DNA from: Chloroflexota bacterium
Lineage (GTDB): Bacteria; Chloroflexota; Chloroflexia; Chloroflexales; Roseiflexaceae
NCBI GenBank assembly: GCA_013388755.1
Contig: JACAEQ010000039.1
Location: forward strand, 1-53,226
DNA length: 53,226 nucleotides
Reading direction: 5' to 3'
Numbering within the stretch: position 1 is the first letter of the stretch; every line of letters starts with the position of its first letter. Position numbers and translations under genes: made by a program. Positions 1-53,226 of this stretch are shown piece by piece. The notes under the pieces were generated by a model. The model did no database searches. It was not told the origin of the DNA and worked only from the letters and a program-made list of their open reading frames with translations.

Positions 1-47
1 CCCGCCCCGGGGGGGGGGGGGCCGGGGTGGGGGCGACGAGCTTCTTC
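1..47. repeat. GC-rich repeat at the window edge with poly-G run
   Basis: The first bases are C/G only, with an unbroken run of 13 or more G. Bases 20-47, read on the minus strand, match bases 52813-52840 with one mismatch in 28. The same dispersed repeat is therefore present at both ends of the window in opposite orientation. A poly-G run inside a repeat at base 1 is what an assembly break looks like, so I read this as a contig end; part of the G run may be a sequencing artefact. Confidence 0.6.
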
Positions 48-121
48 GCTACCGAAGGCAAGATGATGCGGTTCTGCACGTCGTTGGCGAGACGACCGCG
101 TTGCTCCTGGACATGATTTGA
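2..121 (+). other. possible C-terminal end of an upstream gene
   Basis: An open frame runs from the window edge to a TGA at 119-121. Its last ~29 codons read as ordinary protein, ending ...ALLLDMI, but everything upstream is the GC repeat. The minus strand also stays open here from a GTG near 124, just behind a TATAAT (129-134), giving a peptide that begins SNHVQEQRGRL. I cannot decide between them and recognise neither. Confidence 0.2.
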
Positions 122-146
122 CACTGAGATTATACCATGCTATACT
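118..146 (+). promoter_or_regulatory. promoter P1 of the ABC importer operon
   Basis: TTGACA at 118-123, a 17-base spacer and TATACT at 141-146 form a near-consensus sigma70 promoter. Transcription would start near 153, giving a leader of about 235 bases before the first ATG at 389. A LacI-type palindrome at 158-171 lies directly over the start region, a classic repressor position. Confidence 0.7.
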
Positions 147-157
147 CCAAATGCAAC

Positions 158-171
158 TGAAAACGCTTTCC
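158..171. promoter_or_regulatory. LacI-family-type operator O1
   Basis: TGAAAACGCTTTCC is a near-palindrome around a central CG and fits the general LacI/CcpA-type operator pattern. It begins about five bases after the predicted P1 start. A second such site lies 109 bases downstream (267-280), which would suit cooperative binding or looping. No LacI-family regulator gene is in the window. Confidence 0.55.
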
Positions 172-266
172 CATATTCAGTGGAAGTACCGGTCTGCCAC
201 CTACCGAAATGCTTGATCTGCGAAGATCTCGTGTATTATAGGGGATCTGTGCGCCGGGTCCGCTCC

Positions 267-280
267 TGAAAGCGCTATCC
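267..280. promoter_or_regulatory. LacI-family-type operator O2
   Basis: TGAAAGCGCTATCC has the same core as O1 (GAAA, CG centre, T-rich right half) and lies about 20 bases upstream of the P2 -35 box. Confidence 0.5.
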
Positions 281-283
281 GTT

Positions 284-298
284 GCAGGTAGTACCTGC
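284..298. promoter_or_regulatory. perfect 15-bp palindrome before P2
   Basis: GCAGGTAGTACCTGC is a perfect inverted repeat around one central G. It ends two bases before the P2 -35 hexamer. Its sequence differs from the LacI-type sites, so it may bind a second regulator, or form a small hairpin in the P1 transcript. Confidence 0.45.
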
Positions 299-300
299 GC

Positions 301-329
301 TTGACAAGTGCTACCGGCGCGACTATCCT
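301..329 (+). promoter_or_regulatory. promoter P2 of the ABC importer operon
   Basis: TTGACA at 301-306, a 17-base spacer and TATCCT at 324-329. Transcription would start near 336, about 50 bases before the ATG at 389. With P1 this gives two tandem promoters, with operator-like palindromes placed at both. Confidence 0.6.
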
Positions 330-388
330 TACACTGTCTCATCACAGCCGAGCAATCACCACCTGCATGAAGCACGGTGAGGTCAACG

Positions 389-1438
389 ATGACTGAGCGC
401 CCAGGCGACGATCAGATCCTCCTCGATGTTCGTGGCCTCAAGAAGCACTTCCCCATCAAGCGCGGATGGTTCTCGCGCACGGTTGGTTATGTCAAAGCGG
501 TTGACGGTGTCAGCTTTTTTGTACGCGAAGGCGAGACGCTCGGGCTCGTCGGCGAGAGTGGTTGCGGCAAGACGACGACCGGTCGCGTGGTGCTGCGCGC
601 GATGGCACCCACCGAAGGCGAGATCTGGTTCAACGACCGTGACCAGGGGCGGGTAAACATCCCCGAAGTCGACGCCAGTTCGCTCAAGCGGCTCCGCCGC
701 AATATGCAGATGATCTTTCAGGACCCGTACTCCTCGCTCAACCCGAGAATGACGTTGCTGGAGATCGTCGGTGAGCCGTTGCTGGTACACGGTGTGGCGA
801 AGGGCAGCGAACTGAAGGACCGGGTTGCGGAGTTGCTGAAGGTTGTCGGTTTACGCACCGAGTATCTGAACCGTTACCCGCACGCCTTTTCCGGGGGTCA
901 ACGCCAGCGGATCGGCATTGCACGCGCGCTGGCGCTCAACCCGCAACTGATCGTTTGCGACGAGCCGGTCTCGGCGCTCGACGTATCGATTCAGGCTCAG
1001 ATTCTGAATCTCCTCCAGGACCTTCAACAACAATTTCGCCTCACGTATCTCTTTGTCGCGCACGACCTGAGTGTGGTCGAGCACATTAGCGATCGTATCG
1101 CGGTCATGTATGTCGGCAAACTGGTGGAGAGTGCGCCGACGAAGCAACTCTACACGACGCCGCGCCACCCATACACCGAGGCATTGCTGTCGGCGGTGCC
1201 CAGGCCTGACCCGCGCCGGCGTACCGAGCCGATCGTATTGCAGGGCGAAGTGGCCGATCCGGCCAATCCGCCGTCAGGGTGCTATTTTCACCCGCGCTGC
1301 CGCTACGCGATTGACCGCTGCGCCAGCGAGTCGCCGGAGTTGCGCGAAATCGCGCCCGATCATTTCGTCAGTTGTCACCGGGCCGAAGAGTTAACGCTAC
1401 AGGGTGTCGTTGCGCCCACGCAGGCAATGGCCGGTTGA
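389..1438 (+). CDS. oligopeptide/oligosaccharide ABC transporter ATP-binding protein (OppF/DppF type)
   Basis: This 349-residue cytoplasmic ATPase would power import through the two permeases encoded downstream. Walker A (GESGCGKTT) is at residues 55-63, the signature SGGQ at 168-171 and Walker B CDEP with D191-E192. The C-terminal extension carries the Opp/Dpp motif GCYFHPRC. I chose ATG 389 because GGTGAGG (376-382) is a good ribosome binding site for it; an in-frame GTG at 377 overlaps that site. It is the first gene of the operon. Placing OppF first and OppD last is an unusual split. The family carries peptides but in many Chloroflexota and Thermotogae also oligosaccharides; the neighbours favour sugars. 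Confidence 0.93.
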
Positions 1439-1612
1439 TGGTCATTGTTGCGCGAAGTTCTTCGGCTGCTTCTTCAGCAGGCACAGGGCGCGTTGTTGTA
1501 TCGAAAGGAGGCGACCCGACCACTACATACGCACGGTTCTGGTCGAACAGACGGACTCTCCATCCTACCGGCCCATCTGATGTGCAGTGATGCACCCGCG
1601 AGTGAGGCAACC

Positions 1613-3682
1613 ATGAGTCAAGACTCCAGGCGATTGATCAGCCGCCGTAGTTTCCTACGGCTCTCCGCGGCGATCGGTGCGGGCGCCGGCCTGGCAGCCT
1701 GTGGCGGAACTCCCGCTGCGCCGGCAGCACCAACCGCTGCGCCGGCAGCACCAACCACTGCGCCGGCGCCAACCACGGCCCCCGTCGCTACCGCCGCGCC
1801 TGCTCAGGCCGCAACCGCCGTCCCGGTGACGGTATCGAAATTCAACGAAGCGCCCATGCTGGCCGACCTGGTGAAAGCCGGTAGCCTGCCGCCGGTCGAA
1901 GAGCGCTTGCCGAAGAACCCGGTGGTGCTCGATAGTCTTGATGGCATCGGCAAGTATGGCGGCACCATCCGTCGCGGCCATCGTGGCTTCGCCGACCGCT
2001 GGGGCCCGACCAAGATCCAGAACGAAGGTCTGACCTGGTATAACCCCGATCTCAGTGTGCGCGCCAATATCATCGAGTCGTGGGAAGTGAACGACGATGC
2101 GACCCGGTGGACATTCAAACTGCGCGAAGGAATGAAGTGGTCGGACGGCTCGGATTTCACCACCGACGACTGGAAGTGGTGGTACGAGCATGTGCTGCTC
2201 AACAAGACGCTGAACCCGACACCGCCGGGAAACTGGTCAACCGGCACGCCACGCGTCCCGATGCAGGCCGAGTTCCCGGATCGCTACACCGCGGTCTTTA
2301 CCTTTCAGGATCCAAAGCCGCTGTTTGCATACAACGTGACCCGCACCATGGGTGCCACGAACGATGGTCCGTTTACACCCGCCGAGTTTATGAAGCAGTT
2401 CCATGAGGACTTTGCGGATGCGGCTGAACTCGACACCAAAGTGAAGGCAGCCGGGTACGAAACGTGGAACCAGCTCTTTACCGAAAGCAACTACTGGTAC
2501 ACCCTCGGGCGACCCACACTCGGGCCGTGGCTGCCGACCAACGAACTTAAAGAAGAGCTGTTCGTCATGGAACGCAACCCCTACTTCTGGCAGGTCGACT
2601 CCGAGGGCAATCAATTGCCCTACATTGACAAAATTACCCACCGCCTGTTCGAGGCGCCCGATGCATTCAATACGCGTATCATTGCCGGCGAGGTTGATTT
2701 CCAGGCACGTCACGTCAACATCGGCGACTTTACGCTGTTCAAGGAGAATGAGAGCCGGGGCGATTACCAGGTGGTGCTCGGCGTGAGCGCGAACCATACT
2801 GCGTTTCAGCCGAACCAGACGACGAAAGAGCCGAAGCTGCGCGAATTCTTCCAGAACCGCGATGTGCGTATCGCGCTCTCACTGGCGATTAACCGCGCAG
2901 AAATCAACGACCTGGTGTACAACGGCACGGCGGTTCCGCGCCAGTACAGCCCGCTGCGCGCATCGCCGCAGTACTATGAGAAGCTGTCGAACGCCTATAT
3001 CGAGTACGATCCGGCGCGCGCCAATGAACTGCTCGACGCCGCCGGCTACGACAAGAAGGGCGCGGACGGGTTCCGGCTCTGGAAGGACGGCAGCGGCCCG
3101 ATCAGTTTCATCATCGTCGGCACCGCTGCGGCGGGATCGCCCGATGAAGACGCGGTTCAGACGATGATCAAGTACTTTGCCGATGTCGGTATCAAGGCAA
3201 CGTACCAGGCGCTGGAGCGCGCGCTCTATACCGAACGCTTCAACGCCAATGAGATCGAAGGTGCCTTCTGGGGTGGCGACCGCACGGTGCTGCCAATTGT
3301 GGCGCCCTGGATCTTCCTCGGCAGTATGGTCGATCGGCCGTGGGCGGCCGCCTGGGGCCTGTATTACAACGATCCGACCAATCCAAACGCCGAAGAGCCG
3401 CCCGAAGGTCACTACATCCGCAAGATCTGGGACATTATGACCCAGGTGGATGCCGAGCCGGATGAAGCCAAACGAAACGCCCTGTTCCGCCAGATCCTTG
3501 ATATCTGGGCCGAGGAACTGCCGATGATCGGTATCCTTGGCGAATTGCCGTCACCGACCATTGTCAAGAACGGCTTCAAGGGATTCCGCGGCGGCTTCCC
3601 GAACGATGACACCACTGAGGACGAGAACCTGCTCAATACGCAGACGTACTACTGGGACGATCCGGCGAAACACACGAGTTAG
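1613..3682 (+). CDS. ABC transporter substrate-binding lipoprotein (family 5, Opp/Dpp type)
   Basis: The 689-residue extracytoplasmic solute receptor of the importer. The N-terminus has a twin-arginine motif (SRRSFLRL, R11-R12) and a lipobox LAAC with C30, so it is probably exported folded and lipid-anchored. Residues ~33-75 are an Ala/Pro/Thr linker with repeated units. The rest is a SBP_bac_5 domain, longer than the usual ~500-550 residues, as in sugar-binding members of the class. ATG 1613 follows AGTGAGG by five bases and gives a sensible signal peptide; the open frame extends upstream to 1445 without one. A strong hairpin follows the gene (3691-3731). Confidence 0.93.
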   Translation: MSQDSRRLISRRSFLRLSAAIGAGAGLAACGGTPAAPAAPTAAPAAPTTAPAPTTAPVATAAPAQAATAVPVTVSKFNEAPMLADLVKAGSLPPVEERLPKNPVVLDSLDGIGKYGGTIRRGHRGFADRWGPTKIQNEGLTWYNPDLSVRANIIESWEVNDDATRWTFKLREGMKWSDGSDFTTDDWKWWYEHVLLNKTLNPTPPGNWSTGTPRVPMQAEFPDRYTAVFTFQDPKPLFAYNVTRTMGATNDGPFTPAEFMKQFHEDFADAAELDTKVKAAGYETWNQLFTESNYWYTLGRPTLGPWLPTNELKEELFVMERNPYFWQVDSEGNQLPYIDKITHRLFEAPDAFNTRIIAGEVDFQARHVNIGDFTLFKENESRGDYQVVLGVSANHTAFQPNQTTKEPKLREFFQNRDVRIALSLAINRAEINDLVYNGTAVPRQYSPLRASPQYYEKLSNAYIEYDPARANELLDAAGYDKKGADGFRLWKDGSGPISFIIVGTAAAGSPDEDAVQTMIKYFADVGIKATYQALERALYTERFNANEIEGAFWGGDRTVLPIVAPWIFLGSMVDRPWAAAWGLYYNDPTNPNAEEPPEGHYIRKIWDIMTQVDAEPDEAKRNALFRQILDIWAEELPMIGILGELPSPTIVKNGFKGFRGGFPNDDTTEDENLLNTQTYYWDDPAKHTS

Positions 3683-3690
3683 GGGGGTCA

Positions 3691-3731
3691 GGGGTTGAAC
3701 GTTGCACGTCGAACGTTGAACGTTCAACCCC
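3691..3731. repeat. heptamer array forming a perfect intra-operon hairpin
   Basis: The spacer consists of seven-base units of the type TGAACGT. Its ends form a perfect 13-bp stem: GGGGTTGAACGTT (3691-3703) pairs with 3719-3731. There is no T tract. A stem here, between the binding-protein gene and the permease genes, would protect the upstream mRNA and help make more binding protein than membrane subunits. Confidence 0.65.
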
Positions 3732-3750
3732 ATACACTGAGAGAACCGCC

Positions 3751-4740
3751 ATGATCCAGTATATTGCGCGTCGTATATTGCTCATGATCCCGACGCTGTT
3801 TGTTATTTCATTGATCTCATTTGCCATTATTCAGCTCCCGCCGGGTGACTTCCTTACCTCATATGTTGCACAACTGCGCACTCAGGGCGAGAGTATCGAT
3901 GCCGCGCAGATTGAAGCACTTGAGGAGCAGTACGGCCTCAACCAGCCGATCTATGTCCAGTACTGGAAGTGGATCAGCGGCATTCTCTTGCGCGGTGACT
4001 GGGGACGATCATTTGAATGGGGCAGGCCAGTCGGCGAGTTGATCTGGGATCGGATCGGGCTCACCATGATGATCTCCTTACTGACGATCCTCTTGAGCTG
4101 GGCGATCGCCATCCCGGCTGGAGTCTATGCTGCGACGCATCAATATTCATTCGCAGACTACCTGATGAGTTTCATCAGTTTCTTTGGACTGGGTACGCCG
4201 AGTTTTCTGGTGGCCCTGATTGCGCTCTGGGTCGGACTGGCGGTGTTTGGCGTCAATATTAGCGGCCTCTATTCCGAGCGATTTATCAACGAACCGTGGA
4301 GCACAGCGAAAGTGCTGGATATGCTGTCGCGTATCTGGCTGCCGATCGTCGTGTTGGCGATTGATAATACCGCCAGCGTAATCCGTACCCTGCGGGCAAA
4401 TTTGCTCGACGAATTGAGTAAGCCATATGTTGAAACCGCGCGTGCCAAGGGAGTACGCGAGACGGCGCTGATCTGGAAGTACCCGGTGCGTGTGGCGCTC
4501 AACCCGTTCTTCAGCACGGTCGGCTGGACACTTGCCGCGCTGGTCTCCGGTGAGACGCTGGTGTCGGTTGTATTAAGCTATCAGACCAGCGGGCCATTGT
4601 TGCTACGCGCATTGACCTCGCAGGATATGTACCTGGCCGGAAGTTTCATTCTGCTACTCAGCACACTGACCGTCATCGGCACCTTGCTTTCGGACATTCT
4701 GCTGGCGTGGGTCGACCCGCGCATCCGCCTGGAGGGGTAA
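3751..4740 (+). CDS. ABC transporter permease (OppB/DppB type)
   Basis: A 329-residue inner-membrane permease of the BPD_transp_1 family, normal in length for DppB. It starts RRILLMIPTLFVISLISF, the usual first membrane helix, and has about six hydrophobic segments. The cytoplasmic EAA loop that docks the ATPases is visible as ETARAKGVRETALIWKY. It lies downstream of the binding protein and three bases upstream of the DppC-type partner, so the two are translated together. Confidence 0.93.
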   Translation: MIQYIARRILLMIPTLFVISLISFAIIQLPPGDFLTSYVAQLRTQGESIDAAQIEALEEQYGLNQPIYVQYWKWISGILLRGDWGRSFEWGRPVGELIWDRIGLTMMISLLTILLSWAIAIPAGVYAATHQYSFADYLMSFISFFGLGTPSFLVALIALWVGLAVFGVNISGLYSERFINEPWSTAKVLDMLSRIWLPIVVLAIDNTASVIRTLRANLLDELSKPYVETARAKGVRETALIWKYPVRVALNPFFSTVGWTLAALVSGETLVSVVLSYQTSGPLLLRALTSQDMYLAGSFILLLSTLTVIGTLLSDILLAWVDPRIRLEG

Positions 4741-4743
4741 GCC

Positions 4744-5907
4744 ATGGCGACCGAAGGTGGCATCGAGCGCTCACGTGCCGCACAGGCCGAAGAGAACATC
4801 ACCGACTCACGCGCGGAACAGATCTATGTCGCTCCGCAATGGCTGCTGATGTGGTGGAAGTTCCGCAAGCATCGCATGGCGATGGTCAGCGGGGTCGTGC
4901 TGATCGTCTTCTACTTTGCGGCAATCTTCTGCGAGTTCGTCGCACCCTACGACCCGGAGAGCTTCTCGACAAGCTACACGCTGGCGCCGCCGTCGCGGAT
5001 ACATTTCTTCGATACCGAGGGTAATCTGCGCGGGCCATTTGTGTATGGTATGAAGCGCGAACGCGACCCGGTGACGCTGCGCCCGATCTTTGTCGAAGAT
5101 ACCAGCGTCATGCATCCAATCCGGCTCTTCTCGCCGGGGCAGCCGTATCGCCTCTGGGGCGTGTTTGAGTCAAACATCCGGCTGTTCGGCATTGATGCGC
5201 CGATTACGGAGCACGCGTTCTTCCTGCTGGGCGCGGATCGCCTCGGGCGCGACCTGTTCTCGCGCATTGTCTACGGCGCGCGGCTCTCGCTCTCGATCGG
5301 GCTGGTGGGCGTCTTCTTGAGCCTGATCTTCGGCGTCGTTCTGGGCGGTATTTCCGGCTACTATGGCGGCGTCGCCGATAATATCATTCAGCGCGTGATC
5401 GAGTTCATCCGTTCAATCCCCGCCATTCCGCTCTGGATGGGGTTGAGCGCCGCGCTGCCGCCGAACTGGCCAGTGGTCTGGGTTTACTTTGGCATTACGG
5501 TCATTCTCTCGCTGATTGGCTGGACGGGCCTGGCGCGTGTGGTGCGCGGGCGCTTCCTGGCGCTGCGCGAGGAGGATTTCGTGCTGGCGGCGCGCCTTGT
5601 CGGTTCGAGCGAGATGCGTATCATCCTGCGCCACATGGTGCCGTCGTTCCTCAGTTACATCATCGCGACGCTGACCCTCGCGGTGCCGGGCATGATTCTC
5701 GCCGAAACCGGCTTGAGCTTCATCGGCCTGGGGTTGCGCGCGCCGGCGATCAGTTGGGGCGTGTTGCTCCAGGAAGCGCAAAACCTGCGCTCGGTGGCGC
5801 TGGCGCCCTGGGTGCTGATGCCTGGTCTGGCGGTGGTGCTCTCAATCCTGAGTTTTAACTTTCTCGGCGACGGCCTGCGCGATGCAGCGGATCCGTATTC
5901 GCGGTAA
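4744..5907 (+). CDS. ABC transporter permease (OppC/DppC type)
   Basis: The second inner-membrane permease, 387 residues. GGAGGGG a few bases upstream, at the very end of the preceding gene, is the ribosome binding site. The EAA loop reads LAARLVGSSEMRIILRHMVP. It is longer than a typical DppC (~300 residues), because about 100 residues lie between the first helix (~40-65) and the helical core that begins near residue 180. This outside loop includes YGMKRERDPVTLRP and may contact the large binding protein. Confidence 0.92.
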   Translation: MATEGGIERSRAAQAEENITDSRAEQIYVAPQWLLMWWKFRKHRMAMVSGVVLIVFYFAAIFCEFVAPYDPESFSTSYTLAPPSRIHFFDTEGNLRGPFVYGMKRERDPVTLRPIFVEDTSVMHPIRLFSPGQPYRLWGVFESNIRLFGIDAPITEHAFFLLGADRLGRDLFSRIVYGARLSLSIGLVGVFLSLIFGVVLGGISGYYGGVADNIIQRVIEFIRSIPAIPLWMGLSAALPPNWPVVWVYFGITVILSLIGWTGLARVVRGRFLALREEDFVLAARLVGSSEMRIILRHMVPSFLSYIIATLTLAVPGMILAETGLSFIGLGLRAPAISWGVLLQEAQNLRSVALAPWVLMPGLAVVLSILSFNFLGDGLRDAADPYSR

Positions 5908-5950
5908 ACGTGGAGACGTGGGGACGTGGAACGTGGAACGTGGAACGAGG
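5908..5950 (+). repeat. ACGTGGA tandem array running into a ribosome binding site
   Basis: Directly after the TAA of the permease come ACGTGGAG, ACGTGGGG, then three exact ACGTGGA units (5924-5944) and ACGAGG. The last degenerate unit supplies the GAGG ribosome binding site for the ATG at 5956. Confidence 0.7.
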
Positions 5951-5955
5951 TTAGC

Positions 5956-7032
5956 ATGATCGACACGCGACCGCCGCTGATCGAGGTCGAAGATCTCAAA
6001 ACATATTTCTATCTTGATGAGGGTGTGGTACGCGCGGTGGATGGCGTGAGCTTCACCATCCGGCGTGGCCAGACGGTTGGCGTCGTGGGTGAGAGCGGTT
6101 GCGGGAAGTCGATCACTGCGCGCTCGATTATGCAGATCGTGCGCCCACCCGGCCGGATCGTCAGCGGATCGATCCGGCTGCACCGCGAACCTACCGCCGC
6201 AGACCGGCCAGGCGATGTGGTTGAGATCACCCGTATGGACCCGATGAGCAAGGAGATGCGGCTCATTCGCGGCGGCGAGATCTCGATGGTCTTCCAGGAA
6301 CCGATGACCTCGCTCAGCCCAGTACATACCGTCGGTAGCCAGATTATCGAGGCGATCACGCTGCATCAGCCGGTCAGCAGAGAAGATGCGCGCCGGTTGA
6401 CCATCGAGATTTTTTCAAAAGTAGGTATGCAGCAGCCGGCGCGAACCATCGATCGCTATCCACATCAGCTCTCCGGCGGTATGCGCCAGCGTGCCATGAT
6501 CGCAATGGCGCTGAGTTGCAACCCGAGCCTGTTGATCGCCGATGAACCTACCACCGCGCTCGATGTGACGACCGAAGCCCAGATTCTGCAGTTGATGCGC
6601 AATCTGCAGAAGGAACTGGGTATGGCCATTATGTTCATCACCCATAACCTGGGCGTTGTCGCCCAGATGACCGAAATCGTATTCGTGATGTACATGGGCC
6701 GCGTGGTGGAAACCGCGACCGTTGATGATCTCTTCTATGATCCAAAGCATCCCTATACGCGCCTGTTGCTGCGATCGATCCCGAAACTTGGCTCGAAAGC
6801 CGCCGGCACGGCGCCGCGACTCGAGTCGATCCGTGGAACGGTGCCGCACCCGTATGCCATCCCGAAGGGATGCCCGTTCCACCCACGCTGCGGCGATATG
6901 ATCCCCGGCGTCTGCGATGTGGTCGATCCACCACTGGTGAAGATTGGCGACAGCCAGGAAGTGCGCTGCCATCTCTACACCCCAGCAAATGCTCCAGGGT
7001 CTGGCGAGGTGATTCCGCTGACGACAACGTAG
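5956..7032 (+). CDS. oligopeptide/oligosaccharide ABC transporter ATP-binding protein (OppD/DppD type)
   Basis: The second ATPase of the importer, 358 residues. It has Walker [10 protein letters not shown], signature [15 protein letters not shown], Walker [13 protein letters not shown] and the C-terminal oligo_HPY motif [11 protein letters not shown] 5956 is preceded by GAGG at 5947-5950; an upstream GTG at 5926 lies in the repeat spacer and lacks a binding site. It would pair with the OppF-like ATPase at the head of the operon. Confidence 0.92.
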
Positions 7033-7102
7033 AGCGTTCAACCCGGGATTCTAAATTTTCTTTGTATTGATCAAAAAGAGTAAGGAACGAAAGGTTCTGG
7101 TT

Positions 7103-8878
7103 ATGAATGTCATGCTCCTGTTTCCCCCAAACTGGACCCCTTCGATGCCGCACCTTTCGTTACCCACACTTACTGCATTCTTGCGCGGGCATGGCGTTCA
7201 GGTGACGCAGCGTGATCTGAATATCGAGGTCTTCGACAGGGTATTGACCCGGCGCTACCTGGAAGGCGTGCTTGACCGCCTGCGGCGTGAGTACGGCTCG
7301 CGGGGCGATCGGCGGCCGGTGCGGCCGGTGACACCGCCACACGACAGCATCCTTCAGGCGTTGCGGGTCGGGCCGAAGGTTGCCGCGCGTGTCGAACGAG
7401 CCAAACAGACGATCAAGAGTGATGCATTCTTCGACGGGCCGATCGGCCTGGAGGCATTCGTCACGATCGTTGACGCGTTGCAGATCGCGTCGCTGCCCTT
7501 CTTTCCCGCGGCGCTCGAAATCGGTACCTATCGCCCCGCCAGGACCGCCGACAGTACCCAGAACATTTTGAGCGAAGTACGTGATCCGCAGTTCAATATG
7601 CTGATTGATATCTACCGGCGCACGGTGCTGGCCGACATCGAGCGCGAAAAGCCTGACGTGGTCGGGATTTCGATCCCGTCCATGGCGCAGATGGTGCCCG
7701 GGCTGACGCTGGCGGCGCTGATCAAGGACGCCGGGTTGCCCTGCCATGTGACGGTCGGCGGGCCGCATATCACCATGCTGCGCGAGCGGCTGGCACGATC
7801 CTCTGGCATATTCTCACTGATTGACAGCGCAGTGGTCTTCGATGGCGAGGTTCCGCTGTTGCAGTTGTGCCGGGCGCTCGAAGCTGGCGGTGACCTGTCG
7901 CAGGTACCGAACCTGATCTATCGCGATGGCGACGCGATCCGGGTCACGGCGCGGAAGGAGCCGGAAAAGATCGGCGCGTTACCGACACCCGATTTTGACG
8001 GGCTACCACTCGATCGCTACCTGGCGCCGCGCCTGACCCTGCCATTGATGACGGCGCGCGGTTGTTACTTTGGCAAATGCGCCTTCTGCAATGTCGGGTA
8101 TGGCGAGGCGGAGAACTTCAGCCTGATGCGCAGCGAGATGCTGGCCGGGCAAATGATCGCGCTGAAGAAGCGGTATGGCGCACAGCATATCTTCTTTGCC
8201 GACGAAGCGCTGACACCGCGCACCCTGCGCGAACTTTCGGCGATCATGCAGCGCGACGGCACCCCGGTGATGTGGGGTGGTTGTGCGCGGTTCGAGAAAC
8301 CAATCACCGGCGAACTGTTGCAACAGATGTACGATGGCGGTTGCCGCATGATCCTGTTCGGTCTCGAGAGCGCCTCCGAGGCAATTATGGATCGCATGGT
8401 CAAAGGGACGAAACTCGAGCACATGCACCGCATCCTGCGCGAAAGCAGCGATGCCGGTATCTGGAACCACACGTTTTTCTTCTTCGGCTTTCCCGGCGAA
8501 ACCCTTGATGATGCCCAGCAGACGGTCAACTTCCTCTACGAACATAAGTATCATATCCATTCAGCCGCGCTCGGCACCTTCCTGCTCGAAATCGACGCGC
8601 CGGCTCACCGTTTCCCAGAGAGCTTTGGCATCACAAAAGTGATTGACCCGCCGGAAAAGGACCTGGCGATCTATTTCGACTATGAAGTTGCTGCCGGCAT
8701 GGATGCCGCGATGGCGGAGCTGGTCGAATCGCGTTTCATGGATACGATGCCTGTCAAACCATATCCGCAGTTTTATGTCAATGACGTCTACCGCTTTCTC
8801 TATGCATGTCACCTGAGGGAGCAGGGAGTGCCGCCGCCGCCGCTCCTTGCTCTGCAGGAAACGAGTGTTCCCGGATGA
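7103..8878 (+). CDS. B12-binding-domain radical SAM protein
   Basis: A 591-residue cytoplasmic enzyme. The N-terminal half looks like a cobalamin-binding Rossmann domain (MLLFPPNWTPSMPHLSLP start; VVGISIPSMAQMVPG and TVGGPHI later), but I see no DxHxxG, so any cobalamin would bind base-off without that His ligand. The cluster motif is C321-x4-C326-x2-C329 (RGCYFGKCAFC), the spaced variant of some B12-radical SAM subfamilies, not the canonical CX3CX2C. FFFGFPGET is a typical later motif. The reaction is unknown. Its place between the importer and a GH4 enzyme suggests methylation, rearrangement or cleavage of an imported sugar or its aglycone. ATG 7103 follows an AAAGG; a TTG at 7067 is also in frame. 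Confidence 0.85.
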   Translation: MNVMLLFPPNWTPSMPHLSLPTLTAFLRGHGVQVTQRDLNIEVFDRVLTRRYLEGVLDRLRREYGSRGDRRPVRPVTPPHDSILQALRVGPKVAARVERAKQTIKSDAFFDGPIGLEAFVTIVDALQIASLPFFPAALEIGTYRPARTADSTQNILSEVRDPQFNMLIDIYRRTVLADIEREKPDVVGISIPSMAQMVPGLTLAALIKDAGLPCHVTVGGPHITMLRERLARSSGIFSLIDSAVVFDGEVPLLQLCRALEAGGDLSQVPNLIYRDGDAIRVTARKEPEKIGALPTPDFDGLPLDRYLAPRLTLPLMTARGCYFGKCAFCNVGYGEAENFSLMRSEMLAGQMIALKKRYGAQHIFFADEALTPRTLRELSAIMQRDGTPVMWGGCARFEKPITGELLQQMYDGGCRMILFGLESASEAIMDRMVKGTKLEHMHRILRESSDAGIWNHTFFFFGFPGETLDDAQQTVNFLYEHKYHIHSAALGTFLLEIDAPAHRFPESFGITKVIDPPEKDLAIYFDYEVAAGMDAAMAELVESRFMDTMPVKPYPQFYVNDVYRFLYACHLREQGVPPPPLLALQETSVPG

Positions 8879-8903
8879 AGGAGTGCTGAGGCGAATGTAC
8901 TGG

Positions 8904-8992
8904 GAATTGAGAATTGAGCATTGAGAATCTGAAACCTGGAACGCAGCACCAGGCACGCAGCACTCAGCACTCGGTACTCAGCACTCAGCACT
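8904..8992. repeat. two period-7 arrays (GAATTGA and CAGCACT units)
   Basis: Bases 8904-8932 are four GAATTGA-like units. Bases 8944-8992 are exactly seven seven-base units around CAGCACT. The complementary GAGTGCTGAG at 8881-8890 could fold onto several CAGCACT copies. The array ends just before AAGGAGG, the binding site of the next gene. Confidence 0.75.
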
Positions 8993-9012
8993 CAAGTCAA
9001 GGAGGCCTTCCC

Positions 9013-10371
9013 ATGCCCACCGCGATCAAGCTCAGTGTCATCGGCGCCGGAAGTGCGCAGTTCTCGCTCGGCCTGGTGAAAGATATCTGCCTGACACCTG
9101 GACTCGCGGGGAGTCTGGTGAGTTTCATGGATATTGACCGCGACCGGCTGGAGATGATCGAGAAGCTGGCACGGCGCTATGCTGCCGAGTTGGGCACCGA
9201 CCTGCGCTTTGAGCGCACCCTGGATCGCGCCGTTTCGCTCAGAGACGCCGATTTCGTGATCAATACCGGCTCGGTGACCAGCCACCACCATCAGCGCGCT
9301 ATGCGTGATCTGACGGCAAAGCACGGGTACTACTACGGCGGCGTCAATCTTGGCAGCCATGCGCAACTCGCCTTCATGCTGAGTGTCGCGCACGACATGG
9401 CGCGGATCTGTCCCGACGCCTGGCTCATACAATCGGGCAACCCGGTGTTCGAAGGCTGCACCCTGATGACCCGCGAAACCGGGATCAAGGTCTGCGGCCT
9501 GTGTCACGGCCACTATGGTGTCTACGAGATCGCCCTGACGCTCGGCCTCAACCCGCAGAAGATCACCTGGCAGGCGCCCGGGCTGAACCATAACATCTGG
9601 CTGACGCACTTCCTGTACGAAGGTCGTGATGCATACCCGCTGATTGACCAGTGGATCGCGGAGAAGGGCGAAGCCTACTGGCAGACTCATGTTGCCGAGC
9701 GTACCCACGACATTCAGATGTCGCGCGGTACGATTCATCAGTATCGAATGTACGGCCTGATGCCGATTGGCGATACGCCACGCCAGCAGCGCAACTGGTG
9801 GTATCACACCGATATCACCACGAAGAAGCGCTGGTTCGGCGAGCCATGGGGCGGCCCCGATACCGAACTGGCGCGACCTTTTTTCGTCGAGAACCTGGAG
9901 AAGCGGATCGCCGAGATGACACGCCTGGCGAATGATCCCGGGGCCAGTATGGTCGAGGCGTTCGGCAGTGAGAAAACGCGCGAGCAGCAGGTGCCAATCA
10001 TTGATGGTCTGGTCAATAACAATGAATACCAGGCGCAGGTGAACATCCCGAACAACGGCGCATTGCCCGGCGTCGCCGATGATGTGGTTGTCGAAGTACC
10101 GGCGATCGTCAATGTCAAAGGCATCCAGCCACTCCGCGTCCCGCCGTTGCCGAACAAGATCATGCTCGAAATGATCCTGCCCGAAGTGCTCGACATGGAA
10201 CGCGAACTGCTGGCGTTCAAAAGTGGTGATCGCTCGATGCTGCTGTGGAACGTGCTGAACAGCCCACAGACTCGCTCATATGACCAGGCGGTCGCAGTGC
10301 TCGATGAGTTGCTGGCCATGCCGGGCAATGAGGAACTGGCAGCGCGGTTCCAGTGGCCGAAGAACTGGTGA
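9013..10371 (+). CDS. NAD-dependent glycoside hydrolase family 4 protein, likely acting on alpha-uronides
   Basis: A 452-residue cytoplasmic enzyme. GH4 enzymes oxidise the C3 hydroxyl with NAD+, eliminate the aglycone and need Mn2+. Visible are the Rossmann start (VIGAGSAQF), SGNPV (N143-P144-V145), the metal-site CHG motif (C164-H165-G166) and GLNH with H193. The residues after the metal Cys separate GH4 subgroups; as I recall, CHG types are alpha-glucuronidases, while CHSV is seen in alpha-galactosidases and CHEV in alpha-galacturonidases. This points to an imported uronide. ATG 9013 has a perfect AAGGAGG at 8999-9005. Confidence 0.85.
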   Translation: MPTAIKLSVIGAGSAQFSLGLVKDICLTPGLAGSLVSFMDIDRDRLEMIEKLARRYAAELGTDLRFERTLDRAVSLRDADFVINTGSVTSHHHQRAMRDLTAKHGYYYGGVNLGSHAQLAFMLSVAHDMARICPDAWLIQSGNPVFEGCTLMTRETGIKVCGLCHGHYGVYEIALTLGLNPQKITWQAPGLNHNIWLTHFLYEGRDAYPLIDQWIAEKGEAYWQTHVAERTHDIQMSRGTIHQYRMYGLMPIGDTPRQQRNWWYHTDITTKKRWFGEPWGGPDTELARPFFVENLEKRIAEMTRLANDPGASMVEAFGSEKTREQQVPIIDGLVNNNEYQAQVNIPNNGALPGVADDVVVEVPAIVNVKGIQPLRVPPLPNKIMLEMILPEVLDMERELLAFKSGDRSMLLWNVLNSPQTRSYDQAVAVLDELLAMPGNEELAARFQWPKNW

Positions 10372-10373
10372 CA

Positions 10374-10411
10374 CGTTGCACGTACAACGTTGAACGTTCC
10401 CACGTGCAACG
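10374..10411. repeat. heptamer-derived hairpin between GH4 and PL22 genes
   Basis: CGTTGCACGT (10374-10383) pairs perfectly with 10402-10411. The spacer (10374-10425) again has a seven-base rhythm around ACGTTGA. There is no T run, so it is more likely an mRNA-processing or stabilising stem than a terminator. Confidence 0.6.
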
Positions 10412-10451
10412 TTCGACGTTTGACCCGTCACTGACAAAAAAGGAGTTCACT

Positions 10452-11642
10452 GTGATCGGCCAGACATGGCCTGCGGAAATAAGCGCGTTCACCGACGAGA
10501 AAACCGGACGGACAATCAAGAAGCTGACCGCAACCGGCAACAACGTCCATCTCTATTTTACTGAGAACTCGTTCGACTCGCGCGAGAACACGATTGTGTT
10601 CACATCGGATCGTGGCAGCGGCGAAGATCGCGCGCCACATGAAGATCCCTGCTATAACCTGTTCCGCATGGATCTCACCAGCGGAGAGATCACGCAACTG
10701 ACCGACGAACCCGGCGGGATCGGCAGCGTTACCAAAACGCCTGATAGCCGGATTGTGGTCTATATCACGGGCCGGCAGGTGCGCGCGCTCGATACCGCCA
10801 GCGGCGTGATCACAACCATCTATGAGGAAACCGGAGCATTCACGCCTGGCGCACCGTCGATCGCCGCCAACCGGCGTTATGTCGCCTTCTGCCGTAACGA
10901 GAAGGTCGACGTGCCGCGCGGGCCGAACTATGCCGGCTTCAAAGAGAGTTTCTACCGTATCAAAGACGGCCGGGTAACGGTCGCCTACCTTGATGGTACC
11001 GGTGCATTCGACGCCTGGCGCGATACCCACTGGCTCGGTCACTTTCAGTTCTGCCCCGATGATCCAACGATCGGCAGCTTCTGCCACGAGGGGCCATGGC
11101 ACCTGGTGACACAGCGCATCTGGTTGCTCGATTTTACGTCCCGCGCAGCGTTCCCCTGCTTCCGCCAGACGGAGCGCGACTCGGTCGGGCACGAGTTCTG
11201 GACGCAGAATGGGCTGATCTTCTTCGATAACCGCGGCCCCGGGCACGACGGGACGATCACCAGTAGTCGCACGCAGGCGGTGGCAACGGACGTTGCCGTG
11301 AAAGCGGCTCATGCTCCTGGCGACGAGGCGCCGTTCCGCCCGTACGTTGGCCTGGCCGACCGGCGTGGCTACGTCATCCGGCAGATTGATATGCCGTACT
11401 ACACCAATCACTACCACGCGAATCCTGATAACACTGTGCTTGTCGGTGATGACGTGGACGACCTGGTGCTGATCGACATCTCCGGCGACGAGGCCAGGCT
11501 GGAGCTTCTGGTGAGCGACCATGGCACTTCCTGGCATACCCAGAGCAGCCATTGCCATCCGACGTGGAGCTGGGACGGCAAACATATTCTGTATGCTTCA
11601 GATCGCGGCGGAAAGGTGAATCTGTATCTGGTGGAGCCTTAG
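10452..11642 (+). CDS. oligogalacturonate lyase-like (PL22) beta-propeller protein, copy 1
   Basis: A 396-residue protein related to the PL22 oligogalacturonide lyases, which cleave short uronate oligomers by Mn2+-assisted beta-elimination in the cytoplasm. Propeller-blade signatures include LDTASGVITTIYEE, and the family-typical end has the metal-ligand His in HCHPTWSWDGKHILYAS. A paralogue lies at 25367-26518. GTG 10452 has AAGGAG eight bases upstream. The protein stops right after NLYLVEP, where the paralogue has about ten more residues; the stop codon is shared with an inserted MITE, so the tail was probably trimmed. The family call is from motifs, not alignment. Confidence 0.75.
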   Translation: MIGQTWPAEISAFTDEKTGRTIKKLTATGNNVHLYFTENSFDSRENTIVFTSDRGSGEDRAPHEDPCYNLFRMDLTSGEITQLTDEPGGIGSVTKTPDSRIVVYITGRQVRALDTASGVITTIYEETGAFTPGAPSIAANRRYVAFCRNEKVDVPRGPNYAGFKESFYRIKDGRVTVAYLDGTGAFDAWRDTHWLGHFQFCPDDPTIGSFCHEGPWHLVTQRIWLLDFTSRAAFPCFRQTERDSVGHEFWTQNGLIFFDNRGPGHDGTITSSRTQAVATDVAVKAAHAPGDEAPFRPYVGLADRRGYVIRQIDMPYYTNHYHANPDNTVLVGDDVDDLVLIDISGDEARLELLVSDHGTSWHTQSSHCHPTWSWDGKHILYASDRGGKVNLYLVEP

Positions 11643-11797
11643 AGCCTACCCGAATAACGGACTGGATGTCATTGCGAGCGCGAGCGACGCAATCTCCTCT
11701 CGGGCCGGTCGATTGCGTCAGCCACGCTGCGCGCGCTGCAGGCGGTCGCCGGCGCTCCTCGCCATGACCGCATGCCCATGGGTTTTCGGATAGGCAC
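11642..11797. mobile_element. MITE-like element, copy A
   Basis: Terminal inverted repeats: the left end GAGCCTACCCGAATAACGG corresponds to the right end, whose reverse complement is GTGCCTATCCGAAAACC. The flanks are identical, TTAG at 11639-11642 and at 11798-11801, so the target duplication is TTA (TTAG if the shared G is counted). The interior has TGTCATTGCGAGCG and self-complementary stretches. There is no transposase. The upstream TAG stop is TA from the target plus the G that begins the element. Confidence 0.7.
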
Positions 11798-11887
11798 TTA
11801 GTAGGGGTTAGGAGTTGGATCAGTGATCTTCATGCGTTCGATGGACTTAACCCTTAATCCTTGCCCCAATAGTCTCAAGGATTTTCC

Positions 11888-12640
11888 ATGACGGACAACA
11901 ACGCCATTCCCCCCTTCCCCGCCGCCATCGGCGTGACGCATCTGCGCGTGTATGACACGCTGGCGCCCGATGGCCTGGTTGGCGGCAGCCCGCATGTCCA
12001 TTTTCTCTGCACCGAGTTGTATATCGTGATCGGCGGATATGGCGCGGTGCAGACACTCAGCGCCGCCGGCTTCCGCGAGATTGCACTCGAACCGGGCCGG
12101 CTGGTGTGGTTCACGCCAGGAACGATTCACCGCCTGATCAACCATGGCCAGCTTGAATTGCAGATTGTGATGCAGAATGCCGGCCTGCCCGAAGCGGGCG
12201 ATTTCGTGCTGACGTTCCCTGAACCGTTGCTGGCCGACGGGTCCGCATACTTCGAGGCCGCATCGCTCTCACCGCGCGGCGAAGTCTATGCCAGCAGCGA
12301 ACGTGCCGCGATGCGCCGGCGCGATCTGGCGGTTGAGGGGTTCAATGAATTGCGGCGGCGCTATGACGAGGAAGGTCAGGTCGCACTCGACCGGTTCTAC
12401 GATCTTGCGGTACGGCTCATCCGGCCAAAACTCGATTCGTGGCGCAACGTCTGGGAACACGGCCCGCTGGCAGCGGCGCACGCGACGGGCACGCAACTGG
12501 CAGCGCTGGCGGCGGGTCATATCGGTCACCTGCAGCGCGGTGATGCCTATGTTCTGCCGGCGCCTGCCGCACCACGGCGTCTGGGCGTCTGCGGTACGCT
12601 GGGCGTCTATCTGCCGGAAGGGGCACTGCAACCGGCATAG
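11888..12640 (+). CDS. cupin-domain protein
   Basis: A 250-residue soluble protein. The N-terminal ~110 residues are a cupin barrel with metal ligands in HVHFLCTELY (H-x-H-x4-E) and the later TPGTIHRLIN. The C-terminal ~130 residues match nothing I recognise. In pectin and alginate pathways the small cupin KdgF linearises unsaturated uronates made by lyases such as PL22; the position after a PL22-like gene makes a similar role attractive but unproven. AAGGA lies eight bases before the ATG. The TTAACCC-rich spacer upstream shows no clear promoter. Confidence 0.75.
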   Translation: MTDNNAIPPFPAAIGVTHLRVYDTLAPDGLVGGSPHVHFLCTELYIVIGGYGAVQTLSAAGFREIALEPGRLVWFTPGTIHRLINHGQLELQIVMQNAGLPEAGDFVLTFPEPLLADGSAYFEAASLSPRGEVYASSERAAMRRRDLAVEGFNELRRRYDEEGQVALDRFYDLAVRLIRPKLDSWRNVWEHGPLAAAHATGTQLAALAAGHIGHLQRGDAYVLPAPAAPRRLGVCGTLGVYLPEGALQPA

Positions 12641-12724
12641 CCGGGAACAGGTGGCGCATGTTCGTAGGTCACATCCCTCACCATCGCTGTGCAGGGATGA
12701 TTGCTGAATGATGTGAGGAACCAG

Positions 12725-15349
12725 GTGCCTGTGCTGCAAACCACTGTCCATGCCGGCGACCCGCTCCGGCCCTGGCTGGCGCTGGGACCATTCTACGAGG
12801 ACCTGTCGGCACAGGTCGAAGGGCTGACGCTCTTTGAGCACGCCGGTGCAACCACAGGTGCGGCACAGATGGGGGCGATCGCTGCCGAGGCGCGCGCGCT
12901 GCTCGCGGCGCCGATCCATGAGGGCGCTGAAGCCATGTTTCGCGAGCAGCGCGCGCGCTGGTGGCTGGTGCGCCTGCCGGAACCGTACCTCTCGTGGGGC
13001 AACTACTACATCAGCAATCATCTGGGTGCGATCCTGCTGACGACGCTGGTTCGCCCTCTGAGCGCCGGTGCGCGACGCTGGCGCCTGGCGCAGAACATCA
13101 ATGCTCGCGCGATCATGACCCTCGATGGCGTGGTGGTCTTCGATACTGCCGATCAGGCGCCACACGTTGAGCACGGCATGCGCCTGTATGAGTTCGAAGC
13201 GCCACTCGCGCCGGGCGAACACGCGCTTGGCCTGGCGTTGTTACGTCTGGGGCGTATGGCGCAGGTCGGCGCGCGTCTGGAATTGCTCGATGGCGATCTT
13301 CAGGTACGCATGCCGTCTGGTTCGCAAGTGGATGAGGAGGAACGCGCGCGGATCGAGTCGCAGGTGGCGGCGCTGTCGCTGGGGCGCGATCTGTTCTATC
13401 CTGGCGATGATGTGGTCCTGCGTGTCGCTGCGCTGGCGGGCAACGCACCCACGACGCCTATGCGGGTAACACTGCTTGGCCCGGCGATACCGAAGGTGTA
13501 TGGCGACAAGCCGTATGACGCGACCGGCGGGCGCAACTATGGCGCAACGCCACGGATCATCGAGCCAGGGTTCTCCGGTGAGGTGGTGCTGGCGCGTGGC
13601 GCTGATCTGCCGGATAGCAACTATCGCATCGTCTGTTCCTGGCACGATGTCGCCGGAAACACCGTCACCAGCGTCTCATTCGAAGTGCGCAAGGTTACGC
13701 CAGCGCCGCTCGTTCCCGGCTATGAGCGCATGGCAGAGCGCCGCACCCGCGCGCTGGAGTTCTTCGCCCATACCCGCGAGTGGCATCCGTCGCCACCGAT
13801 CTGGAACCAGGTCGCGCGCTATGGGCTCCAACGCTACGCCGATGTCGAAGAGCATGTCATTGCCGCGACATGCGCATTTCTCGACGCCCGAAAAGATTGC
13901 TCCGACTTCGCCATCCAGGGCCTGTTGCGGCTGGCGGCATGGGAGTCGAAGGAGCAACACCTCAGTACGGCAATAAACGCGCTCATGAAGCAGACGATCC
14001 TTGGTTTCAAATACTGGGTGGATGAGCCGGGCGATACCGTCATGTACATGGGTTCGGAGAATCATCGCCTGCTGTTCCATGTTGCCGAGTGGATGGCCGG
14101 GCAACTCTACCCACTGGAGGAGTTCAGCAATAGCTTGCAGCGTGGCCTGTTCCATGCCCTGAAGGGCCGTACCTACATGACCGAGTGGATCAGGCAGCGC
14201 GGGCGGTATGGCTTCGACGAATGGCATTCCAATGCCTATTACCCGATCTGCATTGCACCATTGCTGAACATCTATGATTTTGCGATTGACGAAGAGTACA
14301 AACTGCGCCAGATGGCGGGCGCGCTCCTCGATGTCATGTTCTTCAACCTGGCAGCCGACGGGTTTCGCGGCGCCTTTGGCACGACCCACGGTCGCAGCTA
14401 TGGCATTTACTGCAAATACGCCGATTTTGATGATACCGCCTCGACCTGCTGGCAACTCTTCGGCACAGGCGCCATGGTTGACGGGCCGTTCGGCATCGCA
14501 GCCGTCTCGCTGGCCACCAGTACCTATCGCCTCCCGAAGATTATCTATGATATCGCCACCGACACCCGTTCGGTCGTCGAGTCGCGCCAGCGTGCAGGCG
14601 TGCTTCCCAACAGCGCGCCACACGCCGATTTCGTCGTCTTTCGCACCCCCGATTACACGATGTCGGCAGTGCAGGACCATCGCAAAGGCGAGTATGAAAG
14701 CTCGACGCACGTTGCGCAGATTACGCTGCCGAACAAAGCGGCGATTTTCTGGAGTTGCCCGCAGACCAGTGGCGAGGGATCGGGCTTGCGACCCGACTAC
14801 TGGTCGGGCAACACGACGCTGCCGCGCGCCATCCAGTATCGCAATGTGCTGGCGTTGTCGTATCGCCTGACGGATCTCGCGTGGATGACACACTGTTTCT
14901 TCGAGCAAGGCCGCTTCGACGAGGTGCGTTTTGCGGGCAACTGGGCCTTCGCGCGCGCCGAGCAGGCATACGTGGCAATCTTCTCGGAGCATGGCCTGCA
15001 TGTGGGCGATGTCGGCCAGTATGCCGGGCGCGAACTCGTCTGCTCGGCGCGCGCAAATACCTGGCTGGCGGAGTGCGGCCGCAAGGCTGATTGGGGTTCG
15101 TTTGACGCGTTTGTGACCGCCATCCTGGCTGCGCCGCTCCATACCGACGACAACATGGTGATGTATCAGTCGCCGTCGATCAGGCGCTTCGTCGCCGGGT
15201 GGGACATCACGCCAACCGTGAATGATGAGCCGATCCCATTACGCGGCTATCCGCTGGTCGATAGCCCATGGGCGCAATCGCGCTTTGGGTCGGGTGAGTT
15301 TGTTATTCGCCATGGCGGCGAGGAGTATGGGATCTGGTTGAATCAGTAG
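12725..15349 (+). CDS. large (alpha/alpha)-toroid-like protein, candidate glycan lyase or hydrolase, paralogue 1
   Basis: An 874-residue protein of no family I can name. Residues ~1-330 look like beta-sandwich modules (ALGPFYEDL; MTLDGVVVFDTAD). Residues ~340-600 are helical and resemble the incomplete toroid of polysaccharide lyases. Three motifs are shared with the next large gene: SENH (N446, H447), WHSNAYY (500-506) and TTHGRSY (553-559). Asn, His and Tyr from such positions are the catalytic set in several toroid lyases, so these are candidate active-site residues. There is no signal peptide. I chose GTG 12725 because TGAGGA precedes it; a TTG at 12701 is also in frame. Both paralogues come out at exactly 874 residues. 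Confidence 0.7.
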   Translation: MPVLQTTVHAGDPLRPWLALGPFYEDLSAQVEGLTLFEHAGATTGAAQMGAIAAEARALLAAPIHEGAEAMFREQRARWWLVRLPEPYLSWGNYYISNHLGAILLTTLVRPLSAGARRWRLAQNINARAIMTLDGVVVFDTADQAPHVEHGMRLYEFEAPLAPGEHALGLALLRLGRMAQVGARLELLDGDLQVRMPSGSQVDEEERARIESQVAALSLGRDLFYPGDDVVLRVAALAGNAPTTPMRVTLLGPAIPKVYGDKPYDATGGRNYGATPRIIEPGFSGEVVLARGADLPDSNYRIVCSWHDVAGNTVTSVSFEVRKVTPAPLVPGYERMAERRTRALEFFAHTREWHPSPPIWNQVARYGLQRYADVEEHVIAATCAFLDARKDCSDFAIQGLLRLAAWESKEQHLSTAINALMKQTILGFKYWVDEPGDTVMYMGSENHRLLFHVAEWMAGQLYPLEEFSNSLQRGLFHALKGRTYMTEWIRQRGRYGFDEWHSNAYYPICIAPLLNIYDFAIDEEYKLRQMAGALLDVMFFNLAADGFRGAFGTTHGRSYGIYCKYADFDDTASTCWQLFGTGAMVDGPFGIAAVSLATSTYRLPKIIYDIATDTRSVVESRQRAGVLPNSAPHADFVVFRTPDYTMSAVQDHRKGEYESSTHVAQITLPNKAAIFWSCPQTSGEGSGLRPDYWSGNTTLPRAIQYRNVLALSYRLTDLAWMTHCFFEQGRFDEVRFAGNWAFARAEQAYVAIFSEHGLHVGDVGQYAGRELVCSARANTWLAECGRKADWGSFDAFVTAILAAPLHTDDNMVMYQSPSIRRFVAGWDITPTVNDEPIPLRGYPLVDSPWAQSRFGSGEFVIRHGGEEYGIWLNQ

Positions 15350-15351
15350 GC

Positions 15352-15708
15352 GAGAGACCAGAGGTCTACAATTTTATCAATCGCGGCCCGCTCGTGATGG
15401 GATTGCTGACCGGCAAATGCAGCGCCGAAACGACCTTCGGCGCCGACGATGTGTGTCGTTCGTGGAACCTTCACGAAGGCGACCGCGCGGTGATGCTCAA
15501 CGCCTGGAGGCGCCGCGGCGTGCTGACCACAGGTGGCCGTACCCTGGCGCAGGGGGCGCTCGGCTGGCTCTGGGCGCGAAGCGGGGCTCCAATCCCAATC
15601 ACAGGTTTCAAAACTGTGGCGCAGGTCGAAGAGAATGCCGGCGCGCTGCAGTTCGGCCCATTGATGACAGAACAGATGCGGCAGATTGAAGCGATCACGC
15701 GCACCTGA
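15352..15708 (+). pseudogene. C-terminal fragment of an aldo/keto reductase
   Basis: The frame begins EVYNFINRGPLVMGLLTGK and continues through WNLHEGDRAVML to PIPITGFKTVAQVEENAGAL, all typical of the last third of aldo/keto reductases. The catalytic Tyr/Lys part is missing. The fragment starts within three bases of the preceding stop codon. I read it as a remnant left when genes were rearranged between the two 874-residue paralogues. An internal ATG at 15394 would give only 104 residues, too little for a functional barrel. Confidence 0.8.
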
Positions 15709-15747
15709 CGCCTATCGCCTGTCGCCTACTGAAATACGAAAAGGCCC

Positions 15748-18372
15748 ATGAACTACTTCGATTACCAGACTACTGGCGGGTACGTCCACAACTGGCTCGT
15801 CGCCGGCCCGCGCGTGCTGGAAGTGCCCGACCTCGAGCGCTTCTATGGTTACGACTTTCGCCTGCGTATCGCGCGCCACTACGACACCCGCGATCTGCAG
15901 ATTGGTGAGACTCCGGTCGAACGTGCCGGATTGACCATTGACGGCCAGGAGTTGTCGTGGCAGTACCACGCCTGCCGCGAGGACCATTTCGTGGACTTGA
16001 GCCACTTTTACCATGTGGTGAGCCATGTGCGCGCCTGGGCATATGCCGAGGTGGATGCGCCGGCCAGCGGTGCGCTCGCACTGACGCTGACCACCAACGG
16101 CCCGGCAGATGTCTGGGTTAATGGCCGTCACGTCCACCGCCACGAGCATTTCCATCATCAGGCGCCTGCCAGTGTGCCCTTTACCGCCGAGTTTCAGGAA
16201 GGGCCAAATGCCCTCCTGGTTCGTTTCGAACATGTGGCCGCGCGCGAGTGCCCACTGGTGATGGCACTGCGGATCGATGCTGCGGACACATGGCCGGTTC
16301 GCCTGCCAACCAACCAGGAACACCTGGAGTTGCGCGCGGCGTTGGAGCAACTGATCAATGCGGCGTTCCTGGAGCGGGATGTCTTCGATCGCCACGATGA
16401 GATCGTCGTCCGCTGGCCGGATGACCTGCTTACCGAGGCGCACACCATCTGCGTCCGGTTACAACGTGAGACGGGGCAGATCTCTGCTGAAGGCCTGCCG
16501 CTCATTCGAGCCGGAGCGTCACAATCGTTCGGGCGGGCGGCACAGTATGGCGATGGCAGTTACCATATTGTCCTGATGCCGCATCCCGAGACCTACTATC
16601 TGCACAATGTTCGTATTGTACGCAGCATTCCATTCACGATCCTGAAGAATCGTTATGCCACCGAACCATACGGCACCTACGAGTCGCGCCGCAGCGAGGC
16701 GCTGCTCGACGCAACGCAGCGGGGTGGTCTTTATGGTGAAATCGCCAGGATGGAGCTGGGATACTGGAACGATCTCAATCATGAGACGATCCTGCATGAA
16801 ATCAATGGCATCAATCGTCGCCGCGACTGCAGCGACTTCTACCTCGTCGGCTTGCTTGGCGCGCTGATGCGTTATGGCGCTGATGAGCGCTTCCCGGCCG
16901 ACCTGCGCGCACCACTTGAGGCATGCATTCTCGGTTTCCGCTACTGGAGCGATGATCCGGGTGCGGATGCCATGTGGTTCTGGTCGGAGAATCACCGTAT
17001 CCTGTTTCACACCTGTGAGATTCTGGCGGGCCAGCTTTATCCGGATCGCGTCTTCAGTACAAGTTCCATGTCGGGCGCAGAGCACCGCGCCCGCGGCGAG
17101 CGACTCGCGCTCGACTGGTTGCACCAGCGCGCCGCAGGCGGCTTCCGTGAGTGGGACTCGAATACGTATTTCGAGCATGATGCACTGGCGCTGGCGCATC
17201 TGGCCGATCTCGCAGCCAGTGACCAGGTGCGTGAACTTGCGGCAGTCGTTCTCGATAAATTGCTCTTCACCATGGCGATCAATTCGTTCCGCGGCGTCTT
17301 CGGTTCCACCCACGGGCGCGCCTATACTGTCGGGATCAAGGGTGCGCGCCGCGAACTGACCAGCGGCATGGGGCGGCTCCTCTGGGGGATGGGTGTCTAC
17401 AATGAGGCAACGCTGGGTACCGTGGCGCTGGCGTGCGCCCACGGCTACGAATTACCACCCGTCATTGCCGAGGTGGCGACGGCAACCGTCGAGGAACTGT
17501 GGAACCGCGAACGCCATGCCGGCACGAATGTGTGGGCGCTCGACATGGCCGAAGGGCCGTGGGAGGTCAACAAGGTCACCTATAAAACGCCCGATTATAT
17601 GCTCTGCTCGGCGCAAGACCACCACCCCGGCACGCGCGGCGTCCAGCAGCATATCTGGCAGGCGACCCTCTCGCACGACGCGGTTGTGTTCGCAACCCAC
17701 CCGCCGTGTGTGGCCGAAGATAGCTCGCATCGCCCGAATGCGTGGCATGGAAACGTGGTGCTGCCGCGGGTAGCACAGTGGCGCGAGGTGCTGGTGGCCG
17801 TTCACCATATCCCGCAACGCGACGACTGGTTCGATCGTGAACGACCCGACTTTCACCTCGATCCGAACCACCCGCAGACGTATGTCGATCCGTCATGGAT
17901 GGGGTTCACCCATGCGTACTTCCCTACCTTCGCATTTGATGAGTACATCCTTCGTGACGGCCGGGCCTTTGCCCGCGTTGCCGAGGGGTACCTGGCATTG
18001 ACGGCCGCCAATGGGCTCGAGCTTGTCACCTCGGGCACTAATGCATGGCGTGAACTGCGCTCGCCGGGCTGGCCGAATATCTGGCTGTGCATCATGGGGC
18101 GAACCGCGTGCGACGGTGACTTCGACACCTTCCAGGAACGGGTGCTGTCGCTCGAGGTGGTGTTCGACGGGCTGCATGCACGTTGCGAGACGCCGCGCGG
18201 TGAGCGACTGGCGTTTGGATGGGAAGGCCCGCTGACGATTGACGGCGAGGAGCAGCCGTTATCGCATTTCAAGCATTATGACAGCCCGATCTGTACCTGT
18301 GATCTGGGCGCGCCGACGATGGAAATCGCCGGCTGGGAGACGGTCCTGCGACTGGATTTTCACCGTGCGTGA
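15748..18372 (+). CDS. large (alpha/alpha)-toroid-like protein, candidate glycan lyase or hydrolase, paralogue 2
   Basis: An 874-residue protein homologous over its length to the one at 12725. The N-terminus has the same kind of beta-sandwich start (YVHNWLVAGPRVLEVPDLERFYG) and a lectin-like stretch (DVWVNGRHVHRHEHFHH). The helical domain repeats the three motifs: WSENH (N415, H416), WDSNTYF (469-475) and STHGRAY (H522). Later, KTPDYMLCSAQDHHPG matches RTPDYTMSAVQDHRKG in the paralogue. No signal peptide is visible, so it should act in the cytoplasm. AAAAGG precedes the ATG. Divergence outside the motifs suggests different substrates. Confidence 0.7.
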   Translation: MNYFDYQTTGGYVHNWLVAGPRVLEVPDLERFYGYDFRLRIARHYDTRDLQIGETPVERAGLTIDGQELSWQYHACREDHFVDLSHFYHVVSHVRAWAYAEVDAPASGALALTLTTNGPADVWVNGRHVHRHEHFHHQAPASVPFTAEFQEGPNALLVRFEHVAARECPLVMALRIDAADTWPVRLPTNQEHLELRAALEQLINAAFLERDVFDRHDEIVVRWPDDLLTEAHTICVRLQRETGQISAEGLPLIRAGASQSFGRAAQYGDGSYHIVLMPHPETYYLHNVRIVRSIPFTILKNRYATEPYGTYESRRSEALLDATQRGGLYGEIARMELGYWNDLNHETILHEINGINRRRDCSDFYLVGLLGALMRYGADERFPADLRAPLEACILGFRYWSDDPGADAMWFWSENHRILFHTCEILAGQLYPDRVFSTSSMSGAEHRARGERLALDWLHQRAAGGFREWDSNTYFEHDALALAHLADLAASDQVRELAAVVLDKLLFTMAINSFRGVFGSTHGRAYTVGIKGARRELTSGMGRLLWGMGVYNEATLGTVALACAHGYELPPVIAEVATATVEELWNRERHAGTNVWALDMAEGPWEVNKVTYKTPDYMLCSAQDHHPGTRGVQQHIWQATLSHDAVVFATHPPCVAEDSSHRPNAWHGNVVLPRVAQWREVLVAVHHIPQRDDWFDRERPDFHLDPNHPQTYVDPSWMGFTHAYFPTFAFDEYILRDGRAFARVAEGYLALTAANGLELVTSGTNAWRELRSPGWPNIWLCIMGRTACDGDFDTFQERVLSLEVVFDGLHARCETPRGERLAFGWEGPLTIDGEEQPLSHFKHYDSPICTCDLGAPTMEIAGWETVLRLDFHRA

Positions 18373-18406
18373 CCGGCCGGTGCGCGGTGCAGCGGTAGAG
18401 GATGGG

Positions 18407-20494
18407 ATGCGACCCGGGACGCTTGCGCTTGTCGCGCTACTACTTATGACTTTCACAGGTTGTGGTGTTGTGTCACAAGAAGCCGCTGCGCCTTCCCCAG
18501 TCGCGCCGGTAACCACTGTGGACCCGGCGCCGTCGCTGGCTGCCACACCTGCGCCGCGTCCTGCCGGCTCACCCCAGGATGCTGCCGCGAGCGGCCCGGC
18601 CGACCTGTATGCCCAGACGGCGCCTGAGTTCCCCGCAGGCCTGGAGTGGCTGAATGTTGAACGGCCGCTTTCCATGGCGGCATTACGCGGCAAGATTGTG
18701 GTCATTGATTTCTGGACGTATGGTTGCATCAACTGCGTGCATAACTTCCCCGATCTGAAGCGTCTGCAGGTAGAACATGCCGCTGAAGTCGTGGTCATTG
18801 GCGTGCACTCGGCAAAATTCACCAGCGAGTCCGACACGGAAAATATCCGCCAGACGTTGCTGCGGTATCAGATTGACCACCCGGTGGTCAACGATAATCA
18901 ACTGGCGGTCTGGAACACATGGAACGCACGTGCCTGGCCAACAACGGTGGTTGTTGATGCCAATGGTACGCTTGCGGGCATCCACGTTGGCGATGGGATG
19001 TATGCGGCGCTCAAGCCGCTGGTGGTGCAGTTGATCCGCGAGGCCGACGCGCGTGGACGCCTGGATCGCACGCCGCTGCCACGCGCGCTCGAACGCGAGG
19101 GCCGTCCTGCCACGGTGCTCTCGTTTCCGGCCGGCGTGCTGGCCGACCCGCGTGGCGACCGGCTGTTTATCGCCGACACCGGCCACCACCGGATCGTGAT
19201 CGTTGACCCACGCGATGGCATGGTGCTCGATGTGGTAGGTAATGGCCGGCAGGCGTTTGCCGATGGTGAGTATACCATGGCATCATTTGCTTCACCACAC
19301 GGCATGGCGCTCTCCGGCGACGGGGGCGCCCTGTATGTCGCCGATACCGGAAATCATGCCATTCGCCTGGTCGATCTTCGCTCGCGCCAGGTGACGACGC
19401 TGGTCGGAACGGGTGAACGTGCACGCGCGTACCCGTCACAGCCCGGCGTTGCGCCCGGCATACCACTCAGTTCACCCTGGGACCTGGCACTCGATACAAC
19501 GCGGCTCTACATTGCCATGGCCGGGTTGCACCAGATCTGGACGTACCGTTTGAGCAACGGCATGGTCGAACCACTGGCGGGCAGCGGTATCGAGGGTGTT
19601 GCCGATGGACCCGCCGCCGAAGCTGAACTGGCGCAACCCGGTGGGGTAGCGCTCGGCGACGATGGCCGACTGTACGTTGCCGATACCGAGGCCAGTTCCA
19701 TCAGGTCCGTAACGCTTGCCGGTCGCCCGTCGGTGGCGACCCTTGCAGGTGGAGGGCGCGATCTGTTCACCTTTGGCGACCGTGACGACATCGCCGGCGA
19801 GGCGCGCCTGCAACACCCGCAGGGGATCGTCTTCCTGAATGGCTCACTCTATATCGCCGATACCTACAATCACAAGATCAAGTCAATCAACCCGGCGACC
19901 GGTGAAGTGCGTACACTGGCCGGCACGCAACGCGGTTGGCAGGATGGGCCGGCGCCGCTGTTCTATGAGCCCGGTGGCATCACTGCCAGTCACGATTGGC
20001 TGTATGTGGCCGACACCAATAACCATGCCGTTCGCATCGTCAATCCAGCAACCGGTGCAACCGAGACGCTGGTTCTGCAAGGGATCGATCGTTTCAGCGC
20101 CGTTGCCGCAAACAGCGCACCGGTTGTGACCATGCCGCCGGCAACCGTGGCTCCCGGTACAGGTCGTGTGCGGCTCAACATCGTGCTGCCGCAGGGATAT
20201 AAGGTGAATGATCTGGCGCCATCATCGGTGCGCTGGCAGAGTAGCGGCGCAGGAGCAACGCTTCCGCCGGATGCCGATCGTTCACTGGCCGGGTTCGCGT
20301 TCCCGCTCGATTTGCCGGCAACATTTGCGCGCGGGACGGGGACGCTCACCGCCGACCTGGCGGTCATCTACTGCGAGGCGGACACGCCAGAATTGTGTCT
20401 GATCGAAGAGGTGCGGATCATTGCGCCGTTCACTGTGGCCGACGGCGGCGCGCCCGCACTCGAATTGCGCCATACTGTGGGAGCCGGTAGGTAA
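18407..20494 (+). CDS. thioredoxin-like plus NHL-repeat lipoprotein
   Basis: A 695-residue exported lipoprotein. The signal peptide ends TFTGC with lipid-anchored C19, followed by a Pro/Ala linker to about residue 65. A TlpA/NHLRC2-like thioredoxin domain follows, with active-site CINC (C107, C110) in WTYGCINCVHNFP. Residues ~225-570 are NHL propeller blades, each with a LYVADTxNHAIR-like core. The C-terminal ~120 residues are a sandwich-like domain. The same layout occurs in NHLRC2-type proteins. Its partner is unknown; it may keep exported proteins of this locus reduced. ATG 18407 follows GAGGATGGG; the open frame upstream overlaps the previous gene and is not coding. Confidence 0.85.
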   Translation: MRPGTLALVALLLMTFTGCGVVSQEAAAPSPVAPVTTVDPAPSLAATPAPRPAGSPQDAAASGPADLYAQTAPEFPAGLEWLNVERPLSMAALRGKIVVIDFWTYGCINCVHNFPDLKRLQVEHAAEVVVIGVHSAKFTSESDTENIRQTLLRYQIDHPVVNDNQLAVWNTWNARAWPTTVVVDANGTLAGIHVGDGMYAALKPLVVQLIREADARGRLDRTPLPRALEREGRPATVLSFPAGVLADPRGDRLFIADTGHHRIVIVDPRDGMVLDVVGNGRQAFADGEYTMASFASPHGMALSGDGGALYVADTGNHAIRLVDLRSRQVTTLVGTGERARAYPSQPGVAPGIPLSSPWDLALDTTRLYIAMAGLHQIWTYRLSNGMVEPLAGSGIEGVADGPAAEAELAQPGGVALGDDGRLYVADTEASSIRSVTLAGRPSVATLAGGGRDLFTFGDRDDIAGEARLQHPQGIVFLNGSLYIADTYNHKIKSINPATGEVRTLAGTQRGWQDGPAPLFYEPGGITASHDWLYVADTNNHAVRIVNPATGATETLVLQGIDRFSAVAANSAPVVTMPPATVAPGTGRVRLNIVLPQGYKVNDLAPSSVRWQSSGAGATLPPDADRSLAGFAFPLDLPATFARGTGTLTADLAVIYCEADTPELCLIEEVRIIAPFTVADGGAPALELRHTVGAGR

Positions 20495-20539
20495 ACGTCG
20501 AGTGCCGGTTTCATCCGGCATATGATGGGAGTTGCTTCC

Positions 20540-22741
20540 GTGAACACGCATCTACCATCCGGCACATCCGGCGAGCGACTGTTTGCCGCCGGCATTGCGA
20601 CCATGCGTGAGCGCTTCGATGAACGGGCCGGCCTGATCGAACAGCGGACCGATACAGGGGTCTACCACCCGATCCGCGAGTCGCTGGCCTTTGCGTATGC
20701 GCTGGTGCAGGCTGGCAGCACCGCGGCATTACCGCAGGCTGAACGGATCATGCGCCGCGCGCTACAGGCGCAGGAGCGTTCGCCCGGTCACATCCACCAC
20801 GGCGGATTCAAGTGGATGGATGAAGACCAGGGTGTAACCGATCTGAATGCGGTCCAGTTTGCGCTGGAACAGATCGTGCCCTTCCTGCTCGATTATGGCG
20901 ATCAAATCACGCCTGCGCTCCGCGCCGAACTTCTTGACGCCGTACGGATCGGCGCCGCTGAAATCGCTCGCCTTCATGTTGCAATCTGGTACACGAACAT
21001 CGCGTTGCTGGATATCCTCAACACCGTCCTGGCCGGCCGGGTTCTGGAGGATACCCGACTGCTGGCGCGAGGACGCCAGCGCATGGACGAGTGGATCGCC
21101 TTCACCAATGCGTCGGGGACCGTTCCTGAGTACAACAGCCCGACGTATGCAGCCGTTGATCTGGCGGCGCTGGCGGAACTGGCCCACCGCACGGATGACC
21201 CGGTTATTCGTGTGAAGGCGCAGGTAATGGAGGAACGACTCTGGATTCACACCGCGCTCCATTACCACCATCCGACGGCGCAACTCGCCGGCCCGCACAG
21301 CCGCGCCTACCATAACGACGTCACCGGCGGGATCTGTGGTATCAAACATACCCTGTTCCGCCACCTTGGCGATGAGCGCCTGATGCGTCGTTCGGCATAC
21401 GCAATCCAGCGCCAGAGCGAGGGAAGTGTGCGCGCCGGGCGTTGCCCGTACCATCTGCCACGCTATCTTGAGCGGTTGATGCGTGTGAAGCCGGATCGTT
21501 TCAGTATTGCCGAAACGGCCGTCGCCGCCATGGGAATGGACCTGATGACCTTCATGACGCCGGAATACGCGCTCGGCACGGCATCGGTCCATAACAATGC
21601 TCAAAACGATCGGCTGATCCTCTACTACCGTGCGCCTGAACCACGCCAGGTCGGGGTCCTCTTCTCACGTTACATCGTGAATGAGAAGTCGTTCGGCAGC
21701 CATTATCACGCCACCGATCGTTCGACGGCCAATAATCTGAACGAGGAAGGGATGTTCTGGGGCCTTCAGCACGAAAACAAAAGTATCGCGCTGTACGCTC
21801 TCGAACCGCAGCATGAACCGGTCCACAGTCTAAAAACCGAAGTCTACGTGCTGGATGCGCCGGCTCTTGGAGCGATATGGGTCAACGAGACGCGGGTCAC
21901 GCTCAGCACCACGCCGCGCCGGCTGCGCCCACACGATGTGCTCCTGATCGCCGACGGCACCACCTATGTCGCACTCCGCCCGCTTGAACCGTCGAACCTG
22001 GGCAATGACGCGCCCATTCTGCTCTACGAGCGCGCCGGGGAGCTGGTGTTGTCAATCTACAACTACTATCAAGGCGAACCAAAACGGTTCTGGGAGTATG
22101 CAAGCCTGGATGGGCCATTCTATCATGGCAATATCCGCGCCGGCTTCATCATTGAAGTTGGCGACCAGGCAGAGTATGGCGATGTCGAAGCATTCCACGC
22201 CCATGTCATGCGCGGCGTGATCGCCGATCGGATCGAGGGGTCACGGCGCACGGTTCGCTATGCCAGCGGTGCCGATCTGCTGGAACTCACGGTTGACCTG
22301 CGGGCAAATCGCCTGGTGGAGCGACGTGTCAATGGCCTCACCTATCATCCGCCAATGCTCGCGTCACCGGTGGCGGTTCAGGCAATAACAGGAGCGCTGG
22401 CAGCCGGCGCGGCGCGCCTGTTGTGCGGAACCATTCCCGCATGGCTGGTGGCGGATGATGACGGCGGCGCCTGGGCGGCGGCCAATCCATCCGACGATGA
22501 AGTGACCTGGCGTTTCGAGACGCCCCTGACAACCCTGGAGTCACCGGCGTTCGGGTTCGGCAGGATGGCCGTGTACGCCGGTGATACGGTCGAGATTGAT
22601 GTGCTGGCAGTTCACCGGCCTGCGCCGCTGCGGATCACCTGTGACGCCGCACCGCGTGTGATCTGGAACGGCGACGATGTCAGCGCGGCGTGCGTGTTCG
22701 ACCTTCGTAGCGGGACATATATCCTGCCAGCGCAGCCATAA
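20540..22741 (+). CDS. large toroid-like protein with EYNSPTY and AGPHSR motifs, paralogue 1
   Basis: A 733-residue soluble protein I cannot assign. The first ~350 residues are helical and contain YTNIA (151-155), EYNSPTY (197-203) and AGPHSRAY (250-257), all shared with the protein at 26707. The second half is beta-rich. Conserved Asn, Tyr, His and Arg in such a fold suit a carbohydrate lyase or hydrolase, but no substrate can be read from sequence. GTG 20540 has GGGAG eight bases upstream and is my choice; ATG 20522 is in frame but lacks a binding site. There is no signal peptide. Confidence 0.65.
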   Translation: MNTHLPSGTSGERLFAAGIATMRERFDERAGLIEQRTDTGVYHPIRESLAFAYALVQAGSTAALPQAERIMRRALQAQERSPGHIHHGGFKWMDEDQGVTDLNAVQFALEQIVPFLLDYGDQITPALRAELLDAVRIGAAEIARLHVAIWYTNIALLDILNTVLAGRVLEDTRLLARGRQRMDEWIAFTNASGTVPEYNSPTYAAVDLAALAELAHRTDDPVIRVKAQVMEERLWIHTALHYHHPTAQLAGPHSRAYHNDVTGGICGIKHTLFRHLGDERLMRRSAYAIQRQSEGSVRAGRCPYHLPRYLERLMRVKPDRFSIAETAVAAMGMDLMTFMTPEYALGTASVHNNAQNDRLILYYRAPEPRQVGVLFSRYIVNEKSFGSHYHATDRSTANNLNEEGMFWGLQHENKSIALYALEPQHEPVHSLKTEVYVLDAPALGAIWVNETRVTLSTTPRRLRPHDVLLIADGTTYVALRPLEPSNLGNDAPILLYERAGELVLSIYNYYQGEPKRFWEYASLDGPFYHGNIRAGFIIEVGDQAEYGDVEAFHAHVMRGVIADRIEGSRRTVRYASGADLLELTVDLRANRLVERRVNGLTYHPPMLASPVAVQAITGALAAGAARLLCGTIPAWLVADDDGGAWAAANPSDDEVTWRFETPLTTLESPAFGFGRMAVYAGDTVEIDVLAVHRPAPLRITCDAAPRVIWNGDDVSAACVFDLRSGTYILPAQP

Positions 22742-22751
22742 CCGGGTGTCA

Positions 22752-23123
22752 ATGATCGAAGCGCGTGCTGCATCACTGGCTATGCTTGCTGAGAAGAAAC
22801 AACAACCCGGACCGTTGAGCTATGTCGCCTGCTATGCTCTCTGGATTGCGCTTGGCCTGGCGCTCGGCTGGGTATTGAGCGAGCTTCACTCGACGTGGCT
22901 GGAGATCAGCCTGGCGCTCAACTTCAATGCCTGGGTCGCGCGCGCCGTGCGCCAGTTGTCGATGCCGATTCTGGGCCTGATCTGGCTGGCGCTGATCTTC
23001 TGGCTCGAGTATCACCTGCGCACCGGTGTACGCATCGGACGCCTGATCATCCGTGCCGCGCGCTTCGGCAGCGTGGTGCTTGGACTCTATCTGCTCGTGA
23101 TTGTGATCAGGCTGATCACATGA
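22752..23123 (+). CDS. small two-helix membrane protein
   Basis: 123 residues. A short charged N-terminus is followed by hydrophobic segments at about residues 28-45 (ACYALWIALGLALGWVL), 70-90 (PILGLIWLALIFWLEY) and 106-121 (VVLGLYLLVIVIRLI). No family is recognised. It starts 10 bases after the previous stop and ends 32 bases before the next gene, so it belongs to the same transcript. ATG 22752 is preceded only by a weak GGGTG; GTG 22746 is possible. Confidence 0.6.
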   Translation: MIEARAASLAMLAEKKQQPGPLSYVACYALWIALGLALGWVLSELHSTWLEISLALNFNAWVARAVRQLSMPILGLIWLALIFWLEYHLRTGVRIGRLIIRAARFGSVVLGLYLLVIVIRLIT

Positions 23124-23155
23124 CGTCCATTCCGTCGTAAGCTCAAGGAGTCAGC

Positions 23156-24181
23156 ATGCCGCACACGATTCGCTTTGCAGCCATTGGCCTGAACCATGGC
23201 CATATTTATGGGCAGACACATCTATTGTTGCGCGCCGGAGCGGAACTTGTCTCGTTCTATGCCGCCGAACCGGAGCTTGCCGTACAGTATGCCCGCACCT
23301 TTCCGCAGGCGATCCAGGTTGCCGATCCGCGCATCATTCTGGAGGATCCAGCGATCCACCTGGTGATCAGTGCGGCCATCCCCGATGAACGCGCGCCGCT
23401 AGGGATTGCCGTGATGCGCCATGGCAAAGATTATATGGCCGATAAGCCCGGCTTCACCACGCTGGCGCAACTCGAAGAGGCGCGGCGCGTCCAGGCCGAA
23501 ACCGGTCGCATCTATTCGATCTGTTTCAGCGAGCGTTTTGAGAATGCCGCAACGGTGCGCGCCGGTGAACTGGTGCAGGCCGGCGCCATTGGTACGGTTG
23601 TGCAGACGATCGGGCTTGGTCCGCACCGCACCAGTCTGATGTCACGTCCTGCCTGGTTCTTCCAGCGCAGCCGCTATGGCGGCATTCTGAACGATATCGC
23701 CTCGCACCAGGCCGACCAGTTTCTCTTTTTCACCGGCGCGACACGGGCCGAAGTCGTCACGGCGCAGACCGCGAACTACAAACATCCGCAGTACCCTGAA
23801 TTCGAAGACTTCGGCGACTGCCTGTTGCGCGGCACAACACCGCAAGGGCTGCAAACCTCGGGGTATATTCGTGTTGACTGGTACACGCCGGATGGTCTCG
23901 GCTCCTGGGGTGACGGGCGCCTGACCATCCTGGGCACCGAGGGGTATATCGAGATTCGCAAGAATATTGACATTGCGGGCCGGCCAGGCGGTAACCATCT
24001 CTTCCTGGTCGATCACAAGGGAACACAGTATATCGATTGCAGTGACGTAGCGCTACCCTATGGGCCGACCCTGGTATACGACATTCTGAATCGCACCGAA
24101 ACGGCGATGCCCCAGGCGCATTGCTTCCTGGCATCCGAACTGGTGCTGCGCGCTCAGGAAGTCGCCTGTCGGTTGACGTAG
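23156..24181 (+). CDS. Gfo/Idh/MocA family oxidoreductase, copy 1
   Basis: A 341-residue NAD(P)-dependent dehydrogenase-like protein. The N-terminal Rossmann domain begins IRFAAIGLNHGHIYGQTHLL, where GLNHGH replaces the common GxGxxG, as in a subset of the family. DKPGF stands at the position of the usual EKP motif with the active-site Lys. HQADQF lies in the C-terminal domain. AAGGAG precedes the ATG. Family members oxidise or epimerise sugars and uronates, which fits the locus; the substrate is unknown. Confidence 0.85.
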   Translation: MPHTIRFAAIGLNHGHIYGQTHLLLRAGAELVSFYAAEPELAVQYARTFPQAIQVADPRIILEDPAIHLVISAAIPDERAPLGIAVMRHGKDYMADKPGFTTLAQLEEARRVQAETGRIYSICFSERFENAATVRAGELVQAGAIGTVVQTIGLGPHRTSLMSRPAWFFQRSRYGGILNDIASHQADQFLFFTGATRAEVVTAQTANYKHPQYPEFEDFGDCLLRGTTPQGLQTSGYIRVDWYTPDGLGSWGDGRLTILGTEGYIEIRKNIDIAGRPGGNHLFLVDHKGTQYIDCSDVALPYGPTLVYDILNRTETAMPQAHCFLASELVLRAQEVACRLT

Positions 24182-24280
24182 GCGGGGTGCTGGCGCTGGT
24201 CGCTTTACCGTTGCGATCAGCGCCAGACATGAGAAGGTGCGCCGGCTTGCTGCTCACACAACGAAGGAAAGGATCCAGCA

Positions 24281-25348
24281 GTGCCCAGACCCCTCAACGT
24301 CGCCATTGTTGGCTGCGGTATCGGCAATGCGCATGCGCAGGCATATCAAACGCTTCCCGATCACTTCAGGCTCATCGCGGTCTGCGATATCGACGTGCCG
24401 AAGGCACGCCAGTTCGCCACAGCCTATGCGATTCCACGTGTCGTCAGCGACCTGGCCGAACTCTGCGCTATGGACGATCTTGATGTTATTGATATCTGCA
24501 CGCCGCCGAACCTGCATTTTGCGCAGGTGGAGCAGGTGCTTGCCGCCGGGAAACATGCCTTCTGCGAAAAACCCCTGGTAGCGTCGCTCCAGCATGCCGA
24601 CACCTTGATCGCCGCTGAAACCGCGTCGGGCCGGCGGGTCATGCCGATCTTTCAGTATCGCTTCGGCCACGGGCTGCAAAAACTCAAACTGCTCGTGGAA
24701 AACGGCGCCGCCGGTCGCGCGTATCTCACGACCGTCGAAACCGCCTGGCGGCGGCGTGCCGCCTATTATGACGTGCCCTGGCGCGGAAAATGGGCCACGG
24801 AGCTTGGCGGCGCGCTGCTCGGCCACGCCATTCACGCCCATGATATGCTGACGTACGTGCTCGGCCCGATCCGTAGCGTCTTCTGCCGCGCCGCCACGCT
24901 GGTCAACCCGATCGAGGTCGAAGATACCGCCGCCGTGGCGCTGGAGATGGCCGACGGATCACTGGCGACCCTGGCGGTCACACTCGGTTCAGCGACCGAA
25001 ATCACGCGCCACCGCTTCTGTTTCAGCAATATGGTCGCCGAAAGCAATACCCGACCCTACAGCAATTCCGGCGAGCCATGGATCTTCACCGGCGACACGC
25101 CTGAGGCTTCGGAACGGATTGCCGCACTTCTGGAAGGTTTTGTCCCATTGCCGGAAGGATATGCCGGGCAGTTCATCCGTTTCCACCAGGCCATCCATGG
25201 CGGCGGCGAATTGCCGGTGACTCTGGCCGACGCGCGCGCCTCGCTCGAGCTTGTCACCGCGCTGTATGCCTCGCAGCGCCGCGGCCAACCGGCAGCGCTG
25301 CCGATCACTGCGGATCATCCGATGTATGCCAGCTGGTTGCCTCAATAA
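24281..25348 (+). CDS. Gfo/Idh/MocA family oxidoreductase, copy 2
   Basis: A 355-residue protein with a canonical start, NVAIVGCGIGNAHAQAYQ (GxGxxxA), the nucleotide-binding stretch ICTPPNLH, and CEKPL with the family Lys. HAIHAHD supplies His residues in the C-terminal domain. The start is a GTG at 24281 with AAGGA upstream. It differs clearly from copy 1, so the two probably act on different intermediates. The 99 bases between the copies show nothing notable. Confidence 0.88.
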   Translation: MPRPLNVAIVGCGIGNAHAQAYQTLPDHFRLIAVCDIDVPKARQFATAYAIPRVVSDLAELCAMDDLDVIDICTPPNLHFAQVEQVLAAGKHAFCEKPLVASLQHADTLIAAETASGRRVMPIFQYRFGHGLQKLKLLVENGAAGRAYLTTVETAWRRRAAYYDVPWRGKWATELGGALLGHAIHAHDMLTYVLGPIRSVFCRAATLVNPIEVEDTAAVALEMADGSLATLAVTLGSATEITRHRFCFSNMVAESNTRPYSNSGEPWIFTGDTPEASERIAALLEGFVPLPEGYAGQFIRFHQAIHGGGELPVTLADARASLELVTALYASQRRGQPAALPITADHPMYASWLPQ

Positions 25349-25366
25349 CCTTGGAGGAGTACCACC

Positions 25367-26518
25367 ATGACCAGAGGCACAATCCATCCGGCCGAATGGA
25401 GCGTCTTCGAAGACCTACGCACCGGCGTCACGATCAAGCAACTCACCGCGCATAAAGCCCACAGCCATCATCTCTATTTCACCAATCCCGGTTGGTACGA
25501 CGGCGGCAAAAAGCTCCTGTTCGGCTCCGAACGCGGCAATCGCGTCAATCTCTACAGCCTCGACCTTGAAAGCGGCGTAATCACCCAACTGACCGACCTC
25601 GATCAACCGCCGCCGCCGGCCGAAACCTCGTTCCTGTTCGCCAGCGTCAATCCCACCCGGCCCGAGGTCTACTTCTGGCACGGTCGCGACCTGGTCGCGC
25701 TGGATCTGCATTCGCTGGAAGAACGGCGCATCTACCGCGCGCCGGACGAGTTTCTTACCAATATGACCAATGTGACGGCTGACGGCAAATATCTCTGTAC
25801 CGGGCTCTACGAAGACCTGTCACGGCGCTTCAAAATCGACCTGCTGCATGGGTATGTTGGCTTCCAGGAGTATTGGGAGGCCATGCCGCGCTCGCAGGTG
25901 CTAAAGATCGGCGTTGATACTGGCAAAGCCGATGTGGTGTTTGAAGAAAACTACTGGATCGGCCATGTCAACACCTCGCCCAGACTGCCGCATATTCTGA
26001 CCTATTGCCATGAAGGACCGTGGCAGAAGGTTGACAATCGCATCTGGGGGCTGGATATCAATACCGGCAAGAACTGGATGATTCGCCCCGGCCCGGAAGG
26101 CGAACGTGTCGGCCACGAATACTGGTTCGCCGATGGCGAGCAGATCGGCTATCACGGCCGCAGTGTCGAGAATGTGCCGTTCTACGGCAGCATTCGCTAC
26201 GACAATACGGGCAAAGTTGAGGCGCCGTTCCCAGCCGACTCGACCCACTTCCATAGCAATGACTTGAGCCTGATCGTTGGCGATGGTTCGCGCAATAACC
26301 CCTGGCTATTGCTCTGGCGCTTCCGCGACGGCGCATTCGAAGGGCCGCACGCGGTCGCCTACCACCGTGGTTCGTTCCAGGTACAGATCACCCACGTCCA
26401 TCCGCGCTTCAGCCCGGATGGCAAGCAGATCCTGTATGTCAGCGATCATAGCGGGTATGGGAACCTGTATCTGGTGGACACGCCCGATTTCGATAGTTTG
26501 AACCCGATCGAGATTTAG
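25367..26518 (+). CDS. oligogalacturonate lyase-like (PL22) beta-propeller protein, copy 2
   Basis: 383 residues, close to the usual length of PL22 oligogalacturonide lyases. It shares TGVTIKQLT, LDLESGVITQLTD and the end motif HVHPRFSPDGKQILYVSDH with copy 1 at 10452. His residues in HSHHLYFTN, HEGPWQKVDN and HVHPRF are candidates for the metal site. TTGGAGGAG is a strong ribosome binding site. The stop codon TAG lies at the left edge of MITE copy B. Confidence 0.8.
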   Translation: MTRGTIHPAEWSVFEDLRTGVTIKQLTAHKAHSHHLYFTNPGWYDGGKKLLFGSERGNRVNLYSLDLESGVITQLTDLDQPPPPAETSFLFASVNPTRPEVYFWHGRDLVALDLHSLEERRIYRAPDEFLTNMTNVTADGKYLCTGLYEDLSRRFKIDLLHGYVGFQEYWEAMPRSQVLKIGVDTGKADVVFEENYWIGHVNTSPRLPHILTYCHEGPWQKVDNRIWGLDINTGKNWMIRPGPEGERVGHEYWFADGEQIGYHGRSVENVPFYGSIRYDNTGKVEAPFPADSTHFHSNDLSLIVGDGSRNNPWLLLWRFRDGAFEGPHAVAYHRGSFQVQITHVHPRFSPDGKQILYVSDHSGYGNLYLVDTPDFDSLNPIEI

Positions 26519-26675
26519 TGCCTCTCCGAAAACCGCTCCGCCCCGTGTCAGTGCGCGCAGCACGAGCGGCCGCCTGCAGCGCGCGCAGCGCGGCTGACGC
26601 CAGCTCCGCTCGTGCCGATCGAGTACGTCGCATCGCGCGCATTGCCATCCAGCCATCCGTTATTCAGAGAGGCAC
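26518..26675. mobile_element. MITE-like element, copy B
   Basis: The left end reads GTGCCTCTCCGAAAACCG. The right end, read on the other strand, is GTGCCTCTCTGAATAACGG. The flanks are TTA and TGA. The interior is diverged from the other copies but keeps the CGCCTGCAGCG core. The first G completes the TAG stop of the upstream gene. No transposase. Confidence 0.65.
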
Positions 26676-26706
26676 TGAGCATCATAGGCGAATGCCAGGA
26701 GCAAAA

Positions 26707-28368
26707 ATGAACCTTCATGCCTACCTTGATGACTGCGCCGCCCGCTACAATCCAACCATGCGCATGCTGGGCGTCACCTGGAATGGGCCAGGGTACCACA
26801 CCCGTGTGCCAAACGGCACATGGGCGCATCCAACCCGCCAGTCGCTCGATTATGCGCTGGCACTGCTCCAATCCGGCGCGCCCGATCAAACCGCGCGCGC
26901 CGCCGATATCATTGACGCCGTGCTGGCGCTGCAAGATGTCGATCCAACCAATCGCACCTATGGCATCTGGCCCTGGCTTGGCGAAGAGCCACTCAGCGAA
27001 ATGGCCCCGCCGGATTGGAACTGGGCCGATTTCTGCGGCGCGCGCCTGGCACAGATGCTTGCCGATCATAGCGCGCTGCTGCCCGTTGACCTGACGCACG
27101 CGATGCGTGTGGCGTTAGGTCATGCCGCCTGGTCGATCTTCCGCCGTAATGTCGGCCCCGGGTATACCAATATCGCGATCATGGGTGCGGGCGTCGCGCT
27201 GGCGGCGGGCGAGTTGCTCGACGAGCCGCGCCTGGTGGAGTACGGCCGCGCCCGCCTGCGCCGCTTCATTGAACATACCGCCTATCATGGCGGCCTGAAT
27301 GAATACAACAGCCCGACCTATACCATCGTCGCGCTGCATGAATGTGAACGGATCCTGCACCTGGTGCGCGATCCGCAGGCCCGCGCCGATACCGAGGCCA
27401 TCCGGCGCATCGCCTGGGAAACCATCGCCGAACATTTCCACCCGCCAACCCGGCAATGGGCCGGCCCACACAGCCGGGTCTATGGCGACCGCCTCGACGC
27501 CGGTACGGCGGCATACCTGGAAGTACAGACCGGCGTGGTGATTGTGCCCCACCCCAGCGCCGCGCCCGAGAGCCGCACCGGCCCGACCCATGTTCCAGCG
27601 CTGCCATGCCCGCCGGATCTGGTCGAACGATTCCGCCAGATGCCGGCATCGCCGCTTGAGATCCGGCAACGTTTCATCCGCCGCACCGAAGGCGAAGCCT
27701 CGCTCGAAGGCATCACCTGGATGGATGATCTTGCCTGCCTGGGCTCGGTCAACCAGGAAAGCCTGTGGACCCAGCGTCGCCCGCTGGTGGCCTACTGGCG
27801 CACCGCTGACGACCCGGCGGTGGTATTGCGGGCGCGTTTCTTACGTGATGGAAAGGACTTCGCGACGGCGGCGATTCAGAGCGTGCAGCAAGGAGCGCGT
27901 GTGCTGAGCGCGATCGGCCTCTATACCGATCGCGGCGACTACCATCTCCATCTCGACCGGCCAGCCAGTGGGCGATTTCCGCCTGCCGAACTGCGGCTAC
28001 GCGTTGAACTGCGTGGCATCGGCGTTCAGGGGCGGCAACTCGCGCCGGATCGCTATGAACTCGCGGCTGGCGAACGGCGCGCAGCGTTGCACACGCCGCC
28101 AGGACAGTTCGGCGCCAACCCGGTGCACTGGGAACTGACCGAACTGCCGGATGGCATCGCCGTCGATGCCATCTGTGCCGAAGCCGATGATGGCGTCTTC
28201 GACCCGGCGACAACCAGCGTGCGCCTGGCATTTGGGCTGGAAATCCTGGCACCCGACGAGTCGCCGGCGCCAGCGCCGCGCCTGAATGATGGCGCGACAG
28301 CAGCCGAGATCGAGTGGGCTGGCCTGCGGCTCACGCTACCGGCGCAGGCCGTGCCATACCCCTGGTAA
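26707..28368 (+). CDS. toroid-like protein with EYNSPTY and AGPHSR motifs, paralogue 2
   Basis: A 553-residue protein homologous to 20540-22741, shorter in its beta-rich half. The shared motifs are YTNIA (153-157), EYNSPTY (199-205) and AGPHSRVY (252-259); further conserved points are HPTRQSLDYALAL and MRVALGHAAWSIF. No signal peptide. I chose ATG 26707, preceded by CAGGAG; the open frame upstream to 26518 is only the MITE. It is the last gene of the long + strand locus. Function unknown; carbohydrate processing is inferred from neighbours and predicted fold. Confidence 0.65.
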   Translation: MNLHAYLDDCAARYNPTMRMLGVTWNGPGYHTRVPNGTWAHPTRQSLDYALALLQSGAPDQTARAADIIDAVLALQDVDPTNRTYGIWPWLGEEPLSEMAPPDWNWADFCGARLAQMLADHSALLPVDLTHAMRVALGHAAWSIFRRNVGPGYTNIAIMGAGVALAAGELLDEPRLVEYGRARLRRFIEHTAYHGGLNEYNSPTYTIVALHECERILHLVRDPQARADTEAIRRIAWETIAEHFHPPTRQWAGPHSRVYGDRLDAGTAAYLEVQTGVVIVPHPSAAPESRTGPTHVPALPCPPDLVERFRQMPASPLEIRQRFIRRTEGEASLEGITWMDDLACLGSVNQESLWTQRRPLVAYWRTADDPAVVLRARFLRDGKDFATAAIQSVQQGARVLSAIGLYTDRGDYHLHLDRPASGRFPPAELRLRVELRGIGVQGRQLAPDRYELAAGERRAALHTPPGQFGANPVHWELTELPDGIAVDAICAEADDGVFDPATTSVRLAFGLEILAPDESPAPAPRLNDGATAAEIEWAGLRLTLPAQAVPYPW

Positions 28369-28378
28369 TCATACCGTG

Positions 28379-28404
28379 CCACCGGGGCATGATACCCCGG
28401 GTGG
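28379..28404 (+). terminator. possible terminator of the glycan locus
   Basis: CCACCGGGG (28379-28387) can pair with CCCCGGGTGG (28395-28404) with one bulged base. A T-rich stretch (TTATTATTTCTTTACTTT) starts only about 12 bases later, so this is an imperfect intrinsic terminator at best. It lies 11 bases after the stop of the last locus gene. Confidence 0.3.
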
Positions 28405-28503
28405 ATGCGCCGCTGGTTATTATTTCTTTACTTTGCCCCCCTTGTTCCACAACCGTGAACGCCGTATGCTTTGTCATGCCATAACATTTTGCCACAAAAG
28501 TCT

Positions 28504-29205
28504 ATGGATGACCATAACACTTCCACAATGAGCGAGAGTGAGCAGATGTACCTGCTAACACTCGCAATGCTGGCCGAGGATGGCATGGTGCCCCCTATTC
28601 CACTTGCCGCGCTGGCGCATGCGCGCGCCATTCAACCGGTCTCGGTCAACCAGATGGTGCGCAAACTGGCCGATGCCGGCCTCGTCAGTTACCTTCCGTA
28701 TAAAGGGGTTGAGCTGACCCGTGATGGCAAGATGATTGCGACACGCGTGCTGCGCTATCGTCGCCTGTGGGAGGTCTTCCTGGTCGAGAAGCTCGGCATG
28801 CTTCCCGCCGAAGCCGATACACTCGCCTGTCGCCTGGAGCACCTGACATCCGATGATGTTGCTGACCGGCTGGCGCAGTTCCTTGGCGATCCCCAGGTAA
28901 GCCCCCAGGGCAAGCCGATCCCGCGCCATGAAGACGCGCCAGACGCTGCCGCATGGATCACCTTGAGCGACGCGCCATTTGGCCGCGCGTTGCAGGTCAT
29001 GCGGGTTGACACCGACCCGCCGGCACAGGCGTTTCTGGCGGCGGCAGGCATACGCCCTGGCGGTATGGCGCGCGTGCAGGCAACTGGCGTTGACGGCGAA
29101 TTGCTTCTCGATGTCGCTGGCCGCAGGGTGCGCCTCGCACCGGAACTTGCCGTTCAGGTGCTGGTCCTGCCTGAAACGGTTCCTGATCATTCTGTCTCAT
29201 CATGA
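28504..29205 (+). CDS. DtxR/MntR-family metal-dependent regulator
   Basis: A 233-residue transcriptional regulator. The N-terminal winged helix has SEQMYLLTLAML and VSVNQMVRKLADAGLV, typical for this family, followed by a dimerisation domain with metal-site residues (CRLEHLTSD) and a C-terminal FeoA/SH3-like domain (ALQVMRVDTD, LAAAGIRPGG). It probably senses Fe2+ or Mn2+ and controls the feo genes that follow. ATG 28504 and ATG 28528 are both possible; neither has a good binding site. ATGCCATAACAT lies in the upstream region and is echoed upstream of the tgt homologue. Confidence 0.87.
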   Translation: MDDHNTSTMSESEQMYLLTLAMLAEDGMVPPIPLAALAHARAIQPVSVNQMVRKLADAGLVSYLPYKGVELTRDGKMIATRVLRYRRLWEVFLVEKLGMLPAEADTLACRLEHLTSDDVADRLAQFLGDPQVSPQGKPIPRHEDAPDAAAWITLSDAPFGRALQVMRVDTDPPAQAFLAAAGIRPGGMARVQATGVDGELLLDVAGRRVRLAPELAVQVLVLPETVPDHSVSS

Positions 29206-29222
29206 AAAGGAGTACCATACCC

Positions 29223-29465
29223 ATGCGCTGCACCCAGGTCCCACTCAGCGATATCGCCGTCGGGCAGTCGGCGGTCATTGTCACACTTGGAATCACCGGC
29301 CCGTTGCGGCGTCGCCTGTTTGCGCTCGGTATGTTGACCGGTGAGACCATCACGGTCAGGCGCGTGGCTCCGCTGGGCGATCCGCTCGAACTGGAAGTGA
29401 AGGGATATCGCCTGTCATTACGCAAGGCTGAAGCCGGCCGGATTCTGGTCGCGCCACGCGCCTGA
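29223..29465 (+). CDS. feoA: ferrous iron transport protein A
   Basis: An 80-residue SH3-like cytoplasmic protein ([20 protein letters not shown] ... [18 protein letters not shown]) with family-typical length. It is thought to modulate FeoB. ATG 29223 is served by AAAAGGAG at 29205-29212. An in-frame ATG at 29202 overlaps the regulator's stop codon and would make 87 residues. It is one base from the feoB open frame. Confidence 0.9.
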
Positions 29466-29478
29466 AATGGAGCGATCG

Positions 29479-31656
29479 ATGCCAACCCTGCGTGTCGCTC
29501 TGGCCGGCAACCCGAATGTCGGCAAGAGTACATTGTTCAACGCCCTGACCGGCGCACGGCAGCACGTCGGTAACTGGCCGGGCAAAACGGTGATGCAGGC
29601 CAGCGGGACGTTTCAGGTCGATGGCCTGACGGTCGAGGTGATTGACCTTCCCGGCGCTTATAGTCTCTCGTCGTTTTCACCAGAAGAGGCCGTTGCACGC
29701 GATTACATTGTCTGTGAGCAGCCGGACCTGGTGGTCGATGTCGTTGATGCAGCCAACCTGGAACGTAACCTGTACCTGACGACCCAGATTCGCGAAACCG
29801 GTGCGCCACTGTTGCTGGCACTGACGATGACCGACCTGGCGACTCAGCGCGGGTTGTGTGTTGATTGTCACGCACTGTCGGATGCGTTAGGCGGCGTGCC
29901 GGTGGTGCCGGCGACGGCACAGCAGAATGGTGGGCTCGCAGCTTTGCGTACCGCCTTTCAACGCTGGGCGACAGGTGAAACACGCGCAGAGGCGCCGCCA
30001 CCTTTTGATCCGCCCATCGAAGATGCGATCACAACGCTGGCTGCCGCCATTGCGGCGCAGCCGGATCTTGCCCGGCGTTATCCACCACGCTGGCTGGCGA
30101 TCCAGTTGCTGGAGGGCGACGAAGAACTCCTCGGTCTCCTGGCGGCTGCCGACCACGCGCCGATTGCGGCGGCCCTGGCCGCAAGTCGTGATCGCCTGCG
30201 CCAGACCTACGGTGACGATATTGACCTGGCAATCGCCGAGGCGCGCTATCGCCAGGCGCGCGCAGCCGTGGCGCGCGCCGTCCGGCAGCCGGCGACGCCG
30301 GTGGTCACCTTCTCCGAGCGAGTCGATCGCGTCGTGACACATCGCATCCTTGGCATTCCGATCTTCCTGGCGCTGATGTACCTGGTCTTCAACCTGGTGC
30401 AGAATGTGTCTGCACCATACCTCGACTGGATCGACGGTCTCTTCAGCGGGCCACTGACGCGCCGGGCAGTTGCACTGCTGGCGCTGCTTCATGCGCCCGC
30501 GTGGATCACGGCGCTGACGGTAGATGGTATCATCGCCGGCGTAGGCAGCGTGCTGGTGTTCGTGCCCGGTCTCCTGGTGCTCTATCTCGCCCTTGCACTC
30601 CTGGAGGACAGTGGCTACCTGGCGCGCGCTGCGTTCGTCATGGATCGCGCTCTGGGGGCGCTCGGTTTGCATGGCAAGTCGTTCATTCCACTCATTCTCG
30701 GCTTCGGCTGCAACGTCCCGGCAGTGTATGCCACACGCACCATCGAGAACCGGTCTGCACGGGTTCTGACCGGCATGCTGATCCCATTTATGTCATGTTC
30801 GGCGCGCCTGCCGGTCTATGTTGTCTTCGGTATGGCACTCTTCCCGCAAAACGCCGATCTGGTCATCTGGGCAATGTACCTGGTTGGTATCGTCGTAGCC
30901 GCGGCGGCCGGACTGGTTCTGTCGCGCACGGTGTTTGCCGGGGCGGGGCGCGGCGCGTTTGTGCTGGAACTACCGCCCTATCGCCTGCCGTCATTGCCGA
31001 CGGTCTGGTGGCAAGCCTGGCAGCATACCGCCGGCTTCATCCGCAAGGCCGGTACGATCATCCTGGCGGTTTCTGTGGCACTCTGGCTCCTGCTGAACCT
31101 GCCGTGGGGCGTCAGCGATCCGCGCGACAGCGCCTTTGGCCAGGCCAGCAGTACATTGGCGCCGCTCTTTGCACCTGCCGGGTTCGGCACATGGCAGGCA
31201 GCCGGCGCACTGGTGACCGGAGTCATGGCCAAAGAAGTCGTGGTCTCCACCCTGGCGCAGATCTATGCCGGTCAGGCAGACGAGCCCGAATCGGCCGATA
31301 CGACCACAGTTGGAGACGATCTGGCCGGTGTGGCCGGCGGATTTGGCCTGGCAACGGTCGAGGCCAGCAAACGCCTGCTCGACGCGCTCACGCCGGGGGT
31401 GACGCTGTTCCCCGAGGAGGGCGAGCCGGAGGAGACGGTGTTGAGCCAGGCATTGCGCACGGCATTCACACCGCTGGCAGGAATAGCGTTCTTGCTCTTT
31501 GTGTTGTTGTATGTTCCGTGTGTTGCCACCATCGGCGCCCAGGCGCAGGAGTTCGGCTGGCGCTGGGCATCGTTGTCGCTGGTGATGACACTGGTGCTAC
31601 CATGGACGGTCGCCACACTGGTCTACCAGGCAGGTCGCCTGCTGGGGGCGGGATGA
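29479..31656 (+). CDS. feoB: ferrous iron transporter FeoB
   Basis: A 725-residue inner-membrane Fe2+ transporter with an N-terminal G domain. G1 is GNPNVGKST from residue 10, G3 is DLPGAYSL, and TMTD stands in place of the usual NKxD for G4. The membrane part contains the two Gate regions, including GFGCNVPAV and [12 protein letters not shown] 29479 has GGAG six bases upstream; ATG 29467, coupled to the feoA stop, would add four residues. The stop overlaps the start of the FeoC-like gene as ATGA. Confidence 0.95.
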
Positions 31657-31931
31657 TGTTACGCGCCATTTTGAACCTGTTTGCCGTCGCACCCGCGAAG
31701 ACACTGTCAGCGGCAGCAATCGCGGCGGAGCTCGATATCTCGCCGGCGCTGCTTGACCATATGCTCCGGACGCTGGTCCGCAGCGGGAGGCTGGTCGAGG
31801 TCGAGCTGTGCAGTGATTGCTCGGCGTGCGCGTTACGGCGGATCTGCGTCGGTGGGCTGGATATCGCCCGGCGCGGCTATCGCCTGGCTGCGGAGCGCAG
31901 CGCCAGCGCCGCCGCTGCGTACACGCAATAA
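31653..31931 (+). CDS. feoC: FeoC-like winged-helix protein with Cys cluster
   Basis: A 92-residue protein: a short winged helix ([21 protein letters not shown]) followed by four cysteines, C53-x2-C56-x2-C59-x5-C65 ([13 protein letters not shown]), the FeoC pattern able to bind an Fe-S cluster. FeoC proteins bind FeoB and may sense oxygen or iron. The ATG overlaps the feoB TGA, so translation is coupled. A long open frame in this register reaches back to 30501 inside feoB, but only the part from 31653 is coding. Confidence 0.85.
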
Positions 31932-31989
31932 CACGCGTGATGCGGTCGCTATCGTTCGCGGTGCCCGCCCGACCGGAGCGCAGGGTTAT

Positions 31990-32010
31990 TGCATTGTGCC
32001 ATAACAATCG
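31990..32010. promoter_or_regulatory. palindrome ATTGT-N6-ACAAT, possible metal-regulator site
   Basis: ATTGTGCCATAACAAT has perfect five-base arms. The core GCCATAACA also occurs just upstream of the DtxR-type gene (near 28480). A shared operator is possible; two occurrences are thin evidence. Confidence 0.3.
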
Positions 32011-32070
32011 CAGAATCCGCACCGCCACGTGCCTCCCGGCAGTGATGCGTGGCGTGGTATACTGCCGCAC

Positions 32071-33177
32071 ATGCCCGATCACACCGATTCCCTGCCGACA
32101 CGCCATGGCGACCTGCCGCTGCCGACCTTTCTCCCTGATGCCACCTTCGGCACGGTGCGCGCCGCCGATACCGGTGATGTTCGCACCGCCGGCATACGCG
32201 CTCTGGTGATGAATACCTTCCACCTGATGCAGAAACCGGGGTCATCCACCGTGCAGGCGCTTGGTGGCCTGCATACCATGTCGGGGTGGGATGGGCCGAT
32301 CGTGACCGACTCCGGCGGCTTTCAGGCATATTCGTTGATCCGGCAGAACGCCAGGCACGGGCGAATCAGTGACCAGGGGATTGTGTTTCAGCCGGAGGGA
32401 GCCGGGCGAAAATATCAACTGACGCCGGAGAAGTGCATTCAGCTACAGCTCGGCTATGGCGCCGACGTGGTCGTCTGCCTTGACGACTGCACCCATGTTG
32501 ACGATGCGCTCGACGAACAACGCGCCTCGGTACGGCGCACGGTGCGCTGGGCGGTGCGCTGCAAACAAGCGTTCGAGCGCCAGCTTGACGAGCGCCGCTT
32601 GAGTGGTGCTCGCCCGCTCCTGTTTGCCGTGGTGCAGGGCGGCGGCAGTGCCGAGTTGCGCCGCGAATGCGCCGAGGCCTTACTGGAGATCGGCTTCGAC
32701 GGGTATGGCTACGGCGGCTGGCCACTCGACGCTGCCGGCAACCTGCTGGCCGATTTGCTGGCGCTGACCCGCGAGCTGATCCCGCGCCGCTATCCGATAC
32801 ATGCCCTCGGCGTCGGGCACCCGGAGAGTATCGTGACCTGCACCCGCCTTGGCTATCAATTGTTCGACAGTGCCCTGCCGACACGCGACGCGCGCAATGG
32901 GCGGCTCTACGCCTTCACATCCGACCCGCGCGCTGCCGGGTTTTGCCTCACTGGTCGCTGGTTCCACTATGTGTACGTGGAGGATCGGAAACACATCAAG
33001 GCTGACCGGCCGGTATCGCCCGGATGCGACTGCTATACCTGCACACGTTACACCCTCGGCTACCTGCACCATCTGCAGGCGATCGGTGAAACGCTCTTCT
33101 ACCGCCTCGCCACGATCCATAATCTGCGCTTCATGGCGACGCTGATGGCGAAACTCGCCGGCGACGACGCAACCTGA
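32071..33177 (+). CDS. divergent queuine/tRNA-guanine transglycosylase homologue
   Basis: A 368-residue TIM-barrel protein of the TGT family, which swaps guanine 34 of certain tRNAs for a queuosine precursor. The base-binding TDSGGFQ has D80, the nucleophile position is FDSALPTRDARNG with D266, and zinc ligands are C319, C321, C324 and H350. Differences from classical Tgt include VVQGGGS for VQGGxY, GYGGWP for the usual GGLxVG, and a shortened N-terminus. ATG 32071 directly follows a TATACT (32058-32063), so the mRNA leader would be extremely short. Classical Tgt is possible, but a relative with another base substrate should be considered. Confidence 0.8.
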   Translation: MPDHTDSLPTRHGDLPLPTFLPDATFGTVRAADTGDVRTAGIRALVMNTFHLMQKPGSSTVQALGGLHTMSGWDGPIVTDSGGFQAYSLIRQNARHGRISDQGIVFQPEGAGRKYQLTPEKCIQLQLGYGADVVVCLDDCTHVDDALDEQRASVRRTVRWAVRCKQAFERQLDERRLSGARPLLFAVVQGGGSAELRRECAEALLEIGFDGYGYGGWPLDAAGNLLADLLALTRELIPRRYPIHALGVGHPESIVTCTRLGYQLFDSALPTRDARNGRLYAFTSDPRAAGFCLTGRWFHYVYVEDRKHIKADRPVSPGCDCYTCTRYTLGYLHHLQAIGETLFYRLATIHNLRFMATLMAKLAGDDAT

Positions 33178-33267
33178 TGTGGCTCGCGCCGGGCGGCCCT
33201 CAAGCAGACCGGTGCTGATGCTCCAACCCGAGATTGCGTGATCGTCGCGCGGTATAGCAACGCCCGA

Positions 33268-34365
33268 TCACCGTGAGGCTCCACCTTGCAGATACTCGGC
33301 CAGCAACCCGTGGAAATGGTGAACACCGTTCTCACGCGCGACGGAGAAGCGCCCGACGTGGTACGAGCGTGATTTGAGACGCTTCTGCACCGATTCGCAG
33401 ATCTCAATATCTTCTTTCTGTACCAGATCGCTGAACTTGAATGAACGGTGGAACTCTTCCGCGACTTCGGGGCGATCGACATCAAGGACGAACCACTCGA
33501 AGATCGTCAGCGTTCGCTCGTGACCGAGCGGCAGAATGATGTTGGTCTGCAGATTATCGGGGTAGATATTGAGCATCAGGTTGGGGAAGATCCAGTAGTA
33601 AAGCGCCTGTGCCGGCGCGCCTTCCTCAAGGTGCCGCCGGTAGAGCGAATCCGGGTTCTCGCGGATTGGCGCGTGCTGCTTGGAATAGTAGCGAAAGGTC
33701 TCAACACGGTACTGTTTATAATCAATTTCCTTGAACAGCCCCGGATGCGCCACTGGAATATGGTATCCCTCGAGATAGTTATCCACATACACTTTCCAGT
33801 TGCAGTTGATCTCATAATCCACACGCTTGTAGAACCCCATACGCTCAAGCGGCATGCTGGCCGTTTCCTGGGGAATTGCGCCCAGCACATCACCGAGCGG
33901 CGGCGCATGCATGTCGAGGTTGACGAACACAAACGGCCCCCAGGTATCAACCTGAACCGGGCGCAAGCCATAGTCTGCTCTGTCGAACTCCGCAACACCA
34001 TCAAACTCCGGCGTGGTGCGCAGCGTTCCGTCGAGGTTGTACGTCCAGGCGTGATACTGGCACTGCAACGTCTTGCGATTGCCGCATCCTTCGGCGACCG
34101 AGCCGGCGCGATGGCGGCAGACATTGAAGAAGGCATGCAGTGTGCCTGCGGAGTCACGCGTGACGACGATCGGCTCATCACCCACCGAGCAGGTGAAAAA
34201 GTCACCCGGGTTGCGTGCCTGCTCCAGGCGCCCGACCAGTTGCCATGTGCGACCAAAGATGCGTTCCTCCTCCAGTGCGAGCATGGCCGGGTCGGTGTAC
34301 CAGCGCGATGGGATCGTCGTCGCGCGCGCCAGGTCAGGCTGAAATGTGAAATCGTTCAGGTTCAT
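33268..34365 (-). CDS. Rieske-type ring-hydroxylating oxygenase alpha subunit
   Basis: A 365-residue oxygenase. The Rieske [2Fe-2S] ligands are C83-x-H85 (CRHRAG) and C102-x2-H105 (CQYHAW). The mononuclear Fe site is in the stretch around DNYLEGYHIPVAH (H202, H207). The overall pattern resembles small-substrate members such as choline or carnitine/betaine monooxygenases as much as aromatic dioxygenases. No reductase or ferredoxin is adjacent. ATG 34365 has GGAG six bases upstream; longer frames to 34422 run into the promoter. It has its own promoter (34393-34422). The complementary strand carries a long but spurious open frame. Confidence 0.87.
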   Translation of the reverse strand: MNLNDFTFQPDLARATTIPSRWYTDPAMLALEEERIFGRTWQLVGRLEQARNPGDFFTCSVGDEPIVVTRDSAGTLHAFFNVCRHRAGSVAEGCGNRKTLQCQYHAWTYNLDGTLRTTPEFDGVAEFDRADYGLRPVQVDTWGPFVFVNLDMHAPPLGDVLGAIPQETASMPLERMGFYKRVDYEINCNWKVYVDNYLEGYHIPVAHPGLFKEIDYKQYRVETFRYYSKQHAPIRENPDSLYRRHLEEGAPAQALYYWIFPNLMLNIYPDNLQTNIILPLGHERTLTIFEWFVLDVDRPEVAEEFHRSFKFSDLVQKEDIEICESVQKRLKSRSYHVGRFSVARENGVHHFHGLLAEYLQGGASR

Positions 34366-34392
34366 ACAAAGCTCCATTTGCTGCCTGGGGCA

Positions 34393-34422
34393 AGTGTAGA
34401 GGATGACGGCAATAATTGTCAA
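34393..34422 (-). promoter_or_regulatory. promoter of the Rieske oxygenase gene
   Basis: On the minus strand, TTGACA (34422-34417), an 18-base spacer and TACACT (34398-34393). The start would be near 34386, about 20 bases before the ATG. Confidence 0.55.
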
Positions 34423-34461
34423 TGGCCGGGGCGATATCCGCCTTCCGCGTCACTCGTAACC

Positions 34462-34490
34462 TTGACGCCTGCACAGCGCCCTGCTATACT
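34462..34490 (+). promoter_or_regulatory. promoter of gltX and its leader RNA
   Basis: TTGACG (34462-34467), a 17-base spacer and TATACT (34485-34490). Transcription would start near 34497, leaving about 200 bases before the gltX ATG. Confidence 0.65.
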
Positions 34491-34496
34491 CTGCCG

Positions 34497-34646
34497 CAGC
34501 AGCAACAAGCGTACCATGCGCAGGCAGGCCATGGCGGCGAGACCGCGGGTGTGGCAATCGCCCGGGCCGGGGACCGGGCGAGTCCGTTGCGCAGCTGGTT
34601 GACGGCGGCAGGCCCGCAGCGCCATGCGGTGGTGCGCGGGCCTTTT
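34497..34646 (+). ncRNA. structured leader or small RNA upstream of gltX
   Basis: The leader is GC-rich and highly foldable. TCGCCCGG/CCGGGCGA makes an eight-pair stem (34558-34581). Near the 5' end GCGTACCATGCGCA (34509-34522) can pair with TGCGGTGGTGCGC (34625-34637) over about 13 pairs with one bulge, closing the whole RNA. Its 3' arm overlaps a terminator-like hairpin (34611-34642). The two pairings exclude each other, as in an attenuator. The UGGU and GCGGG near the 3' end faintly resemble a T-box, but the full T-box sequence is absent. A free-standing ~150-nt RNA of 6S-like shape is the alternative. Confidence 0.4.
34611..34646 (+). terminator. terminator-like hairpin in the gltX leader
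   Basis: GGCCCGC (34611-34617) pairs with GCGGGCC (34636-34642), with CGCC/GGTG possible inside the loop, followed by TTTT (34643-34646). It lies about 50 bases before the gltX ATG. Confidence 0.5.
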
Positions 34647-34694
34647 GGTTGGCTGCCAGCGTGGTAGCTACTCTGGTGAGGATGGAGCAGGGTC

Positions 34695-36209
34695 ATGACT
34701 GAGTTCACGGGATCGGTGCGTGTACGGTTCGCACCCAGCCCGACCGGGTACCTGCATATCGGTGGTGTGCGCACCGCTCTCTTCAACTGGCTCTTCGCGC
34801 GCCACCACGGCGGCCAGTTCATTCTGCGCATCGAGGATACTGACGAGAAACGGTACGTTCCCGGCGCTGCCGATGATCTCATGGCATCGCTGCGCTGGGT
34901 CGGCATCGAGTGGGACGAAGGCCCCGACATCGGCGGCCCGCACGCCCCCTATGTCCAGTCATTGCGCCACGAAGCGGGTATCTATCGCCCCTTCGTTGAG
35001 CAACTGCTTGAGAATGGCCATGCGTACTTCTCCTTTACAACCGAGGAAGAGCTGGAACAACTCAAAGCTGACGCGCTCGCGCGTGGCGTGAAGGCGTTCC
35101 GCTTTCGCGGCCCTGAGCGCGAGTGGCCGCTGGAGCGACAGCGCGAACTGGCTGCGACTGGCCGGCCATACACGGTGCGACTCAAAACCCCCACGACCGG
35201 AGTGACCGCGTTTCGCGATCTTGTGCGTGGCGGCGATCGCATTGAGGTCAAGAATGAAGAGCTCTACGATATTGTGCTGCTAAAATCGACTGGTATGCCG
35301 TTGTACCACCTGGCACACCTCGTAGACGACCATTTGATGGAGATCACGCACGTGCTGCGGAGCGATGAATGGGTGGCGAGCACGCCCTATCATGTGCTTC
35401 TCTACCAGGCATTCGGCTGGGACCCGCCGCTCTTTGCCCACCTGCCGCCGATCCTGCGCCAGGATGGGCGTGGCAAGCTGTCGAAGCGCAAGGACGATGT
35501 CTCCGCCAATCGCTTCTGGGAGCGCGGCTATCTCCCCGATGCCATGTTCAACTATCTGGCGCTTCAGGGCTGGAGCTTTGATGGCTACACCGAGATCATG
35601 ACACGCGCCGAGATCGTGGAGCGTTTTTCTCTTGAGCGGGTGCAACCGTCACCGGCACGCTGGAACCCGGAGAAATTGCTCGATATGAATGGCATCTACA
35701 TCCGGCGTCTCAGCACAGAGGAGGTTGCGGATGCGATTGCGCCATATCTGGTGCGCGCTGGCTTCATATCGGACCCGCCCGGCGATGCCGAACGCGCCTA
35801 CCTGCTGCAATTGACGCCGCTTATTCATGAGCGATTGAAGGAACTGGGCGAAGCGCCGGACCTGCTGGCGTTCTTTTTCCGTGATGTTACGTATGATGAT
35901 CCGGCGCTCTTGATCCCGAAGAAACTGGATGCCGCCACAACGGCAGGCGCACTGAGGGCGGTACGGGAACGCCTGCTACTTCTGGAGCCGTGGGATCATG
36001 CGCGGCTGGAGGAGGAGCTGCGCGCGCTCGGCGAGGAACTGGCGCTCAAACCCGGCCAGTTGTTCGGCACGATTCGTGTGGCCATCACCGGGCGCACCGT
36101 TGCGCCACCACTGTTCGACACGCTGGTTGCGCTCGGCAAACAGCGCGTCCTGCACCGGCTGGCAGTGGCCGCGGCAACACTGGCGCCTGCAACGGGTGAA
36201 CATCGTTAG
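34695..36209 (+). CDS. gltX: glutamyl-tRNA synthetase
   Basis: A 504-residue class I aminoacyl-tRNA synthetase that charges tRNA(Glu), and possibly tRNA(Gln) in organisms using the indirect pathway. It has the HIGH-like motif HIGG (21-24) after RFAPSPTGYL and the KMSKS-like KLSKR (261-265). Length is normal for a bacterial discriminating or non-discriminating enzyme. GGAGCAGG precedes the ATG. Expression may be controlled by the structured leader. The 3' end overlaps the convergent FHA gene by four bases. Confidence 0.96.
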   Translation: MTEFTGSVRVRFAPSPTGYLHIGGVRTALFNWLFARHHGGQFILRIEDTDEKRYVPGAADDLMASLRWVGIEWDEGPDIGGPHAPYVQSLRHEAGIYRPFVEQLLENGHAYFSFTTEEELEQLKADALARGVKAFRFRGPEREWPLERQRELAATGRPYTVRLKTPTTGVTAFRDLVRGGDRIEVKNEELYDIVLLKSTGMPLYHLAHLVDDHLMEITHVLRSDEWVASTPYHVLLYQAFGWDPPLFAHLPPILRQDGRGKLSKRKDDVSANRFWERGYLPDAMFNYLALQGWSFDGYTEIMTRAEIVERFSLERVQPSPARWNPEKLLDMNGIYIRRLSTEEVADAIAPYLVRAGFISDPPGDAERAYLLQLTPLIHERLKELGEAPDLLAFFFRDVTYDDPALLIPKKLDAATTAGALRAVRERLLLLEPWDHARLEEELRALGEELALKPGQLFGTIRVAITGRTVAPPLFDTLVALGKQRVLHRLAVAAATLAPATGEHR

Positions 36210-36760
36210 TCGTGGAAGCGATCGTTGAAGTCGTTGCGCTGGTCGTTCAGCGCCCGTTCGAGCTGGGCGCGATTGACCAGGCCGAGTTCATAGGCGATCT
36301 GGCCGAACGGCAGCGTGACACCGCTATGCTGCATTTCGTTCTGCCGGCGTACCACGCGCGCGACCTGCTCCTGCGTCAGGATGCCGCGCCGCACGAAATA
36401 TTCACCCAGCCGCGGCACACCCTGCGCTGCCGCCGGCGCAGCGCCCACTTCGCGTTCCTCCAGCGTCTCGTACGAGACCCGGTAGGTCGTCGCCCCGAGT
36501 GACAACTGGTCGCCAGGATTGAGCCGGCTCTGGCTGCGCACCGGCATGCCGTTCAACGAGACGCCGCCGGCGACAAGCGGAATGACGAACCAGCGGTCGA
36601 GTATCTGGCGTACCTCGATGTGCCGTGCAGCCAGCTGGCGATCATTGATGGTAACGTCGCACCCTGGCCCGCTGCCAAGCGTGCTCATGCGCTCGCTGAC
36701 GATATGACGCCTGCCGATCTGGGACCCTGTAATGGCGGTCAGGACAAGCGTTCTGATCAT
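36206..36760 (-). CDS. FHA-domain protein with C-terminal MshEN-like module
   Basis: A 184-residue protein. Residues ~25-95 form an FHA phosphothreonine-binding domain (LGSGPGCDVTINDRQLAARH, VSLNG). Residues ~113-175 (LGEYFVRRGILTQEQVARVV ... GQIAYELGLVNRAQLERAL) match the MshEN/GspE N-terminal type, which in other proteins binds c-di-GMP or joins type II secretion/type IV pilus ATPases. The fusion suggests a link between Ser/Thr kinase signalling and a pilus or secretion motor, or a nucleotide second messenger. A minus-strand promoter is visible at 36847-36875. Confidence 0.82.
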   Translation of the reverse strand: MIRTLVLTAITGSQIGRRHIVSERMSTLGSGPGCDVTINDRQLAARHIEVRQILDRWFVIPLVAGGVSLNGMPVRSQSRLNPGDQLSLGATTYRVSYETLEEREVGAAPAAAQGVPRLGEYFVRRGILTQEQVARVVRRQNEMQHSGVTLPFGQIAYELGLVNRAQLERALNDQRNDFNDRFHD

Positions 36761-36846
36761 CGTTCCTCCTCCTCTCCTCCACCCCTGACGCGAGAGAGGG
36801 AGCAGGGAGATTTCACGCTATAGCACTACCTGCTGGATGGCTTCTT

Positions 36847-36875
36847 GATATATCACGCCCTCTTAACACTGTCAA
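36847..36875 (-). promoter_or_regulatory. promoter of the FHA gene
   Basis: On the minus strand, TTGACA (36875-36870), a 17-base spacer and TATATC (36852-36847). The start near 36840 leaves about 80 bases before the ATG. Confidence 0.6.
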
Positions 36876-36915
36876 GCGTTGTGGGATAACGATCTTTTCA
36901 TACGTTGCAGAACGG

Positions 36916-36924
36916 TGCTATACT
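36916..36924 (+). promoter_or_regulatory. extended -10 promoter of the DUF190/CBS gene
   Basis: TGCTATACT is an extended -10 element; the -35 region (TTTTCA near 36895) is weak. The start would be near 36931, about 20 bases before the ATG at 36952. Confidence 0.5.
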
Positions 36925-36951
36925 CAATGAAATTGTGACGAGAGGACGGCG

Positions 36952-38205
36952 ATGACTGCAGGCGAGCCAATCCAGCGGTTGCGGATCTACCTGAGTGAGC
37001 GCGATATGGCCGAAGGTCAGCCACTGTATCTGGTTGCGCTCGAACGGCTGCGCCGCGAAGGGGCGTCCGGCGCCACGGCATTGCGTGGAGTCGCAGGGTT
37101 CGGCGCCGGGCATCGCTTGCGCACGGCGGGGATGGCGGATCTGAACCAGACGGCGCCAATCATCATCGAATGGCTCGACCGGGCCGACCGCATTGCGCGG
37201 GTGCTTCCCACGCTCGACACCCTGCTCGGCGACGCGCTGATCACGATTGAAGAGATCCGCGCGTACCGTGCGACGTTGCGCTCAAGCGGCCCGTTTGGTG
37301 GTCGCGCGGTTGCCGATGTGGCGCGTGGCGAGGTGCTGACCATTACGCCCGGCGAATTGCTCGCCGACGCATTCGAACGACTGGCACGGTCACACCAGCC
37401 ACTCCTGGCAATCATTGATGGTGACCGGCTGGTCGGTGTGGTCACACCGGACGATGCCGCCCGCTTTGGCGCGCCACCGCTTGATGTGCTGGCCGAACTC
37501 GATGGCGAAGAACGCGCTGCCGCACTTGCGCGTGTTCCTGCTCACCCGCTGGTGAACGTGTTCGGCGAACCACGAACGATCTATATTGAGTCCTCAGTGG
37601 CGCACACCGTGAGCATGATGGTCGAATGGGGGCTCGATGCGCTGCCGGTGATCGACCGCCAGGGGAAGGCGGCGGGTATCTTCGGCATTGAACAGGCACT
37701 ACAGGCGGCGCTCACCGCCGATCGTTCCTCCGAGCGCGTGCGCCAGGCCGAACCACCGCCACCGGTGAGCCTGATCATGCAGATGCTGGTGCCGACCATT
37801 ACATCCAGAACGGATGCAGCAACTGCGCTGGCGCAGCTACTGCGGACCCCATCCCGCCTGCTGGTGCTGGTTGACGGGCTTCGTCCTGCCGGCGTGCTAT
37901 CGCCAGCAGGCGTCACGCGACAGTTGCGCGCGCCGCTACGTACCGCATGGCTGGCGGCGCTGGCAGGAGACGGCGCGCCACTGGCAACGCTCGCCGAAGC
38001 CGCGACGACCGGCCTGTCGGCGATGGAACTGGCAACGCCGGACATCCCCCTGATCGAGGCACGGGCCAGCGAATACGACGCCATTCGTACCTTGCTCGAA
38101 GGATCGCATCAGCACCTGGTCGTGGTGGATGATGAAGGGCGACTGGCCGGGCTGGTCACCCGGCGCGGGCTCCTGCGCGCCCTGGCACAGGAAAGCAGTG
38201 GATAG
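36952..38205 (+). CDS. DUF190 (PII-like) domain fused to four CBS domains
   Basis: A 417-residue cytoplasmic protein. Residues ~1-105 are a DUF190 domain (YLSERDMAEGQPLYL, GATALRGVAGFGAGHR), related to PII-type nucleotide sensors. Four CBS repeats follow: LTITPGELLADAF, IYIESSVAHTVSMM, TITSRTDAATAL and IPLIEARASEYDAI, forming two Bateman pairs that usually bind adenine nucleotides. DUF190 is often found beside CrcB fluoride channels, but none is here. It is probably an energy- or second-messenger sensor; the output partner is unknown. GAGAGGACGGCG precedes the ATG. Confidence 0.85.
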   Translation: MTAGEPIQRLRIYLSERDMAEGQPLYLVALERLRREGASGATALRGVAGFGAGHRLRTAGMADLNQTAPIIIEWLDRADRIARVLPTLDTLLGDALITIEEIRAYRATLRSSGPFGGRAVADVARGEVLTITPGELLADAFERLARSHQPLLAIIDGDRLVGVVTPDDAARFGAPPLDVLAELDGEERAAALARVPAHPLVNVFGEPRTIYIESSVAHTVSMMVEWGLDALPVIDRQGKAAGIFGIEQALQAALTADRSSERVRQAEPPPPVSLIMQMLVPTITSRTDAATALAQLLRTPSRLLVLVDGLRPAGVLSPAGVTRQLRAPLRTAWLAALAGDGAPLATLAEAATTGLSAMELATPDIPLIEARASEYDAIRTLLEGSHQHLVVVDDEGRLAGLVTRRGLLRALAQESSG

Positions 38206-38255
38206 CGGGCAAGAGAGGTGTATGCGCTGACGCACAGTACGGTTCAGGTGCCTGG

Positions 38256-39305
38256 CTACACCCGCCGGTTCAGAACAAACTCGCCAATCTCGGCCAGGGC
38301 GCGGCGCGCAGGGAGCACAGGGAACGCGGCCAGTTGCAGATTTGCCCGCTCGATCAGCGCACGCGCCTCCTCCATGGCTCGCGCCGCGCCGCCACCCGCG
38401 ATCACGGCAGCCACGATCTGCGCCACGCGCGCCGGCTCCGGGCGCTGGCCGCCAGCGATGGCCCGCAAAAGAGGATGGCGGCTCTGCGCCGCGGCATACA
38501 TCAGCGGCAGGGTCAGCGTCCCCTCGCGCAGATCATTACCCGCCGGCTTGCCGAGCAACATCTCGTCGCCGGTATAATCGAGAACATCATCAACGACCTG
38601 GAACGCCAGCCCCAGATCATATCCAAAGCGGCCGAGCGCTTCAATCTGCGCCTGGTCGCCGCCGGCGACCGCAATACCCGCCTTGCAGGCCGCCTCGAAC
38701 AGCACCGCCGTCTTACAGCCAATCTTCCTGTAGTATTGTGCCACGGCCGTCGCCAGCGGCTCAATGTGCGTGACCGGGTTGAGCTCGCCCTCGACCATGG
38801 TCTGCGCCGCATAGGTGTAGAATGAGATGATGCGAGGGTCAGGCTCGCCTGCCAGTTCACTGGCCGCAAGTGCGAAGAAATAGTCCCCCAGCAACAGGGC
38901 CACATCGGCATCCCAGCGGGCATGAACCGTGACATTGCCGCGGCGCTGCCCTGCATGGTCCACCAGGTCGTCGTGCACCAGCGAGGCGGCATGCAGCAAC
39001 TCGATCGCCACAGCCGGATGCAACGCACGGCCAAGGTCATACATACCGAGACGTGCAGCGAGTAACACCAGCGCGGCGCGCAACCGCTTGCCGCCCGAAG
39101 CGACGGTGTAGGCGCCGGCGGCAGCCAGCAGCGGTGAGCGCGATGCTGTGCGCAACAGCATCTGGCGCTCGACTTCAGCCAGATCGTTCAGGAGATCGGC
39201 ACGGTGCAGGATGTCGCTCAGACCTGTCAGCGTTGCGCGTGTCGCCGCGGGCGGCTCGGCCAGCCGCTGCTCCGGCACGCCAAGGTGCAAGGGGGGGTGT
39301 GCCAT
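38256..39305 (-). CDS. polyprenyl (all-trans) diphosphate synthase
   Basis: A 349-residue isoprenoid chain-elongation enzyme condensing isopentenyl diphosphate with allylic diphosphates. The first Asp-rich motif is HDDLVD (D112, D113, D116) with downstream RRG, and the second is VVDDVLDY (D239, D240, D243). GGKRLRAAL near residue 71 binds pyrophosphate. It may make the menaquinone side chain or geranylgeranyl precursors. I chose ATG 39305 because AAAGG lies about nine bases upstream; the GTG at 39314 sits on top of that site. A strong promoter is at 39354-39381. Confidence 0.92.
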   Translation of the reverse strand: MAHPPLHLGVPEQRLAEPPAATRATLTGLSDILHRADLLNDLAEVERQMLLRTASRSPLLAAAGAYTVASGGKRLRAALVLLAARLGMYDLGRALHPAVAIELLHAASLVHDDLVDHAGQRRGNVTVHARWDADVALLLGDYFFALAASELAGEPDPRIISFYTYAAQTMVEGELNPVTHIEPLATAVAQYYRKIGCKTAVLFEAACKAGIAVAGGDQAQIEALGRFGYDLGLAFQVVDDVLDYTGDEMLLGKPAGNDLREGTLTLPLMYAAAQSRHPLLRAIAGGQRPEPARVAQIVAAVIAGGGAARAMEEARALIERANLQLAAFPVLPARRALAEIGEFVLNRRV

Positions 39306-39353
39306 CACGCGCACCTTTCTAGACCGCGCCTATTACTTGTGAAATATGGAACA

Positions 39354-39381
39354 ATTATAGCAGATTGCAACATCGTGTCAA
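39354..39381 (-). promoter_or_regulatory. promoter of the polyprenyl synthase gene
   Basis: On the minus strand, TTGACA (39381-39376), a 16-base spacer and TATAAT (39359-39354). A second TATAAT with an extended TGG lies upstream (39438-39433), so two tandem starts are possible. Confidence 0.65.
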
Positions 39382-39471
39382 GTACTCAACGGTATTGCAC
39401 AGGTTTTGTCATTATCCTGCACATCTTTTTGAATTATACCACAGGGAAGGCGTGTGTAGCGCCTGACGTGG

Positions 39472-40113
39472 TCACAATGCCTTCTGATTGTCGCGCGCGG
39501 TTTCGAGCCGCCCCAGGTGGCATGCCTCGCTGAGGCTCACGAGATACGGCAGATCGTCGCCATACTCGATGACGCTGATACTGGCGTTGGTCACCCAGAT
39601 ACGGTTGATCCGGTCCATGTCCATGCCCAGCGCGTTGGCCACCAGAATCTTCACCACAACATCGTGCGTTGAGACAAGGACGTTGCGGCCATTGTATTCA
39701 CGCAACAGCCATTCCTTAAAATCGAGCACACGTTTCAGAATATTGCTGAAGCTCTCACCACCGGGCATCTGGGCCCGCGTCGGATGTTCGCGCCATTCAC
39801 GCAATCCATCTCCATAGCGCCGGACGACCTCATCGATCAGCAACCCTTGCCAGTCACCGTGATGGATTTCGAGCAATGCGGATGCGGTCTGTATGGTAAT
39901 CGCGGGATGGAAGCGCGCAACGGCCTCGGCAGTGCGCGCCGCGCGCTGCAGCGGACTGGTGAAGATTGCGTACAACGGCTCATTGCGCAGCCGTTCGGCG
40001 AGTGCCTCTGCCTGCTGGATGCCCAGTTCGGACAGCGGGGCATCCATCTGCCCCTGATATCGCCCTTCCTGGTTCCAGACACTCTCGCCATGCCGTATGA
40101 TGATCAGGCGCAT
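39472..40113 (-). CDS. histidine phosphatase family protein (phosphoglycerate mutase-like)
   Basis: A 213-residue protein with the branch signature LIIIRHGES (R7, H8, G9, E10). H8 is the phosphorylated residue. The second catalytic His lies in VLVSTHDVVV, and EIHHGDWQG matches the usual E-GxWEG site with HGDW. It may be a cofactor-dependent mutase or a small-molecule phosphatase such as CobC or GpgP; sequence alone cannot separate them. ATG 40113 has GGAGG about eight bases upstream; the longer frame to 40137 has none. Confidence 0.88.
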   Translation of the reverse strand: MRLIIIRHGESVWNQEGRYQGQMDAPLSELGIQQAEALAERLRNEPLYAIFTSPLQRAARTAEAVARFHPAITIQTASALLEIHHGDWQGLLIDEVVRRYGDGLREWREHPTRAQMPGGESFSNILKRVLDFKEWLLREYNGRNVLVSTHDVVVKILVANALGMDMDRINRIWVTNASISVIEYGDDLPYLVSLSEACHLGRLETARDNQKAL

Positions 40114-40306
40114 GCTGCGTACCTCCCCCTCATTCACCTGGTCAGGCGGCAGGCATTATAGCGGAAAGCGGCAACTGCTGCGCGAGTATGCTACCATGGT
40201 CTGGAGGTGATAGTGCCACCGGCACCCCGCGCGATGTGCCTGTTCGAAACACCTGTGCGTACGGTCATGATGAGCAGCGCCAGCGACGAGGCAATCTCGG
40301 CGCCGG

Positions 40307-41290
40307 ATGGAAGATTACCGGGCGAAGCCTGCCACGAATCAGATTGAACCATCGATGAAACTCGAACGCCGCCCTTCAATAGAGACGACCGCTCAGACTC
40401 CGCTTGGCCGGCTGCGCGCATTGCTTGATCATGCTGAACGCCTGGCAGTCAGCGTGGGCACTTCAGCCGATGATGCGGTGTTGTTTCTTACTGCGTGTGA
40501 CGCGATTGAACAGTTACTGGAAGACGTCAGCGCGAGTGCCGATGTCCGCCCGGAAGCAAACCGTACCGATTTCCTGCGTGGCAGGCTCCGTGCGAATGCA
40601 ACGTCAATTGTACGTATCGTGCAGCGTGCCGGTCGCCACGAGATGCTCCGCGACAGTCATTCGTGGTACGTGGCGCTCACTACCGCCGAGCGTGAACGTA
40701 GCCGGCGAACCCGTCGCCTGGCCCTGATTGGCGCGGTACTGGTGCTGATCGTGGCGGCGCTTGCCGCACTGCCGATACTCTTTCCCGCAGCACCGGCGCC
40801 CGACCTGACGACGATCAGCCGCCTGATCAGCGCCGGTGATATGGCCGCGGCGCTGGAGCAAGCCCGCGTTGAGCATGCAGCATATCCCGACAATGCCGAA
40901 GCCACATTATGGCTCGGTGTACTCGAACTGCGCGCCGGCGACTCGTCCGTCGCAGCGGCTCTGTTCCAGCAGGCGCAACAGCAGTATGGCAATGATATCG
41001 TCTTCTTGTTCGAACGCGGCAATGTACTGACGCAGGTTGGCCTGTTCGATGCCGCCGCGGCGGACGCCCGGACATTGATCGCGCGCTCCGATGCGCAGGC
41101 AGAAGGATACTTGCTGCTTGGCGGCGTCCAGGAAGCGCGCGGCGATCGCGATGGCGCGATTGTCGCCTTTGAGCGTGCTGCCGAGCAGGCAGCCGCCACG
41201 GGCAAGACACAGCTCGAGGTGGTTGCCAGGGCCCGTCTCGGAATACTACTTCAGGCGCCACCGGTGTTTCCCACACCAACGCCGCCGTAG
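40307..41290 (+). CDS. single-pass membrane protein with TPR repeats
   Basis: 327 residues. The first ~140 are soluble and Arg-rich, then a membrane helix (LALIGAVLVLIVAALAALPI, ~142-164). The outer part carries three or more TPR-like helices (AEATLWLGVLELRAGD, FERGNVLTQVGLFDAAAAD, EGYLLLGGVQEARGDRDGAI). It is probably a scaffold in the cell envelope. Neither ATG 40307 nor ATG 40355 has a convincing binding site; the second would give 311 residues. Confidence 0.7.
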   Translation: MEDYRAKPATNQIEPSMKLERRPSIETTAQTPLGRLRALLDHAERLAVSVGTSADDAVLFLTACDAIEQLLEDVSASADVRPEANRTDFLRGRLRANATSIVRIVQRAGRHEMLRDSHSWYVALTTAERERSRRTRRLALIGAVLVLIVAALAALPILFPAAPAPDLTTISRLISAGDMAAALEQARVEHAAYPDNAEATLWLGVLELRAGDSSVAAALFQQAQQQYGNDIVFLFERGNVLTQVGLFDAAAADARTLIARSDAQAEGYLLLGGVQEARGDRDGAIVAFERAAEQAAATGKTQLEVVARARLGILLQAPPVFPTPTPP

Positions 41291-41426
41291 CATTCGCGCG
41301 AGGCACGCGGTCGCCCGGACAGGCAGGACGCCTGGCGACGCTCCGCCGCAGGAAGAAATCGCAGATTCCGTGCCGGGAGAGCCTGAGGCTGTCGAAGAGG
41401 CAAGACGAGCTGTCTGCTACCTGGTA

Positions 41427-43046
41427 TTATTCCGGAAACAATTCTTCTACGCCCTCATAGGCGCGACGCCGGCTCTCGGCGCCAGAAGTCTCCACCTGCC
41501 CCAGCGCGCGATAGAATGCCGCATCGTAGGCGCGCGTGCGAATAACGACCGGCATCGGCACGGCATGCCCAAGCACCAGCGCCTGTTGCCGCGTATCGAG
41601 GCTGGCCAGCACGGCACGGAGGCTGGCCGAGCCGCTCACACCGGTAAAGACGGCATCAATATCGCGATCGTCGTTCAGCAACGCCGTCACCCGGCTACCG
41701 ATCTGGCTCATGACCTCCGCATCAATCGATGACGGGCGTTGATCAACTACCAGCAATGTGACGCTATACTTGCGCAATTCGCGGGCGATCACGCCGAAAA
41801 TGGTCTGCTTCGCGGCGCCAGGATTGAGGAACTTGTGCGCCTCCTCAATCGTGATCACCAGTTGCCGCGGTTTGTCGGCTGCATTCTTCGTGCGCAGAAA
41901 CGTCTCGGTCTGTTCGACCCAGCGGCGGTGGATCCGGCGTGTGATGATGTTCGCAACCAGCATGTATGCCAGTGCGTCGCGATAGCGGCCGAACTCCAGC
42001 ACAACATGGTGGCCGTGCGCCAGGTGATCAATCATGCGATCGATGGCGGCCGCTGGCACGTTCTCGCGAACAAACCCCTGGCGCGCTACCTGTTCCAGCT
42101 TGCGCCGCAGGGCACTGATTGCGCCTGCATGCGCGCCGGCACTCTCGGCAAATGCCTTGATGTCGTCGCTGCTCATGTTCAGCAGCGCTTTCAACCAGCC
42201 CTGCTTGTGACGGTCCACCAGCAGGTAAGCCGACTCGGCAGCGGTTGGGGTGAGGTTCAGTTCTTCCTGAAGCAGCAGAATATCCTCGACCTCTATCTGG
42301 TCGAGCCCGATGGCGACCTCTTCATCAACCGCCACATTGCGCTTGCGCGACGATACCGCATCGAGCGAATAGATCAGCACCTGCGTGCCGAAGAGCTGGC
42401 GCAACCCCTTGACGAACACCCCATCCTCTGAGGTCGCGTCCCACCCATACTCGCTATGCATGTCAAACACCAGGTTCGACGCCACACCGGCGCGGATGAC
42501 GCCGCAGAGCAGCAAGCGGGTGAGAAAGCTCTTGCCGGTGCCACTCTTGCCGAACACACCGTTCGATCGCTCGACAAAGCGGTTGAGGTCGAGGCAGACC
42601 GGCACATCCATATCGAGCGGCCGGCCGATTTCGAAATGCGTGTCGTCTTCACTGCCGAACACGCGGGTAAAGTCGCTCTGGTCAGCTTCCAGCACCGGCG
42701 CGAAATGCCGCGGCACAGTCTTCACCGGGCGCATGCCTTCGCTCACGTCGTGGGGTAGCATCAACATGGGCCGCAACTGCACCGTGCCGTAGGTTGACGT
42801 GCCGGCCAGCACCTCATGAAAGAACCGGTCGCCGTTCGGCGGATCCACCAGCACTTTGTGATTGGTCGCCTCCAGTACAACATCGGTCACCATCGAGAAG
42901 AATTCGTGTTTCTCGCCCTGGACGACAACAAACTTGCCGACACGAATGTCTTCCACGCTCTCGCTGCCTTCGAGGCGGGCGCTGAGGCCGTCAACGAGCG
43001 AGCCGCTGATGATGACGCCAAGGCGTGATCGGTGAGGTGCGGGCAT
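41427..43046 (-). CDS. HerA-type ATPase (DUF87/FtsK-HerA superfamily)
   Basis: A 539-residue ATPase. The N-terminal ~100 residues are a HAS-barrel-like beta domain (LGVIISGSLVDGLSARLEG). Walker A is GKSGTGKS (166-173), Walker B is LVITIEEAH with E401-E402, and RELRKYSVTLLVVDQRPS carries the sensor/arginine-finger region. HerA usually works with the nuclease NurA in DNA end resection, but no nurA is adjacent. Stand-alone HerA-like proteins also occur in defence or DNA-pumping roles. ATG 43046 has GGAGCAG upstream; the extension to 43178 covers the promoter and is not coding. Confidence 0.87.
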   Translation of the reverse strand: MPAPHRSRLGVIISGSLVDGLSARLEGSESVEDIRVGKFVVVQGEKHEFFSMVTDVVLEATNHKVLVDPPNGDRFFHEVLAGTSTYGTVQLRPMLMLPHDVSEGMRPVKTVPRHFAPVLEADQSDFTRVFGSEDDTHFEIGRPLDMDVPVCLDLNRFVERSNGVFGKSGTGKSFLTRLLLCGVIRAGVASNLVFDMHSEYGWDATSEDGVFVKGLRQLFGTQVLIYSLDAVSSRKRNVAVDEEVAIGLDQIEVEDILLLQEELNLTPTAAESAYLLVDRHKQGWLKALLNMSSDDIKAFAESAGAHAGAISALRRKLEQVARQGFVRENVPAAAIDRMIDHLAHGHHVVLEFGRYRDALAYMLVANIITRRIHRRWVEQTETFLRTKNAADKPRQLVITIEEAHKFLNPGAAKQTIFGVIARELRKYSVTLLVVDQRPSSIDAEVMSQIGSRVTALLNDDRDIDAVFTGVSGSASLRAVLASLDTRQQALVLGHAVPMPVVIRTRAYDAAFYRALGQVETSGAESRRRAYEGVEELFPE

Positions 43047-43117
43047 GGTGCTGCTCCGTCTGCTTCTGGCGCTCCGCCACCCTTTGCGTGACGTTTCATT
43101 GCTGCGCCAGTAGCACA

Positions 43118-43145
43118 AATATACCATTTCCTGGTATGCTGTCAA
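43118..43145 (-). promoter_or_regulatory. promoter of the HerA-type gene
   Basis: On the minus strand, TTGACA (43145-43140), a 16-base spacer and TATATT (43123-43118). The start would be near 43111, with a leader of about 65 bases. Confidence 0.6.
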
Positions 43146-43272
43146 CCGGGTTATGCTGAAGGTGCACTGCGGTTGCATGCTATCATGACCGCAACAGCGG
43201 GTAACGATGGCGTACTGTCCGGCCCCACATTTCCCGGTGTGCGGAAGGGTGGGGAACGAGGGTTATTCACCC

Positions 43273-44475
43273 ATGGAGATCGCTCAACTTCTGATATTTG
43301 AGGGTCCAAACCGATATGATCGGCGGCCAGGCGTCCTGGCACGCATCCGCGCCGATCGCGATCGCAGCCGCGCGTTGCGTCATCGGCTGAAGGACGCAGC
43401 GCAGCGTATCGGCCTGGTCATCGGCAACCCCGACGTTGAACTGCACACAAGCGGCAGTACCACACTGCACGAGCTGTTCTTTGTGACACCGATGCCGGCG
43501 ATCGGCGCCAGCGCGGTACAGTATATCGTCGGGCTCCTGAATGCGCGCGACGCTGGCGATGACGAATGGGACTCCGATGGGCCACTGTGGGATCTGCAAA
43601 AGCGTCGCCGTGCCGAGTCGTTGCCACTCCGCGCACTGCAACTGATTGCCGAGGCATCGGCCCGCGATATCCCATCGTTCGTGCGGGCCGATGGCCGGCT
43701 GCAACTGGGGTATGGCGCGTGCGGCCAGGTGTTTGATCTGGCACCATTGCGCGAACGCGGGCCGGTACTCACTGAGGGCGATATCGGCATCGGCGCTCCA
43801 CCATTTGCGCGCCCTGCCGGCGAGCCTGTGCCACACTGGCACCATCTTGGCTCGCCACCAATCATCGCGGTGGCAGGTGGAGCATCCCATGGCCCGGCCG
43901 TGACGATGTTCACCAGGCGGTTGCTGACCCGCATGAGTGGCTGCGTCACCCTACAGGACGCCGCGTTCGATGATGTGCGCGCCGTTCTGGCGGATCCTGC
44001 CGCCAGGATGGCGGCATTTGCCCTGAACCCGCTTGAACTGCTGCATCGTGGTCTCCCCTTCGATCGCTGTACCGTGAGTGCGCTGGTCGATCTGCCCGAT
44101 ACGCTGGTCGCCTCGGCCGGCAGCCGTACGGAACTGGCGCGCGCACTGGGTGTCGTCGTGCTGGTCACCGCACCAGACGGCCGGATCATTCTGAACGCTG
44201 ATGATCCGGCCATTCTGGCGCTGGCCGAGTATGCGCCGTGCCCGGTGATGGTGATTGCACGCTCGGAAGACAACCCGGCATTGTTGCGGCACCGCACCGG
44301 CGGCGACTGCGTCGCATTCATTCGCGATCGCACCATTGTTGTCGCTCAGGGCGCGACCGAAACGACGATCGAGGCAGACACGGTGGATGACCCGCTGGCT
44401 GCGCTTGGCGCAGTTGCGTTGCACCGGGCGTTCACAACTGTCATGGACGCGCGCGAGCGAGAAACACACCCATGA
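43273..44475 (+). CDS. cyanophycin-synthetase-like protein lacking the ATP-grasp core
   Basis: A 400-residue protein. The N-terminal ~150 residues resemble the first domain of cyanophycin synthetase (IFEGPNRYDRRPG start, LQLGYG at 143-148). The end resembles a Mur-ligase C-terminal region (ILNADDP, 306-312). The ATP-grasp domain and the Mur P-loop that lie between them in CphA (~870 residues) are absent, so ligase activity is unlikely. It may bind an amino-acid polymer or act as a regulator. ATG 43273 follows GAGGG by about ten bases. The stop overlaps the ATG of the ABC-2 permease (ATGA), implying a joint function. Confidence 0.6.
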   Translation: MEIAQLLIFEGPNRYDRRPGVLARIRADRDRSRALRHRLKDAAQRIGLVIGNPDVELHTSGSTTLHELFFVTPMPAIGASAVQYIVGLLNARDAGDDEWDSDGPLWDLQKRRRAESLPLRALQLIAEASARDIPSFVRADGRLQLGYGACGQVFDLAPLRERGPVLTEGDIGIGAPPFARPAGEPVPHWHHLGSPPIIAVAGGASHGPAVTMFTRRLLTRMSGCVTLQDAAFDDVRAVLADPAARMAAFALNPLELLHRGLPFDRCTVSALVDLPDTLVASAGSRTELARALGVVVLVTAPDGRIILNADDPAILALAEYAPCPVMVIARSEDNPALLRHRTGGDCVAFIRDRTIVVAQGATETTIEADTVDDPLAALGAVALHRAFTTVMDARERETHP

Positions 44476-45599
44476 ACCGCATTGTACCGATTATCCGGAA
44501 AGAATTCATTCACATTCTGCGTGACCGGCGCGCGCTGATGATCGCCTTCATCACACCGGTCGTCCAGATGATTATTCTGGGTTATGCCGCGACCACCGAT
44601 GTGCGCAATGTGCCGCTCACCGTGTTCGACCAGGATCGCACCCGCCAGAGCCGCGCACTGGTTGATGCCTTTGTCCGCTCCGGCCAGTTTCGCCTATACC
44701 GTTATGTCAACTCTGAACAGGAACTGGCAGCCCAGGTTGATGGCGGGCGATCGCGTGCCGGCTTGATCATCCCACCCGCCTATGCGCGCGACCTGGTAGC
44801 CGGGCGGGATGCCGAGGTCATTTTCGTGCTCGACGGTTCCGACCCATCGGTTGCATCGAATGCGCTCTCGTCAGCGCGACTCATTGGCGCAGCCCTGGCG
44901 ACACGCGTGCGGCAAGAGGCGCTGGCGCGGCGGGGCGCAGGCATGCTGGCGCCAGGGGCGCCGCAGGTGCGCGAGCGCGTCTGGTATAACCCCGATATGG
45001 CCAGCGCCGTGTTCATGGTGCCAGGATTGATCGGGCTGGTCCTGCAGTTTCAAGCAACGCTCCTGACCTCCTCGGCGATTGTCCGTGAACGTGAGCGGGG
45101 AACCATCGAGCAATTGATCGTCACGCCTATCCGGCCATATGAACTGATGCTGGGCAAGATCCTGCCCTATGCCGCCGTCGAATTGCTGGTGGTCGGCGAG
45201 GTGTTGCTCGTGGGAACGCTCTGGTTCGGCGTGCCAATCCGCGGCAGCCTGCTGCTCCTCATCGCGATCGCCTGCCTGTTCCTTGTCTCCACACTCGCAC
45301 TCGGTCTCCTGATCTCCACCATTGCGCGCACGCAGTTCGAAGCGTTTCAGCTATCGTTTCTCACGCTCCTGCCGTCGGTCTTCATTTCGGGTTTCATCTA
45401 TCCGATCGACGCCATGCCCTGGCTGCTGCAACTGATCAGCGGCGTGATCCCGCTGACGTATTTCCTGGTGGTGGTGCGTGGCATCATCATCAAAGGCGTG
45501 GGCATGGAGGCATTGCTACCGCAGATCGTGGCGCTGGCGCTCTTCGGCACGACGCTGCTGGCGGTGGCTTCAACGCGCTTCAGAAAGCGTCTCGATTAA
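44472..45599 (+). CDS. ABC-2 type transporter permease
   Basis: A 375-residue export permease. It has a first helix near residues 20-42 (ALMIAFITPVVQMIILGYAA), a large extracytoplasmic domain (~45-170) and five helices in the C-terminal half, as in YhhJ-type permeases. No ATPase is adjacent; the nearest is at 50401-51318. It is translationally coupled to the cyanophycin-synthetase-like protein. Its TAA stop is made of the TTA target and the first base of MITE copy C. Confidence 0.85.
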   Translation: MNRIVPIIRKEFIHILRDRRALMIAFITPVVQMIILGYAATTDVRNVPLTVFDQDRTRQSRALVDAFVRSGQFRLYRYVNSEQELAAQVDGGRSRAGLIIPPAYARDLVAGRDAEVIFVLDGSDPSVASNALSSARLIGAALATRVRQEALARRGAGMLAPGAPQVRERVWYNPDMASAVFMVPGLIGLVLQFQATLLTSSAIVRERERGTIEQLIVTPIRPYELMLGKILPYAAVELLVVGEVLLVGTLWFGVPIRGSLLLLIAIACLFLVSTLALGLLISTIARTQFEAFQLSFLTLLPSVFISGFIYPIDAMPWLLQLISGVIPLTYFLVVVRGIIIKGVGMEALLPQIVALALFGTTLLAVASTRFRKRLD

Positions 45600-45772
45600 T
45601 GCCTATCCGAATAACGCTATGCCCTGTGTCATTGCGCGGAGCGTCAGCGACCGCCTGCAGCGAGTGAAGCGTGGCGGAAGCAATCTCCCGACGCGCCGGG
45701 AGATTGCTTCGCTTCGCGCGCAATGCCATCCAGCTCAAGGTGTGGTCCCCATGCGTTGATCGGGGCAGGCTT
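45599..45772. mobile_element. MITE-like element, copy C
   Basis: The left end is ATGCCTATCCGAATAACG. The right end, read in reverse, is AGCCTGCCCCGATCAACG, so it is partly degraded. The flanks are TTA and TCA. An internal perfect inverted repeat, AGCAATCTCC...GGAGATTGCT with a CGACGCGCC loop, gives a strong hairpin that could terminate transcription of the permease gene. Confidence 0.65.
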
Positions 45773-45796
45773 CACAACGCGATCACCCCTGACAGG

Positions 45797-47161
45797 TCAA
45801 TCCAGGTTCAACACCCATGACAGCTGTTTTGGAAAGAGCGTGTTCAGCAGCATTGCCGGTTCATCCTCGGCCCACACGTCATCGTGCCAGGCGCGCAGTT
45901 CATCAAGGCTGCGACGGCCAAACAGCAACTGGAGAAAGACCAGCGGCGGGCAACCTGCGCTGGTTTCATCACTGTACAATGGCGGTCGCCACGGTTCAAC
46001 AGCGGTTATGCGCCCCTGCTCAAAGACCATACGCATCCCGCTGCGGTAAAAGTCAAGTTTGAGTTCGCCGGTATAGCCGGCCACGAACGAACCCGCCAGG
46101 CGCCGTTCAAGCACCGGGCGAATGTGGCGAATGAACGCCGGGACGTCAGGCACGCGTACGTACCAGCCATACGGCATCTCGCTACGAGCGGTAAGCGTGC
46201 GCCCGAGCGCATCGTAGACCGGATGGGACGCGCCGAGGCCGAACACCAGGCGACGCAATTCGCCCGGCTTGCTGCGACCCAGCGGTACCGACGGCGCAAC
46301 GACACGCAGCGCGCGCAGTACAGGCGGCAGTACCGCCGGCAACGGCACACCCGGCTCAACCATCAGGCCGACGATGCGTACATGCTCAGCCTGCCAGCGC
46401 ACACGCGCCGTCAGCACATACCCGACAGTCTGCCCATCGGCCCGGTCAATCATCCGGGTGTTCCATCCCTCGCCAGCCTCGACCGTCTGGCCAGTGATCG
46501 TCCAGCGCCAGTGATCGGCATCGAACGGCGCAGATACCAGCACCGGCAGGCCGGCATGGGGCCGGGACCGCTCGCGCTCATACAGCATGCGGATCTGCGG
46601 CAGATCATCGAGCGTGGCATCGCGCAGGACGAATGGTTCTGGCTCGCCCTCCTTTGCCTCAGGGATCATATTGAGCATTACTGCGCGATATCCCCCCAGG
46701 TCGAGCGCATATTCATAACCAAACTGGCGGTAGAAGTATTCAATACCGGTCACACATTGCGCCAGTTCGCCACGCGCTGCACTGCGCGTGTGCATCAGAT
46801 CGAATGTTGCGCGCACCAGCCCGCGGTTACGATAGTCCTCGTGGGTCGCCACCGGTTCCGCGCGACTCAGGGTGAACGGAATGCCGGCATACTCCCAGCG
46901 CTGACGCATCACCGATGAAGCTGCGACGACGATACCATGACGCGTATCTTCAACGAGCGCGATGTCATTCGCGCCGAGCAACGGGTGAGCCCCTCTCATC
47001 TGCTGGCGAATATAGGCCCCGATCATCTGGTTGGGGGCTTCGTCCGCCGCGCGGCGGAACACGTGTGCAAACAGGTCAACGATGCGTTCCTGATCGGCGG
47101 CTGTTGACCAGCGCAGCACCAGGCCATCGCCAAGGTCCCTGGGTAATGTTTCACCAGGCAT
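45797..47161 (-). CDS. Eis-like GNAT acetyltransferase
   Basis: A 454-residue protein with Eis-type organisation: two GNAT-like domains and a C-terminal sterol-carrier-like domain. The acetyl-CoA site of the first domain is in VATHEDYRNRGLVRATFDLM, with RNRGLV in the Q/RxxGxG/A position. Eis homologues acetylate lysines or aminoglycosides, but most environmental ones are uncharacterised. AAGGAG lies about 11 bases before the ATG. The leader contains one copy of a 25-base duplicated block. A long open frame on the opposite strand is an artefact. Confidence 0.83.
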   Translation of the reverse strand: MPGETLPRDLGDGLVLRWSTAADQERIVDLFAHVFRRAADEAPNQMIGAYIRQQMRGAHPLLGANDIALVEDTRHGIVVAASSVMRQRWEYAGIPFTLSRAEPVATHEDYRNRGLVRATFDLMHTRSAARGELAQCVTGIEYFYRQFGYEYALDLGGYRAVMLNMIPEAKEGEPEPFVLRDATLDDLPQIRMLYERERSRPHAGLPVLVSAPFDADHWRWTITGQTVEAGEGWNTRMIDRADGQTVGYVLTARVRWQAEHVRIVGLMVEPGVPLPAVLPPVLRALRVVAPSVPLGRSKPGELRRLVFGLGASHPVYDALGRTLTARSEMPYGWYVRVPDVPAFIRHIRPVLERRLAGSFVAGYTGELKLDFYRSGMRMVFEQGRITAVEPWRPPLYSDETSAGCPPLVFLQLLFGRRSLDELRAWHDDVWAEDEPAMLLNTLFPKQLSWVLNLD

Positions 47162-47176
47162 ACGATCTGTGTCTCC

Positions 47177-47384
47177 TTATTGATACGAGTAACGTGGTCA
47201 CGCACGCAATCGGCCAGCCGGGCGCATGCCAGGGCCCGCCCGCCGGCGGGACGGCGTTCGTTTCCCCGTTGCGACCGCCTTCCCGCCGCCGGATGATTGA
47301 CTCTGGCAGGCGGCACGCTCGCCAGGCCACCCTGCTGGTATGCCACCGCGTACGTCGTGTTATTGATATGAGTAACGCGGTCAC
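47177..47384. repeat. 25-base direct duplication around a GC-rich spacer
   Basis: Bases 47177-47201 and 47360-47384 are the same sequence with two mismatches (core TTATTGATAyGAGTAACG). Read on the minus strand each is GTGACCrCGTTACTC followed by rTATCAATAA. The copy nearer the Eis-like gene runs into its AAGGAG. The 158-base spacer holds GC-rich palindromes (CCCGCCGGCGGG) and no gene. Confidence 0.65.
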
Positions 47385-47417
47385 CAGCGCTTGCGACGCG
47401 TCACCTGGCCTCGTTGC

Positions 47418-47577
47418 AATACCTTTGCGAATAACCGAATCGTTGGATGTCATTGCGAGCGAAGCGCAGCAATCTCCGTATCAAACGCCGAGATTGCTTC
47501 AGCCACGCGTCGCTCGCTGCAGGCGGTCGCTCGCGCTCCGCACAATGGCAGGAGACGTGGCGTTTTTCGGACAGGCT
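47418..47577. mobile_element. MITE-like element, copy D
   Basis: Left end ATACCTTTGCGAATAACCG, right end AGCCTGTCCGAAAAACG when read in reverse. The interior contains TGTCATTGCGAGCGAAGCG and GCAATCTCC/GAGATTGC, the same core as copies A and C. The flanks show no clear duplication, so it may be older. It ends nine bases from the stop of the convergent permease gene. With the direct duplication it accounts for the 425-base gap between genes. Confidence 0.6.
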
Positions 47578-47586
47578 CCTGGTTGA

Positions 47587-48447
47587 TCAACCGTTGCGCT
47601 TCAGTTTGCCGGTGGCTTTTGCATAGCGTTCGGCGCGCATGAATGCGAGCAAACCGGTCGGGATGGTCAGCAGGCCGGTGATGAGCAGCGGCAACACATG
47701 GCCTGACCACAGTGCGCCGATGCCGGTTCCCTCGAGCAGCGCTGCGCGAACACCCTGCAACATATACGTCGCTGGCGAGATATGCGCCAGGGGTTGTAGC
47801 CAGTCCGGCAGCACGCTGATCGGATAGTAGACGCCGCTGATGAGCAACACCAGCGCCTTGATGATATTCGTCATCTGCAGACCTTTCTCCGGCGACAGCA
47901 GCGGCAGAATGGCAGCATACATCCCGAGGCCGATAAAGCTCAGACTGCCAGCCGTCAGCACCACCAGCATCGCGCCGAAGTCAGCCCGGCTCAGGTCAAC
48001 GCGAAAGAATGCCGACACGATTGCCAGAATGATCGCCGTATGGAAGATTGCGTACAGCACAGCGAATGCCGCCTGGCCGAGTAGATGCGTCAGGCGCGAG
48101 ATAGGCGCCATGAAGGTATACTCAATCGTTCCTTCCCAGCGCTCCCACTGGATCGATTCGCTGATCAGGTCGAACACGACCGACAGGTAGTGCCAGACGA
48201 GCGTTCCCACCATGAGGTAGAGGATGAATGTATTGATCTGCTCAGGCGGTATGGCCACACCCGTAATCTCGCCCGATGCGCGTCCAATGAACGTGATCGA
48301 GAGTGCATTGACGATCGAATACGCCAGCCAGACCAGCTCCCAGGCCCAGTAACGTTTGAACAGGTGCACATTACGCTCGATGAAGGCGTAGGCACCGCGC
48401 AGTTCGCGCCCGAACGCGCCACCGCGACGTGTTGATAGGGTGGTCAT
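47587..48447 (-). CDS. ABC-2 type transporter permease (DrrB/NodJ-like)
   Basis: A 286-residue membrane protein with six helices, including WELVWLAYSIVNALSITFIG, FGAMLVVLTAGSLSFIGLG and IIKALVLLISGVYYPISVLP. The SGVYYPISVLP stretch is typical of ABC-2 permeases next to the last helices. Its probable ATPase is the one at 50401-51318 on the same strand, about 2 kb upstream. CGGAGAC precedes the ATG. Confidence 0.85.
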   Translation of the reverse strand: MTTLSTRRGGAFGRELRGAYAFIERNVHLFKRYWAWELVWLAYSIVNALSITFIGRASGEITGVAIPPEQINTFILYLMVGTLVWHYLSVVFDLISESIQWERWEGTIEYTFMAPISRLTHLLGQAAFAVLYAIFHTAIILAIVSAFFRVDLSRADFGAMLVVLTAGSLSFIGLGMYAAILPLLSPEKGLQMTNIIKALVLLISGVYYPISVLPDWLQPLAHISPATYMLQGVRAALLEGTGIGALWSGHVLPLLITGLLTIPTGLLAFMRAERYAKATGKLKRNG

Positions 48448-48483
48448 GTCTCCGGATTCTCCTGGACGAAGCGCGCTCCGCCC

Positions 48484-49107
48484 TTACGATGCCTGTGTAC
48501 GTGTACCGTCAGGTGTGATCTGTCCTATCATATGGATCAACCGTGATGGGCCAAAATCCTCGCGGGTGATGTCCATCAGAAGATCGTCGTACCGCTGCCC
48601 GTTGAACAGATGTGCCCCGCGAAGCCGTCCTGCCGGTTTGAAGCCGGCCTTGAGGTACGCATGGTGAGCGCGTTCGTTCACCCCCCAGTGCCAGAGATAG
48701 ATCGAGTAGAGACTGAGAAACGTGAAGCCATAGTCACACAGCAGGCGCACCGCTTCGGTACCATACCCTTTGCCCCAGGCCGTCTTATCACCGATGGAGA
48801 TGCCGAGTTCGGCGCGCTGGCGGCGATAGTGGATGTTCATCAGGCTCACGGTGCCGATCAGGCGCTGGCCGTCGCGCACAATGATCGCGAACGTCTTCGT
48901 ATCACGGTCGCGAACGACCCGCTCGTACCATTCCTCCTCCTGTTCAAGCGTGAATGACATGCCGGGTTGCCCCAGGTACGTGTTCAGCTCCAGATCGCTG
49001 AACCAGGCGGCAAACAGCGGCAGGTCATCGCGTCGGACGTGGCTGAGGAAGATCCGGTCGCCCGGAACGACTTCGGGTCGCGCATCGCTGGTTGCAGGCA
49101 GATTCAT
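48484..49107 (-). CDS. RimJ/RimL-type GNAT N-acetyltransferase
   Basis: A 207-residue acetyltransferase of the Acetyltransf_3 type. It has LIGTVSLMNIHYRRQRAELG followed by the acetyl-CoA loop GDKTAWGKGYGTEAVRLL (GKGYGT) and the closing NERAHHAYLKAGFKPAGRLR. Relatives acetylate protein N-termini, polyamines or antibiotics. I chose ATG 49107 with GTGAG upstream over the GTG at 49119. It ends 37 bases before the permease gene, so the two are likely cotranscribed. Confidence 0.88.
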   Translation of the reverse strand: MNLPATSDARPEVVPGDRIFLSHVRRDDLPLFAAWFSDLELNTYLGQPGMSFTLEQEEEWYERVVRDRDTKTFAIIVRDGQRLIGTVSLMNIHYRRQRAELGISIGDKTAWGKGYGTEAVRLLCDYGFTFLSLYSIYLWHWGVNERAHHAYLKAGFKPAGRLRGAHLFNGQRYDDLLMDITREDFGPSRLIHMIGQITPDGTRTQAS

Positions 49108-49183
49108 GGCACATCTCACGTCTATTCATGGCATGGACCGGCGAGAAACGATCGCCTACCGGACATTCGCGCACCCTGAGGGA

Positions 49184-49417
49184 TCAGGCGCGTTTGCCGC
49201 CGCGCCGCACTTCTTTGCGCCGTTCGCTGTATTTGCGGCGGATGGCCTCTGCCGCGCCACGGACGTTACCGCGCGCGTTACGCGCCTCAGCGCTGCCGAA
49301 CTGGGCAACGCGGCGCTCATGGTGGGCGCGCACACCAATCTGCTCCTCCCAGTCGTCCCCCTCTTCCAGCGTCTCTATGTCATCAAGATCGCGAAGGTAG
49401 ATCTGTACGCGTGGCAT
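49184..49417 (-). CDS. small charged protein downstream of rsgA
   Basis: 77 residues. It starts MPRVQIYLRDLDDIETLEEG (acidic) and ends with a very basic tail (RRKYSERRKEVRRGGKRA). No family recognised; a ribosome- or nucleic-acid-binding role would suit the tail and the rsgA neighbour, by inference only. The ATG lies 20 bases after the rsgA stop with AGAGGA upstream. The open frame extends back to 49669 inside rsgA, but that part is not coding. Confidence 0.6.
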   Translation of the reverse strand: MPRVQIYLRDLDDIETLEEGDDWEEQIGVRAHHERRVAQFGSAEARNARGNVRGAAEAIRRKYSERRKEVRRGGKRA

Positions 49418-49436
49418 TGGTTCGTTCCTCTTGCCG

Positions 49437-50411
49437 CTATTCCCCTTCATACAGACGTACATAGCTATCGTAGCGCTCGGGTGCAATATCGCCGCGCGCC
49501 AGCGCCATACGCACTGCGCAATCCGGTTCATGGATGTGGCTGCACCCGGCGAAATAGCACTGACCGAGAAATGGGCGAAACTCGCGGAAACACTGGCCGA
49601 GTTCCTCTTTCGGGAAGCGCCAGAGCCCCAGTTCACGAATGCCGGGCGTATCGGCAAGGTAACCGCCACCGGGCAGGTTCAGCGCAATCAGCTCGGCGAC
49701 CCGCGTGGTATGCCGGCCCTTGTTCACCGCCGCGCTGATCTCGCCGACTGCCAGCCCCAGGCCGGGTTGTACCATGTTAAACAGGCTGCTCTTGCCGACG
49801 CCGGAACGCCCTGTGACGACGCTCATACGACCGGCGAGTCGCTGCCGGAGTGCCTCGATACCCAGGCCAGTGGTTGCACTGGTGTAGAGCACTGGATAGT
49901 TGAGGCGCTCATAGATTGCAAACAACTCGCGCGCCCGTGCTTCCCCCACCAGATCCACCTTATTAGCGACAATCACCGGATCAAGCTCGCTCGATTCGGT
50001 CAGCACCAGGTAGCGGTCGAGCATACGTGGCGAGAAATCCGGGCTGGCGCAGGCAAACACCAGCAACACCTGCTCAACGTTCGCCACCAGCACATCCTCT
50101 TTCCAGACGCCCCTGGTGAACGGTGCGCGACGCGCCAGTTTCGTCCGGCGCGGCAACACCGCCTCGATCGCGCCATGACCCGGCGACGTCGGCAGCACTT
50201 CGACAACGTCGCCGATCACTGCAATATCGCTCGACTGACGATCCTTTTTGAGCCGGCCACGCAACGTGCACTCCAGGATCTCCTGTTCCGTCTCAATCCA
50301 GAAGAAGCCGCTCTGGGCACGTAGCACCGTGCCGCGCAGACGACCGCGCGCAGATCCTTCGCCGCTGGCGTGTTGCGGCACAACGACTGCACCCTGACGC
50401 CTACTCCCCAT
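49437..50411 (-). CDS. rsgA: ribosome small-subunit-dependent GTPase A
   Basis: A 324-residue, circularly permuted GTPase that helps mature the 30S subunit. An OB-fold N-terminus is followed by G4 NKVD (150-153), G5 TSAT, G1 GRSGVGKSS (201-209) and G3 DTPG (254-257), the permuted order that defines the family. The zinc site is C285, C290, H292, C298. ATG 50411 lies inside the end of the ABC ATPase gene and uses GAGGTG there, so the genes overlap by 11 bases and are cotranscribed. Confidence 0.95.
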   Translation of the reverse strand: MGSRRQGAVVVPQHASGEGSARGRLRGTVLRAQSGFFWIETEQEILECTLRGRLKKDRQSSDIAVIGDVVEVLPTSPGHGAIEAVLPRRTKLARRAPFTRGVWKEDVLVANVEQVLLVFACASPDFSPRMLDRYLVLTESSELDPVIVANKVDLVGEARARELFAIYERLNYPVLYTSATTGLGIEALRQRLAGRMSVVTGRSGVGKSSLFNMVQPGLGLAVGEISAAVNKGRHTTRVAELIALNLPGGGYLADTPGIRELGLWRFPKEELGQCFREFRPFLGQCYFAGCSHIHEPDCAVRMALARGDIAPERYDSYVRLYEGE

Positions 50412-51318
50412 GCTGCACCTCAAAATCGTGCGACAGCTCAAAGTCATCATCAAGGCTCTTGCCAGTCAGGGCCATGAACACGTCCTCCATCGTCGTACTG
50501 CCATTCTTGCCATTCACGGCGCCAATGGCCGTTTTGAGACCGTGCGGTGTATCGAGTGCAACAATTCGGCCGCTGTCGATGACTGCAATCCGGTCACACA
50601 GCCGGTCAGCCTCATCCATATCGTGCGTCGTCAGAAACACAGTCGTATCGTGCTCTTCGCGCATCTGCAACACAAAGCGCTGAACATCGTGCTTCGAACG
50701 CGGATCGAGACCGGTGGTTGGTTCGTCGAGCAGGAGCAGCACCGGCGCGGTCAACAGACCGCGAGCGATGGCGACCTTCTGCTGCATCCCGCGCGACATC
50801 TGCTCCAGCGGCTCGTAGAGGCGCTTCTCGCGCAGGCCGAGTTGTTGCAGAATGGCCACTGCGCGCCGTCGGGCGTAGTCGCCTGGCAGATCGTAGAGGC
50901 GGGCGGCATACATCAGGTTCTCAATCGCCGAGAGTTTCTTGAAGAATGAAGCTTCGACGCTGACGCGGTTGATCATTCGCCGCACAGTCCGCTCATCACG
51001 CCGCACATCATGCCCGAACACGCGGATCTCACCGCCATCGAGGATGAGCAGCGTTGATATGAGCCGGATCAGCGTCGATTTGCCGGAACCGTTGGCCCCC
51101 AGGAGACCGAAGATTTCGCCGCGCCGTACGCTGAGAGAAATGTGATCAACCGCGACGGTGATCTCCGGCGGCTTCCGCGGGCCGCGTTTCCAGAACGGCT
51201 GTTTCTGCGCTTCTTCACGACCGAATCGCTTGAGCGCGCCTCTGATGTCGAGCGCCGTTTCGTCGGGTTCGAAGGTGTGTGGCGTAATCGGCAGCGGAAT
51301 AGTATCTGGCAGGGTCAC
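50401..51318 (-). CDS. ABC-2 exporter ATP-binding protein
   Basis: A 305-residue ATPase. It has Walker A GANGSGKST (74-82), a signature with SRGMQ in place of LSGGQ (EQMSRGMQQKVAIARGLL) as in many DrrA/NatA-type exporters, Walker B VLLLLDEPTTGLD and the H-loop TTHDMDEADR. The first ~50 residues are a charged extension (FGREEAQKQPFWKRGPRKP). It probably drives the ABC-2 permease at 47587-48447, or the one at 44472-45599. Confidence 0.92.
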   Translation of the reverse strand: MTLPDTIPLPITPHTFEPDETALDIRGALKRFGREEAQKQPFWKRGPRKPPEITVAVDHISLSVRRGEIFGLLGANGSGKSTLIRLISTLLILDGGEIRVFGHDVRRDERTVRRMINRVSVEASFFKKLSAIENLMYAARLYDLPGDYARRRAVAILQQLGLREKRLYEPLEQMSRGMQQKVAIARGLLTAPVLLLLDEPTTGLDPRSKHDVQRFVLQMREEHDTTVFLTTHDMDEADRLCDRIAVIDSGRIVALDTPHGLKTAIGAVNGKNGSTTMEDVFMALTGKSLDDDFELSHDFEVQHGE

Positions 51319-51330
51319 GAGAGTGCTCCA

Positions 51331-51531
51331 TTACTCATCACGCGACGTGACGCGCAGTTCCACATAGCGTGCGCCCAGCGTCGTAAACGCATAGTCGATC
51401 AACCGGTCAATCAGTGATCCCTGGCGGTCCACCATCGTGGGCGAAACTTCCACCGAGAAACTGGGCCTGTCACAGGTTGCCGGCAGCGCCGGCAGATGTA
51501 CGATTGTACCGTCACGTTCCTGAATCAACAC
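51331..51531 (-). CDS. small conserved-looking protein upstream of the ABC ATPase
   Basis: 66 residues, starting at a GTG (51531) with AAGGAG eight bases upstream, a good site that supports it as a real gene. It begins LIQERDGTIVHLPALP and ends AFTTLGARYVELRVTSRDE. No family recognised. It is first in the apparent operon: this gene, ABC ATPase (12 bases on), rsgA, small charged protein. Confidence 0.6.
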   Translation of the reverse strand: MLIQERDGTIVHLPALPATCDRPSFSVEVSPTMVDRQGSLIDRLIDYAFTTLGARYVELRVTSRDE

Positions 51532-51566
51532 CGTTGTGCTCCTTGGTCTGTCTGCTGCTGTGCTTG

Positions 51567-51575
51567 CTTATAGCA
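51567..51575 (-). promoter_or_regulatory. extended -10 promoter of the ABC ATPase-rsgA operon
   Basis: On the minus strand, TGCTATAAG is an extended -10 element about 40 bases before the GTG at 51531. No good -35 is seen. Confidence 0.45.
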
Positions 51576-51651
51576 CACAGGTTCGACATGTACCGTCACA
51601 TCCGTCTTTCATTCATCGGTGCTGCTGGTGGGAACCACGGCAAAGGCACAA

Positions 51652-51688
51652 AATGGCCGCGGGTTCCACGTGGACGCCCGCGGCCATT
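51652..51688. terminator. perfect 12-bp hairpin with nested CCACGTGG loop
   Basis: AATGGCCGCGGG (51652-51663) pairs perfectly with 51677-51688; the 13-base loop contains the palindrome CCACGTGG. On the minus strand it is followed by TTTGTG, so it could end the transcript of the 42-residue gene upstream of it. On the + strand there is no T tract. Confidence 0.6.
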
Positions 51689-51701
51689 CATACAAATCGA
51701 A

Positions 51702-51736
51702 GGGCCGTGGACGCCGGTCACTGTCGCCCACGGCCC
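51702..51736. terminator. second hairpin, 9-bp GC stem
   Basis: GGGCCGTGG (51702-51710) pairs with CCACGGCCC (51728-51736). It lies 13 bases from the first hairpin and shares the GTGGACGCC segment with its loop, so the pair looks like a duplication. On the minus strand it is followed by TTCGATTTG, a weak T-rich tail. Confidence 0.5.
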
Positions 51737-51759
51737 GTCAGCTCATTGTCAGTTGCGCC

Positions 51760-51888
51760 TCAGCGCTTGAGCCTCCGGATAGTGGGCACACTGCGACCAC
51801 CAGCATCTGCGAGCGGAGAGACCAGAACGATCTCGCGCACGCGAACGCTCACAGTGATGAGCTTGTTCGTGCTGATAGTCATTGACAT
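51760..51888 (-). CDS. 42-residue small protein with its own promoter
   Basis: The peptide begins MSMTISTNKLITVSVRVREI and ends in a basic stretch, PTIRRLKR. Support for a real gene: a strong promoter at 51936-51965, AAAGGCGG five bases before the ATG, and two strong hairpins just after the stop. It has no membrane segment, no Cys and no recognised domain. It could be a regulatory microprotein, or the transcription unit may act as RNA. Confidence 0.45.
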   Translation of the reverse strand: MSMTISTNKLITVSVRVREIVLVSPLADAGGRSVPTIRRLKR

Positions 51889-51935
51889 TGCCGCCTTTCT
51901 TCCGGTTGATGATGATAGTCTGTTCACTCGTGGGC

Positions 51936-51965
51936 AGCATAGCACGACGCCCCCGAACTTGTCAA
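51936..51965 (-). promoter_or_regulatory. promoter of the 42-residue gene
   Basis: On the minus strand, TTGACA (51965-51960), an 18-base spacer and TATGCT (51941-51936). The leader would be about 40 bases. Confidence 0.55.
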
Positions 51966-52082
51966 GCAGGAAGGCCTCCGCCGAAAGACCGATCTAACCA
52001 GCCATGATCCTGCCCGCTGCCATCTCCGACCGGCTACGGACACCCTGAACGACACTTGCGGACAAACGCCTTCGTTTACGCG

Positions 52083-52232
52083 TCACACAGCATTGAACAC
52101 ATCGTCGACACTCACGCTACATCCCGTGAACAGCCGTGAAGCAGCAACGTCGCCGCGCGCGAAAATGTCATTCTCGGCGTAGCTGGCGCCTTCAAGCGCC
52201 AGCACGGTGATCGTTTCGTCAATTGGATTCAC
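52083..52232 (-). pseudogene. C-terminal remnant of a Uma2-family (DUF820) protein
   Basis: The frame encodes 49 residues starting at a GTG just after an in-frame TAA: NPIDETITVLALEGASYAEN, then FARGDVAASRLFTG and DDVFNAV. This is how Uma2-type putative endonucleases end. The nuclease core is missing, so it is a decayed copy. Uma2 genes are highly amplified in Chloroflexota and Cyanobacteria. The call rests on a short match by eye. Confidence 0.45.
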
Positions 52233-52349
52233 AATTTAGCTGTGGTTCATAGCTATGATCAATACTCCTGACTTCCAGTGGAACCTGGTGACGGTCAACG
52301 CCGTCTGTACTACAAGCATTCAAGCCTATACAGTATGAAAGGTATTCTC

Positions 52350-52769
52350 ATGCGCCAGACAACACACATTCTGCTGACCTTCAGCATCCTGACCATGCTG
52401 ATCATGACGCTTACCGCCTGCGCCGCGGGCAACGATCTCGCCGGCACACAATGGCAGCTCACCGAACTCAATGGTTCCGCGCCGCTGGCATCCGCCGAAC
52501 CGATCACCCTCAGTTTCACGTCTGCCGACCAGGCCGGCGGTAATACCGGCTGTAACAGCTATCGTGGTTCCTACCGCGTGGCCGGCTCAAGCCTGACCTT
52601 TGGCCCACTCGCCAGCACCAGGCGCGCCTGCGTCGACCCGGGGCTGATGACCCAGGAAGCGGCGTTCCTCCAGGCGTTGGGTGCGGTGACTACCTATGAA
52701 CTGAGCACTGGCCAGCTGGTGCTGAAGGACGGCAGCGGTACCGTGACGCTGCGGTTCACGCGGATGTAA
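52350..52769 (+). CDS. META-domain (HslJ-like) lipoprotein
   Basis: A 139-residue exported protein. The signal peptide (ILLTFSILTMLIMTLTAC) ends in a lipobox LTAC. The META/HslJ domain follows: LAGTQWQLTELNG, ITLSFTSADQAGGNTGCN, YRGSYRV, LTFGPLASTRRAC and LVLKDGSGTVTLRF. Such proteins are linked to heat or novobiocin tolerance in Escherichia coli, with unknown mechanism. ATG 52350 has AAAGG at a good distance; ATG 52335 has none. Confidence 0.88.
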   Translation: MRQTTHILLTFSILTMLIMTLTACAAGNDLAGTQWQLTELNGSAPLASAEPITLSFTSADQAGGNTGCNSYRGSYRVAGSSLTFGPLASTRRACVDPGLMTQEAAFLQALGAVTTYELSTGQLVLKDGSGTVTLRFTRM

Positions 52770-52812
52770 CAGAAGTTTCCTGACACTCCCGCCCCTCACG
52801 AATATTCAGTGT

Positions 52813-52930
52813 GAAGAAGCCCGTCGCCCCCACCCCGGCCTGCCTCCGCTGGAGGAGGGAGTCCGGTGTCGCGTCCGGCTCCTTCCCCCAGCGGGGGGAG
52901 GTTGCGCGGGGAGCGGTGCGGTGCGTCGAG
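52813..52930. repeat. GC-rich dispersed repeat, right copy
   Basis: Bases 52813-52840 match the left window edge (20-47, other strand) in 27 of 28 positions. The rest has stem-forming purine/pyrimidine blocks such as CCTCCGCTGGAGGAGG and TCCCCCAGCGGGGGGA. The ~300-base gap between the META gene and the Crp/Fnr gene holds this repeat and nothing else I can support. Confidence 0.55.
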
Positions 52931-53067
52931 CCTGCTGTGCAAGGTAGTGCACTGCGTGCCTATCCGCATAAGAGATGGCTGGATCAGTTACGGATGCCGT
53001 CACCCGCTGTGCGCAGACGGTGGATGGTGTTCGCTACGCCTCACGCTGTCGAGGAACACGTCAACCA

Positions 53068-53226
53068 CTACACTCGCGTTTCAGCGTCCCCTTGCTCACT
53101 TAAAGCGCGCAGGGTGGTTTCATCGGTCAATACCACACAACCACGCTTGAGCGCGATGAGCTCCTGAGCGCGGAACTCGTTCAGGATTTTCGTGACGGTT
53201 TCGCGATAGGTGCCAATCATTTCGGC
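53068..53226 (-). CDS. Crp/Fnr-family regulator, C-terminal part (start beyond the window)
   Basis: The last 52 residues of the protein are in the window. They read AEMIGTYRETVTKILNEFRA, then LIALKRGCVVLTDETTLRAL, which is the helix-turn-helix recognition helix and wing of Crp/Fnr regulators (G-x-R/Y-E-T-V-x-R/K). Lys in the VTKIL position replaces the more common Arg. The sensor domain lies outside. The ligand cannot be told. Confidence 0.85.
   Translation of the reverse strand, partial: AEMIGTYRETVTKILNEFRAQELIALKRGCVVLTDETTLRALSEQGDAETRV

Follow-up and report, generated by a model that had tools for sequence, protein, structure and literature searches.

What do two neighbouring genes of a Chloroflexota bacterium encode, when both of the 874-residue products carry a SENH, a W-x-SN-x-Y and a THGR motif? 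In the window, by which we mean the whole 53,226-nucleotide stretch of DNA that was analysed, the genes for protein A (12725..15349) and protein B (15748..18372) lie, like the other window features whose limits are joined by two dots below, on the + strand, and a reading of the sequence alone, hereafter the original prediction, had proposed a possible new lyase family. This proposal is supported by the predicted fold, by conserved residues and their concerted loss, and by the operon context of relatives, and we consider it likely that A and B represent an unclassified family of lyases which act in the cytoplasm and cut imported uronate-containing oligosaccharides by beta-elimination.

Results

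A and B are paralogues that share four motifs

The two open reading frames of 874 residues were claimed to be paralogous, and a BLASTP identity of 31% over 704 residues (E 8e-83) bears this out as a resemblance that is not due to chance. Since A has an alternative TTG start at 12701, 24 bases upstream, which would yield 882 residues, the equal lengths of the two proteins are partly an effect of start choice. Querying the window's genome with A returned A and B as the only matches. The three motifs are found in both proteins exactly where they had been reported: SENH at S444-E-N446-H447 of A (14054..14065) and at residues 413-416 of B (N415/H416; 16984..16995), EWHSNAY at residues 499-505 of A (E499-W500-x-S502-N503-x-Y505; 14219..14239) and EWDSNTY at 468-474 of B (W469 to Y474; 17149..17169), and THGR at T554-H555-G556-R557 of A (14384..14395) and 521-524 of B (17308..17319). 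A fourth common motif, RxDCSDF, had been overlooked; it is RKDCSDF in A (389-395; 13889..13909) and RRDCSDF in B (358-364; 16819..16839). Strong divergence of the pair outside the motifs, as originally described, applies mainly to the N-terminal 200 residues and not to the C-terminal half, which is well conserved beyond the motifs, for example at QDHxxG, H662, W693 and LPR701.

In a tree of 94 members, A falls into a clade of nine and B into a separate clade of 65, both with full support, and A-clade and B-clade genes are retained together in several genomes. This pattern fits the suggestion that A and B may act on different linkages.

The family is widespread and falls outside the families compared

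A scan of GTDB contigs identified at least 153 genome stretches that encode relatives, 80 loci of which were read. Relatives occur mostly in Chloroflexota (Caldilineaceae, Anaerolineae), with others in Actinomycetota, Bacillota, Spirochaetota, Bacteroidota and Planctomycetota. In addition, at least 199 plasmid records carry a homologue, most of them from rhizobia and 123 from Rhizobium itself, and one homologue resides in the archaeon Haladaptatus, on a plasmid (L122) where genes for numerous Gfo/Idh dehydrogenases surround it and one of the heparinase II/III family is close by. Where public plasmid records showed an annotation, homologues were named "hypothetical protein"; the remainder were not annotated.

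The statement that the pair could not be placed in a known family proved correct for the comparison with Pfam, NCBIfam and PDB. Neither A nor B had a real match in Pfam or NCBIfam or a significant match among PDB sequences, and a search of 30 diverse members against Pfam (E 0.1) and NCBIfam gave no family match, the single GH88 match stemming from an included neighbouring gene. The apparent GH88 "fusion" at L091 was likewise rejected: the GH88 domain belongs to a distinct adjacent gene, whose product has a sandwich domain at its N-terminus, and is not joined to the toroid. In the same set of A, B and the 30 members there was no Pfam match to the models of the heparinase II/III superfamily (PL12, 15, 17, 21; PF16889, PF07940) at E 0.1 and no sequence match to those of PL8 (PF08124, PF02278). 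A profile of 72 members compared with PDB sequences retrieved only an unrelated 119-residue chain (E 0.71), and thus revealed no sequence relationship to PL33, PL35, PL39, PL40 or other PL families with solved structures. An hhalign comparison with Hepar_II_III proteins aligned only 22 columns at E 0.21 and placed ENH on NNH. S-ribosylhomocysteine lyase was considered as an identity for A and rejected, being below the cut-off (NCBIfam E 0.03; PDB 0.6).

The model of B is a toroid with a C-terminal beta-sandwich

An AlphaFold2 model of B, built with 72 relatives (pLDDT 93.9, pTM 0.93), starts with a GH2-like jelly roll, continues with an alpha/alpha toroid and ends in an antiparallel beta-sandwich. 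Residues 1-180 match the jelly roll with which GH2 beta-glucuronidases bind sugars, and the toroid and sandwich together extend from about residue 311 onwards. Structure prediction and a fold search had been proposed as a check, and both came out in favour of a toroid joined to a beta-sandwich. For the catalytic half, toroid lyases gave the best matches: first PL12 heparinase III (5jmd; Z 12.6, 399 residues, rmsd 7.4) and then PL8 chondroitinase AC (1cb8; Z 11.6, 406 residues, rmsd 5.4), with further heparinase III entries and an alginate lyase of PL8 ranking below them. Z values of 11-12 are modest for a helical toroid, which counts against the lyase reading, and the top rows of a plain Foldseek search with B came from the GH2-like N-terminal domain and not from the toroid. 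PL33, PL35, PL39 and PL40 were not among the fold matches listed for B, which we do not count as an exclusion. In B, every second toroid helix begins with one of the four motifs (362, 414, 474 and about 527); as the N-termini of these helices lie at the same end of the barrel in this fold, all four motifs would, by topology, be located at one end and face one cleft.

Asn446, His447 and Tyr505 behave as a putative catalytic group

In toroid lyases, an Asn or His is followed by a Tyr 52-57 residues on (PL12, 15, 17, 21, 33, 35, 39), and most of these families have a sandwich His 130-166 residues after the Tyr (PMC12088678; PMC11848413). In A, 58-59 residues lead from Asn446/His447 to the predicted catalytic Tyr505, a spacing close to that of the known enzymes, and a further 157 lead to His662 (14708..14710) in the beta-sandwich, the candidate beta-domain His.

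H447, Y505 and H555 are all present in 74 of 88 members, and the 14 that lack at least one of them were defined as degenerate by these three positions only. N446, the residues of RxDCSDF, Y559, N503 and E499 played no part in this definition, and the invariant positions most often lost in the degenerate set also include N446, D391, C392, D394, F395, Y559, N503 and E499; most beta-domain positions are retained. Ten of the degenerate members form one clade in which the fold is kept and N446, H447 and Y505 are gone. N446 and Y505 were lost separately from this clade in L066 and L070, and a tandem copy at L026 lacks Y505 alone. Joint loss at three places in the tree, with loss of Y505 alone at a fourth, points to N446 and Y505 as likely partners. 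A sign test for joint residue loss was dropped, as there are too few independent events.

The ten-member clade consists of B-type Chloroflexota proteins (L067, L072, L073, L074, L075, L076, L083, L085, L089, L092). Their RxDCSDF motif is degraded too, including the loss of D391, several of the genes still lie beside Opp genes, and two of them occur in the single genome of Anaerolinea thermolimosa. Members of this clade are possible pseudo-enzymes. Outside it, one protein (G002:C183, at L006) has SEHH for SENH, so that the Asn is not absolutely conserved there either.

H662 is missing from the Phyllobacterium, Shinella and Pseudosulfitobacter members despite their intact ENH and Tyr, and is retained in degenerate members; its spacing would fit the beta-domain His of PL12/15/17/33/35/39, but its conservation pattern is not that expected of a catalytic residue. 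The His of THGR (H555) is replaced by Gln in proteobacterial members and by Phe in Paenibacillus, and THGR is therefore no strict catalytic signature. As this His is not universal, the putative trio of Asn, His and Tyr in the toroid is better written as Asn446, His447 and Tyr505 plus Arg557.

The cluster encodes two further paralogues, C and D

Two distant paralogues within the same cluster had escaped notice: protein C (739 residues; 20522..22741) and its paralogue D (553 residues; 26707..28368, in a reading frame that opens at 26518), which is 28% identical to C. The YTNI, EYNSPTY and PHSR motifs of C and D align with SENH, EWxSNxY and THGR of A and B, the C/D group is homologous to A/B by hhalign (probability 97.2, E 3e-11, 220 columns), and the A/B HMM matches C at E 1e-7. 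C keeps the Asn and the Tyr and has Ile where A has His447. B-type and C-type genes also lie side by side in L007 and L045. The structure model of C is poor (pLDDT 60.9) and its fold matches are counted as supporting only; toroid lyases (PL39, PL8, PL12, PL15, PL17) make up most of the leading Foldseek rows, which also include dermatan sulfate epimerase. We predict that C and D share the fold of A and B and carry a second version of the active site, in which TNI replaces ENH.

Importer, glycosidase and PL22-type genes surround A and B

The window's cluster includes an SBP5/OppB/OppC/OppD/OppF ABC importer (377..7032), and in Chloroflexota SBP5-OppBCD importer genes lie beside the B-type gene in about 50 of 75 loci. 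The importer is followed by a B12-binding radical SAM protein (7067..8878), found in 17 homologous loci, where it accompanies the importer and a B-type gene; its nearest relatives are PhpK-type methyltransferases, at scores far below the cut-off. Next come a GH4 glycosidase (8914..10371), for which we found nothing in the literature on GH4 motifs that would fix its substrate specificity, a PL22-type oligogalacturonate-lyase propeller (10353..11642; PF14583, E 3e-19) and, adjoining A, a cupin-domain protein (11888..12640) that is also present in L014 and that might, as a guess, open rings in the manner of KdgF. Between B and C (18239-20494) lies a fusion of a thioredoxin-like domain with an NHL beta-propeller. 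Beyond C lie two Gfo/Idh/MocA dehydrogenases (23156..25348), and a second PL22-type propeller (25367..26518; PF14583, E 2e-43).

Elsewhere in the window's genome, kduD immediately follows a gene of the KduI/IolB family. The latter scores as IolB and not as KduI, and we therefore took it as evidence only in combination with the clear KduD next to it. GH88 is absent from this genome. Co-occurrence of the family with KduI over 400 Chloroflexota genomes allowed no conclusion, because too few genomes carry the family and PF04962 includes IolB.

Homologues elsewhere occur beside GH105, GH88 and kdu genes

Phyllobacterium and Shinella have a row of genes for GH105, kduI, the homologue, a sugar ABC importer and kduD, and Pseudosulfitobacter has GH88/105, a TRAP importer, kduD, kduI and the homologue. 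The homologue is accompanied by GH105, GH28 and an ABC importer in Rhizobium, and is directly followed by a gene with a GH88 domain in Pseudonocardia and in a Clostridia MAG. The KduI and KduD assignments exceed the NCBI cut-offs; the Phyllobacterium protein annotated as GH88 is a GH105 going by its PDB relatives, and the GH105 relatives of the operons carry the NCBIfam name "beta-galactosidase BglB". KduI and KduD act on 5-dehydro-4-deoxyglucuronate, which derives from the unsaturated uronates made by lyases (PMC12838403). This pathway depends on the product of a lyase, and the annotations of the Phyllobacterium, Shinella and Pseudosulfitobacter operon stretches include none besides the homologue, so that the context points to beta-elimination. 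We regard gene context as the strongest argument for the lyase reading.

On plasmid pRL12 of R. johnstonii 3841, a genetically tractable rhizobium, the family gene RL_RS36345 (L120:9713-12235) lies within a GH105-GH28-ABC importer cluster; a Rhizobium rhizosphere transcriptome paper yielded no named entry for this locus. In Anaerocolumna (L086:1800-3815) a GH67 alpha-glucuronidase is encoded near the family gene, hinting at glucuronoxylan-type substrates there.

Discussion

From these observations we infer a reaction and a part for each residue. Oligosaccharides, presumably of pectin or glucuronate type, would enter through the neighbouring Opp-type importer and be cut in the cytoplasm, a setting suggested by the lack of an apparent signal peptide at the N-terminus of A or B. 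The chain would lie across the end of the alpha/alpha toroid, opposite the C-terminal beta-sandwich, probably held with help from the GH2-like N-terminal domain. Asn446 (415 in B), probably with Arg557, would neutralise the uronate carboxylate, and Tyr505 (474 in B) and His447 (416 in B) would form the acid/base pair that takes the proton off C5 and protonates the leaving O4. The product would carry a delta-4,5-unsaturated uronate and could open to 5-dehydro-4-deoxyglucuronate for KduI- and KduD-type enzymes, with trimming by GH105 where present. Besides the modest Z values and the Foldseek ranking of B, several observations speak against this reading: profiles reach no known lyase family, H662 is distributed in a way that does not follow the other active-site residues, the window's genome has an IolB-like gene in place of a clear KduI and has no GH88, and the GH105 relatives bear the BglB name.

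The rival hardest to exclude by context is an oligosaccharide dehydratase, which would likewise remove the C5 proton and expel water, instead of a sugar, from C4 of a terminal uronate. Ulvan degradation involves an enzyme of this kind, which feeds GH105 (PMC8511951), and its unsaturated product would serve GH105 and KduI just as well, making the operon context equally compatible. We nevertheless think this reading very unlikely, because the known enzyme remains active when its Tyr is changed to Phe and depends on Asp and Lys (PMC8511951), whereas here Asn and Tyr are lost most consistently in the degenerate set. A uronate C5-epimerase, in which the toroid site would take and return the C5 proton and leave the chain intact, is suggested by human dermatan sulfate epimerase 1, which shares the overall fold and ranks third among the Foldseek rows for C; yet the KduI and KduD enzymes encoded in the operons of Phyllobacterium, Shinella and Pseudosulfitobacter depend on a 4-deoxy product that no other annotated lyase there would supply, and we give an epimerase only a slight chance. 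Equally slight is the chance of a hydrolase or phosphorylase whose motifs merely bind substrate: glycosidases and sugar epimerases account for many of the alpha/alpha toroid enzymes, and several of them are matched by the low-confidence model of C, but the best full-domain matches of the good B model are lyases, and the conserved Asn/His and Tyr are as expected for toroid lyases. Both epimerase and hydrolase fit the context less well than lyase or dehydratase.

A different doubt concerns novelty, as a family of true lyases might already be numbered in CAZy without having a Pfam model or a solved structure. CAZy counts 44 PL families (PMC12088678), which leaves room for this; the failure to match Pfam, NCBIfam or PDB sequences, together with the label "hypothetical protein" in public plasmid records, makes it unlikely in our view. 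Most likely, A and B belong to an unclassified family of a known kind, the toroid lyases, set apart by the Pfam, NCBIfam and PDB comparison and distinguished by an extra GH2-like domain and a putatively inactive branch. More tentatively, and with greater doubt than belief, we suggest that A, B, C and D form a single, unclassified superfamily of toroid lyases whose active site exists in an ENH and a TNI version. Acting jointly within the cell, they would take apart one branched acidic glycan, and the superfamily would also comprise a Chloroflexota branch of inactive pseudo-lyases, passed on by inheritance and retained beside importer genes for binding or regulation.

If A and B are lyases, they supply the missing step of several GH105/KduI/KduD operons, acidic-sugar use becomes predictable in rhizobia, Chloroflexota and others, and the toroid lyases gain an unclassified family with natural inactive relatives for the study of catalysis.

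Among known systems, PL12 heparinase III (BT4657, HepC), the top structural match for B, shares the toroid and antiparallel beta-sandwich and has an Asn followed by a Tyr 54 residues on (PMC12088678), compared with 58-59 in A and B. It differs in having no sequence-level match to A and B, which add the N-terminal GH2-like domain and a toroid Arg/His motif and some of whose relatives lack the beta-domain His. PL8 chondroitinase AC has the same toroid-sandwich fold with Asn, His and Tyr in the toroid (PMC12088678), but its His is near the Tyr, whereas that of A and B adjoins the Asn, and again there is no sequence match. PL15 exoHep and PL39 Dp0100 resemble the SENH...Y arrangement in their adjacent Asn-His and a Tyr 52-54 residues on (PMC12088678), but these show no sequence match either, and we did not find RxDCSDF described for PL15 or PL39. 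Finally, PL22 oligogalacturonate lyase, encoded in the same cluster as A and B, shares with them the predicted role of a cytoplasmic oligouronide lyase but is a beta-propeller of unrelated fold.
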